Source: Membranipora membranacea
Taxonomy: Eukaryota; Bryozoa; Gymnolaemata; Cheilostomatida; Membraniporidae
NCBI GenBank assembly: GCA_914767715.1
Contig: OU612066.1
Coordinates: forward strand, 34,138,283-34,202,282
Direction of reading: 5' to 3'
Length of the DNA: 64,000 nucleotides
A program made the translations under genes and the position numbers. The notes under the pieces were generated by a model. It saw nothing but the letters and a program-made list of their open reading frames with translations, ran no database searches and had not been told where the DNA came from. The stretch's first letter is position 1. Every line of letters starts with the position of its first letter. Shown here one piece after another: positions 1-64,000 of this stretch.

Positions 1-1076
1 GTGGTGTTAACAGCTTGGCACACCTCTGTAGCCATTGCCATGTCAATAAATCCAGGTACTTTGGCACCGGGCGGTTCTCTATTCTTTGTTCAAGTTTTGT
101 GTTTGGTTGGTTGGTTGGTTTATTTTGTCACAAACATTGGTATGCTGCGAGATTGAGTGTTAATACTGTTACATGAGTAGGGAATGTTCAGACCCGCCTT
201 TTTCAAACATTCGCCCGAAGTGGCATAAAGACCATAAAAAGGTGTAAAAATACATTAAAATTACAATTTCAAACAGCATCTGAACCATTCAGTTTGGCAA
301 CTTATATTATTAACGGCGACAGTAATGTGATATAAAGTTATAAAATGTTTTAACTTCAACCAGATAGAATTTCAAACTGTTTTGTGAAGTTTTTGTAACT
401 TTTAAGCGTTTGAAGGGATTCTGCAGACATCAAGACTGCAATTCAGACTTTTCTTCGAAAAGGTATCATTTCAGGGTGCCAGAAAAAAATCAAATTCATA
501 ATTTGAATGGCTGGTTACAGCTGCTTTCCTGTCTAAGACGTGATGTTTCACATTTAAAAACCGGATTTAAAATCGGAACATGCTGCCAAACGCTGGGATT
601 ATAGAGAAGCTATTTAACATTGAGCTATATTTTGCAATAGCTTCTATAATTATACTCTGACCACCCTCTCCCTAGTGATATTCTTTTGCACATTTTAGTG
701 ATCATATACCCATTGATTATAGCTAATGGGGTATCTAAACCTTGTGTAAATGCTTAATCTTCGATAAAGGTTGGTGTTACTGTCAGTAATCATCAATTAT
801 TGACCATAGCCTGCCAAACTTTAATGGACAATGGCACTAATGGCCACTCTATACAAATATCCAATATACAAATAAACTCACCCTGGTGTATTTATTTTGT
901 ATTATATCCATAACAAGTTTGACCAATTTAAATTTTTCTTGCTATTCAAAATATCTCACCTTATTATTCTTGGCGAGGTAGTTGATCATTGCCTAATTGG
1001 CGAGATGCTTCATAACTTTGTGGAAGGGTTTGAGTCGTCACACATCATTACAGGGATTCTCTTTTTTTTCGTTCAG
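1..1076 (+). other. Intron 2 of FOXRED2-like gene A (5' part outside window)
   Basis: Non-coding. Positions 1-190 match 32,036-32,218 in intron 2 of gene C. From 191 to 641 the sequence matches the block found twice in gene C (33,164-33,613 and 34,072-34,520), and the remainder matches 34,521-35,185. The 1.85 kb separating these parts in gene C is absent here. The stretch ends in a pyrimidine-rich tract and the acceptor of exon 3. Exons 1-2 of gene A must lie before the window. Confidence 0.7.
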
Positions 1077-3448
1077 GTTTGGAGATGGTAGACACATACA
1101 GTAAACACAGCCTAGATAAGGAGATATATAAGAATAAGATGGTGCTTATAGTCGGAGGAGGTAACTCTGCTTTTGAAGTTGGAGATCATTTATCCGGAGC
1201 AGCTGCCATTGTTCACATTGCCTTCAATAAGAGAATACAGTTCGCCTGGGATACTCATTATGTTGGTAAGGTTGATTGGGTGAGACCGAACCATAGAATA
1301 AACAATTCCAATTCCAGATTAATTGGATTGGACCTTAAACCATTGAAATTACATGCTGCTGGAGTATATTTCCTCAAAGTATGTTTATGGGTTCTGTTTC
1401 TGGACAGCAACCGGAAGGCAATTAACTTTGTCATAGTCACTAAAATCCACAAATATGTGTACATAAACAGCATTTTAACTTCATGGACTCTTGAACAGCC
1501 AATGTAAAATTTTCTCATCACCCTGAAAACCTAGTTTTTAGTTTGTGGTTGTTGTTTTAAAAGGGAAACCTATCACACATTGCTTTAAATGACTGATAAG
1601 TAAGATCCCAGTGAAGATAAATTGTAATGCTAATTCCAGGAAAGTTTAAACATGATTTGATGGGTCTTTCAAACCAGTTATCATAACACTTAATATCTGA
1701 GCAAAACCAGGGGAAAACACAAAGAAAAATATTTGGCTCAAATTAGCAAATTTAAACTGTTGCATGTCCCTAGTTCCTGCTGTAATGGAAACTTAGAGTA
1801 TCTGCTCTCAGTGGTGGAAATGGAAAAAAATAAGTGCCTATACACCAAACATTGAGATCAATCCAGGCCGGACGGCCGAGCTGCGGGCGCAGCCTGCTGT
1901 GTGGTGCGTCCGGGAGGGGCGCGCGCAGGTTCTCCCCCGCAAATCTTTTTGATATTTGTGCCCTAATTACAGCGTTTCTGGTGTATCTTTTTGACTTTTT
2001 GAGCCTAAATCTAAGAGATGTTTTGACTGAAATGAGAGGAGGCAAAATAATAGACATAATAATTTCATAACCCTACAATACAACATAAACAAACTTATCC
2101 AAGCATACAAAGTGCACAGCAGTGATAGGTTATAAGTGCCTATACACTTATTGAAGGTGTACAGGCATTGATGTGAACTTCCTATACACCGTATAGGCCC
2201 GTATAGGCCCATTTCTAACACTGACTGCTCTCAATTAGCTCTAGAGAAGTTCGATTGACATTTCAGTTCAGGATATTATATATTATACTCTAAACATTTA
2301 TGTACCACTAACTCCATTATTTTGTATTGCAGGTGATTTGCGATCTGTGAATAATAACATCATTGACATGTACCATCTGAAGTCTCTACACTCTGCTATT
2401 GGGAGTCATGTGGTGAAAATTGTGAAGAACGAAGCTGGAAAGTTTGTGGTGACTTTCAAGGATCTGAACACACACTGGGATGTTCCAGGCTACCTCTACT
2501 TTGATATGGAGTACGATCATGTTATCAGCTGTATGGGATGGAAATATGTCAAACCTGAAATCTTTGATGAAACTATCAGAATAGGTAAGAGCTCGATAAA
2601 TAAGCACTTCCATATTCTGTCTTGTCTTTCAAGCAGGTATGATAGTGGTAAAAAATCCTGAACACCATTATCTTTTTTGATACCATTACCATCCTTCCGG
2701 GAATTGGGATCTATTAATTGTTGGCCCTTCTGGATCAACATTTCCGTTAAACTTGGCAAACATCAATTTGACAGCACTACCGGGAATTAGTGTAATGGTA
2801 AAAGACTTACAGACCTGTTCTGTAACCCAAACCATCTATATGTCATCTTTATAGCCTTTGAATGACACATTTGTAGAGACTATTAGGAATGATAGATATC
2901 CTTCTCTGAGTGACTGCTGGGAGACAGACACAGAGCACCTGTTCTATATCGGAGCAGCGATGGCTGCCAAAGACAGGCAGTCAGCTTCCGGTTTCATTCA
3001 TGGATTCAGATACAACATCAGAACTCTACACAACATACTAGAGAATAGGTTCTTCTCTACTCCTCTACCGCATCAAACAATCGCAGACAGACAACTCCAA
3101 ACTATAGCCGATAAAGTTATTGGTGAGTTTTCAACATTCGACTGCTATGCTGAGATTTTCAAACCTGGAAATCATTTTGGCAAAATATCAGTGACTCTGC
3201 TTGACTTAGTTTCAGGAAACCAGAGAACGTAACGTAAATTTCAAAACACTGAATATCTTTGTAGGTCGCTCATCAATCAGTGACTCTCTGTATCAGATGA
3301 ATGGATTTATGTGTGATGTTATGGTTTGTGATGATGAAGGTAACACAACATACTTCACAGATCTACCCAGAAACTATGTGATGAAGAGAAAAGAGTTCAG
3401 AAACTCCAAGCATGTATTCATCTTCCACCTCTCATATGGATTTGACAA
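1077..3448 (+). pseudogene. FOXRED2-like oxidoreductase gene A, 3'-truncated, exons 3-6
   Basis: Four exons of a FOXRED2-like FAD/NADPH oxidoreductase are visible: exon 3 1077-1265, exon 4 2333-2584, exon 5 2877-3122 and exon 6 3265-3448. Their lengths (189, 252, 246, 184 nt) and splice phases match genes B, C and D exactly, and none has an internal stop. Exon 3 carries the second Rossmann motif (GGGNSAFE). Exon 5 carries the SASGFIHGFRY block typical of the family. Exons 7 and 8 are missing: intron 6 follows gene C until about 3819 and then jumps to sequence found downstream of gene C. Reading through the exon 6 donor gives FDK then TGA, so a transcript would encode a protein without its last roughly 190 residues. 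Exons 1-2 are outside the window. It may be a decaying paralogue or a shortened gene. Family assignment is confident; functionality is doubtful. Confidence 0.75.
1809..2223. mobile_element. Nonautonomous hAT-type element in intron 3 of gene A
   Basis: A 415-bp insertion with imperfect terminal inverted repeats: CAGTGGTGGAAATGG at the left and the complement of CAGTGTTAGAAATGG at the right. It is flanked by 8-bp copies, tctgctct and actgctct. The matching place in gene C (about 35,951) has one copy, actgctct, so C preserves the empty site. TIRs starting CAGNG and 8-bp duplications are standard for hAT transposons. The motif cctatac recurs near both ends, as subterminal repeats do. The centre (1861-1940) is unusually GC-rich. 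No transposase is present. Confidence 0.8.
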
Positions 3449-3858
3449 GTGAGTAGCAGATTCTTATCTTGATTATAATGTCAGACTTAGCTCAAGGGGC
3501 TCGTAAAACAATTTGATTGACCGCTGTCTCATCATTGCTGCCAAATTCCCATCATTTGGTTCCTTGTTCTCAGGACATCTTCAAAAGTGAAACTTTAAAA
3601 ATTGGGTAGAAACAAAACTCAAGCTAGTCACAAACATGAATTTTGATCTCGGTCATCGTTCTCTGATAAATAACCGGTTTCCTCACATAATTTTTCTTGG
3701 TTAAAGTTGGTACCGCTATCGACCTGCTTTGGGTGCTCAGGCTAAATGGATTGTCAATTGTCATATTATGAATATCTGAATGAGCACTTCCAACACTGTC
3801 ATCTAATTCAAAGGACTTTCTATCGAATAATAATATTACACTTTTGCAACAGGAACTA
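3449..3858 (+). other. Remnant of gene A intron 6 and deletion junction
   Basis: From 3449 to about 3819 the sequence is nearly identical to gene C intron 6 (37,196-37,575). It stops a few bases before the exon 7 acceptor. A filler of about 35-40 nt with no counterpart follows, and from about 3859 the sequence matches 40,396 onward, downstream of gene C. About 2.8 kb holding exons 7-8 and the 3' flank is therefore missing here. Confidence 0.75.
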
Positions 3859-6158
3859 AAAAAGTTCTGAATAAGAAGTGATTATCTTTCAGTGGATTGG
3901 ATTCCTTATCAAAGTCAAGTGGATCTGGAGATTATATGCTCAGACTTAATAAGACCACAATATCAATGGTCGTCAGATGACTCCACCAGTGTGGTTTGTC
4001 TGCCTGGGACCCTGGGTTATTTGGTCATTAGATTTTTAAAATAGAGAGTGTGAGCATTTTTCTTACTGTAAACAATTTAGGTTGTAACAAAATGTAAGTT
4101 AGTGAATGTAATGATTTGTGTTAGGCTGACCTCTAATGAGGTATTTCATTACAGGATGATGTTGTGGTTTGTTGGCTAGCTGGTCAGAGTGTCTTGGTAT
4201 TTGTCATTGGTTGTTTGTCGATTGTCTCAGATGTAAAACCAACTTTGTAATAGACTCTTATCATGGGTTTGTGGTTTCTCTTTGGCAGCAGCCACCCTCT
4301 CTCACTGTCATAAACAGTTCTGGATTGCTGTCGAGACTGAGTAGAGATTTATTGTGCTGCAGTGCATTTTTTCCTCTCATTGGTGTCACATTTTTCTGAG
4401 TGTGACCTATATTTTGAACTTCTGAGATATCTTTTATGAAATTTGAATCAAGTATACCGTGATCAATTGACCAAAGGGTTAAATTCGGACAGGCATATGT
4501 GTGTTGATGAATGCAAAGCTATATATTGGTCTATAGCATGATATATCGCCTTTTCAGGTTCGCAGGAAATATTATTGAAAGGGGCAGTAACAGCTATAGC
4601 AATAGCAACAAGATTATTCTGGTTTTTTTGTAATTATATTCATCAATACTTATCTATATATAAAATCCTTTATCCAAATATTTCAGTAAACTAAATCAAA
4701 TATATTGAAATGATTCAACCAGTAATAGTATTGCATTGCATACAAGGTATCAAGATTCAGATTTGTATATCTGGGCAACAGTTGAAGAATGCAGATAAAT
4801 TTTTTGTCAGTCAGCACTATAACCTGTTTTAAAATATTTGGTAGATGCCAAGTTTTGGCTACTATCCATCATTCTATCAAATCTAGATGAATGTTGCTTA
4901 ATAAGGTTTAATTATTATAAAAGAGATTCCTAGCTAGGATGTCAGCGATGTCATTTATGGTCATGGTATTTATTTCGCTTTACAGTGACCTATTCCAGTA
5001 GTGTGCGGATCAAATGTTCTTTGGGAATTCCCAAAGATAGCAATGTTAGATTATTTGCTATTTGTTATTCATTTAAACCCTCATAGAGTGATGAGCCAGT
5101 CAACATACACACCGTTATCGATAAACATCATGGAGTCAATGACCGAAAAACTTCCAGCCAAAATAAATATCTCTTCCAACCCAATAAACTACACCAGGCA
5201 CTCATTAGAGGTTTTCTGTGTTAACCATCTCAGGGATAGAAAATAAAATATGGATTATCTATCATACAAAAATAAATAAAGTCATTGCTAGCTATATTGA
5301 GCGCTAGTTTTCCTGCTGTTCCTGTTGTATTTATTGGGACAAAAATGGTATTTCTATGAAGTTATTTCTATTAAGGCTTCTTTCAAGTATAGGTACTTCT
5401 TGAGTGGCAAACCGAGTTTAGGATTTCAATTTGATTGATTTCCATTCCATTGCATATAATGATACTACTATATTGGCTTTCTGACGGACACGTCTTGGGT
5501 TAAAGAGTTTTTTACCCATGTTAACAAAGAAGATGACTCCTAATATATACTTGCTGTTGTTTAACCAAGGAGGTATTCTCCCAAACTCCCCTGACTGATC
5601 AGCAAAACAACTCTCTCCCTCTCTCCTTTATGGGATCATTATTTGTGTTCTCTGTAGAAGGAGAGTGAACATAAATATGAGACACTTGGGTTAATACTCA
5701 GTTTTGAGTACTGACTAATATTTAAGTGGCTGTTGGGTGGAAAAGCCTGTCAGAGCCAACACATTAGCTAACTAACATTGTGAGGATGCAAAAATTGGTT
5801 GGTGACACCTGCATAAAAGCTTTCTATTATCTTGCTATCTTGCTCAGATATCATCTTAGTTGCAAAATATCAATACTCGTCCAAATTTGGGAGTATAATC
5901 TCATTTTTTTGCGAAAAGACTCACCAAAGCTCCTTAAAAACCTGATCCAGATTAAAAATATTAAATCAATGTAATTAGTGACTCTAAGCAGCTGATTAGA
6001 TTTACGCATTGCTTAAGTGACGGATTATGTAAATACCAAAGACGCATTGGATCCAACAAAAAAAGTTGGATGCAAACCAAGTTTTGCATAAGGGAATAAA
6101 TTATTGACAACACCAATGCGTAATCGCTTTTCAAACCAAATCTTTAACTTTGTTCTAG

Positions 6159-6190
6159 CAAGGAGTAACAGGGAACGCTATTACTCCTTG
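6159..6190. mobile_element. 32-bp palindromic micro-element, 7-bp target duplication
   Basis: The inverted ends CAAGGAGTAA and TTACTCCTTG enclose a 12-nt centre. The element is flanked by perfect direct repeats gttctag (6152-6158 and 6191-6197). The duplicated sister locus at 42,688-42,694 has a single gttctag and no insert, so this is an insertion with a known empty site. It shares ends and duplication length with the elements at 59,896 and 60,528. Confidence 0.8.
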
Positions 6191-7397
6191 GTTCTAGTTC
6201 CACATATCGACAGAATCTAAATAAAGGTTATGGAACATGTGAAATGTTTAAAAGATTACAGAAGTTCACCAACAGCATAGCAATACAGCTTCACCATATT
6301 CTCCGCCCCCCTTCTTCTGCCCAACAGACTGTTGGGCAAGGTGCAAAAGTCTTGGGGGCTTAGACTTATCAAGTGTATTTTATAAATAACTAGAGATAAT
6401 ACTGAATTTCAGAAATATAATACTGATATAAAAGTTCAAAGCAGTCTTATAACACCTGAGAATTTGTCTCTAATTGGGAATGGTATCAGTATGCAGTCAG
6501 AAGCAATCAAGTGAAGCCTTCAGAGTTATAATTACAAGGAAAGTAGAGGCTGTGATGGAGATAATTCCTAATTTCTGTTGTTGATTATTGAATTGATTAT
6601 TAATGGGTGCCTCTCGATTTACACTAAGTCTGTTGTTTTTCGTTTCATCCCTACAACCTTGACCTATATACTATCGTCCTGAGGATTTATCTGACATCAC
6701 TTTGACCATGAGTTTGAATTTTTGATCGCCTTTAGTCAAATATCTGTATTCTGTACTCTGGTCAATGTTAAGACAATGAAAAGAAATGGGTAAAAGGTTT
6801 TAGGGTTAGGTTATTCCACCAGGGAGGGTGGGAGGGTATATCCCACCCTTCCTGATTCCACCATGCAATTTATAATCACCCCTACCTTCTGTCTACTGAG
6901 TCAAAATGAGTTAATCCCATTGGTCAGGTCAGAACTACAAAATCAGTATGATTACACAACCTCAGGGGATTTGCTTTATTCTCAAGTATTTATTGTCTTA
7001 TGTCAAGTGTGTGTGGTCAGAGAATGGTAATTATAATATGTTTGGAGGCAAAGTGACTCCAAAGTGAATATATTTGTTTACAATGCACATAGACTTGCAG
7101 GTCCACATTTTAATGTTCTCAGTGGACATAAGTGACCTATAGTGAAAGTGAAGTCAAAAGATCACACAATTCATATCTAAAGGCTGCTAGGCTTATTTTG
7201 ACAACCATGAGATTACAGGTGTATTGTATGTTGCTTAGTATGACAGACTCATAAAGACAATAGCTGATGGCAAAATCTGTCCAGACAATCAGCAGACATT
7301 ATTTCAGGGTGACTTTAGTTCATCATCATAAGACTACAAAAGAGTTGTTTATGTCATTTGAAAAACTTGTGACTAGCTGGCATTTGCCAATTCATGA

Positions 7398-7466
7398 AAA
7401 ATCATAGATTTCCTGGCCGGTGTCTAACCTTAACATAAAATCATAGATTTCCTGGCCGGTGTCTAA
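7398..7466 (+). repeat. Short direct duplication in A-B spacer
   Basis: A 30-bp segment containing atttcctggccggtgtctaa occurs at 7398-7427 and again at 7437-7466, offset by 39 bp. It looks like a local slippage or repair duplication. Confidence 0.75.
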
Positions 7467-7544
7467 AATCAGAAAACTTGATCAGAGACATTCTGATACA
7501 ATTTTAAAGCAAGGCCAACCATCACTTCTGTTTCTGGTTCTAAT

Positions 7545-7579
7545 CAGGGAGTTAGAGACACTAACTGTCCAACTCCTTG
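7545..7579. mobile_element. 35-bp palindromic micro-element (likely same family)
   Basis: The ends CAGGGAGTT and AACTCCTTG are inverted with one mismatch. The flanks are ttctaat and ctctaat, a 6/7 match. End sequence and 7-bp duplication resemble the perfect copies at 6159 and 60,528, so this is probably an older member. No clean empty site could be read in the sister spacer. Confidence 0.5.
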
Positions 7580-8147
7580 CTCTAATCCAGTCAATATTGA
7601 TACGTAATAAATGAAGATCAAAGAGCGTTGCTACTTACCGTCATTTTCCTAAATCAGAGGTACTTCACCAAAGCCAATTTAGCATTGTAGACAACATGTC
7701 AAAGTATTTATTTACCTGGTCTCTTAGTCGACTGTTAGCAATGAATATTTTAAAATTTATCATTTAATTGTTGTACATTTTAGAATAAATCGGTTTGAGT
7801 AAAGGAGTTCATCACATGGTTTATGTATTATTGCCTTCTTTGGAGGAAAAATTTAATAACTTAGTGTAAAAAAATATGAATAAATAACGTAGAATAAATT
7901 AAAATTCATATAGAAAATCTGATCTTTGATTGGCTTAATAAAGCGTATCTAAAAAGAGCTGCGCTTGAAAAAAGTAAACCAATTAATTACTCGGTTTTGT
8001 GTGCAGTTAGCTATTTTACCACAACAACATGTTTGATATTTTTTACAGCTCAGTTCATATAAATTTATACATTTACTGTGCGTTCATTGAAGCCAGGATT
8101 AGTAGTTTGAAATAAGATTGACATAAAAAAATGGAAAATGTGTACTC

Positions 8148-11100
8148 CTAATAATGCTTACGTCTTGTAGAGCTCATATTATCACCACTTTCATATGGTT
8201 GTTCTATTCGCTTTGTTTGAGGGGAGAGGGGTGGAGTGGGAAGACCCCCAATAGTCTCATTTTCACTAGTAGCCATAACTGAGGCCATGATATCTCCTCT
8301 GGTAGGTTTGAGTATTCTTTGTTGTTCAGGTACAGGGTTACGAGGTAAAAGTTCTTGGGAAGGTTTACACTCTGATTTCTCCCATAGAGGAGGGAGTCGT
8401 TTCATCTCTTCTTCGGTCAAAGGGACAAATATCTGTTTGATGATGTGTTCTGGTAGTGGCACCAAGTTGAATGTCTCTTTGGTCCAGTTCATCTGTAGAA
8501 AAAAATTGGAAATAGTTATGTACTATTCAAGTTCAAGTATTTGTGCTAAGAATTCAAACAACCCGACAGCGTCCACTCATTCTGTATTGAATACCATACT
8601 TGGCAATACATTATTGACTAACAGAATATGCTGGGCAACCTAGCAGCATCTAAGTATGCATTCCACTTGGTTTGAAATTTCTTGCATTTAATTTGACTCC
8701 CCCATCTGCTTTGACAAAAACAGCGTTTTCTGCCTCATTTCCTCCCTAAAATGACACAACGTCATTGAATCAAGTTTTTGTTTAGGTATTCATTTTCAGT
8801 AGCTCGGCAGCTTTCCAACGGTATATGATATGTTGATATTCGGATCGGTCTTTGACATTACCTTAATGATAAAACAGCTCTGACAACTAAAAAGATGTTC
8901 AGGGACATGAGGCACACATAGATGGCTATAGCTTATCTTGACAAGCTTTGCTCAGCCCCCCCCCCCCCCACCAGATCAACAAACATTTCAAGACAGGCTA
9001 AGTAGACTGTATGTGCAAGATTAATCAATTTGCGATAAATAACTAAATAGCAATGTTGGGCAAATGTCGAATTCTCCAACTAAATATGAAAACTTACCTT
9101 CTCATTAACATAGTGCTTGATGTAGTTCTCATTGGCAGTGAGAGGCCATTGTGGGAACTCGCTGCATGTCCAAGCATCGAATCTTACAATTAGAGCCTCT
9201 TGTAGTTCCGTCTGGTCGATGTATTCACCGAAGCTGTGGTATTCTATGTAAGGATGTAGGAATGAGGCACATCTATTACTAGAGAAATCTGGAGCGTGTA
9301 CATTGTCCACTGGCTTAGCTGTGGCTCCAAACCTGTAATAGATTCATGAAAGATTAACCACTTATACCTGATGTATGAGCTATCTTGTCATCTTTAGCGG
9401 TAGTAGGAATTTGGCCTAAGCAACTTAGCCTATTTAGCAACCCCAATAATTTTCAAAGAAAATCATGTGCTTGACAAACGGCCTAACTTTTGTTCTTTTC
9501 TGTCTTGGAATCACAGGAAAAAATGGCATTGTGGGACTGTTCAAGTAGAGCTAACATCCAGTTTAATAGAACAACACATAAACGTTATAAGCTGACTTAC
9601 TTATCAAATCCATATGAAAGGTGGAAGATGAAAACATGCTTGGAGTTTCTTAACTCTTTTCTCTTCATAACATAGTTTTTGGGTAGATCTGTGTAGTATG
9701 CAGTGTTGCCTTCATCATCACAGACCATGACATCACACAGAAATCCGTTCATCTGATACAGAGAGTCACTGATTGATGAGCGACCTACAAAGATATTCAA
9801 TGTTTTGAAATTTACGTTACGTTCTCTGGTTTCCTGAAACTAAGTCAAGCAGAGTCACTGATATTTTGCCAAAATGATTTCCAGGTTTGAAAATCTCAGC
9901 ATAGCAGTTGAATGTTGAAAACTCACCAATAACTTTATCGGCTATAGTTTGGAGTTGTCTGTCTGCGATTGTTTGATGCGGTAGAGGGGTAGAAAAGAAT
10001 CTATTCTCTAGTATGTTGTGTAGAGTTCGGATGTTGTATCTGAATCCATGGATAAAACCGGATGCTGATTGCTTGTCCTTTGCGGCCATCGCTGCTCCGA
10101 TAAAGAACAGGTTCTCTGTGTCTGTCTCCCAGCAGTCACTCAGCGAAGGATATCTATCATTCTTTATAGCCTCTACAAATATGTCATTCAAAGGCTATAA
10201 AGATGACATGTAAATGGGTTAGGTGACAGAGCAGATCTGTAAGTCTTTTACCATTACATTAATTCCAGGTAGTGCTATCAAATCTGATGTTTGCCAAGTT
10301 TAGCGGCAATGTTGATCCAGAATGACCAATAATTAATAGATCACAACCGATGCCCAGAAGGGTGGCAGTGGTATCAAAATAAATAATGGTGTTCAGGACT
10401 TATTTGAAAGGCAAGTCAGGATATGGGAGTACTTATTCATCAAGCTCTTACCTATTCTGATGGTGTCATCAAAGATTTCAGGTTTCACATATTTCCATCC
10501 CATACAGCTGATGACATGATCATACTCCATATCAAAGTAGAGATAGCCAGGAACATCCCAGTGTGTGTTCAGATCTCTGAAAGTTACCACAAACTTCCCA
10601 GCTTCGTTCTTCACAATCTTCACGACATGACTACCAATAGTAGAGTGTAGTGACTTCAGATGGTACATGTCAATGATGTTGTTATTCACAGCTCGCAAAT
10701 CACCTGCAATACAAAACAAGCCTTAACGTAAGAATAGCGCAATAAATCAAATTTTACTTCAGCAAAACCAAAAGTAGTAAAATTTCTAATATATAATCTT
10801 TATTTTTGACCTGAGTAGTTTCACAGTTATGCAGGTATGCTTTGATGATCATAAGATAATAAAGAAATAATGTATGTAAGTAAGAGATAAAATTACCACT
10901 AAATGGTGTCAGATTTGAAAGATGGGCTCAACCAAACCTATTGTTTTCATTCTGACAACATACAGTTATACATTTATATGAGTAATACTACATGTGTTTG
11001 TACAAATTAAATGTTTTGTTCCAGCAGATTACAATCTGTTTCTTGGATACCAACACTTACATAGTCAACAATCAAGAGGCCATGACTTTTTTTATAGACA

Positions 11101-13563
11101 TTGTGTGTTTATGGTCAATAAAATAGTTTAAAGATTGCAAAAGATGATATAATTTACGCGTCCTACTGGGATTTTTTTGCATTATGATGAATTGGTTTAG
11201 ATCTAAAATGTTAGCAGCAAGGCAAGTGATTCAGGCTTTAATTCTTCAAAATATGATAGTAATTGGGAATTATCATCGTTTGCTTTTTGTTTTGCTGGCT
11301 CCTGCAAAGCGCATGACATCTTACAACATATCGTCATTCAAATCCTTTGTAGCTTATATTCCTGTTGCTAGGATAATTTAGATGGTGCGGGGAGAAAATA
11401 GTAAGTCTTGAGTTCATCTACAAATTGCATGAGTTCCCACATGCAACACGCATCTGCTGTTCAGTTTAAAACTGCACTGGCAGATAACACATTGATTAAA
11501 TTTAGAATAAAATTTATTCACCTACCAACATAATGAGTATCCCAGGCGAACTGTATTCTCTTGTTGAAGGCAATGTGCACAATGGCAGCTGCTCCGGATA
11601 AATGATCTCCGACTTCAAAAGCAGAGTTACCTCCTCCGACTATAAGCACCATCTTATTCTTATATATCTCCTTATCTAGGCTGTGTTTACTGTATGTGTC
11701 TGCCATCTCCAAACCTGACCGAAAAATTATCGGGTTTATTTATGAAATTGGTGATTACAGCGAATATGGTGACAATATTCATGATTAATCAAAATGCTGT
11801 AGCCAGCTGTAGCCAATTTTTAAAAAGCTAGACTACAACTTTGCATTCCAACATACTTTCATCTATAAGTCTTCATTTTTGCACAGGTGAATTCAAGTTT
11901 TGTTGTGATTTAGTAATTTGAATTCCTTAAATCGCCTTGAAAATCTGAGATATGTAATGAGATGTTTGAGGTCGGCGACCAGTTATTAAATTATCATATT
12001 TTGACAGTCAATGTTCCTCAATTGAATGCCATTACGCAGGTCATTAATTTTATTTTTGCTGTCCAGAAATGTCTTTGAGGTTTTTACACTGACAGGTTTC
12101 AGTTATTTAAATAGCACTAGCAGCTGTGCTTTTAGAAAGCAGTCATTCTCCAGAATAAATTTTAAAGAAGAATTGTGCATAGCTGTGATTTTCTTGATGG
12201 TTATAACGGTGAACACTCACAACAGGGAATGGTACCAACTACATTCGGCAGCCTGGAGGTGGTCAAAGTTTTAGGCCCTTTGTTGGGTGGTTATAGCCAC
12301 GAACCATAATTTTTTAAACTGTCCATTGAACAATATTATGAATAACCATTGACTTCAAAGATGAGTTATGGCAAGAATTTTTGGCCATGGTTGAATTATT
12401 ATTTCATGTTTCCAAAAAATTCCCTAAAAGTGAACCTTGCAGGCGCCTCATCAAAGGGTGTAAAGACAGACTGATGCCAAAAATAAAGGTGGAAAGACAT
12501 ATTTGACGCAGTCGGAACTCATAATAGTTCTACAAGCCCATCGATCTCAGGATGTTTAAAAGTTAACATTTGACAACTAAGTATGCTTACAACATTTTAT
12601 CCTCTGTGATCATGGAAATTAAATAGTATTTCATACACATAATCGATGATAGAATTGAACCACCAGAACATGAAAAGTCAAATTTGACTGTGGTCAAAGA
12701 GACTAATGTATACAAGTCGTATTAGATGTCGCCAGCAAAGAACTCCAGCCTCAATGATTTTACGGTTGGATGAAGTGAAGAAGATCTCACCTTGAATATT
12801 TTCTGGTATGTTCTCTTTCACAGCTCCTGTAGCCATCAGAACACATTGCGCTGTACAGGAAGCCACATTACTGCCATCTTGGTTGTCTGTTGAAGTTTCA
12901 ATATTGAATACATTGTTAGTTTTGCTGATTTTAGTGACTCTGTTGTTGTATATGATATTGAGCTCAAATCTGTCCGCATAGTCATTGAGGTATTTGTAGA
13001 GGTCTGATGGTTTGGGGTACAAATCATCTGAGTATTCTGTGAATCTCATCTGCCGATCATCAGAGAGAAGAGAATTCCAGTCGTGCCTCAGATTGAATTC
13101 ATCTTCAGTGAACAAATTGTGTTTCTTGTTCAGTGATATAAGTTTGTTATGTCGGGGATGCTTAGAGAAGAATGATGCTGCCTTATCTGCTGCCTCATAG
13201 ACAACATAGCGCCGGGAGGATTTCTGTAGAAAGTAAGCCATCTGTAATCCTGCAGGTCCAGCGCCAACTATTACATAATCATACTCATGTGTGCTGTCCA
13301 TACTGCTAGATGGCTGATGATCTGAAGAATGGAAAACAAAACATGTATGTTAATAACTGATTGATTGATTAAGTGATAATTGATGAGATACTTAAGGTAG
13401 GTGATTTGATGAATTGGGGTCAAGAATCAGGATCACTACAAAAAAGAACTGAACTGCAATTGTTACTCATCTTAATGATAAAAGACACTTTGACATTATA
13501 GGTATACTTACCACATACATGTTCCTTACCATTGGATGGAATCTCTGATAGTTGAGGTGCCAT
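8148..13563 (-). CDS. FOXRED2-like: FOXRED2-like FAD/NADPH oxidoreductase, gene B
   Basis: Complete eight-exon gene read by splicing. Exons on the minus strand: 13530-13563, 12791-13321, 11526-11714, 10452-10703, 9927-10172, 9601-9784, 9098-9332 and 8148-8492. They give 2016 nt, or 671 aa plus stop, close to the length I recall for vertebrate FOXRED2. Visible motifs: FAD Rossmann GAGPAG (residues 31-36), ATG (175-177), second Rossmann GGGNSA (215-220, NADPH side) and the SASGFIHGFRY block. Known FOXRED2 (ERFAD) is an ER-luminal flavoprotein linked to ER-associated degradation. Here the N-terminus (MAPQLSEIPSN) lacks a signal peptide and the C-terminus (STRRKHY) lacks a KDEL-like tail, so a cytosolic location is inferred. 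The C-terminal tail (641-648) reads LPTPPLSP. Exon 1 holds the start codon; a start at the Met in exon 2 would also retain the FAD fold. A TATA-like box lies about 90 nt upstream. The gene faces gene A convergently. Substrate unknown. Confidence 0.88.
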
Positions 13564-13650
13564 ATCACTCCCAAGGTTTAAGTCTTAATCGAAGAGCTGT
13601 TAAGTTGGAGAGTTAAACCAAGAATGTTGTTTTCATGAGAGACAATAGCA

Positions 13651-13660
13651 CCTTTATAAG
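13651..13660 (-). promoter_or_regulatory. TATA-like box of gene B
   Basis: CTTATAAAGG on the minus strand, 88-97 nt upstream of the gene B start codon. The same 10-mer sits at the same distance upstream of gene D (52,382-52,391), with diverged sequence between. Transcription would begin about 30 nt downstream, leaving a 5' leader of roughly 60 nt. Confidence 0.55.
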
Positions 13661-15337
13661 ATACCTGTAACCAATCAGCATTCAATATAGAACTTTTAGG
13701 CAATTTCATTGGCCTGTCCGAATCAATGGGTGCAGATTATGTTATTATTATTGTGAATCAGGCTGAAATTCTATGTTTGCTTTGATGGTTGTTCACCACA
13801 GAAATTTAATAAACACATCTGATATTCTTCTAGTGATGGATTAACTTGGCTGTTTTCTTAGGTTATGACTTGATTTTGCTTCATTTTAATTGCTGCTCCT
13901 CAAAGCAGTAGAAATATCTGTGTCAGAGGGCGCTATCGGACTGAACACCATGCAAATACAGACGCAGTTGTTGGAACCTCCTAATGACATGAAACTTCAA
14001 CGGCGAGGGCTTAAACTGCTGCTCTGTAATCAGTAATCAATAAAATGACCAATGTAAACCTGCAAAGTAAAACTCCGGCAGGATATGCTACATAAGTAAC
14101 TACTATTTCAATCCTTCCGCTGCGACTGTCCTGCCTTGTAAGTTGCAGCTAAGAAGGTCTCCAGTTTGGGCTGTCAGGCAGGGGCAAGCAACAGACTGCA
14201 ACTTTGTATGTGTAGAATTGGTTTAGAAGAACAGTCTTGGTCATATCAGCATCACACTTTCAATTTAATTGCACTTGTTAACATTAGTTCCTCCTGAGAA
14301 TTTTTGACTAACCAAACTTTATTTATGTGCTGGGATGAGCTGAGGTTAACCATACTTACTCCCTTCCTAGTTTTATTGTCTAGAGGATTCATTTTGATAA
14401 TCAGAGAATAAACCAATTTATTTCGGTGAAGCCGGCCACCACTCAGCAGTCAGACGTTCATAAGGGTTTTTGGTTCCTGGCGGAGATGTTTCTCCGGATT
14501 TGTAACCAAAATTTGGCAAAAAAATCTTGAGTAAACACCCCAAGGAGTGTCTGGTATGAATTATATGAATTATATGCATGATAAAACCATAAATTACCAG
14601 CAAAACATAATTTTATATATTTAAATCCCAGCCAATCCCTTGAATTAATTACGTAAGCTAGGTTCCATTAAACTGATTTGCAGATTATATGACATAAGAT
14701 TTGATTACCGCAAGAGTTATAAAGTATTGCAGGGAGAATTTTGGTTAATTCTGGTAAAGTACTTGAAACATACCAACCGGATGATTTTGTCAGTGCTTGA
14801 GAGGTAACACCTGCTCTTTCATGATTGATTCATGATTGAGTACCACCTGATAGCAGATACTCTAAACACACAGGGGGCGTAGACTCAGTATTCCTATAAT
14901 TATCATCAGGTCTGCCAATCAACATCAGCTGTGACTTGAAGTTTTTACACATCCCTGGGTAGGTCAATATTCTATAGATGGCATAAACAAGATGTCTAAA
15001 AACAATAGTGTTAATTTGTCGTTAAATATTTACTATTAACAACAAACTTGTGTTGTGAATGAGAAATAAAGGATCAGCTTATTATCATGCCATCATCTCA
15101 GGTCTATATCGCTTCTTGTAAGTGTGGCCAAGGCAGCTAACTGAGGGAAATCCCTACAGAAATATTACTCTATAGGTATAGTTGCATAATAAGGTTTGAT
15201 TCGTTGGGAAATATAGAAATAATTTTATCTACCTTAGAGGTATAAAGTATTCGCCGAAGGAAGATTTCATCGTTTCGTTCATGCTTGAATTGGCAATATT
15301 TATGGCTAGCTAACCTTTACTCAACCTTGTCACTCCT

Positions 15338-15446
15338 TAGCCTTGTCACCCGGCCACTTGTTTCAGTTTTTTTGGTTTGTTTGATAATTCATACCAAATC
15401 AAAAAAAAAAAAAAACAACCAAGGCCAGTGGCCGCGTGACAGGCTA
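15338..15446. mobile_element. 109-bp MITE with TAGCC ends and 9-bp target duplication
   Basis: The left end TAGCCTTGTCACCCGGCCAC and the right end (complement of TAGCCTGTCACGCGGCCAC) are inverted repeats around a T-rich then A-rich centre. The flanks are gtcactcct (15,329-15,337) and gtcactgct (15,447-15,455), an 8/9 match. The corresponding part of unit 2 (about 54,130-54,180) has no such insert. The ends match those of the 59-bp element at 44,882, so the two form a family. Nine-base duplications suggest Mutator-like or Merlin-like mobilisation. Confidence 0.75.
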
Positions 15447-16787
15447 GTCACTGCTACCTTATCATGCCTACCATGTCAAAACTGATGCTAGCTAACATTA
15501 AGTCATCCCAAAACTAGTCAAATTGTACTCCATGAAATGGAGTTATAAAGCAGCAGAAGCTGGATGGCAATTTTCTCATTCATTAAACTCATAAGAAACC
15601 ACAAACTATTCTTATATGCCTCTCAATTCTCAATTAGCTGACCTGATTCCCCCGAGGCAATCCACTGTACGCAGACACTCAAACAGACTACCAGATGTAC
15701 TGATAAAACGATTCAAAACAGAATCCCTCCATAACACTGTGTTTCATAAATATGGAGTGTAAATTGAAATGACTGGAACCGCTGGATTCATCACACTAAT
15801 GTAAAACATGTTCTGATACAAATGTTTTTTTCAAACAAACATTTTTGAACGGTTTAATAAAGTTAATATCAATCAAAAAAAAAGTCATGACAGGCGACGG
15901 CTTATTGTCCTTAAACAATAAACCTTACCAACTTCATCTATAAAATTAACCCAACAACCCTAATTTAAACAATAATCCTAACCACCTACATTTACTTTTA
16001 CACCTATATCATAATGTCATTCACCAACTATCACTAGCTGTCACCACTTTGTGGGATAAGAGATATCTGAAACAGAGACCTTAATCTCTGTTGTTGTGTA
16101 ACCATAATGATGTCATAGTCTGCTTATCCCTGATTAGTGCATTCCTGTGCTGGCCAACAGAAAAATGCTGGAATCTTAGTTTTTTGTATCAGCAGGAGTA
16201 GACCAGGATCTGCCTGTGTGTAAAGAGGATGACAGATGATCGTCATTCATCATATAGATCACTAATCTCTACATACCTGAAGCGTGAAGACATCATTGGT
16301 TGTTTTAGTTTGAGCAACTGCAGATTTCCTCTGGTTTACAACTGGTTGTCAAGTGTTTATTGAGACATATTTTATTTTTTTTAAATGAGTGCATGTAATA
16401 TAACTAGGTTGTAAAGCAGAACGTCATTTGTCATTGATGAATCAATCTGTAAAGAAACTATTTAGGATTGATTTATTTTCAAACAGACTATCAGAATGCA
16501 ATAGCTTACATTGTCCAGATCAAGAGGTGGACTCATATGGGATCCTGATGCGAAAACCCTTTCGTATCCATCGCTAGAACTTGAGCAGAAACCATATTTT
16601 ACAAAAGTTACAAGTCCGGATACAAGATTTATGCTTCCTTGTAAAATGGGAAAAAAAGCAAGGATTGCTTGGATGGTTGCAAGTGAATGATGTGGTACAA
16701 ACCATTGAGCAGTTAGGAAAATTATCATTACTCAAATAATTCTCTTTGTCAGTATTTACAAGGGTACAGCATGGTTGTATCCACATT

Positions 16788-17079
16788 CACTATGGTCCCA
16801 TGTTGCGATTTCGTAAGGAATTCGGGAGTTATCGATCCATGGAAACAACATTAAGGTCACTTTCCGATTGTGACAAATGACTTTTTTGACGCGAATACAC
16901 ATACCGTGTTGAATCGATTAACTCTTAATTGGTTGCGTGGCTGATTGGTTAGCGCGTTATTGCGGGGACTGGGGTTCAAGTCCCAGCCGCGACAGATTCT
17001 TTTCATGTTTTTTCCATCATGGAAATGGTTAGCATTCATATTGGAGTGAACCACAAGTTCGAGGCATGGGACCATAGTG
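16788..17079. mobile_element. 292-bp MITE carrying a degenerate tRNA-like segment
   Basis: Perfect 15-bp terminal inverted repeats, CACTATGGTCCCATG and its complement, bound an insertion absent from the sister locus at about 55,160-55,205. Inside, 16,932-16,994 (+ strand) resembles a tRNA. It has a D-arm/A-box region (tggctgattggttagcgcg), a B box (ggttcaagtcc) in a paired T arm, and acceptor strands that pair at six of seven positions. Only about 15 nt separate the D and T arms, too few for an anticodon arm and variable loop, so it is not a working tRNA. The target duplication could not be resolved. Confidence 0.7.
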
Positions 17080-18456
17080 AATATCAAGTCAATATCAAGA
17101 CATGAACAAAGTTGATGGGCTAATTGCCAAATGGCTTAATATTTTAGCAGTATATGCTGTGAGAATTAGAATCAATTGAAATCAATGAGCCAACGTAACA
17201 AATTCTTCAGAAAGATAAGATGGGTGAAGTAGCTTCCTTCCTGAAGATTTTTATTAACCCTAAACACGTTTTACACTTTTTTATACCTGAGAGGTAGTCT
17301 TTGAATCGCAGACATTCCGCTCTCTGCAAGGATTCTTTTATTACCACAGCTAGGACCACAAAGTGCCAAAATACATTTTTTCAACTTTGCAGTTCAAAAT
17401 TTTATCTGAGACCAATCGTTTTATATAAATGTTTTTCACCATTTCTTACGGTGGAAAATAAACATATTATCTATCTAGCTGCATACAGTAGCACACACAG
17501 GTATGCTTCGATTTTCCTAAACAATTATATGTTTTCATCAACGCAGTTTGTTATTAATTGAGAGATCAAACTTTCCGGATAGAGAATCAGGAATGTAAAT
17601 AAGTTTCACCTGCGGTCACCCGCGGGTTACCCAGGGCCAAATTCAGGATAATCCAAAAATTATGTTTTGCTTATGATTTGCGTAGCATGATTTAGAGTTC
17701 AACAACATAGGCGTAATGTGCAAATATAGAAGATAAATGACAAATTACATATTTTTGGGAGTTATGGAAGAATTTCATCAATGCTAGGATTATGATCTTT
17801 CTGACAGGATAGTTAGGATGACCCACCGCAGCATTAGAAAAACAAAAATCAGAAAATTTATCTGAGTTGTTACGGCTTACCCTCATTCACGAAGATGGTA
17901 TGCCGAACCCTAATGGCTTATCCGTACATATTAGACTTATTATGGGTGACAAAGCAGGCCAATGCGCCAACTCTAGGCAAAACACTCACAGAGCTTTGCG
18001 ATCAGCTGATTCGAATTTTTTTTGCCAGAAGCTTACCATTTTGAAATAAAACTGCTCTGCGACGACATTATTAATATAAGAAGTTGTTTCCCCATGGGCT
18101 TTGTGATATAAGTTAAAGCTTTGTTATACATATGCTACAACCAAAGGAAGCAATTAGCGATGAATAAGAATATATCGCTATTATTTTGACTTCACTTAGC
18201 AGGTGTTTGCAGCTGATCCACACACACTGATAGAGCAGAAGACTTCTATCTACAGACACAACCCTCACCTGTGGTGTTTGGTCAGGTTTACTCACAGAAT
18301 AGTTATTTTATATCAATTTCCGGAAAATTATTTATTAATCACGCTGAAGGCTACATCCGAAAGTGAATCTATATTATTAAGCTGCCCCCACAGAGTGTAT
18401 ATTTCATTATGTTATCTTTTTGATGAAGTAGCAGTGTTAGATCACCTGCTTGGCTT

Positions 18457-18812
18457 TAGAGAACGACTAACTTGTAAATGGATCATCTGATACAATACAA
18501 ACGCTTCCATCCAAACATCAATTGCTAGATATCAATTTTTTTCTAGCATGTCTAATGCAATAAAGATTATAAATATACAGTCATATATCTACAGGAAGGA
18601 AAATAGCCAGTTAACCTATCCTATCCTATCCTATCCTGAACTGTTTTAGCTTGCGTGAATCAACCAAATATCATTTGGTTGATTCACGCAAGCAAAAATA
18701 ATAATCTTTATTGCGTTGCATGCTAGAAAAAAATTGATATCTATAAATTGAAGTTTCGATGGAAGCATTTGTACTGTATCAGATGATCCATTTTCAAGTG
18801 AGTCGTTCTCTA
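18457..18812. repeat. Large foldback with inner palindrome
   Basis: The arms 18,457-18,570 and 18,701-18,812 are inverted copies of about 113 bp, roughly 90% alike. Between them lie a (ctatc)n microsatellite (about 18,615-18,637) and a perfect 21-bp inverted repeat with a 3-nt spacer (18,649-18,693). No coding sequence. It sits just outside the point where similarity between the two duplicated units ends. Confidence 0.75.
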
Positions 18813-20489
18813 ATAAAATATTTTAGAATATATTATATTCTAAAATATTCTAATTTCAATGACACATTGTATGATTTTTATTTTCATGAGATGAAATTTT
18901 AGCCTCCTTCCCCAAATTATACACGCTAGGTAAGGTCAACATTGGACTGCAACCTAGGCTACAGAGGTATTAGCTTTTATTTCCCAACTTCTCTGATGTA
19001 CATATTCATGTATTAGTTAGAGGTGGGATAATTCACTGTGCAGCCAAGTCTCCTTCCTATGCAGATAATCTGTCAGTCCGTACCAGACAATGACATCATC
19101 ACAGACATAATGCAGCATGAAAGGATTAGGATTTACTAAAGCGCTAATCTTCATATGATAATATAAGGGAAAGGTGGGTAATTATAAATAATAATTTGGA
19201 TCAAGTGAATTAAGAACAAGGCAAACTTCTTGTTCTTGTGGTAGCGCATATATTCTACTGGCACTTGGTATGTCAATACTATGCCTACTCACACCTTAAT
19301 TTCTTGTATACATCTATGTGATGGTAGTCAACTAGATTCTCTCCTCTTATGATTGATTTCTCTGTGTTTTATGATGCCTTCCGGAACATGTTGTGTGGTT
19401 GGCAATAGGAACCTAGCGCATAGTACATTTGTACCCAGCAAAAATAGATCTCTCAAATCTCTTCTATAATTTATTTTTTTGCTTTGGATTTGGGATTGAG
19501 TGTGACCCAGATTTAAGTGCCTATTGTTCACAAACACCAACGACCCTTTATCTTATTTTGCATGGGGTTCTCTGTATGTGAATGGTGTGTGTATATTCCA
19601 TATCCAGCTTAGTATGTATATATCAGAAGCTATGGCTGATGTCAAATAACTCAGAAACTGTCTACAAATAACCTAGAAAAGTCAAATCAAGGAGTTTTGT
19701 TCATATGAGACTTGTTTTGTGAATATTATCCGGCTTTAGAGTGGCTTTTACTAAAAATAATGTCATTTTAGGCCAGAAGGTTGGCGGTGAGTCCTAATTA
19801 TCATCAGTTAAACTACCCTACAGGATAAGAAATTTCATTGTTGATTTCTTTTTATTCACAGTGTTGCTCTGTCGAAATAAATGACCTGGAAATACTGGGA
19901 GTTGTCCCTTCTTAATGTAGCAAGGGACAACTCCCGGAATGGGTTGAAGCAATTTATCCTGTGGTGTAACGTTGTCTCTAGTGTAGTACACTTAGATTCC
20001 CCTCCTACCCATAACCAAATTTAAAACTAATAAGTAACATAACAGTAGTTGGGGTACAAGATTAACTAAGTCACCATGCAAAGTTCTAAAATTTTTATCA
20101 TGGCTAAACACTATACGTTATACTGCTCCAATCTTGAAGACTGCAACACCATATCCTTACTTGTAATAACATACCATATTTAGCGGACCTTGCAGGAATG
20201 ATCAATATAAGCCCTTACTCGTTGGTGGAGGTGTTGTTGTCTATGATTGTTGTCTTGTACGTGAATTCATTAAATGATAGTTAAATTATTTTATGTTACG
20301 TGGAATGTTATGCAGCAAGTGTCCGTTTTTGATCCAATCCTGTATGATGTATAGGTAGCTCAAACGCTGTTAATGGTGTTCTGTCATCAACTGATGGCAT
20401 TACATATTGTTGGATATTTGGGTTCGTTATATGTAGGGTATTAATCTATGGACGGTCTGTTGTAACCTGTATTCTTTTACAATTTACAG
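18813..20489. other. Intergenic stretch without recognisable gene
   Basis: AT-rich sequence with no supported exon. The one clear structure is an inverted repeat, GGGAGTTGTCCCTT and its perfect complement (19,897-19,910 and 19,922-19,935) around an 11-nt loop. It may be another small foldback element, but no convincing target duplication flanks it. Confidence 0.5.
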
Positions 20490-22291
20490 AGCTGAAGAAG
20501 GGGACTTTTTGTTAGCACCCTTTGAGAATTGGTGGTGCCGTGGCCAGATCACTGCGTGTGATGATAGCATGGCTGTGGTGGCGTTCATAGTTTATAGCTT
20601 CTCGGCCTATTGGCTAAGATCAAAGTGTCACTGCCAATGGCCGATTAGTGCCAGTTCAGTTTTGGCAGCTTGCTGCACTCTTATGATTGGGAGGTCCTCT
20701 ATGGCCTCACCTCTAGGATGCATTCTAGTTTTCTAGAATGTATCACATTCTCAGTATGAGGATTAGGGCACCTTGCGTCCCTCTTTAGGGGCAGCCCAGT
20801 CTTCTGTTTCTTAGCAAACAGTAATGTTGATACAGTTATGCACCAGCAGCTGATACCGTACCGCAGCAGTTTCGTGATGTCCCCGCCTGGTCTACCCTAT
20901 GTAGACTTAATGGCATCACTCCTACTGAGAACAAACAGTTCAACCAACTAGCTGCTGAGCAAATCCAGGTATGAGGAGTTCTAATACAGATCTTTGTTGC
21001 ATCTCAACTGGTGTAAATAGGGTTCAATCATGTGCTTGGTGTGAGGTTCCTCCGAATAGTGCTCCCTAAAATGAACAGCTTGTGAGGTGAACCCTGAAGC
21101 AGGCATAACTGAGCTAGTTGTGGGCTGACCTAATGTTAGCTAGCCCTAAATTTTGGCTAATTGAGGTCGGAGTCTATAGTCTAGTCTAGTCTACAAAGAA
21201 AACAAAAAGGATGGTTAATTTTTAATGTGTACAAAATGGCGTACTTTTCCTACTCCTCTAGGGTTGGTTTGGATCTATTGGCCTAAAAGCTGGCCATAAT
21301 GCACCATATATTGAGTTTGTTCAGTCAGTCAATGGAGCCTCGTTATAAGTCAGCATCTCTACAATTTATTCGACAGGCGTTGGCAGGTGACAGAAGCAGA
21401 GCTGTTGTGAGGTCTGTTACTGCAGATGACCTTTCTGTAGATCTGTACAATGAGGAAGGTGATAGCATATCAGATATCCTCACTAGATTTGGTTATGCTA
21501 TTAAAGACGCAGCTAACGGGGACGCTGATGATAGCATGCCTACTCTTACTCAAACAACTTCTAGTCTGCTAGTCACCAACTAGTTAGTTATAGTCCACAA
21601 AATACTATTATGGAATGGAATGGAACCAAAGTTATCATTTCGTTTTTCCTAAAACGGAAACTTTGAGCTATCACAAACCGGAACCAGTCCAAGCAAACCA
21701 AATTCTCAATTTTGCTCCTCTTTTCGTTTTATTAGTTCTTATTTTAACGTGTATTACTTCTGGCACTTTCTGCATCAATTGTATAATATAAGGGATCATA
21801 AAGATAACTCCCAGCTGTGATGTTTATTATATTTCAGGCTGATTCCACCAGTGTATCTGATTTATCTGAGGAGAGGGAGTGCTGAGATTGCTCTCACCAA
21901 TGGTAATTAATTACTTGACACTTCTGTCCATACTGGCAGAGCTACTTTCGATTCCCATAATTGCTGTATTCTGTTTCTACCATAAACTTAAGAATACTAT
22001 ATATATACATTTATAAATAGTATTTATATTTTATAGATTCTGTGCCACATTCAATCCGAGCCTCCACTGTTTTTTCTGTTGAATCTTTTAAGAGTAAATC
22101 GTGAAGATTCTTGATTTTAGATGTTGTGTCTGAACAATTTTATTCCTATATTTTTAGGTGCTGATGCCTCAGCTCACAACGGACATAATGGATACGGGCA
22201 GCATGAAACGGCAGCTAGAATCGCTCAACTAGAGGCTCAGTTCTCTACTCTGCTCCTGGAGAAACAATTCCTAGCCAAGGAAATCCAGTAA
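20490..22291 (+). pseudogene. Tudor-domain gene fragment, disrupted (four exon-like segments)
   Basis: Exon-like blocks lie at 20,490-20,968, about 21,262-21,583, 21,838-21,902 and 22,158-22,291, with acceptors at each start and donors at 20,969 and 21,903. The first encodes the beginning of a Tudor fold (EEGDFLLAPFENWWCRGQI, then VAFIVY where the family has V-F-DYG). It continues after an interruption with NVDTV and PQQFRDVPAWSTLCRLNGI, the usual Tudor continuation. The second reads RAVVRSVTADDLSVDLYNEE and ends in FGYA, also Tudor-like. The last encodes a heptad-rich tail ending AKEIQ before a stop. A SINE splits the first exon, and frame changes are needed near 20,850 and 21,330. Tudor domains bind methylated Arg/Lys, often in piRNA factors. 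No upstream exons were found, so this is most likely a dead 3' fragment. Confidence 0.6.
20594..20822 (+). mobile_element. SINE with U2 snRNA-like head, copy 1
   Basis: About 229 bp. The 5' end contains ggcctattggctaagatcaa, closely matching the first 30 or so bases of U2 snRNA; the sequence then departs from U2. A second copy at 34,787-35,016 (opposite strand) has the same head, body and 3' end (cttctgtttcttagcaaacag) with only about eight differences by eye. Two copies sharing a non-U2 body argue for a SINE family rather than a U2 gene or a single retropseudogene. The body holds a 12-bp inverted repeat (cattctag around ttt). It lies inside the conserved DYGN position of the Tudor exon. SINEs with U1/U2 heads are known from crocodilians. 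Confidence 0.78.
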
Positions 22292-25200
22292 TGGTGGAGA
22301 CTCCGATGAGTTTGTATTGTAATTACTGATGCAAAGCCGACAGAAAGGTTGTAGAATCGTGTACATTTTGTTTAAATCTTATTTATCAAATTTGCATGTA
22401 GGTGTAGATTTACTTGATCATAATGCACCAAAAGAATCCTATTTCACGCAAATTGAATATATTAATTGATAACTAAACCAAGGTAACTCACTGATAGTGC
22501 AGGATTGTATGGATGATGTCAAACACTTGATATCATGTTATAATATATCGATATCGCCGTAATGTAAGACGGTCTCACAAGACCAATGAAGCTAAAATGT
22601 CTGTAGCTTAATAATGACAGTAGGGTCAAAATAAGATAATATTATAATAGATAGATAAAGCCGCCCATCCAAACTCATAACAGCAAAGCAGGAAAACATC
22701 AGCAATGAATGATAATACAATGAACAATAAACATAATTTAATGTGGTAATAACAAATACACTAATATTACGGATTTGTGAGCATTAGGAACAATCACCCA
22801 TGTGCTTGGGGCGCAAAATGGCTATTTGGTCACATAACCCAAATATCTGGCTGCTAATCAAAGAAAAATTGACGATGTTTTGCCCATATTTATAATGTAT
22901 ACTTAAAAATGGATTCAATCTTGTTATGATTCTAATCAATCAATGCAGACATTCTTTACCCCTATAATAAGTCTTAATATTATGATGGTAATGGTTAAAT
23001 TGTCATAAAATGGCCGAAATAATAGCTATAATTTCTGATCATTTGAACAAAATAAAAATTTCTCCCAACTTTTTGTAGGGAATGAAGATGTTTAGGAACC
23101 CTATCCTAACATTTAAACCATACATATGCTCAAATAACATAAACACACAGGAAAATAAATAGTAAAAGTGGAATTTATAACAGTGAGAAAAGCATTATCC
23201 CTTATCCGTTATAAGGCAATATCTTGATAATTATAGGAAAATCTAGCAAAAAAATATAGTATCTAAAAAGATCGAAACATACATACGTCACCTACTACCC
23301 TAACGACACAAAATAATTAGAAGAAAATGATAAAATAACTATTATATTAAACAAGCATAATAAAATCTTCATATGATATTTCCAAAACGAAAAATCCTTG
23401 ATAAAGCAAATATGATTAAGATGCAATGGTAAATCTTCTGTGGTTATTATTATTATTCTTTGTATACCTTTTTTTGGTTTGTTGCCATAAACTGTTAGCT
23501 TTGCGTTTCTGCTTTTGTTTTCAAGCCCAGTTATGAGATTATTGGCATGCATCGCTTGAGCTGATTGTCATGTGACCAACAGCAGCATTTATGTTACAAA
23601 TATTTTTTGTTTAAATTGGTATGGCCCTCAAACTAATGTAAGAATATATTTGATGGCTTAAATGCAGGATTAAAAATGAATAAAGTTAATAAAAACTATA
23701 TCAAAATGTATGCTGTGTCCGTTTTCCTATAATATGGGATTGCCAGTATATCAACACTATTGTTTAGATACCCAAATATTACATTCATTGTAATTGATGA
23801 TTGGGAACTGGAGGCATCTGGCCTGTATATCAGTTTTGTAAATAGTTGCCTACTCACGTATCAGGTTGTGGTACACCAGGGTTGATTAAGGTTGATTAAA
23901 ATCCGGTGGCATATCACTCGCCCATCCCGAGGTATGGGCGGCAAGGGTGACCTAAGGGCAAGGTGACCCGGGTAACCTTGGGCCTTGTGTGTCCTTCAGT
24001 GAGGGTGGGTCCTTTAGTGCGGGCAAATCGGATACTCTTATATGCAAATGGTTGTTTCAATTTGAGTTTGTTAGCATATTATGGAAAATCAGCCTGTTTG
24101 ATTGAGCTATGATAAGAGTTAAAAGAATGTATTTAAATTTGACCATTTCCAGCTGTTTTTATCTTCATAGTCTGTAACTGTTAGATAGCCAGCTGGCATC
24201 CGCCCTCTTACACAGTTGTATTCTGATCTTTTCCGCTCGTTTTACTGGTTTTTCTACAGTAAGCTCGGTATTTTTATGTAAAACTTGGAACTTGGTTTGC
24301 CATCAAACTCCAAATAACTTCATTATAAATATCATCAATGAACTACACATTGGTATAATATTACACAAACTGCCTTGTGAAATATGTTAAAATCCTCAAA
24401 CTTGGAGGTATAGGACTACTGCACTGTACCCACAAATGGACTCTTAGCTAAAACCAAACACTTGTACTTCGGTGTTTTATTCTTAGCCTGTCAGTGTTTA
24501 TGTAACTCAAACAATATTTCAGACAAAGGTTTGTCTTCTGGGTCCGGTGTTAGGACAAAGAACTAACAGCAGAAGTGGGACAAAAACTGTTGTCCGGCAA
24601 TTTTTTGTTTGGAGTTTTATTTATTTTGGCTTAAGAGCGTGTTGATTTGCCAAATTTTTCACAAGAATACAATAAATTAATATTGATAATCATTGTTTAT
24701 TTAACACCAGCGGCTGAATGACTTAACCCCTGACTCAATGATATGGACTTTGAGAAGCTGACTTGTCTGCAATAGAAGCTGCGAACGTGATGTCAGAGAT
24801 TGATCGATATCATCCACAACATTGTTATTACATAGCAGTACTTTATTTGTTGTTTGAAGTTGAAGCTGTGATATATTTTTGGCACAAAACAGGTGGATCC
24901 CGCTAAACGGATGATGAGACAATAGTGGCGTTTAGCCAGTCATAACATGGATTTATTTTATGAAATATAGATTGAAATTCCATGTGTTTCTGGTTTTTAG
25001 ATTAGGCTTCTATATCAGTTTTCAGCAGTGTCCTGGATACTCCGAGATACCAATTGACTAGTTTTGAGTTGTGTCCAGGTGTTCTATTATCATGGTGTAT
25101 TCGTGGAAATTGTTTATTGTTTCTGATAATGCGGAAAAATTATCCTACAATTTCAGCGTTTCAGCTTGTTTTGATTATTTGAAATCCAGAGGTTCAAATG

Positions 25201-27450
25201 CATGTTGCTCACAGCCTGACGCAGGCTGATATTGCATGCACATGTTTTATGTTATAACAAGGAGTTTCTACTACATCATTATAAGATCATGACCACCACT
25301 GCTATGAGCAGTAGTAAACAATTTCAGCCATGACATATCATTGCATAAATGAATTACACAAAAAGTAAGCAAACGCTAATATTTAAATCTTAGATTTCTG
25401 GGCCTTGTGGTTAAACTAAGTTTATGAAGGGGTCAATCCTAGTTATGGAGGTACAGTTGTAGTTGTAACGATGTATGATGATATTCAAAGGTACAAAGTG
25501 TAATTGCTCGAGCAGACTTGTTTTGTTGAAGGAGAATTAGCTTCCTGAGAGTAGCCGATTATGAATCCTTCCCAAAGAGTCCCTCACCATCAATCCTATC
25601 TCCCCCCCCCCCCTCGGCAGTTCAAAACAAGTGGGCTAACCGCTTGGCGTAGACAGGTGGGCCAGATGCGAGGAAATGGAGAATAACATTGAGATAACCT
25701 CGGGATTATAGAAAGCGTTGCTACAATCGCTGCTTATATCAGAGTACTAAGGCACACTCCAGGGCACTGACATTATCGAGACTTTGCTCCAAAATAGATT
25801 CTGTAAACAGTGCAGCGAGAATCTTCTACACTAGTGTTAATTAAACTTTGCTTGTGTTTGAAGCCTCACTATCAAAGTGAAATCAGTCCCGCTAATGCAT
25901 GAGGCATGTGGCTTTTATTGTAGACAGAGTCATTGCCAGAAAACTTAACTGCATCTTATCTGTGATTTCCAAATTTTTTAGTTCGAAAAGTGAAATTAAA
26001 CATAAACATTAATGTGAGTAATAGAGCGAATTGGAGCCACACAAAGAAATTCTTTCTGACAGGACTACTCGGGACACAAACATATCAAGCCTAAAAATGT
26101 GTCACGATCACAACAAACCTGTTTCTCGTCTTTATTGTCAGTCGAATGAAGGTTATAAATAAGTATCCTGAACAAGATTTGTCTCTCAGATCTCGTTAGT
26201 TATTATACGAGTTTAATTAGATTAACGTGTAAGCACAGAGTAAGAATCTCAATTATCTGTGAAGCTATAACTGAAGTCTAGCCAGCCAGGTTTTCATCAG
26301 CACCACTCCAGGCCTGTAAAAAGTGTCGGGCCATGTCAGGAATATTTGTATGTTGTACCTTCTGTCAACACAGAAACTCGTCTATTGCACCTATTAAAGA
26401 CATAAACTGTTCTATTATGCTATCTTGTCAAGGAATGCAGCTGAACTGCCCAGCTGGCATACCCGATTATATTCTTTGCAAGTAGTATAAGTTCCACCTA
26501 TTCCTGAAATCTAATCCAACCTTCTCTCAATGCCCATTTGCAACTTTTTTTAATGTAGGTGAGATTAATATGGGAAAATTAGATGACGAAAGCTATTTAT
26601 AGGGCGCTAATTGTTCTGTGTTTCGGGAAAACAAAGCAGTTTTAAAGTAGAAATAGCTACAGTACTGAGAACATTCATTCTAAATGATATAATGAAAGTC
26701 ATTAATGAGATATTAATAATAGTAAAACTATATACTCAATCAACTGATGGTGAGTCAGATAAGACACATAATTCATAAAAGGCTTTAGTCTTAAAGGTAA
26801 AGCTGACAATATTTATTATTCCGTGGAACCATTAATTTAGAAAACAGCCCATTGAACCTGAAATCAAGGACTTATGTATTATTGTGAAACTTGGCTGTGT
26901 TTTGTTAACCTCAACTGGACATCAATGTCTGTGTCTCTAACCAAAGCTGCCCAACTCATCGCAGCAGAGAAATCAATCACAGGAAATATCTCTGATGATA
27001 TTTTGTGGTTACTTTTTCCTCACATAAACATCTTTTTATCTTTTAAGATGTTGGTTGTAGGAATTACTGCTACAGCAGTGTCACATTTTTTAAAGAAGTT
27101 ATTTTATTTATATGCCAAAGGTTGAGATTGTGTACTCATTCTGTGTCCCTCACCATGGATGCGATTTTATGGCCAGATGGCGCTCATGGATCTCCATTAT
27201 ACTGATACCACTTAGCTGTCAAATAATCAGACCCAAACTGGACCCAAAGTGTCCAGTAACCAAGAGCTCAGAGTCATAGTCAGCATAATTACGGCAGCAA
27301 TACTGGTACAAACTGATACTAATTGATGGATGTGAATGTCAATCTGCCGGCTGATATAACACTCAGATTGGAGCAATCTTTGACCCTAAAACCCTCTTGT
27401 CTTAACCGGCCAAATCCGCCTGAAAACAGTTCTCTTCAGTGTAAAATTGA

Positions 27451-27532
27451 ATTTGGTGACAGGTTCATAGCAGTAAAGTAATATGTCATATGATTCATGA
27501 GTCATGTTACTGAAATGATCCTGTCACCAAAT
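27451..27532. repeat. 82-bp inverted-repeat element
   Basis: The ends ATTTGGTGACAGG and CCTGTCACCAAAT are perfect inverted repeats, and the inner parts continue to pair imperfectly, so most of the 82 bp folds on itself. It resembles a small MITE. No convincing target duplication is visible and there is no second copy in the window. Confidence 0.55.
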
Positions 27533-27822
27533 GCAATCATGCAACCAGTATATCCAGTCAAAAAACACCTGATGTCATTTTTTTTGTTTCCATTTTCAGA
27601 TGAAAGTTTGGTGACAGTGCACACAGTATGCTCACAGTGCAACTCATCCTCATTTGTTTTTTAGTCTAGAAAGCAGCTGACAAAAATGGACAAATATATA
27701 TTTTTTCTGCCACCCACATGAGCACCCAACCTTACAGCTACCCTCTGCAACGAAGAGGTGGTCAAAAGGGCGGATGAGACTAGTAAGTAAAATGGTTAGG
27801 ATAGGTTAAGATAGCAAGTATG

Positions 27823-28015
27823 TCTCAGTCCGAAGACTGAGAAATTAGAGTGCCTTAAGGGCACGGCCGCTATGTTTGACACCAAGTTGCCCTCAGTTTG
27901 CATGCAGGTTGAAGCACACCTTGGGCACAGCACCCAGTAGTCAGTAGGTCAGCATGTTAGAGGGCTGGTGCTTTACCTAGCTGAGCCCTGAGTGAAAAGA
28001 GCAGGTGGAAACAAC
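27823..28015 (-). mobile_element. Possible degenerate tRNA-derived SINE
   Basis: On the minus strand ggctcagctaggtaaagcac resembles a tRNA D arm and A box. A weak B-box-like sequence follows within the next 110 bases, and the far end carries a short inverted repeat (ctcagtcttcggactgag). There is no clear tail or flanking duplication. It could equally be unrelated sequence. Confidence 0.3.
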
Positions 28016-29561
28016 CCAAATTGTTGGTTGGTTGTATTACACATGATATCCTAGATAGATCTCCAAGGCTGAGTGAAGATAGGAGGAATTTTATAGGACA
28101 GACTAGATCAGGTAGTATTTTCCCGTTTTTTTTACAAACAGTTCCGCTCATGTGTACATTACAAAAGGGCTGTCAAAAGTATCCCATGATGCAATTCTCT
28201 GGAGATTCCAAGTCGGGTCAATAGTCCTAACTCTCTGATGATAGGTATTCTAGGACTGATTTTAACTCGTCAATTTATCTATTCATATTGGCAGTACTTA
28301 GTGATTGGTATATCTTTAGCTGACTCTGATTTCCTTACCCATCAGGCTGAATTTTAGATTCACAATGTGATGTTAAAATTTGCTACAAAATACATGTTTA
28401 GCTGCCTCTCATTACTCTACCTATCAGTCATAGATTTAGATTCTCACAATTATGTTATAATGTGCGCTGCAACATTGATTAAATGTTCGATCACATGGGT
28501 GTCATATGTCATAACTCTCTTGTCAAAAGTACAAAATGCCGTTCAGTTATGATTGGCACTAAGACTGCTTGGGAAAAATGAGAAAAATTACTCAAGTGGT
28601 TGGCAGGTATCATTATTAGAAATGATTACCTAGTTTGTTCTGACAGCGAGACCAGCTTTACTACAGTTTATCATTTATCATAGGTTACAGATGAATGTTA
28701 AATTATTTAACGTTGAGGTTCCTGAAAATTTCCCTATTATATATAGAACATCATTGGAAATTAAGATTCACAAGAGAAATTTCTTTGCTTTTCACTGCGC
28801 CTATTCCAGTAAAAACTACAATAAATTCCAGTCAATCCAAACTGTAATGTGTAGCAACCATTCAGTCAAAGAATGAACGAGTGTTCCAGCGATTACCCAG
28901 ATGTCAAATCCTTGACAACCCATCATCAATGTATCATGTTGTTCAGATCATTTATAGCTCATTAGCGGGCAAGTTGATATGTTTTCCAGTTGTGTGATTG
29001 TGGTCACTCATTGGGAATAATCACACACCTAAATAATAACTGGTGTTTTTACTTGGAATATATCACAAAGTAAGGATATATCCTTAAGTTGGGGCTACAC
29101 ACGCCGTATTTTCCACAGGATTGGGGCATCTTTAGCTCTGCCAGATGCATAGGATAGCTAGGTTAGTTCTGCCAGATGCCTCAGATGGGCTAACCAACTT
29201 GTTGGTTCTATCCGTAGCCGTAGCAGCCGTAGTACGGCCAGCTATTCCTTTGTTACTTGTGAAAGAGGGGGGGGGGGGGCTTAATTAAATTACTAAATAG
29301 TGATTGGTTTAATTCATTCAAGTTGAACAATAGGAAGGCTAAGCAGACCCAAATTGTATTGTAATTGAAAGGAATAGGCCTAGCTATTAATAGGCGTGTG
29401 TAGCACCTTGCCCAATACGTAGCCTGAATACTATCTCTGCATAGATGACAGACAGTCTGTACCAGACTCATCACTGTGAAGAGCTGAAGCAAATCAAGTT
29501 CGTCTCTCCAATGGCAAAGCCTGAATCAAGATTGCTGCAACATGATTGGTTGTAGCCACCA

Positions 29562-29568
29562 TATATAA
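29562..29568 (+). promoter_or_regulatory. TATA-like box of gene C
   Basis: TATATAA on the plus strand about 95 nt before the gene C start codon. The distance matches the TATA-like boxes of genes B and D, although the surrounding sequence differs. Confidence 0.45.
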
Positions 29569-29662
29569 CTGTATAGGCCACTTAATCAAGACCATTTGCA
29601 TGTGTAGGTTCGGCCGCCCAGTACAGATCTAAGTGATTACAGTGATTACGACTGGAGTTATC

Positions 29663-32600
29663 ATGGCTCCACAGATGAATAACAACACTGCTGTTTCAGG
29701 TAATAAGAAAATGTGTTAGCTTATTTTTGGATTGGTGCAATCGTAACCGGATGGTTATGAATGTTCAGAAATCTCATTACATGCTACTTAATATCTCAGG
29801 TCCGCTTTATGACCTGGAACTGTACATAGGGCATGAAAAACTAAACAGACAGAGAACTACAAGGCTTCTGGGTTTTGTGTTGAATGACTCGCTTTCATGG
29901 CAGGATCATCTAGAGTATATATATAAAAAGGTACAACGGAATGTTTACCTACTTCAAATTTTGAGATACTTCTTGGATATAGCAAGTGCCCGCACATTTT
30001 ACTTCCAGTTTATCTATTGTCACCTTATATATGGTATCCATATCATTGGCAACTTGTCCTGCAATAATGCCCTCAATAGATTATTTTTGTTGCAAAAACG
30101 GGCTTTACGCATTATCGCCAATGTGCATTACATCCCGTATTATCTCATTTCAACCGAATCCATTACACAATCATTACAACTCCTACCTCTTCCTAAGCTT
30201 GTTTGTTATTTCACTTCACTTTTTGCGCATAAGATAAACAATTTTTTAACACCTCCATTTATATATAGAGGATTTAAAAACACTACCAAGTTCAATTTTC
30301 GTGATAAACATTTACTTTTATATCATACAGACAATCTAAGATACAAAGTTTCTGCTACATACAATTCTTTACCGTTACATTTGAGATCTAAAGAGAAGTT
30401 CAGTTCATTCAAAACTTTACTTTTCAACCATATATTATCGAATTGACCAACATCATTGATGATATTATTTCCCTTCTGTTTATCTTTTTTTGTTATAAAA
30501 AAATTGTTTTCTGGCACTGAGTGCAAAACATTTCGAATGAGATGACTTTTGATGCCAATAAAAAGTATACATATATCTAGCATGTCATTATTTGTTACTA
30601 CAGTCAAAGATTATAAATACTGTCATGTATTTACTGTCATGTATTTACTGTCATGTATTTACTGTCATGTATTTACTGTCATGTTTTGCTATAGTCATGT
30701 ATATCATTGGAGTTGCAGCAGAGTACAAGAAGTATAATTCTCTTTTACCTTGAGTGTCGTCTCTTGCTGGATCTGACCAAGTGTCTCGAACTTTGCTACA
30801 TTAGATACACTTCAGATTGTACTTACTGATCAATCACTGCTATTTATTAGTAAGTGAGAATGACTGTTACTCTCATTGTCTTTGTTTGTTTTGTTAGATG
30901 ACAGCAAAAGTGGCATCGACGCTTTTGACTACGATTATGTGATAGTTGGCGCTGGGCCTGCAGGTCTACAGATGGCTTACTTTCTACAGAAATCCTCCCG
31001 ACGCTATGTCGTCTATGAGGCAGCAGATAAAGCAGCATCATTCTTCTCTAAGCATCCACGACATGACAAACTGATATCACTAAACAAGAAACACAATTTA
31101 TACACAGAAGAAGAGTTCAATCTAAGGCACGACTGGAATTCTTTACTCTCCGATGACCAGCAGATGAGATTCACAGAATACTCTGATGATTTGTATCCAA
31201 AACCATCAGACCTTTACAAATACCTCAATGACTTTGCTGAGAGGTTTCAACTCAATATCAAATACAACACCAGAGTTACCAAAATCACTAAAACAAGCAA
31301 TACGTTCAGCATAACCACTGTATCAGGAAACCAAAATGGTGGAGCTGCCACTTCCTGTACGGCTCGATGCGTTCTTATGGCTACGGGGGCTGTGGAAGAG
31401 AACATCCCAGAAAACATTCAAGGTGAGCCAGTTCAATGTTTTGTGCAGCGGCAGGATATTTCTGGAAATTAGAACCATGGAACCCAACCCATATCATGTG
31501 AGAATACGATCAATGTAACTTATTATACCTACAAAGAAATTCCCATCTATAACGAATACACCGCTAAGCAAATTACTCACTGCAATGCAAGTGCCATCTC
31601 CTGTATGGTTCTGTTACAGAGTCCCGTTTCTTAACCATATTCTTGTGCTGCGTTATAGGCTACAAAATGCAATTTCAGTTCTATGAAATATCTGTAAATT
31701 TCAAACTTGGCAGCACATCAGTAGTCTGTGGCTTTCTTTGCCATCAGGTAATCCTGCAGCTGGGTGTTTGTCTTTCTGCAGTTTACATTAGCATTCCTTG
31801 TTTGAATATTTTACTTGCCGATAAATCGTCATTGCTCATCAAGGGTCATAAATTCACCCAACATCCCTACTATCATAATCCATAATTGTGATAAAAATGC
31901 AATAAATTCCCTTTCTGCAGGTTTTATTTTTATTGGGTGATCCAAAAGATAGAATTGTTTGCTGAATAGAATGAGCCAATGTCAGGGATATAATCCTATT
32001 CTATGGAGTGAGCTATTTAACATACTGTGATGTTAGTGGTGTTAATAGCTTGGCACCCACCATAGCCATTGCCATGTCAATAAATCCAGGTACTTTGGCA
32101 CCGGGCGGTTCTCTATTCTTTGTTCATGTTTGTGTTTGGTTGGTTGGTTGGTTTATTTTGTCACAAACATTGGTATGCTGCGAGATTGAGTGTTTATATT
32201 GTTACATGAGTAGGGAATAACAAACAGAAATATCACAAATGAGTAAAGTATAGTCTGACTTCTAGTGGATCAAAAAATATCTTGTAATATTAGAATCAAA
32301 TGTCTGAGGAAGGAGTCTTTCCCCCAGGCAGTTCTGTATTTAAGGCTCCGACATCTGCCCGAGGGGAGTTTCTGAAGAAAATCGTTTAATAAATGTTCAT
32401 CGTCATGTATTATCTGCAGGGCCAAGTTCTTAGTTCGTTTTGATATGACAGAATCCCCAATATCGAGACCTAGTCTGTCACTGTCACCCTGTTTAAAAAA
32501 CTTCCTCAGTGCTTTCTTGTGTCGTGAATAGATACTAGTGAATTCAGTTGCCAAAACCAACATCTTGACTTCATTCTATTTCGGATTGATAGATTGTTAT

Positions 32601-35600
32601 GCCTGCTTTATCTGCCTGCTTGGCTGTGTAGCTGTCATGAGTCATTGTCTCATGCAAAAAGAAAAGCTCAATTTAAAACAAAAATGTGCTTCTGAGCTAC
32701 AAAGCCAAAATATGCTGTCATGTGATTATTTAGAAATTGAATGTGACATTAAAGGCAGCCACAACTCAACACCAAGACTGCTATAAAGTTAGGACCTTTT
32801 TCATAAACTCTTCGATCATTCTAAAAGCAGGCATGCACTTATTCGCCAGTCATATTTCTTGTTGTTGAAAGGTATCCTATTATAGTATCCAATTCAGGAT
32901 CCATGGTTTCCGCTTGCCTGGACACACTTGGTATATTTTTGCCGAATGAAGATTATTCATACCTTCATAGTATTACCCATGTGCAGAATAGTCATTCACA
33001 CTGGTTACTTTCACATGCAAACTCTTACTGTCTCTTAATTGATGTTGATATAACCCATATCAGTCTTGTCAAAACACAATCTTGATCTTAAAAAGTTCAT
33101 TCACCGACACATAATGCCTTCATGAACTTTTCACTGATTATCAACCCTATGTGTACAACATATGACCCGCCTTTTTCAAACATTCGTCGAAGTGGCATAA
33201 AGACCATAAAAAGGTGTAAAAATACATTAAAATTACAATTTCAAACAGCATCGGAAACACTCTGTTTGGCAACACATATTGTAAATGGCGACAGAAATGT
33301 GATATATAGTTATGAGATGTTTTCATTTCAACCAGATAGAATTTCAAACTGTTTTGTGAAGTTTTTGTAACTTTTATACATTTGAAGGAATTCTGCAGAC
33401 ATTGAGACTGCAATTCAGACTTTTCTTCATAAAGTTATCATTTCAAGGTGCCAGAAAAAGTCAAATTCATGCTTTGAATGGCTGGTTACAGTTGCTTTCC
33501 TGTCTAAGACGTGATGTTTCACATTTTACAAACCGGATTTGAAATTGGAACATGCTGTCAAACCCTGGGATTATTGAAAAGCTATTAAACATTGAGCAAT
33601 ATTTTGCAATAGCAATAGAATCAAATGTCTGAGGAAGGAGTCTTTCCCCCAGGCAGTTCTGTATTTAAGGCTCCGACATCTGCCCGAGGGGAGTTTCTGA
33701 AGAAAATCGTTTAATAAATGTTCATCGTCATGTATTATCTGCAGGGCCAAGTTCTTAGTTCGTTTTGATATGACAGAATCCCCAATATCGAGACCTAGTC
33801 TGTCACTGTCACCCTGTTTAAAAAACTTCCTCAGTGCTTTCTTGTGTCGTGAATAGATACTAGTGAACAAAATAGGTGAGAATGGATACAATGAAACTCT
33901 TGAATAACATCACAGATTAATATATATATATATATATATATCCTTACTCTGTGATAACATGCAGGCTAAAGGCTTTGTACTCTGATAATTAAAAGTTCTG
34001 ATGACAAACATCCTCTGATTCACTATTGTTACAACATACCACTTGAAGTGCTTCCTCTTTCGGAACTTGGTGACCCGCCTTTTTCAAACATTCGTCGAAG
34101 TGGCATAAAGACCATAAAAAGGTGTAAAAATACATTAAAATTACAATTTCAAACAGCATCGGAAACACTCTGTTTGGCAACACAATTGTAAATGGCGACA
34201 GAAATGTGATATATAGTTATGAGATGTTTTCATTTCAACCAGATAGAATTTCAAACTGTTTTGTGAAGTTTTTGTAACTTTTATACATTTGAAGGAATTC
34301 TGCAGACATTGAGACTGCAATTCAGACTTTTCTTCATAAAGTTATCATTTCAAGGTGCCAGAAAAAGTCAAATTCATGCTTTGAATGGCTGGTTACAGTT
34401 GCTTTCCTGTCTAATACGTGATGTTTCACATTTTACAAACCGGATTTGAAATTGGAACATGCTGTCAAACCCTGGGATTATTGAAAAGCTATTAAACATT
34501 GAGCAATATTTTGCAATAGCTAGTCTTATACTCTGACCACCTTCTCCCTAAAGATATTCTTTTGCACATTATTGCAATAATATACCCATTGATTATAGCT
34601 AATGGGGTATCTAAACCTTGTGTAAATGCTTAATCTTCTATAAAGGTTGATGCTACTGTCAGAAACGGCCATCATTGACCAGAGCCCAACAAACAGGCAG
34701 AAATTAATGAAGAATGGCTCTAATGGCCACTCCGACTAAGGTTTTAGATTACAAATAAACTCACCCTGGTGTATTCATTTTGTATTTGCTGTTTGCTAAG
34801 AAACAGAAGATTGGGCTGCCCCTAAAGAGGGACGCAAGGTGCCCTAATCCTCATACTGAGAATGTGATACATTCTAGAAAACTAGAATGTATCCTAGAGA
34901 TGAGGCCATAGAGGACCTCCAAATCATAAGTGTGCATCAAGCTGCCAAAACTGAACTGGCACTAATCGGCCATTGGCAGTGACACTTTGATCTTAGCCAA
35001 TAGGCCGTGAAGCGATCTATTTTGTATTTTATCCATAACAAGTTTGACCATTTTAAATCTTTCTCTCGATGCAAAATCTATCTCACTTTATTATTCTTGG
35101 CCAGGTAGCTGCTGGTTGGTGATTGCCTAATTGTCCAGTTGAGTAGTCACACATCTGTAGAGGAATTCTCTCTTTTTTCGGTCAGGCTTAGAGATGGCGG
35201 ACACATACAGTAAACACAGCCTAGATAAGGAGATATATAAGAATAAGATGGTGCTTATAGTCGGAGGAGGTAACTCTGCTTTTGAAATCGGAGATCATTT
35301 ATCAGGAGCGGCTGCCATTGTCCACATTGCCTTCAACAAGAGAATACAGTTCGCCTGGGATACTCATTATGTTGGTAAGGTTGATTGGGTGAGAAAAAAT
35401 CATAGAATAAACAATTCCAGACTGGTTAATTGGATTGGACCTTATACCATTGAAATTACATGCTGCTGGAGTTTATTTCCTCTATGTGTGTTTATGGGTT
35501 CTTCAACACTAAATGTGCCTGTTCTATTCTTGGATAGCAATTAAGGCAATTAACTTTGTCATGCCCAGTGAGAAACCACTAAAACCCACAAATATGTGTA

Positions 35601-38379
35601 CATAAACAGCATTTTAACTTCATGGACTCTTGAACAGCCAATATAAAATTTTCTCATAATCCTGAAAAAATCTAATTTTTAAATTGTAATGCGGTGGTTG
35701 TTTTAAAAGGGAAAGCTATTACACATTGTTTTTAATGACCAATAAGTAAGATAACAGTGACGATAACTTGTAATGCGAAATCCAGGAGAGTTCAAACATG
35801 ATTCGATGGGTCTTTTCAACCAGTTATCATAACACTTAATATCGGAGCAAACCCAGGGAGAAAATGCACTCACAAATATTTGGCTCAAATTAACAGATTT
35901 AAACCCTTGTATGTCCCTAGTTCTTGCTTTATGTAATAGAAACTTAGGGTAACTGCTCTCAATGAGCTCTAGAGAAGTTGGATTGACATTTCATTTATAA
36001 GGCCTAGTTCAGGATATTATATATTATACCCTAAACATATATATATATATCACCAATTTCATTATTTTGTATTGCAGGTGATTTGCGAGCGGTGAATAAC
36101 AACATCATTGACATGTACCATCTGAAGTCTCTACATTCTACTATTGGTAGTCATGTCGTGAAGATTGTGAAGAACGAAGCTGGAAAGTTTGTGGTAACTT
36201 TCAGAGATCTGAACACACACTGGGATGTTCCTGGCTATCTCTACTTTGATATGGAGTATGATCATGTCATCAGCTGTATGGGATGGAGATATGTGAAACC
36301 TGAAATCTTTGATGACACCATCAGAATAGGTAAGAGCTTGATAAATAAGCACTTCCATATCCTGTCTTGTCTTTCAAGCAGGTGGGATAGTGATAAAAAG
36401 TCCTGAACACCATTATTTATTTTGATACCACTACCACCCTTCCCGGCATTGGCTGTGATCTATTAATTTCTGGCCATTCTGGATCAACATTTTTGTTAAA
36501 GTTGGCGAACATCAATTTTGGTAGCCCTGCGGGAATTAATGTAATGGTAAAAGACTCACAGACCTGTTCTATAACCAAACCCATCTATATTTCATCTTTA
36601 TAGCCTTTGAATGACACACTTGTAGAGACTATTAGGAATGATAGATATCCTTCTCTGAGTGACTGCTGGGAGACAGACACAGAGAACCTGTTCTATATCG
36701 GAGCAGCGATGGCCGTCAAAGACAGGCAATCAGCTTCAGGTTTCATTCATGGATTCAGATACAACATCAGAACCCTACACAATATACTAGAGAATAGGCT
36801 CTTCTCTACTCCTCTACCACATCAAACAATCGCAGACAGACAACTCCAAACTATAGCCGATAAAGTTATTGGTAAGCTGCAAAATATTATCATCATCATG
36901 ACTGTTATATTTGATTGAACTCCAATCTTCACGTTTAATATAGATTTCTTGTCAACTTTAGGACTAAAGTAATCTTACCATAACTGTACTGGCAACTTAA
37001 TGTGTTTTTAGATCGCTCATCAATCAGTGACTCTCTGTATCAGATGAATGGATTTATGTGTGATGTTATGGTTTGTGATGATGAAGGTAACACAACATAC
37101 TTCACAGATCTACCCAGAAACTATGTGATGAAGAGAAAAGAGTTCAGAAACGCCAAACATGTATTCATCTTCCACCTCTCATATGGATTTGACAAGTGAG
37201 TATTAGATTCTTATCTTGACTATTATTTCTGGCTGAGCTCAAGGGCTCATAAAACAATTTGATTGACAGCTGTCTCATCATTGCTGCCAAACTCACATCA
37301 TTTGGTTCCTTGTTCTCAGGACATCTTCAAAAATGAAACTTTAAAAATTGGGTAGAAACAAAACTCAAGCTAGTCACAAACATGAATTTTGAGCTCGGTC
37401 ATCGTTCTCTGATAAATAACCGGTTTCCTCACATAATTTTTCTTGGTTAAAGTTGGTACCGCTATCGACCCGCTTTGGGTGCTCAGGCTAAATGGATTGT
37501 CAATTGTCATATTATGAATATCTGAATGAGCACTTCCAACACTGTCATCTAATTCAAAGGACTTTCTATCATTTCAGGTTTGGAGCCACAGCTAAGCCAG
37601 TAGACAATGTACACGCTCCAGATTTCTCTAGTAATAGATGTGCCTCATTCCTACATCCATACATAGAATATCACAGCTTCGGTGAATACATCGACCAGAT
37701 GGAACTTCAGGAATCGCTCATTGTCAGATTTGATGCCCACCCTTGCAGCACGTTCCCACAATGGCCTCTCAATGCAAACGAAAACTACATCAAGCACTAT
37801 ATAAATGAGAAGGTTTGTCATTATATCTCACCTCGATTTGTAGAAGTTGTTCCTTTCTTTTACCACCATGATAATACCAGAAGTAATTGCACCAAGCATC
37901 TGCTGTTTACTGTACGCACCCAAAGGTTCTGGTCTTTGCTAAATTTGAAACTCTTAATCAAGATCCTCTCTTTGTTTACCTCAGTTTCTCTCTTACCACC
38001 TTTGAAACTAAAGTTTGACTATACTAGAAAATATCGTCTTATGTAGATGAAATGGACAGGGGAGACCTTCAACCTTATGCCTCTTCCCGAACACGTCATC
38101 AAACAGATATTTGTCCCTTTGACCGAGGAAGAGATGAAACGACTCCCTCCTCTATGGGAGAAATCAGAGTGTAAACCTTCCCAAGAATTTCTACCTCTTA
38201 ACCCTGTATCTGAACAACAAAGAGTACTCAAACCTACCAGAGGAGATATCATGGCCTCAATTCCTGCAAAAAGTAACAGTTACAATACTGAGGGTCTTCC
38301 AACACCTCCCCTCTCCCCTCAAACGAAGCGGCTTGAAGAACTTTCGGTTGCAGATTCTATTATGTCCACTCGACATTGA
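29663..38379 (+). CDS. FOXRED2-like: FOXRED2-like FAD/NADPH oxidoreductase, gene C
   Basis: Complete eight-exon gene: 29663-29699, 30898-31422, 35186-35374, 36078-36329, 36626-36871, 37012-37195, 37578-37812 and 38047-38379. They give 2001 nt, or 666 aa plus stop, with all junctions in frame. Same architecture as genes B and D: FAD motif GAGPAG near residue 30, ATG at the end of exon 2, GGGNSA in exon 3 and the tail peptide LPTPPLSP at 640-647. The N-terminus (MAPQMNNNTAVSDDSKSGID) differs from B and D but also lacks a signal peptide. The C-terminus (DSIMSTRH) lacks an ER-retention signal. Introns 1 and 2 are large because of a LINE fragment, a U2-headed SINE and duplicated blocks. Intron 5 is unrelated in sequence to intron 5 of A, B and D. 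Exon 5 shares residues with its convergent partner D. Probably functional; substrate unknown. Confidence 0.88.
29712..30700 (+). mobile_element. 5'-truncated non-LTR retrotransposon in intron 1 of gene C
   Basis: One open frame (about 29,727-30,446, 239 codons) has the layout of the C-terminal part of a LINE reverse-transcriptase ORF. It has a TTRLLGFVLNDSLSWQDHL segment (family pattern lG-D-LsW-H), then YGIHIIGN and LLQKRALRII (family QKRAIRII). The 3' untranslated part ends in at least four copies of a 14-bp unit (tgtcatgtatttac, 30,621-30,686), a simple-repeat tail like those of CR1/Jockey-type elements. The upstream part of the RT and the endonuclease are missing, as in a truncated insertion. 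The homologous introns of B and D are about 200 bp and lack it, so the insertion is specific to C. Confidence 0.8.
32291..32542 (-). mobile_element. LINE ORF2 C-terminal relic, copy 1, in intron 2 of gene C
   Basis: The minus strand encodes SIYSRHKKALRKFFKQGD and later HDDEHLLNDFLQKLPSGRCR followed by YRTAWGKDSF. The order (basic stretch, then LPSGR, then RT-x-DSF) is the usual end of many LINE ORF2 proteins. The block recurs base for base at 33,616-33,867. It carries no complete domain. Confidence 0.55.
33164..33613. repeat. 450-bp non-coding block, first of two copies in intron 2 of gene C
   Basis: Begins gacccgcctttttcaaacat and ends near ttttgcaatagc. It recurs almost identically at 34,072-34,520 and, more diverged, once in gene A (191-641). 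The two gene C copies differ at only a few bases, so the duplication is recent. Copy 2 of the LINE relic lies immediately after this copy. No coding potential is supported. Confidence 0.8.
33616..33867 (-). mobile_element. LINE ORF2 C-terminal relic, copy 2
   Basis: Identical in length (252 bp) and, by eye, in sequence to 32,291-32,542. It directly follows the first 450-bp block. With that block's second copy at 34,072 it makes an interleaved duplication of two blocks. Confidence 0.55.
33919..33941. repeat. (TA)n microsatellite
   Basis: About eleven TA dinucleotides in intron 2 of gene C, between the second LINE relic and the second 450-bp block. Confidence 0.85.
34072..34520. repeat. 450-bp non-coding block, second copy
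   Basis: Nearly identical to 33,164-33,613. Sequence beyond this copy continues collinearly with gene A intron 2, so this copy is in the ancestral position and the other is the added one. Confidence 0.8.
34787..35016 (-). mobile_element. SINE with U2 snRNA-like head, copy 2, intron 2 of gene C
   Basis: On the minus strand it starts atcgcttcacggcctattgg, matching the U2 5' end (atcgcttctcggcc...). It then follows copy 1 at 20,594-20,822 to the same 3' end. It is flanked by attttgtatt at 34,777-34,786 and 35,019-35,028. Gene A has the same intron position (about 890-905) with a single attttgtatt and no insert. This shows retrotransposition after the unit duplication, or loss from A, which is less likely. 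Orientation is antisense to gene C. Confidence 0.85.
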
Positions 38380-38774
38380 TTTTTCAAATTAAATGTCTTT
38401 CATTTTTATATTTATATTTTTTGCAGCTTGTATGACGAGTAGGTCAATGCATGATGACCTGACAAGGTTAGTTTAGCTCTCCGATTTGGTAACAAGACAA
38501 GAGTTTGATACCACTTTTCCCCGAGACATTTTTCCTTCCTAAGGATTTGAATTGTAAATAATCATGGCAGAAAACATTGACCGAACTAATACAAGTTTTA
38601 GTTTTAATATTTTTTTCAGCAGAATAATTCTCTTAAAAGGGATATAGTTCTATACTGTGACTTATAAACCAAAACTGCTACTTTGCGTTTTAAGTTTCCA
38701 TGTGTTTCAATACTCCGTTTTTATGGTTTAGAATTGGGAATTTACTACCACAAATGGAAGTATAAATGCGCAAA

Positions 38775-38884
38775 CTTTGTCTGTGTTGATAGTAGTAGCA
38801 TTTCATGATTTTTATCGACCACATTCCCAGCAACATGGGACCGTAGCTATTGATGAAATGCTACTACCATCAATCCAGGCAAAG
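38775..38884. repeat. 110-bp foldback, 32-bp arms
   Basis: Arms 38,775-38,806 and 38,853-38,884 (ctttgtctgtgttgatagta against the complement of ctttgcctggattgatggta) around a 46-nt centre. MITE-like. No target duplication was resolved. Confidence 0.65.
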
Positions 38885-39450
38885 GATAAAGGCATAGGAT
38901 GGTCAGTAATTAAATTTTTGATATTGATAACTATGGTGAGAGACGGTTAATACATTTTAAACTCGCTGACAACATGCCTTTAAGTTAGAGCATCCCGTTT
39001 TACAGCAGCAGCTGCTAATTATTTCCTAAATCAGTCAGCTGCTGATAAATGATGATCAATACTTTTTGTGATATAGACAGTATTAACTTTTTGCTCTGTT
39101 ACTTTTTTTCTTTTTTTTTTGACATAATTTTCATTTGATGAGAATTTTACAAAATACTTGGTACAGGCCTTGTGGAAATAATGATATAGAAAGTTTATCG
39201 TCAATTTATTTGTCCTGTCTGTGCACTGATATATGGCTATAATCCTGTTCTTTGAGTTGTCAGATTAGTAACAAGCAGAATAATTAATAAGTTTGTTTGT
39301 TACAAATAATTGACTCTAAAAAACACTATAAGGGCTATGTTGCTACCCCTGCAACTAATCCATCTTGTTGATACATGTCCGACATAGACTTACTCGGTTG
39401 CATGAGCTTTTTGATGAAGATGAAGGTTGTTTTTCTGCTTCATATCAAAA

Positions 39451-39687
39451 TAAGTCATGTTACTGCTTTCCCTCTAAACCTTGCTGAAAGTTGCATTGTG
39501 GGAATGCTATTAACAGGCATTTTGATTAGATCAAGGTTTTTTTAGCCTTCAGCGTGTCAGTAGAAGGAGGGGGCAATTCCAATGCGGGCAAAAAAAATCA
39601 AACTTGATCTAATCAAAATGCATGTTAATAGCATTCCCACAATGCAACTTTCAGCAAGGTTTTGAGTGAAAGCAGAAACATAACTTA
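39451..39687. repeat. 237-bp foldback, arms of about 86 bp
   Basis: Arms 39,451-39,536 and 39,603-39,687 are inverted copies with few mismatches in the inner 60 bp and more in the outer part. The central 66 nt is T/A-rich with a short G-rich patch. No coding sequence. Likely a MITE or a local inverted duplication. Confidence 0.7.
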
Positions 39688-40097
39688 ATACGGAAATCAC
39701 ACCAGATTAGCCCTTCATATTTTGTGGATATTTGGGAACAGTGCATCTGCATCAAAAGTTGCCTTTGTCTTAAAATTAGCAATGGCATTTCGTTTGTGCT
39801 CACATCATGCAGAGCTTAGTTTTGGACCATCCTATTGGTCCAATCTACTATTTATATGATTATAATGGAGAGGCACATGGTTCCATTTCTTGAGACAAAT
39901 TAAAGCCCAGCACCATAGAATTAATATACTAAGTCTATGTCCTGCACATCTCCTGGTATCCAAGCTTATAATCCTGCAAATGATAGTCAGGCACTTAGCG
40001 TTGGTTTGCCAAGTTCTTTCATAGTCCATTGGTCAATTGATCGACATGTACAGAGTTTTCGATTGTGCCGTATTAATTTTTGTTAAAATTTTACAAA

Positions 40098-40362
40098 TTT
40101 TTTTTTTTTTTATATCAACTTTATTTTTGCTATTCAAGGCCCTTTCAGGCAAATGAGAATATGCTTACAGTATTTGGAATAAGATTGATCACATCTATTT
40201 AGCGCACTCCTGTACAAGGTAGGAGTGGGCAAGCTAGGGTTTAACCGGAGAGCTCACCTCCTTTAGCAGCATGTGTAGTGAACAGGATTCGAACCTGCAA
40301 CTCGCAGATTGAGAGGCACGAATCCTAACCACTACGAATCCTAACCACTACGCCACCCTGCC
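40098..40362 (-). mobile_element. tRNA-derived SINE
   Basis: On the minus strand the head has an A box (tggcgtagtggttagg) and a B box (ggttcgaatcctg). A body of about 170 bp follows, then a run of 14 A. The A-box region is partly doubled (cgtagtggttaggatt twice). This is the standard plan of a tRNA-headed SINE. The flanking duplication is not clear. Confidence 0.75.
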
Positions 40363-40394
40363 ATGGAATTAAAAGAGTTTGTGGGAGGCCGAGC

Positions 40395-43300
40395 AAAGGT
40401 TCTGGATGAGAAGTGATTATCTTTCAGTGGATTGAACTCCTTATCAAATCTGGATCTGGAGATTTTAAGCGATATCAATGGTCGTCAGATGATTCCACCA
40501 GTGTGGTTTGTTTGTCTGGGACCCTGGGTTATTTGGTCAATAGATTTTAAAATAGAGTGTGTTAGAATTTTTCATACTGTAAGCATTTTTGGTTATAACA
40601 AAATGTAAGTTAGTGAATGTAATGATTTGACCGACGACCGACCTCTAATAGCAGGATTGGTGTTGTGGTTTGTTAGCTAGCTTGTCAGGGTGTGTGGGTA
40701 TTTATCAGTGGTGGTTCGTCGATTCCTTGCACACAAAAAACCAACGTTGTAATAGACTGAATGATTTGGTTTGTGGTTTGTCTTTGGCAGCAGTCACCCT
40801 CTCTCACTGTCATAAACAAGTCTAAATTGCTGTCGAGACTGAGTAGAGATTTATTGTGCTGCAGTGCATTTTTTCCTCTCACTGGTGTCACATTTTTCTG
40901 AGTGTGACCTATATTTTGAACTTCTGAGACATCCTTTATGAAATTTGATTCAAGTATACCGTGATCAATTGACCGAGGGTTAAATTTGGACAGGCACATG
41001 TGTGTTGACAAATGCAAATCTAAATGTTGGTCTTTAGCATGATAAATCACCTTTTCAGTTTCTCAGGAAATATTACTGAAAGGGGCAGTAACAGCTATAG
41101 CAACAAGATTATTCTGTTTTTTTAACTATATTCATCAATAATATCTATATGTTAAATCCTTTATCCAAATGTTTCAGTAAATTAAATCAAATATTTTGAA
41201 ATGATTCAACTAATAACTAGTATTGCATTGCATGCATGCATGTTATCAAGATTCAAGATGGGTAACAGTTGAAGAATGTAGATAAATTGATTGTCAGTCA
41301 GCACTAGAACCTGTTTCAAAATATTTGGTAGCTGCCAAGTTTTGGCTAGTTTCCACCATTCTATCAAATATAGATGAATGTTGCATAATAAGTCAAAATT
41401 AATATCAAAGAGATTCCTAGCTGGGATGTCAGGGATGTCATTTTATAGTCATGGTATTTGTTTCGGGCGATGAAGGCTTTACAGTGATCTATTTGCATAG
41501 TGTGTGGATCAAATGTTCTTTGGGAATTCCCAGAGATAGCAGTATTAGATTATTTGTTCAAACTTATCTAAACCCTCATAGAGTGCTGACTCAGTCAACA
41601 TGCACACTATCATCAATAAGAAACCATTGTAAACTGACGCCAAACATTTCTAGGAATGATGGAGTTGACGACCAAATTACTCCAAGCCAAAATAAATATT
41701 TCTTCCATCCAAGTGAACTACACCATGCACTCATTAGAGGTTACCCTGTGTTTTAGATCTCAAGCATAGATAATACAATATGGGAATATCTATCTATAAA
41801 AATAAATAATGACATTGCTAGCTATATTGAGCCTTAGTTTTTTGCTGTTCCTGTTGTATCTATTGGGATATAAATTGTATTACTATGTGATTATTTCTAT
41901 TGAGGCTTCATTCAAGTATTGCTGTAGGGTACTTCTGGAGTGCAAATTGAGTTAAGGATTTTAATTTGACTTATTTCGATTCCCTTGCATAAATACTGAT
42001 ACTATATTGAATTTCTGACGGACGGTTAAAGGGTATTCTTGCCATGTTAACAAAGAAGATGACTCCTAATATATCTTTTCTGTTGTTTGATCAAGGAGAT
42101 ATTCTCCAAAACTACCGTGACCGATGAGAAAAACAGCTCTCTCTCCTTTATTGGGATCATTCTTTGTGTTCTCTGTAGAGATCATGTATATGAGACACTT
42201 GGGTTGATACACAGTTTTGAGTACTGACTAATATTTAGTTTACTGTTGGGTGGAAAAGCCAGGTCAGAGCCAACACATTGGCTAACTAATATTGTAAAGA
42301 TGCAAAAAATGGTAGGTGACACCTGCATAAAATTTTTTCTATTGTCTTGCTTATTAAAAAAGATTGTATCTTAGTTGCAAAATATCAATACTCGTCAAAA
42401 TTTGGGTGTATAATCTCCTTTTTTGCAAAAGCCTCACCAAAGCTACTTATAAAACTGATCCAGATTAAAAATATTAAATCAATGTAATTAGTGATCTCTA
42501 AGCAGCTGATCAGAATTACCCATTACGTAAGTGACGGATTATGTAAATACTGAAAACGCACTGGATCTAACAAAAAAAAGTTGGATGCAAACTAAGTTTA
42601 ACGTAAAGAAAACCACGTATTATCTTTGGAAATAAATCAGAGAAAAAACAAGTGCGTTAACTCTTTTTAGCACAAATCTTTAACTTTGTTCTAGCTTCAC
42701 GCTTCAGCTTGAACGAATCTAAATAAAGTTATGGAGCATGTGAAGTGTTTGCAGGATTTCAGAAGTTCACCAACAGCTTAGCAATACAAGTCCACCATAG
42801 ATTTAGTATATTAAGTCTATGCCCTTCACACTCCTGTTATCCAAGCTTATATTTATATTTTGAACTTCTGAGACATCATTTATGTAATTTGCTTTAAGTA
42901 TACCGTGATTGATTGACCAGAGGGTTACATTCAAACAGGGATATGTGTGTTGATGAATGCAAAGCTAAACATCAGCGCGATATTATATCGCCTTTTCAGT
43001 TTCTCAGGAACTATTATTAGGAGGGTCAGTAACAGCTATAGCAACATAATTTTTTTTTTTTTTTAATTTTATTCATCAATAAATATCGATATGTAAAATC
43101 CTTTATCCAAATATTTCAGTAAATTAAATCAAATATTTTGAAATTTTTTAACCAATAATAGAATTGCAATGCATGCATGGTATCAAGATTCAAGATGGGT
43201 AACAGTTGAAGAATGTAGATAAATTGTTTGTAAGTCAGCACTAGAACCTGTTTTAAAGTATTTAGTAGATGCCAAGTTTTGGCTACTTTCCATCATTCTA

Positions 43301-46300
43301 TCAAATCTAGATGAATGTTGCATAATAAGGTATAATTATTATCAAATAGATTCCTAGCTAGGATATCAGTGATGTCATTTTATGGTCATGATATTTATTT
43401 CGGGCAATGAAGGCTTTACAGTGTCCTATTCCCATAGTGTTGGTTCTTTGGGAATTCCCAGAGATAGAGACTATTGGGTTATTTGGTTAAACTTAACTCA
43501 ACCCTCATAGAGTGTTGATCCAGTCAACTTGCGCACCATCATCAATAAGAAACCATTGTGAACTGACGTAAAAAAATTATAGGAATCATGGAGTCGATGA
43601 CCGAAGAACTTCCAGTAAAAATAAGCATCTCTCCTTACCCGATTAACTACACCAGGCACTCATTAGAGGTTATCTTTGTTTGCGATCTCAAGCATAGATA
43701 ATGCAATATGGATTATCTATCATACAAAAATAAATAGTGTCATTTGCTGCTATATTGAGCCCTAGTTTTTCTGTCGTTCCTGCTCTATCTATTGGGACAT
43801 AAATGGTGTGGTTTCTATGAGATTTTTTCTGTTGAGGCTTCTTTCATGTATTTCTGTGCGGTATTTCTGTGCGGTATTTCTGTGCGCTATTTCTGGAGCA
43901 TCTTGACAACTCTCCCTACTTGGCAGGCAGGGAGAGTCCCAGTTTTTAAGGGTCTTTACCACCCCTTCCCTATCTCCCTTTTTCCTCTCTTTTTTCAGCA
44001 TCCTTTACCTAGAAAAAATTTTAAGCTTCTTTTTGCAAGGGAAACTATGTTTTCCTACCTTCACAGTACATATTACTATGTATTTGTGCTTTACCATTAC
44101 TGCTTGTAAGCAGCTATTCAATATCTTTACCTGGCTGTCTCTCAGTGAAACTAAATCTCCTCCTGATTTCTTGGTTCGCAAACTTGTCATGTATATTCTG
44201 TAGTGGCAAATTGAGTTTAGGATTTTGATTTGACTAATTTCCATTCCATTGCATATGCTGATACTAGTGTCAGGGTTTTCTTGTCATGTTAACAGAGAGG
44301 ATGACTCATAAAACATATTTGCTGTTGTTTGACCAAGGAGGTATTCTCCCAAACTCCCTTGACCGATGACCCTCTTTCCTTTATGGGTTCGTTCTTTGTG
44401 ATCTTTGAGACACTTGGGCACACAGTTTTGAGTACTAACTAATATTTAGTTGGCTGTTGGGTGGATGAGCCAGTCAGATTGCCAACACATTGACTGACTA
44501 ATATTGTAAAGATGCAAAAATGGTAGATGACACCTGCATAAATTTTTCCTATTGTCTTGATTTTATCTTAGTTGCAAAATATCAATACTCGTCAAAATTT
44601 GGTGTATAATCTCATTTTTTTGCAAAAGCCTCACCAAAGCCCCTTATGAAACTGATCCAGATCTAAAATATTAAATCAATGTAATAAGTGATCTTTGAGC
44701 AGCTGATTAGAATTACAATTACGTAAGTGACGGATTATGTAAATTCTGAAGACGCACTTGATCTAACAAAAATGTTGGATGCAAACCAAGTTTTACGTAA
44801 AGAAAACCACGTATTATCTTTGGGAATAAATCAGAGAAAAAACTAGTGCGTTATCTCTTCAAGTTTGTTCCAGTTCCACATTAGCCCTGTTCACACGGCC
44901 ACGGGTTTTGGTTTTTTTGGCCCGTGTGTGAACAGGGCTAGTTCCACATATTGACAGAATCTAAAAAATGGTTGTGGAACATGTGAAGTGTTTGAAGGAT
45001 TACAGAAGTTCACCGACAGCTTAGCAATACGTGTTCTCTATTTTCAAGTGTATCTTATAAATAAATAGAGATAATACTAAATTTCAGAAAGATAATACTG
45101 ATATAAAAGTTCAAAGCAGTCTTATAACACCTGAGAATTTGTCTCAAATTGGGAATGCTATCAGTATGCAGTCAGAAGCAATCAAGTGAAGCCTTCAGAG
45201 TTATAATTACAAGGAAAGTAGAGGCTGCAGTCGGGGATAATTCCTAATTTCTGTTGTCGATTATTGAATTGGTCATTAATGGGTGCCTCTCGATTTACAC
45301 TAAATCTGTGTTTTTCCTTTTCATTTCTACAACCTAGACCTATATACTCAACCTGAAAATTTATCTGACATCACTTTTTGTATACGTAATTGGTAAACTT
45401 TGACAGACTTTAAAGGATTCAGAAATTACAGTACATAGCTGTAACAGTCTGTCACACATCTGTCTGGTGTGATGACCCTAACAACATTCTGAAACTTTGA
45501 TCTTAATTCTGGTGTGTATTGGTTATATGGTTAGAAACCAATAATCGTTTTCCACGTTGTAGGTTAACTTGGAAAAGGAACAAGAGAATGATTTATACCA
45601 GGGAGATTAGAATGCCAAAAATAAATAAAGTTCTCAATCTTAATCATTGTTTGTTTTGTATTCTTGCTCAGACACAATGAGTTTGAATTTTTGATCACCT
45701 TTGAAACCCAACATAAAAAATACATGTAAATAAATAGTAGCCAGTATTGATTATCTAGCAGTAACGCCTGCCAGTAAAACCATGCATCAGAGCAGATTGC
45801 TCAAATATCCTTATTCAATGTTGAATTCTGGTCAATGTTAAGACAATGAACAGAAAAGAGTAAAAGGTTTTAGGCTAAGCTAGGGTAGGCTATACCACCA
45901 TGCAAATTATAATCATCCCCACGTTCTGTCGACAGAGTCAGAATGAGTTTATCCCATTGGTCAGATCAGACTTACAAAATCATAGGGGGATTAGGTTTAT
46001 TCTCAAGTATTTATTTTTCTATGTCTAGTGGTGTGTGGTCATATAATGGTAGTTATATAATGTTTGGCGGCAAAGTGAATTAAAAAGGTTAAAACGTTGG
46101 TTTACATTGTGATGGGCCAGGACCTACAGGTCTGCTTTATTTTTAAGAAATATTCTCACAACAAGCTCTGCGGCACTCTTATGATATAGGAAATCACTGG
46201 TTTTACATATCTAGAGGCTGCCTTGGATTGAACTGGTAAAATTCGGTGCGAGGATCTTGAGACTTACAGGTGTATTATATGAAGACATAGCTGATAATGA

Positions 46301-47132
46301 GACTTTTCCAGACACTCAGCAGACTTTACTATAGTAGGGTGCTTTCCGCTTTGCTACACGTCTCTTTAGTTGAAATACCACAAGACAACAAATTAGTTGT
46401 TTATGTCATTGAAAGAGCTTGCGACTAGTGTTGACACATCATCAGTTTTTTTGTTTATGGTTCTTACGAATAATCAAAGTAGAATGTTGCTGTATACTGC
46501 CATCAGGTCTAACTCCTTGTTGCCATTTATCCTGAGCAGCAGTTTATTTCACATCGGCCAATTTGGCACTGCAAACAACATGCTATATGTCAAGATTGAG
46601 TGTGCTATATCTAATCTTCAATGTAAAATTCCTGATTTGATGTCATTCCACCAAAGCAAGGAATGGTAGGGGTTATGGTGCACATCATTCACATGGTATC
46701 CTCGACAGCTGTTACTGATATAGACGCTTTAAAATGTATCACAATTGTGTGTTTTAGTATAATTCAGTATGAGTAAGGAGTTTGTAACATGGTTTACTTA
46801 TTATTGCCATCTTAGGAGGAAAAAAATGTAATACCTTAGTATAAAAAAATATAATTATAAATAAAGCAAAAGCTTGAAATAACAAAATAAATAAAATAAT
46901 ATGGAACATCTGACCATTGATTGGCATGCCTTAAATTGCGCGTTTTAAAACTGCGCTTACAATAAATTTAACCAATCAGTCACACGGTATGTGTGACAAA
47001 CTATTTTACCACAACACAGTATGTTTGATTTTTTTACAGCTCAATTCATATAAATTGGATATAAGTAAAAGGAGATGAAAGACATAATACTGCATGACAT
47101 GAAAAATAGAAAAATGTGTACTTTTAATAGTG
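40395..47132. other. Spacer between convergent genes C and D, with internal 2-kb tandem duplication
   Basis: Collinear with the A-B spacer except that 40,911-42,791 is repeated at 42,855-45,029; unit 1 has one copy at about 4412-6300. Between the copies, about 42,797-42,854 resembles 39,905-39,965 from the gene C 3' flank, a sign of a complex rearrangement. The second copy also carries about 300 bp (roughly 43,899-44,205) missing from the first. No gene recognised; open frames here are not conserved between copies. Confidence 0.65.
44882..44940. mobile_element. 59-bp MITE with TAGCC ends and perfect 9-bp target duplication
   Basis: Ends TAGCCCTGTTCACAC and its complement, with a T-rich centre. 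Direct repeats gttccacat flank it exactly (44,873-44,881 and 44,941-44,949). The unit 1 locus (about 6192) has one gttccacat and no insert. The ends match the 109-bp element at 15,338. Confidence 0.85.
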
Positions 47133-50100
47133 CTAGCGCTTTGTAGAGCTCATATTATCACCACTTTGAAATGGTTGCTCTATTCGCTTTGTTTGAGGGG
47201 AGAGGGGAGGAGTGGGAAGACCAATATTGTCATTTTCACTAAAAGCCAGAACTGAGGCCATGATATCTCCTCTGGTAGGTTTGAGTACTCTTTGTTGTTC
47301 AGATACAGGGTTAAGAGGTAGAAGTTCTTGAGACGGTTTACACTCTGATTTCTCCCATAGAGGAGGGAGTCGTTTCATCTCTTCTTCGGTCAAAGGTACA
47401 AATATCTGTTTGATGATGTGTTCTGGCAGTGGAACCAAGTTGAATGTCTCTTTGGTCCAGTTCATCTGCAGAAAAGAATTGGAAATAGTTAGGCACTGTT
47501 CAAGTCCAATCATTTGTGCTAACAATTCGAACAACCCTTCCCTCCTAATACTTGTCTGCAAATGGCGTCCACTTGTTTTATGTTGAATATCAGTATATCC
47601 ATGCCATACATCAAGTTGACCACCCCTCGACCCAACTGAGCAATAGATTATTGTTTAATGATAAAAAAGTCTCTGCAACTAAAAAGATGTTCAAAGCACA
47701 TTATAGATGGCTATAGCTTGTCTTCACAAGCTTTGCTCAGTCCCCCCTCCAGACCAAGCTTGCCAAGACAGGCTAAGTATACTGTAGGTGTGAAATTAAT
47801 TATTTTGCGATAAATAACCAAATAGTAATGTTGGGCTAATGTTGAATTTTCCTACTAAATATGAAAACTAACCTTCTCATTGACAAAGTGTTTGATGTAA
47901 TTTTCATTGGCGGTGAGAGGCCATTGTGGGAACTTGTTACATGTCCAGGCATCAAATCTGACAATTAGAGCCTCTTGTAGTTCTGTCTGGTCGATGTATT
48001 CACCAAAGCTGTGATACTCTATGTATGGATGTAGGAATGAGGCACATCTATTACTAGAGAAATCCGGAGCGTGCACATTGTCTACTGGCTTAGCTGTGGC
48101 TCCAAACCTGTAATATCATATAGACTCATGGAAGATCAAACACTTACACCTGATAAATGAGCTATTTAGTCATTTTCAGCACTGGTAGTAGAGATTTGGC
48201 CTAAATATTTCAGCCTATTCCAACAGAAAATCAAGTGTGTGACAAGCGGCCTTACTAAAAAATGGCATTGGGACTGTTGAAGTAGAGCTAAGAACCAGTT
48301 TAATAGCACACCGCATAAACGTTATAATCAAGATAAGAATCCGCTACTCACTTGTCAAAACCATATGAGAGGTGGAAGATGAATACATGTTTGGCGTTTC
48401 TGAACTCTTTTCTCTTCATCACATAGTTTCTGGGTAGATCTGTGTAGTAAGTAGTTTTGCCTTCATCATCACAGACCATGATGTCACACATAAATCCATT
48501 CATCTGATACAGAGAGTCACTGATTGATGAGCGACCTACAAAGATATTCAGTGCTTTAAAGTTTACGCTAGATTTCCTGGGACAATGTCAATCAGAGTCA
48601 CTGATATTTGGCCAAAATGATTTTCAGGTTTCAAAATCTCAGTATAACAATTGAATGTTGAAAACTCACCAATTATCTTATCAGCAATAGCTTGGAGTTG
48701 TCTGTCTGCGATTGTTTGATGTGGTAGAGGAGTAGAGAAGAGCCTATTCTCTAGTATATTGTGTAGGGTTCTGATGTTGTATCTGAATCCATGAATGAAA
48801 CCGGAAGCTGATTGCCTGTCTTTGACGGCCATCGCTGCTCCGATATAGAACAGGTTCTCTGTGTCTGTCTCCCAGCAGTCACTCAGTGAAGGATATCTAT
48901 CATTCCTCATAGTCTCTACAAATGTGACACCCAAGGATATAACGATGACATCGATGGCTTTTGTGACAGAACAGTTCTGTAAGTTCTTTATCCCTGCAAT
49001 GCTGTTTATGTTTATAAATTGGATGTCTGCCAGGTTTAACAGAAATCTTGTTCCAGAATGGCCATGAATAGATTGATCACAACTTGGAAGGGCGGACGTT
49101 ATGTCAAAATACATGTTGGCGCTGAGTAAGTCCTCAACACCTATTTTGATATTCAATACTTTTATCACATCCTGGCTTGAAAGACAGGTCAGGATATGGA
49201 AGTGCTTATTTACGAGCTCTTACCTATTCTGATGGTGTCATCAAAGATTTCAGGCTTCACATATTTCCATCCCATACAGCTGATGACATGATCATACTCC
49301 ATATCAAAGTAGAGATAGCCAGGAACATCCCAGTGTGTGTTCAGATCTCTGAAAGTTACCACAAACTTTCCAGCTTCGTTCTTCACAATTTTCACGACAT
49401 GACTACCAATAGTAGAGTGTAGAGACTTCAGATGGTACATGTCAATGATGTTGTTATTCACAGCTCTCAAATCACCTGCAATACAAAACAAACCTTAATG
49501 TAAGAATAGCGCAATAAATCAAAATTTACTTCAGCAAAGCCACAAGTAGTAAAATTTTGAATACATAATCTGTTTTACCTCAGTAGTTGTACAGTTACGC
49601 AGCTATGCTTTGATGATCATAAGATAATAAAGAGATAATGTATGTAAGTAAGAGATAAAATTACCGCTAAATGGTGTCAAAAATGTAGAAGGGTTCAACC
49701 AAACCTATTGTTTTCATTCTGATAACATACAGTGGTACCTTTACGTGAGTAATACTACACATGTTTTTATTGATTTAATGTTCTGTTCCAGCAGATTACA
49801 ATCTGTTTCTTGGATACCAGCACATTGCATAGTCAACAATGAAGAGACCAAGACATTTTTATAGACATTGTGTGGTAATGGTTAAAGATTGCCGAAAATG
49901 ATATAATTTTCATATTATACTGGGTATTATTCTTTTGTATAATGATGGATAGGCCTGGTGTGGAACTCAAATGTTCAGCAGCGAGGGAGGCAAGTGATTC
50001 AGGCCTTAATTATTCAAAATAAGTAAAAAATGGGAGAATTATCTTCGTATATATTCTTCTTTTGATTGCTCCTGCAAATCACATAACTTCTTATGACCTA

Positions 50101-52294
50101 ACGTCATTTAAGTTTTTTGAAGATATGGCGGTTGCGAAAAAAGTTAGGATGGTAAAATAACTCTAATAATTGCATTCCATATGCAGTTCATTATAAAATT
50201 GCACTGGCAGATAAAACACTGATCAAATTTAGAATAAAACCAAGTTATACTCTTACCAACATAATGAGTATCCCAGGCGAACTGTATTCTCTTGTTGAAG
50301 GCAATGTGAACTATGGCAGCTGCTCCTGAAAGATTATCTCCGACTTCAAAAGCCGAGTTACCTCCTCCGACTATAAGCACCATCTTATTCTTGTATATCT
50401 CCTTATCTAGGCTGTGTTTACTGTATGTGTCCGCCATCTCCAAACCTGACCGAAAAATTATCAGGTTAATTTATTAAATTGGTGATCACAGCAAATATGG
50501 TGACAATATTCATGATTAATCAAAAAGCTGTAGCCAGCTGTAGCCAATTATCAAGGAGCAAGGCTACAACTTTACATTCCGATATGCTTTCATCTATAAG
50601 TCTTCATTGCTGCACAGGTGAATTCAAGTTTTGTTGTGATTTTGTAATTTGAATTCCTTAAATTGTCTTAAAAGTTAGAGATATGTAATGGAATGTTTGA
50701 GGTTGGCGATCAGTTATTAAATTATCATATTTGGACAGTCAATGTTCCTCAATTGATTGCCATTACGCAGGTCATAAATTTTATTTTTGCTTTCGAGAAA
50801 TGTCTTTGAGGTTTTTACACTGACGGGTTTCAGTTATTTAAATAGCAGCTGTGCTGTATAGAAAGCAGTCATTCTCCAGAATTAATTTTAACATAGAATT
50901 GTGCATAGCTGTGACTTTTCTGATTGTTATAATTGTGAAGACTCACAACAGGGAATGTTACCAACTAGATTCGGCAGCCTGGAGGATGTCAAAGTTTTAG
51001 GCGCTTTGTTGGTTGGTTATAGCCAGAACCATAAAATTTTAGCTGTCCATTGTACAATTTTATAAATAACCATTGACTTCAAAGATGAGTTATGGCAAGA
51101 ATTTTTGGCCATAGTTGAATTATTATGTTATGTTTCCAAAAGATTTCGTAAAAGTGAACCTTGCAGGCGCCTCATCAAAGGGAGGAGAGACAGCCTGATG
51201 CCAAAAATAAAGGTGGAAAGACATTTTTGACACAGCCGGAATTCATAATGGTTCTACAAGTCCATTGATCTCAGGATGTTTAAAAATTTACATTTGACAA
51301 CTACGTATGTTTACAACATTTTTTCCTCTATGATCTACAGCAACCAAGAGGAATTAAATAGTATTTCATACACATTATCGATGATAGGATTAAACCATCC
51401 GAACATGAAAACTCCAATTTGACTGTGGTCAGAGAGAATTAATGTATACAAGACGTACTAGCTGTCGCAAGCAAAGAACTCCAGCCTCAATGGTTTTACA
51501 ATCGGATGAAGTGAAGAAGATCTCACCTTGAATATTTTCTGGTATGTTCTCTTTCACAGCTCCTGTAGCCATCAGAACACATTGCGCTGTACAGGAAGCC
51601 ACATTACTGCCATCTTGGTTAGCTTTTGAAGTTTCAATATTGAATATACTGTTAGTTTTGCTGATTTTGGTAACTCTGGTGTTGTATTTGATATTGAGCT
51701 GGAATCTCTCAGCAAAGTCATTGAGGTATTTGTAGAGGTCTGACGATTTGGGGTACAAATCATCAGAATATTCTGTGAATCTCATCTGTCGATCATCAGA
51801 GAGAAGAGAATTCCAGTCGTGCCTCAGATTAAACTCATCTTCAGTGAATAAATTGTGTTTCTTGTTCAGTGATATCAGTTTGTTATGTCGGGGATGCTGA
51901 GAGAAGAATGATGCTGCCTTATCTGCTGCCTCAAAGACAACATAGCGTCGGGAGGACTTCTGTAGAAAGTAAGCCATCTGTAATCCTGCAGGTCCTGCTC
52001 CCACTATTACATAATCATACTCATTTGTGCTGTCCATACTGCTAGATGGCTGATGATCTGAAGAATGAAAAACAAAACATGTATGTTATCAGAGTAGCGA
52101 TAATTGATGAGATACTTTGGGTAAGTGATTTGATGAATTGGGGTCAAGAATAATGATCATTACAAAATAAGAACTGAACTGCAATTGTTACTCATCTTAA
52201 TGCGCTGATAAAAGAGACTTAGATATATGTATGAATAAATATCATATACATTTTGCTTACCATTGGATGGAATCTCTGATAGTTGAGGTGCCAT
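47133..52294 (-). CDS. FOXRED2-like: FOXRED2-like FAD/NADPH oxidoreductase, gene D
   Basis: Complete eight-exon gene on the minus strand: 52261-52294, 51527-52057, 50257-50445, 49224-49475, 48670-48915, 48352-48535, 47874-48108 and 47133-47465. They give 2004 nt, or 667 aa plus stop, all in frame. Same motifs as gene B (GAGPAG, ATG, GGGNSA, SASGFIHGFRY) and the same tail peptide LPTPPLSP at 640-647. The encoded start (MAPQLSEIPSN) and the TATA-like box are shared with B, so D is B's positional counterpart. Yet in exon 5 (GAAMAVK, ENRLFS) and part of exon 2 (NDFAERFQLNIKYNTRVTK) D matches C rather than B, suggesting sequence exchange with its convergent neighbour. No signal peptide or ER-retention tail. 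Probably functional; substrate unknown. Confidence 0.88.
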
Positions 52295-52381
52295 ATCACT
52301 CACAGGGTTCAAGTCTTAATTGAAGAGCTGCAAATATGGAGAGTTAAACCAAGAATGTTGTTTTCAAAAGAGAGGATAGAC

Positions 52382-52391
52382 CCTTTATAAG
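52382..52391 (-). promoter_or_regulatory. TATA-like box of gene D
   Basis: CTTATAAAGG on the minus strand, 88-97 nt before the gene D start codon. It is identical in sequence and spacing to the box upstream of gene B. Confidence 0.55.
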
Positions 52392-55300
52392 ATACCTGTA
52401 ACCAATCAGCATTCAATATAGAACTTTTAGGCTATTTCATTGGCCTGTCCGAATCGATGGTAAGGATCCATGTTATTATTATGAAACAAGCTGAATAAAT
52501 GATGATGTTCCTTGTTTGGTTTGATGGATGTTCACCGCAGAAATTTAATAAACACATCTGATATTCTTCTAATGATGGATTACATTGGCTGTTTTCTAGG
52601 TGATGGCTTAATTTCACTTTGTTTCATTTGTTGTTCCTCAGAGCAGTAGATACATTTCTTGGACCGCACACCATGTAAATTCAGACGCAGTTGTTGAAGT
52701 CTCCTAATTATATGAAATTTTAACAGCCAGGGGCTTAAACACTGCTGCTTAGTAAATTGACCAATGTGAATCCGCAACGTGAAACACTGGCAGGATATGC
52801 TACAGGAGCAACTCTTTTTTTAAGCCCTTGCCTTGTAAGCTGTAGCTAAGAAGGTCTCCAGCCGGTGGCAAGAGATTTGGGGCAAGAGTCCGGGGGGGGG
52901 GGGGTGTGGGGGGGGGGGGAGGTGGCAAGACCACAACATTGTATGCCATTTGTGGTGTTTTAGGTAAAATTGTACAGGATGAGTAAGGTACAGATTGTTT
53001 GTTAGAATGATCTGACTTTGATTCGGGAGACATAGGGGAACAACACTGTATTGGTCACATCAGCACTAACTTTCAAATGGTTTGTACTAGTTAACATAAG
53101 TTCCTCTTGAGAATTTTTGACTAACCAAACTTTATTTATGTGCTGGGAGGAGCTGAGGTTTACTCTAATCACTCCCTTCCTCTGTTTATTGTCTACAGGA
53201 TTCATTTTGATAATCTGGTAATAAGCGAATATTTGGTGGTAGCCGGTAACCACTCAGCAGTCAGACGTACATAAGGGTTTTTGGTTCCTGGCGGAAAAGT
53301 TTCTCCGGAGTTGTAACCAAAGTTTGACAAAACGATTTTGAGTAAACACCCCAAGGAGTATCTGGTATGGATTATATGCATGATAAAACTATTAAGTACC
53401 ACCAAATAGAATTTTATATATTTAAATCCCAGCCAAACCCTTGAATTAATTACGTAAGCTAGGTTTCATTAAACCGATTTACAGATTATATGACATAAGT
53501 TTCGATTACCGCAAGAATTATAAAGTATTGCCGGGAGAGTTTTGGTTAATTCTGGTAAAGTACTTGAAACATACCAACTGAATACGTAAGACGATTTTGA
53601 CAGTGCACAAGAGGTAACACCTGCTCTTTCATGATTGATTCATGATTGAGTACCACCTGCTAACAAATACTCTTAACACACACCAGCTCAAGGGGAGGGA
53701 GAAAATAGTCTTAGTACCATCGTCAGGTCTGCCAATCCATGTCAGCTGTGATTGGAAGTTTTAACGCATACCTGGGTAGGTCAATATTCTATCGATAGCA
53801 TAAACAGGTATTATAAACAAGCGATGGTAAGGTAACAGATGTCTGAAAACAAGTGTTAATTTGTTATTAAATATTTACCATCATCAACAATCTTGTCTTG
53901 TGAACGGGAAATAAAGGATCAGCTTATTATTATGCCATCATCTCAGGTAGGTGTGGCCAAGGCAATTGAGGAAAAAACCTAATCAAATAATATTCTATAG
54001 GTAGTTGCATAATTTGGTTTGATTCATTGGGAAATATAGAAATGATATTATCTACCATAGAGGCGTAACATATTCCCTGAAGGAAGACTTTATCAGATTT
54101 GAATTGGCAAAATATTATGGCTAGCTAACCTTCATACAACCTCATCATTAATCCTAGCAATTGTGAAAATTAGTGCTAGCTAAAATTAAGTCTACCCAAT
54201 GTAGTGAAATTATACTCTATAGCTTATACTTACCCCTCTAGGATATGGAGTTATAAAGCAGCAGATGATGGATGGAAATTTTCTTCTCCATTCAATTCAT
54301 AAGAAACCACAAATTTTTTATAAACCATGACAGGCCACAACGTATTGTCTTTAAACAATAACCCTTACCAACTTCATCTATAAGATTAACCCAACAACCC
54401 TAATTTATACAATTATCCTCACCACCTACATTTACTTTTACCCCTTTATCCTAATGCCATACACCAACTCTCACTAGCTGTCACCAGTTTGTGGGATAAA
54501 AGATATTATTTGAAATAGAAACCTTAGTCTCTGTTGTTGTGTAACCATAACAATGTCATAGTTTGCTTATCCCTGATTAGTACATTCCTGTGTCGACCAA
54601 CCGAAATGCTGGAATCTTTATTTTGTGTATCAGCAGGAGTCGACCAGGATCTGTCTGTGTGTAAACAGGATGACAGATGATTGTCATTCATCATATAAAT
54701 CACTAACCTCTATATACCTGAAGCATGAAGGCATCATTGGTTGTTTTAGTTTGACCATCTGCAGATTTCCTCTGGCTTACACTTGACATCGGGTGTTCAT
54801 TGAGACATATTTCATTTTAAAAAATGAGTGAATGTAATATGACTGGCCGTAATTTAATGTAGAATGTCATTTGCCATTGATGAATCAATCTGTAAACAAA
54901 CTGTTTAGGATTGATTTATTTGCAAACAGACTATCAGTATGCAAGAGTTTACAACTCGACAGGAATCCTGAAACGAGAACCCCTCGGTATCCGTCCCTAG
55001 AGCTTGAAAAGAAACCATATTTTACAAAAGTTACTAGTCCGGATACAAGATTTATGCTTCCTTGTAAAATAAGAAAATAGCAAACATTGCTAGGATGGTG
55101 GCAAATGATGTGATACAAATCTTTGAGTAGTTAGGAAAATTATCATTACTCGGCTACACCATGGTTTTATGCTCATCAAGCACATTATCTAGTCATCATC
55201 AAGACATGAACTAAGTGGATGGGCTAATTGCCGAATGGCTTTATATGGGGCTCCCTGCGCACAAAGCTGTCTTCAATTTCTTCAGAGAAAATAGACCAAT

Positions 55301-56800
55301 CTTCAATTTTAAAACTCCAATCTTCAGACTTAATTCTTCAAAAGAACTGGACCGTGGTGTTATCTACTCATTTCTGCTTAGAATGACCCATGTGCTTGAG
55401 TTTTGGTTTTGTTTTGATAGGCTAACGAGTTTAAGTTTTTTATTGCTTTGACTTGTTTCTCCAAAACACCTAATTGAATTGTTTGACTGAATTCCAGTCT
55501 AAAATCTTTTATTGATTTTTCATTTAAACTGACTAAATCTTTTCTTCAACTTTAAAACACTCAATCTTCAATCTTCAATAAAATAGCAGAGAGCCCCTTA
55601 TATTTTAGCAGTATATTCTGTGGGAATTAGAATCAATTGGAATCAATGACCCAACATAACTATTGCTGTAGAAATCAAAGAAAGGTGAAAAAGTTCCTTC
55701 CTGAAGATTTTTAATAACCCTAAACACGATTTACACTCTTTTATACCTGAGAGGCAGTCTTTGAATCAGAGACATTCCGCTCGCTGCAAGGATTCTTTTA
55801 TTACCAGAGCTAGGACCACCAAGTGCGAAAATACATCATTCAATTTTTCAGTTCAAAATTTTATCTGGGAGCATTTTTAAGCCAATCGTATTATATAAAT
55901 GTTTTTCAACATTTCTTACGGTGGAAAATCAACTTATAATCTATCTAGCTGCATACAGTAGCACACACAGGTATGCTTCAAGTTTCCTAAACATATTTGT
56001 TTTCATCAACGCAGCTTGTTACTAATTGAGAGATCAAACTTTCCGGATAGAGAATCAGGAATGTAAATAAGTTTCACCTGCGGTCACCCTCGGGTTACTC
56101 AGGGCCAAATTCGGGATAATCCGAAAATTATGTTTTTTTTTATGATTTGCGTAGCATGATTTAGAGTTCAACAACATAAGCGTAATGTACAAATATGGAC
56201 AATAAATGACAAATTACATATTTTTGGGAGTTTTAGATGAATTTCATCAATGCTAGGATTATAATCTTTCTGACAGGATAGTTATGATGACGCACTGCAG
56301 CATTAGAAATAAAACAATCAGAATATTTATCTGAGTTGTTAAGGCTTACCCTTATTCATGAGGTTAGTATGCCAAACCCTAATGGCTGATCCTTACACAA
56401 TAGACTCATTATGGCCAACTCTAGGCGGATCACTAACTGAACTCTGCTATCAGCTGATTCGAATTTTTTTTGCCAGAAGCTTACCGTTTTGAAATACAAC
56501 TCTTCTGCGGCGACAGTATTAATATAAGAAGCTTTTTCTCCATGGGCTATGTGACATAAGTTAAAGCTTGGTTGAAGTAAAACTGTTATAAATACATGCA
56601 TCAACCAAAGGAAGCAATCATTGATAATATCTCGTTATTAAATTGACTTAACTACAGCTGATCCACACATACTGATAGAGCAGAAAACTTCTATCTACAG
56701 ACACAACTAACGCCTATGGTGTTTGGTCAGCTTTACTCATATAATAGTTATTCTATATCCATTTCTGAAAATTATTCATTAATTACCCTGAAGCCTCCTA
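52392..56800. other. Duplicated flank of unit 2, no gene seen
   Basis: Counterpart of 13,661-18,350. It lacks the two MITEs found there and has its own changes, such as a G-rich tract at 52,892 and short local differences near 55,215-55,600. No conserved open frame. Similarity to unit 1 ends at about 56,800. Confidence 0.6.
52892..52919 (+). repeat. G-tract, possible quadruplex
   Basis: Thirteen G, then TGT, then twelve G. The sister locus in unit 1 lacks it. It can form a G-quadruplex in principle and is a likely sequencing and assembly weak point. Confidence 0.6.
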
Positions 56801-58171
56801 CACCGGGGATTTCATGCTTTGCTTTACAACGGGTCGATGGTTTTTGTTAAGTTATCTCTTGGTATATAAAAAATCATAACCAAGAATCATTACCTAGGGG
56901 GTGTTTTTACTATTGTCAATCACTTTGTAAACAAACGCTTAAGATTAATTAATTATCAGATCCCAAAATACAGTACCAAGCCTAATCAATCAAAGTTGCT
57001 TAATTTAGAGCTGACATGAGGAGAAAATTTGACAAATAGATACCATTAGCTCTAGCTGTCAGATTGATGTAACCTAATAGATTTACCAATTTATTAGTAT
57101 GTGTCTTTGTGTTGTCTTTTGTATGGCTGTAAGAACTTCAGGAATGGTTATCACCAAAACAAAACTGACGCTAGATTCCGATGGAGGATGCCCTCGGTTT
57201 GGTTGATTTTATTCCTCCAAACTTGGTTGTCAACAACCTTGTATCTATCCACATCGCCGGAGCATCATTGGGTGAGTATATTTTAAGTTTTATTCCTGGA
57301 GTTATGCCTCTATGTGTAAAGGGGAAACAACTCCCTATTAACCAAGGCATGATTACCATCAGGTGGCGGGTTGCCAATATAATGAAACATTTTTGTGAAT
57401 TCTGTTATAAACTTCAGTATCAATTATACAGGTAATATCAATGCATATTATGACATCATACACATGCAAGCCATCCTAATAACAGGTATTCTCAAGCACT
57501 CCCATGATGCTTTGGTGGGTTTGAGAGTTGGTTGTCTGCCATCCATACCATCCGACTTATCAAGATAGTTGTTCTCTAAAATCATTTTGCATTCCTTCTT
57601 TGTTCTGTATATTTTCCACCCACGCTCACATTTCGAACCGTCTGGCACACAACAATTCATTGACAATCCAGGATTGTTATAACCATAGATAGAAAAAATA
57701 TAACAGGTAAACCGGTGTCATGATTTGGTCTCTAATCTTCCCCCACGTTTCCAGCTTGACCTTGGGGGCATGTTCCATATAAACTTGTTGCGAGGGATGG
57801 GTTGCCCATTATGATGGCGTGACATAATGCTTGGGACTCCTGTGCTATCCTGGGTTTAACTCTACAATTTCAACTGTCTTTCCATCCGCCAAACCAGATG
57901 CTATCTAGCCCACAACAAAGATATAACATACAGTAGTGTGCATACCACCGCTCAACACACATGTCTTCAGCTACAAGCCATGAGTCATGTGCTGTTTCAA
58001 AGCCTTCTCTAGTACAACCTCCTCTTTTTTGACCCCAGTAGTATGAAGCCACCCCTGTGTGTTGATGGGCATCTCGATCCATCATTTCTATCCCTCAGTG
58101 CGCATTTGTCAGTTTCGGTATTTTGGCCTAGTCGGTGTGTTTTCGCTGTTGCGCAGCCAAAAACCAAAGCA
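56801..58171. other. Unassigned region with weak exon-like pieces
   Basis: Two places look slightly gene-like. On the plus strand 57,175-57,270 lies between an AG and a strong GTGAGT donor and can encode DFIPPNLVVNNLVSIHIAGA. On the minus strand 57,870-58,085 and 57,448-57,666 are open frames with uneven composition. None resembles a family I can name and no neighbouring exons were found, so I assign no gene. Confidence 0.3.
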
Positions 58172-58243
58172 GGTCAAGATGGGTCTCGAACCCGTGACCT
58201 TCTGCGTGTAAAGCAGATGTGATAACCCCTACACCACTCGACC
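58172..58243 (-). tRNA. tRNA-Val(UAC)-like sequence
   Basis: Seventy-two bases fold as a tRNA. The acceptor strands GGTCGAG and CTTGACC pair at all seven positions (one G-U). The D arm contains tggtgtaggggttatcac. The anticodon stem-loop is TCTGC-TTTACAC-GCAGA with anticodon TAC. The T arm, with GGTTCGAGAC, has one mismatch. A T5 run about 9 nt downstream could end Pol III transcription. It could be a working gene or the head of an unrecognised SINE; no body or tail is evident. Confidence 0.65.
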
Positions 58244-58578
58244 TTGCTGCCATTAAAACTGATGGTGTCAGCTCGGCGGCAAGAAAGCTGTACGCAATCT
58301 GAAAACCATAACATTTGAAAGAAGAGAGATGTTGGGAAATCAGGCGGGAACATGAAACAATACCAAAAGCGGCAACTTCTTTATCACGGGAAACATCATG
58401 TTTCATGGTCAATATGGTACAACAACTTCTATGTGTCTGCGTACATAAGAATATTATTTTCTAGTGTAGCGAGAGTGTAACTCTAAATCAAGTCAATGTC
58501 TAAACTGTCCAGCAACCTTTGACATAATATATGTGACACAGTTTCACGTATCAATGAAGACAATTTTGAGCTTTCGCA

Positions 58579-58830
58579 TGATGATGATGAACTCTTTATT
58601 GATAAAATAATACACGAAAAAAAATAAAATGCCTCTTTTTGCCAGAGCCAGCCCTTAAAAGCGTTCGGGATGGCGATCGCGGCCGTAGGCGGTCGTTAAG
58701 GGGGTGGGTTGGAAGCCCACCCCCTGTCTGTGATTGTCCTCCGTACTATCTGAGATCGGAGTCTGCGGCGCTGGTCTCCATTCCTCACACGTCAGACGGC
58801 CCTAGACGCCGCAATACCAAACCTCAAGCA
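58579..58830 (-). mobile_element. 3' end of a retroelement (family not identified)
   Basis: On the minus strand the sequence ends with an AATAAA-type hexamer (complement of 58,595-58,600) and an ATC-repeat tail (58,579-58,590), as in several LINE and SINE classes. Upstream it is strikingly GC-rich and contains a 9-bp stem (58,700-58,708 with 58,716-58,724) closed by a 7-nt loop. The 5' limit is uncertain and no coding part is recognisable. Confidence 0.45.
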
Positions 58831-59049
58831 CCAGTTTGTAACTATAGGCTAATTGCTTTGCCAGTTACTCCCCAGTGGAGGTATAGCCTTGTTATAGTCT
58901 GGCCTTGGCTGTCATCTGAACTGGGTAATCAGAACATCAGTTTCCTAGCTTTTATCTCCTATAGTTGCAAACAGTAGCGTACATGATCTTACCGCTATAG
59001 CAAATGCTATGTGAAGCTGGACTCCAAAAGCTCCTAATATCTATTTAAT

Positions 59050-59070
59050 CAATGAACTACCTCTTCATTG
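59050..59070. mobile_element. 21-bp palindromic micro-element, perfect 7-bp target duplication
   Basis: Ends CAATGAA and TTCATTG around a 7-nt centre. It is flanked directly by atttaat on both sides (59,043-59,049 and 59,071-59,077). Same end type as the elements at 59,954 and 60,090. Confidence 0.7.
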
Positions 59071-59144
59071 ATTTAATACTGTCCACTACCATCGAATTAA
59101 AGTTTTGAAAAGTAAGGATGACTACCTACCACTGAGTAAAATAG

Positions 59145-59204
59145 TTCTCTGCTTGTGTATATAAAGTGATTTGATTCTCTGCTTGTGTATATAAAGGGAT
59201 TTGA
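59145..59204 (+). repeat. 30-bp tandem duplication
   Basis: Two adjacent copies of a 30-bp unit beginning ttctctgcttgtgtatataa, with one difference. Confidence 0.8.
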
Positions 59205-59249
59205 TGCGTATAATAAAGGCCAATAAAGCTATGTAGATTGAATATAATT

Positions 59250-59730
59250 GGTTCACAATGTGCCTATTATCGGGTGACAGTGGGTTTAATATTGGGTGAT
59301 TGTGCCTCATATCGGGTTATAGTGAGCCTTTTATGACGCTTGACTGAGCCTAATTTATCGCTAAGTAGGGCCTAATAAAATCGCTCAGCGGTGTATAACA
59401 TCGCTTTGTTGTGCTTATTATATCGCTGAGCTGTATGATAAATCGCTCAGATGGGCCTTATTTCTCGCTCAGATGGCCATATTTCTCGCTCATAATAGCC
59501 ATAGTTCTCGCTCAGATGGCCTTATTTCTCGCTCAGACGGGCCTTATTTATCGCTCAGCTGTGTCTAATTCATCGCTCTATCATGCCTGTTTTATCACTG
59601 AGCTGTCTAATAACTCGCTTAGCAGGGCCTAATAACTCGCTCAGCAGGCCTAAAAACTCGCTGGGCAGGTGGGATAAATCGCTGAGAAGGGCCTAATAAC
59701 TAGCTTAGCAGGACATAATAACTGAGCTTG
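59250..59730 (+). repeat. Degenerate minisatellite, unit about 20-25 bp
   Basis: Roughly twenty imperfect repeats of a unit like atcgctcagatgggccttat. The core cgctcag and the block gggcctaat recur while spacing and bases vary. Stops occur in the repeats, so it is not coding. The variation between units indicates an old array. Confidence 0.75.
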
Positions 59731-59895
59731 ACTTATAAATCTATGGATTATTGGCCACTGCAGAATGTGCTGTAAGCAGGGATGAGAAGGAGAATGCTGT
59801 GTAAAACTACCCTAGGTTGAACTATATATTAGACCATTGATGATTGGACAATCACACATACACTTACTAGGTAAGTCTTTCCTCTATAATCTAAG

Positions 59896-59912
59896 CAAGG
59901 AGTAACTCCTTG
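59896..59912. mobile_element. 17-bp palindromic micro-element
   Basis: CAAGGAGTAACTCCTTG, an inverted repeat with a single central base. The flanks are atctaag (59,889-59,895) and atctaat (59,913-59,919), 6/7 identical. The ends are the same as at 6159 and 60,528. Confidence 0.65.
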
Positions 59913-59953
59913 ATCTAATAAGGATCTAATGATATACTCACAGTCACTATGAC

Positions 59954-60029
59954 CAATGAACTAAACTAATTTTTACAAGTTTAGTTCATTGCTGAAGTTT
60001 AGTGCCATTACTAAAGGTTTAGTTCATTG
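59954..60029. mobile_element. 76-bp micro-element in the 59.9-60.2 kb nest
   Basis: Starts CAATGAACTAAAC and ends GTTTAGTTCATTG, inverted copies. It also holds an internal AGTTTAGTTCATTG, as if partly doubled. Perfect direct repeats ctatgac flank it (59,947-59,953 and 60,030-60,036). Confidence 0.7.
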
Positions 60030-60036
60030 CTATGAC

Positions 60037-60196
60037 CATGGGGCCCTGGGACTTACATGTCTTTACTTTGCCAATGTCCACTATCAACCCAATGAACTCC
60101 CTCAGGAAGAGGGAGTTCATTGATCAACCACCCAGTGGTTGATAGTGGACATTGGCAAAGTAAAGACATATAAGTCCCAGAGGCCCAGCCCCATGA
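60037..60196. mobile_element. Hairpin MITE hosting a nested micro-element
   Basis: Arms of about 53-60 bp (from catggggccctgggacttac at the left) fold back on each other. The element is bounded by ctatgac at 60,030-60,036 and 60,197-60,203. Its loop is interrupted by the 33-bp element at 60,090 with that element's own duplication. Without it the hairpin would be about 120 bp. Confidence 0.65.
60090..60122. mobile_element. 33-bp micro-element nested in hairpin, perfect 7-bp target duplication
   Basis: Ends CAATGAACTCCCTC and GAGGGAGTTCATTG around a 5-nt centre. It is flanked by atcaacc at 60,083-60,089 and 60,123-60,129. Insertion into another element's loop shows it is younger than the hairpin. 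Confidence 0.75.
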
Positions 60197-60527
60197 CTAT
60201 GACCCTTAGGCTTGTTACTTGTAACAATGACTAGGACTAGTAAGATGGAGTTCCTCCTTCAATGAGTCCTTGCTTGTAATTTAGGTGAGTAGGAAAGGAA
60301 ATTGAAAATTTAGTTGGCAGATTTGGATGATTAGTCCTAGTCATCTGTCAAATCAGTTCTACCATTCTAGCTGGCTTGTCATTGCCCTCTGGTAAGGTTT
60401 AGATGTTATATAACTAACTCACTGTTGTAAGTAATAAGTAGGACTGGGCATACCTACATAGCATAGTACCACAGCTGCATTTCAAGAGTGTGCGGTAGCC
60501 CAGGACTAGGAAACACAGTAGTTCTAT

Positions 60528-60543
60528 CAAGGAGTACTCCTTG
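60528..60543. mobile_element. 16-bp perfect palindrome with perfect 7-bp target duplication
   Basis: CAAGGAGTACTCCTTG, a perfect palindrome with no spacer. It is flanked by gttctat at 60,521-60,527 and 60,544-60,550. It is the smallest member of the family and consists only of joined terminal repeats. Confidence 0.7.
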
Positions 60544-60989
60544 GTTCTATGTCACAGGTCTACTGGGATTTTGGCAATGTTTGACTGCCCCCAATGTTTG
60601 ACTGCAAAAACTCACAGGGGGGGGGGCAGTCAAACATGCAGCATAGGTATTTTTTGGCAAGCGAAGTGTCAGTAGTTACGGTATGGTTATTTATATACTC
60701 GAGTCCCCAATAAAATGCCCCAATTGACAACTATTTTTTCCAAATGTAAAATACAGTATATCGATAATCGCCTATTGTTAGTCATTTCTCCAAGCAGCTT
60801 GCCTTTTTGTTGTTGTACTTGTAGCATACAGATAATATGGAGTTTTGTCCCTATGGGTCAGACAGCAAAAGTAGAAGGTGGGTAGTCATAGTAATTATGG
60901 TTTATAAGAGGTCTCAACATTTTCCAACGAGGTATATCACTCTTCTGAATATGAGTTACTGTTTTTCGCAGTACTAGAGACTCAGGGAG

Positions 60990-61209
60990 GGGGGTCTTTA
61001 CTAAAGCAAATCATCACAATCACTTTGCTCAAAAATATCACTCACTTTGTCATTCAATTAGACAAAACCGCTCCCAAATCGCTCACTCAGAACGTAAAAA
61101 GTTTCATCATTGTGTGGGCGATTTATGAGCGACACCCTAGCAGGTCTCACTCACTCATTGAGTGAACGATCAGATTGCGATTTTTGCTGTGTCTTATTGA
61201 AAGACCCCC
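60990..61209. repeat. Possible 220-bp inverted-repeat element
   Basis: GGGGGTCTTT at the left and AAAGACCCCC at the right form 10-bp terminal repeats. The interior has several gctcact/gagcga motifs. No target duplication was seen, so this may be coincidental. Confidence 0.4.
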
Positions 61210-61423
61210 AGGATCATTTATGGACAATGGAGAGATAGACTTGTTTGCGTTACTTTCAAAATTTTGATGGTCTTTGTCACGTCTCTATGCCGAATCAGGC
61301 AGCAGCAATACTAGATCTACACAGAATAGAAACTGCACCTTCTCTTTGTAGCTCATGTATATCATTATCATCTACTACTATGACAGTATCACAGAGTTAG
61401 GATATACAGAGGAGACACTTCAA

Positions 61424-61500
61424 TGATAGCTATAGTGCCTGCGGTTTTCGATTCACTGGGGACCCCAGTGAATCAAAAACCGCAGGCACTATAGCTATCA
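61424..61500. repeat. Near-perfect 38-bp inverted repeat, 1-nt spacer
   Basis: Arms 61,424-61,461 and 61,463-61,500 match at 37 of 38 positions around a single A. It would extrude as a cruciform or form a very stable RNA hairpin. No coding sequence and no flanking duplication recognised. Confidence 0.85.
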
Positions 61501-62046
61501 TAATTAGTAAAATTGGCAGCTTTTCAGAAAAATCGTCAATCCGGATACCTGCCATCCCAAGCTTTCAATACTACCCCTCTTGACGGTCTCATGACAAATC
61601 TTAGCATTTGAACGAGTCAAAAACATGACTTTTTGTGCACATATGAAGTGTAATAGTTTGAAGATGTGCTCTGCCTTTTCTCGTTATGGTGCTCAGCATG
61701 ATACATTTATGGTTACAGGGTCATCTGTCGTACGACGCAGAGCTTCTTTAGAAAAAAGGCCCTCAAACTCTAAATCCAGTAATGTTAGACTACAGACAGT
61801 ATTCCTTGCTGTTTAGATGCTGACGAACAAGAAGACTACATCATGATTGTGATTGAAGCACATGCACATGTAGTACCTACATCAAACCTGAGGTATGATT
61901 TTGTCAACACTTGGGATAACATAGGCTTCATTCACCTCGCTTACTGGTGGAAAATCAAGGTAACGATGTTGAGTTAGGGTATTCTGCACTCTATTTCTCT
62001 TGAAGATTAACTACCCTATTTTGGCTTTACATACAATTTATTGCAG

Positions 62047-62120
62047 ATATGTGATTACACGATTGACTGGTTCCAATAGGCGACAGTCTTTCTGGCCCTT
62101 AGTCATATCACTCCAAATCT
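62047..62120 (+). other. Exon-like 74-nt segment, copy 1
   Basis: Preceded by ttattgcag and about 75% similar to 62,966-63,039. It carries an in-frame TAG and its donor has decayed to GTGTGG. Just upstream, 61,900-61,960 can encode NIGFIHLAYWWKIK before a GTAACG donor, so this may be part of a gene. No family recognised. Confidence 0.35.
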
Positions 62121-62519
62121 GTGTGGTTATACTTCTATATTAGCTGATTTTGTATGCTTGTTGGTAAGGAAGTCATCTAGCTTATTATGGCTGTACATAC
62201 ACAATAAGTTTAGCTGGTAGTAAGAGTATGAAGCTGACATGATAAGGTGATACTGTTCAGGCAATATGCTATACTGATGCAAGCATGTTGAGCAGAGGGC
62301 TCTCGTGCTTCTAGAGATGATGCATCACAACATCTCTAGGCTTTGAAGGAAGTATTTGGAAGGTATGTAACATCTATAATGCTCATATGTGCATGAAATG
62401 ATCAGCCTCTAAATTCAACGAAAACCCAAAAGATTGTTTTTAAAGCTGAGCGATTCGATCCCGATGTACCAATGTTATCTATTGATAGTCGATGAACATA
62501 ATTTTTTGAAATTTTAGAT

Positions 62520-62735
62520 GAGGTTAAATACCTAGAATTGACCATTGATAGTAATTTGCGAAAAAAGGCTGCTTATGTTTTCCCAAACAAACATCAACAT
62601 TTAGCTGTCATATTTTACAGTCTGTTTCTAAGGAGCATATCAGCGTTATCCCTGCAACATTCAGTGTACTGGATCTTTGGTACTACTCTCACATCATGGA
62701 CAGATAATATCTTGAGACTAGGTCCTTCAGGATAA
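62520..62735 (+). mobile_element. LINE reverse-transcriptase relic
   Basis: The frame DEVKYLELTIDSNLRKKA matches the common LINE ORF2 pattern VKYLG-x-IDS-L just after the catalytic core. The rest is short and degraded. This is a small fragment; type uncertain. Confidence 0.4.
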
Positions 62736-62965
62736 CTCTAAACACACCTCTCATTTTAGAGATACCTATGTTTTTTGTTACTATTAATTATATTTACATA
62801 CTTAATCAGGGTGCTTGGTCACTGGGTGCAAGCCCCAGGGAACTGAGAATAAGGTTCAATGCGTAAGGCAGTCCTTGCACCCTGCTGTGCTCTGCTCAAG
62901 CATGGCTTCCAGATTGAACCATGCCTGGTGTTTAGTGCTGGTAATGTAACTTATTCTTATTGCAG

Positions 62966-63039
62966 ATATGTGAAAACACATTTGACAGTTACCAATGGGC
63001 AACAGCATATATGACTCTTTGTTATGTCACTCCAAATCT
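62966..63039 (+). other. Exon-like 74-nt segment, copy 2
   Basis: Lies between a good acceptor (ttcttattgcag) and a strong GTGAGT donor. The frame ENTFDSYQWATAYMTLCYVT is open to the donor. Exactly the same length as copy 1, about 920 bp upstream. It may be a duplicated exon of an unidentified gene that continues beyond the window. Confidence 0.4.
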
Positions 63040-63492
63040 GTGAGTTTAGACTTCTACATTCTTTTATGTTGTATGCTTGTCGGTAAGTGAGTCATTCCTT
63101 GACGCCTGACAGTTTAATGCAAGGAGGAGAGATTGGTACTGTGTTTAGCAAACCTCTGAAAACATTGTTTAAATCACTAAGCAAGCTGCAATGAAGCTAG
63201 GCAAAATAGTATGTTGCCTCTATGATTGGCCTACCAGTTATAAGAATCGACAGTGTTTGGAGGCAAAGTTTATGAAAAGAGGCTTGAGGGATTAGGAGTT
63301 GGCTCCGTTGGTAAGAGACCTGGGACATTAGTGCGCAAGTGTATGACCCAAAGTTTTGATAAAAAAACATGTGCACTATCATAATTTTCAGATTCAAATG
63401 ATGCACATCTATAACATAAATCGTAGATATCTTAATCAATTAGAATATGTTATTGTTAGGGTAAAAGTTAGTTCTCCGAAGATGAAGAAGAA

Positions 63493-64000
63493 GATCACAG
63501 TCGGGGGAAGCTGGACGCGCGAGGAGTGCCCCAGCGCTCCGCAGCGTGGCCCAGATCACAGTCGGGGGAAGCTGGACGCGCGAGGAGTGCCCCAGCGCTC
63601 CGCAGCGTGGCCCAGATCACAGTCGGGGGAAGCTGGACGCGCGAGGAGTGCCCCAGCGCTCCGCAGCGTGGCCCAGATCACAGTCGGGGGAAGCTGGACG
63701 CGCGAGGAGTGCCCCAGCGCTCCGCAGCGTGGCCCAGATCACAGTCGGGGGAAGCTGGACGCGCGAGGAGTGCCCCAGCGCTCCGCAGCGTGGCCCAGAT
63801 CACAGTCGGGGGAAGCTGGACGCGCGAGGAGTGCCCCAGCGCTCCGCAGCGTGGCCCAGATCACAGTCGGGGGAAGCTGGACGCGCGAGGAGTGCCCCAG
63901 CGCTCCGCAGCGTGGCCCAGATCACAGTCGGGGGAAGCTGGACGCGCGAGGAGTGCCCCAGCGCTCCGCAGCGTGGCCCAGATCACAGTCGGGGGAAGCT
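63493..64000 (+). repeat. Perfect 61-bp GC-rich tandem satellite
   Basis: Units start at 63,493, 63,554, 63,615, 63,676, 63,737, 63,798, 63,859, 63,920 and 63,981: eight full units and a ninth cut by the window edge. All are identical by eye. The unit is strongly GC- and CpG-rich (ggacgcgcgaggagtgcccc), in contrast to the AT-rich surroundings. It contains no TAA, TAG or TGA on the plus strand in any frame, but also no ATG. Its true length is unknown because it runs off the window. Confidence 0.95.

Follow-up and report, generated by a model that had tools for sequence, protein, structure and literature searches.

The 64,000-nucleotide window of Membranipora membranacea DNA analyzed here (the whole stretch; all positions are counted from its first letter) contains diverged copies, in both orientations, of one region (approximately 1–18349, 30900–38330 and 40395–56793), in which pieces of open reading frames resemble FAD-dependent oxidoreductase domain-containing protein 2. 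Two direct duplications are very recent or else represent duplication in the assembly, namely 32291–32542, which recurs at 33616–33867 (100% identical), and 33163–33613, which recurs at 34071–34520 (99.6% identical). The window also harbors nine short palindromic inserts of 16, 17, 21, 32, 33, 35, 35, 48 and 76 bp, i.e., of eight distinct lengths, flanked by 7-bp direct repeats that are perfect in seven inserts and match at six of the seven positions in the other two. The arms of the inserts match over 7–14 bp, and the ends form three groups, CAAGGAGT, CAATGAACT (including a mixed CAATGACT/CAAGGACT case) and CAGGGAGG. Seven of these palindromes had been reported in the initial annotation and are present where it placed them, five with perfect flanks and two with a 6/7 match as it described; six were found again in a blind search and the seventh, at 7545, in a later one. 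The remaining two were identified by an end-motif search (60225–60272) and by a motif-free search (6820–6854).

The 32-bp insert occupies positions 6159–6190 between two copies of GTTCTAG (6152–6158 and 6191–6197; 6152–6197 with the flanks), and its ends, CAAGGAGTAA and TTACTCCTTG, match at 13 of 16 positions. One 35-bp insert (6820–6854; 6813–6861 with the flanks) lies between two copies of ATTCCAC and has the ends CAGGGAGGGTGGGA and CAGGAAGGGTGGGA; the other (7545–7579; 7538–7586) is bounded by TTCTAAT and CTCTAAT (6/7) and has the ends CAGGGAGTTAG and CAAGGAGTTGG. The 21-bp insert (59050–59070; 59043–59077) is flanked by two copies of ATTTAAT, the 17-bp insert CAAGGAGTAACTCCTTG (59896–59912; 59889–59919) by ATCTAAG and ATCTAAT (6/7), and the 76-bp insert (59954–60029; 59947–60036; ends CAATGAACTAAAC) by two copies of CTATGAC. 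The 33-bp insert (60090–60122; 60083–60129; ends CAATGAACTCCCTC), with ATCAACC on both sides, lies in a larger palindrome, within its left arm; the 48-bp insert (60225–60272; 60218–60279), with the ends CAATGACT and AGTCCTTG, lies between two copies of CTTGTAA; and the 16-bp insert CAAGGAGTACTCCTTG (60528–60543; 60521–60550), which is indeed the shortest of all, as first proposed, lies between two copies of GTTCTAT. When all 7-bp direct repeats are scanned, the output is mostly noise apart from one further candidate outside the nine, a 43-bp AT-rich insert at 33911–33953 (33904–33960 with two copies of ATAACAT) with the ends CACAGATTAA and CACAGAGTAA.

A search for perfect 7-nt arms no more than 100 bp apart detects 870 pairs in the window. 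Perfect flanking 7-mers accompany six of these, five of the inserts and the pair at 48521–48594, and a 6/7 match accompanies eight, one insert and seven other pairs. The repeat at 48521–48594 is an unrelated 74-bp inverted repeat, with the arms TGATTGA...TCAATCA, perfect GAGTCAC flanks and ends unlike those of the inserts; it is perhaps a chance product. Together with the seven 6/7 pairs, it is what speaks for the possibility that the palindromes arose by chance, or as repair insertions without any transposon. In a stricter count, restricted to the 539 outward-maximal repeats, 59050 and 48521 drop out, as by coincidence the palindrome continues into their flanks. Six of these repeats start with CAANGA and have flank matches of 7, 6, 2, 7, 7 and 7 (the score of 2 belongs to the inner half of the 76-bp insert), whereas among the other 533 none has 7/7 flanks and three have 6/7. 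When the end motif itself is used (CA[AG]NGA...TCN[CT]TG pairs, 14–300 bp, n=151), 7/7 flanks are found in six pairs and 6/7 in two, all eight being inserts, and the best of the other pairs reach 5/7 (two pairs). Outside controls, which covered CAAGGAGT and CAATGAACT arms rather than CAGGGAGG or CAATGACT ends, comprise, among the matches listed, 153 palindromes from viral contigs (120 + 33, with exact CAAGGAGT or CAATGAACT arms) and 119 from prokaryote contigs (CAATGAACT arms); none of these 272 reaches 6/7 and four reach 5/7. Across all nine inserts, the duplication appears at k = 7 and at none of k = 5, 6, 8 and 9. The 7-bp duplications claimed in the initial annotation thus exceed chance, and the common ends at independent sites, the fixed length of 7 bp, the target motif and the empty sites described below contradict a chance origin of the set as a whole, which we consider exceedingly improbable; single members could be due to chance. 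The tiny palindromes are genuine insertions, each of which duplicated 7 bp of its target.

Empty sites were sought by removing an insert together with one target copy and matching the remainder against the 64-kb window, in which the diverged copies of the repeated region supply paralogues. Three of the nine inserts (6159, 6820 and 60090) have such a site, which bears out the existence of an empty site reported earlier and raises the count from one. The site of the 6159 insert is empty in the paralogue at 42628–42758, with one GTTCTAG and a diverged right side, and in the paralogue at 44822–44881, with one GTTCCAG followed directly by TTCCACAT; that of 6820 is empty in the paralogue at 45827–45958, with one ATACCAC; and that of 60090 is empty in the opposite arm of the palindrome (60202–60123), with one ATCAACC. 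It follows that these three inserts are additions, each of which arrived with a duplication of 7 bp. No empty site for the remaining six inserts was found in the window; in the case of 7545, there is no clear empty paralogue and the alignment is too poor for a site call. Further insertions were also sought in the paralogous blocks: none of the 88 gaps in 55 BLAST pairs has a duplication of at least 6, and global alignments of the paralogues detect five weak cases with 5–6-bp repeats and none with 7; both procedures also miss the known inserts at 6159 and 6820.

The window contains several other repeats. A 59-bp hairpin at 44882–44940 (TAGCCCTGTTCA.../...TGAACAGGGCTA), with a 9-bp duplication, GTTCCACAT, is located 8 bp from the site whose 6159 paralogue holds the 32-bp insert. 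Another hairpin, at 61434–61490 (AGTGCCTGCGGTTTT...), has ATAGCTAT on both flanks, and its ends are ambiguous because the flanking 8-mer is palindromic. Amid the insert cluster, at 59358–59723, units of approximately 22 bp (TCGCTCAGATGGCCTTATTTC) form a degenerate tandem array, and 8.3 copies of a 61-bp unit form a perfect one, GC-rich by eye, that extends from 63492 to the end of the window at 64000. The larger palindrome that contains the 33-bp insert is a palindromic insertion at 60037–60195 with the ends CATGGGGC and GCCCCATG. It is followed on the right by ACTATGAC (60196–60203), which is also present on its left (59946–59953) once the 76-bp insert and the extra CTATGAC are set aside. Judging from this arrangement, we read 60037–60195 as a probable earlier insertion, with an apparent 8-bp duplication, that was later struck twice, once at its left border (76-bp insert) and once in its left arm (33-bp insert). 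The position of the 76-bp insert exactly on that border is a coincidence without an explanation.

All nine targets have T at position 2, and eight of them have A at position 6, which corresponds to nTnnnAn; given the base composition, the respective probabilities are 3.5e-5 and 5e-4. When the first eight targets are symmetrized, T2/A6 is found in 15 of 16 positions and T3/A5 in 8 of 16. The target is thus firmly nTnnnAn and weakly nTTnAAn. The TCTA core noticed originally is present in four of the nine targets, and T2 (9/9) with A6 (8/9) is the better rule. Among elements of the P superfamily, 1360 from Drosophila melanogaster makes a 7-bp duplication at the symmetric motif GTTNAAC, close to nTTnAAn (PMC3276498), Galileo makes a 7-bp duplication at GTATTAC/GTANTAC, with the same T2 and A6 (PMC4168063), and the Drosophila P element makes an 8-bp duplication at GTCCGGAC (PMC3276498). 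By duplication length and motif, the target of the inserts is of the P-superfamily 7-bp type (1360/Galileo). 1360 itself is a full transposon and not a scar, and the likeness to it rests on the duplication and the target, not on the end sequences; Galileo is likewise a full element, with long, internally repetitive terminal repeats. The ends of the inserts share with P (CATGATG) and Pdre2 (CATACCTG), the two elements compared in place of an end library, the first two letters, CA, alone. Of the two kinds of enzyme that had been suggested for these palindromes, a P-like transposase fits the 7-bp duplication and the symmetric target of 1360 and Galileo, whereas Dada is not favored. Dada elements target specific RNA genes; the only RNA gene found in the window, tRNA-Val (58169–58244), carries no insert.

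Elements or remnants of the hAT superfamily with an unusual 7-bp duplication are a very unlikely source of the inserts. The hAT end rule, YARNG, fits the ends CAAGG, CAATG and CAGGG. The symmetric T..A target resembles that of hobo, which duplicates 8 bp at NTNNNNAN (PMC3276498), and hAT entries with a '7-bp TSD' serve as an example of a text search in a Repbase paper (PMC4455052). However, the duplication is 7 bp, not 8, in all nine inserts, and the flanking 8-mers match at 1–3 of 8 positions, so that a hAT-type 8-bp duplication is absent. In addition, hAT elements excise with hairpin formation on the flanking DNA and are not known to leave their ends behind, so that scars of the kind considered below would not be made.

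The inserts are probably scars left by the excision of cut-and-paste transposons that belong to the P superfamily and have 7-bp duplications and a 1360/Galileo-like target, perhaps of two or three families with the ends CAAGGAGT, CAATGAACT and CAGGGAGG. Cleavage by the P transposase falls, on one of the two strands, 17 nt inside each end and generates 17-nt tails (PMC7776569). In the proposed scheme, a transposon would enter an nTnnnAn site and duplicate 7 bp, a step to which the duplications, the motif and the empty sites attest. By analogy with P biochemistry, the transposon would then leave, with one strand cut by the transposase at the precise ends of the element and the other approximately 17 nt further in, so that up to 17 nt of each end would stay on the broken chromosome. 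Finally, end joining would unite the tails through a short microhomology, for example TA, as a blunt join, or with the addition of filler copied from adjacent sequence. The remnant would consist of a target copy, up to 17 nt of one end, a mirror of up to 17 nt and the second target copy; such a remnant, lacking the inner transposase-binding site, should not move again.

Sequenced joins left by excision of P{wa} have the form target copy, CATGATGAAATAAC(AT)GTTATTTCATCATG, target copy, plus variants, and show TA/AT microhomologies and templated fillers (PMC2895639). They resemble the inserts in having two target copies around no more than 17 nt per terminal repeat, joined by TA/AT microhomology, bluntly or with templated filler. 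They differ in that their target copies are 8 bp long, they have one end sequence (CATGATG...) and they were induced in laboratory flies lacking Rad51 (PMC2895639), whereas the inserts have 7-bp copies and several end sequences and are known from genome sequence. Because two target copies, end tails and microhomology or filler constitute the anatomy of P end-joins, the inserts are taken here as scars and not as mobile units. The nine insert lengths show no detectable difference from those of 44 P{wa} joins (Mann-Whitney p 0.58, KS p 0.70), a comparison in which n=9 gives little power and the joins come from Rad51-deficient flies. These 44 joins, which span 7–44 bp, are the Table 1 isolates that keep both target copies, the other 22 of 66, which do not retain both, being omitted; two joins among the available rows of Table 2, from flies also mutant in pol theta, measure 76 and 78 bp (PMC2895639). 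Joins that consume the target, the commonest class, are unrecognizable among the inserts by the duplication criterion.

With a limit of 17 nt per end (approximately 34 bp), five of the nine inserts, at no more than 33 bp, need no filler and the two of 35 bp need 1 nt, whereas the inserts of 48 and 76 bp exceed the filler-free limit, which counts against the scar reading unless filler is invoked. We infer the individual joins as follows. The 16-bp insert, CAAGGAG(TA)CTCCTTG, is what would result if two CAAGGAGTA ends were joined through a TA microhomology, and either side of the 6159 insert shows the same end. The 21-bp insert (59050–59070) can be divided into 14 nt from one end (CAATGAACTACCTC) and 7 nt from the other (TTCATTG), and the 33-bp insert fits 17 + 16 nt of the ends. 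In the interior of the 76-bp insert, 15 nt of the insert's right end occur a second time, together with the first 2 nt of the target (the 15-nt match was reached in 0 of 1000 shuffles), which is in favor of copied filler. In contrast, the filler of the 48-bp insert shows no template, with 965 of 1000 shuffles giving a match as good.

Comparison of the interiors bears on the alternatives in which the inserts are themselves mobile elements. After trimming 10 nt from each end, an interior of at least 6 nt remains in six of the nine inserts, and the longest word common to any of the 15 pairs is 6 nt. Homogeneous copies with a common length and interior, the mark of MITEs, are thus absent from the window (eight lengths in nine inserts, 15 interior pairs). 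This is at odds with the view that each insert is an extremely small non-autonomous element, a MITE reduced to its terminal inverted repeats and moved by a P- or hAT-like transposase, although such elements would be genuine insertions with duplications and empty sites and would account for the conserved ends and the 7–14 bp matching arms. Transposase binds well inside the element end, the THAP site of Galileo being located at about 70 bp and the P site at 53–63 bp (PMC3688188). Because these sites lie about 53–70 bp inside the end, inserts of 16–48 bp do not contain a transposase-binding site. The P-MITEs of Anopheles gambiae are comparable in that they are non-autonomous, derive from P, retain both ends and have duplications, but they measure 205–2450 bp, have 5–310 copies per family and make 8-bp duplications (PMC1562414). 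Considering these differences, a MITE origin of the inserts is unlikely. The initial annotation viewed the palindromes as tiny cross-mobilized units; this view is not supported in the 64 kb covered, given that the interiors are unshared (15 pairs), the sizes are in the range of excision joins and the inserts of 16–48 bp lack the inner binding site. Mobility of the 16–35-bp inserts, for which a P-kind transposase would have to excise and reinsert little more than two fused ends, is quite improbable; if they were mobile, they would be the smallest transposable units described.

Alternatively, longer palindromic elements might have inserted and then lost the middle by cutting at the hairpin tip or by replication slippage, keeping the ends and the duplications. 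The conserved ends and unlike interiors are explained equally well in this case, and longer palindromes do exist nearby (60037–60195 and 44882–44940). Nevertheless, such a collapse is distinctly unlikely: it does not by itself predict the 32–35-bp group or the TA join, the copied filler of the 76-bp insert is a mark of break repair, and a longer version with these ends was not found by a search of limited reach in the window. The evidence that argues for excision scars comprises duplications beyond chance, three sites that occur empty elsewhere in the window with one target copy, the T2/A6 target, the 17-nt-tail biochemistry, P{wa} joins of like form and length, filler copied from the insert's own end and the absence of common interiors.

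Against an origin by excision, the parent transposon was not found in the window. A search for pairs no more than 12 kb apart that have a perfect 7-bp duplication and CA..TG ends, and in which the first 16 nt are at least 68% identical, matches five small inserts only and misses those at 59050, 7545, 59896 and 60225, i.e., it recovers five of the nine known inserts. This search omits two-letter-only or mismatched duplications, and therefore could also overlook a parent that is intact but whose duplication has aged. A scan up to 3 kb gives a 1161-bp pair at 1630–2790, which is unconvincing as a parent. A Pfam search (E 0.01) with 7 of the 17 ORFs of at least 120 aa detects no THAP or RNase H transposase domain.

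Natural excision footprints of this kind are not described in the literature titles and abstract openings covered here, and a description may still be in print. If the inserts are scars, bare genome sequence would record past P-type excisions together with the mode of rejoining of each break (microhomology, blunt or copied filler), and repair of the polymerase-theta kind would become readable in animals that are beyond the reach of the Drosophila assay. Short palindromes with duplications should, accordingly, be inspected for their interiors before they are annotated as MITEs. The presence of nine inserts in 64 kb in which no parent was found suggests that, locally at least, more excision traces can be present than elements that survive, and, if these are scars, departed elements would become countable.
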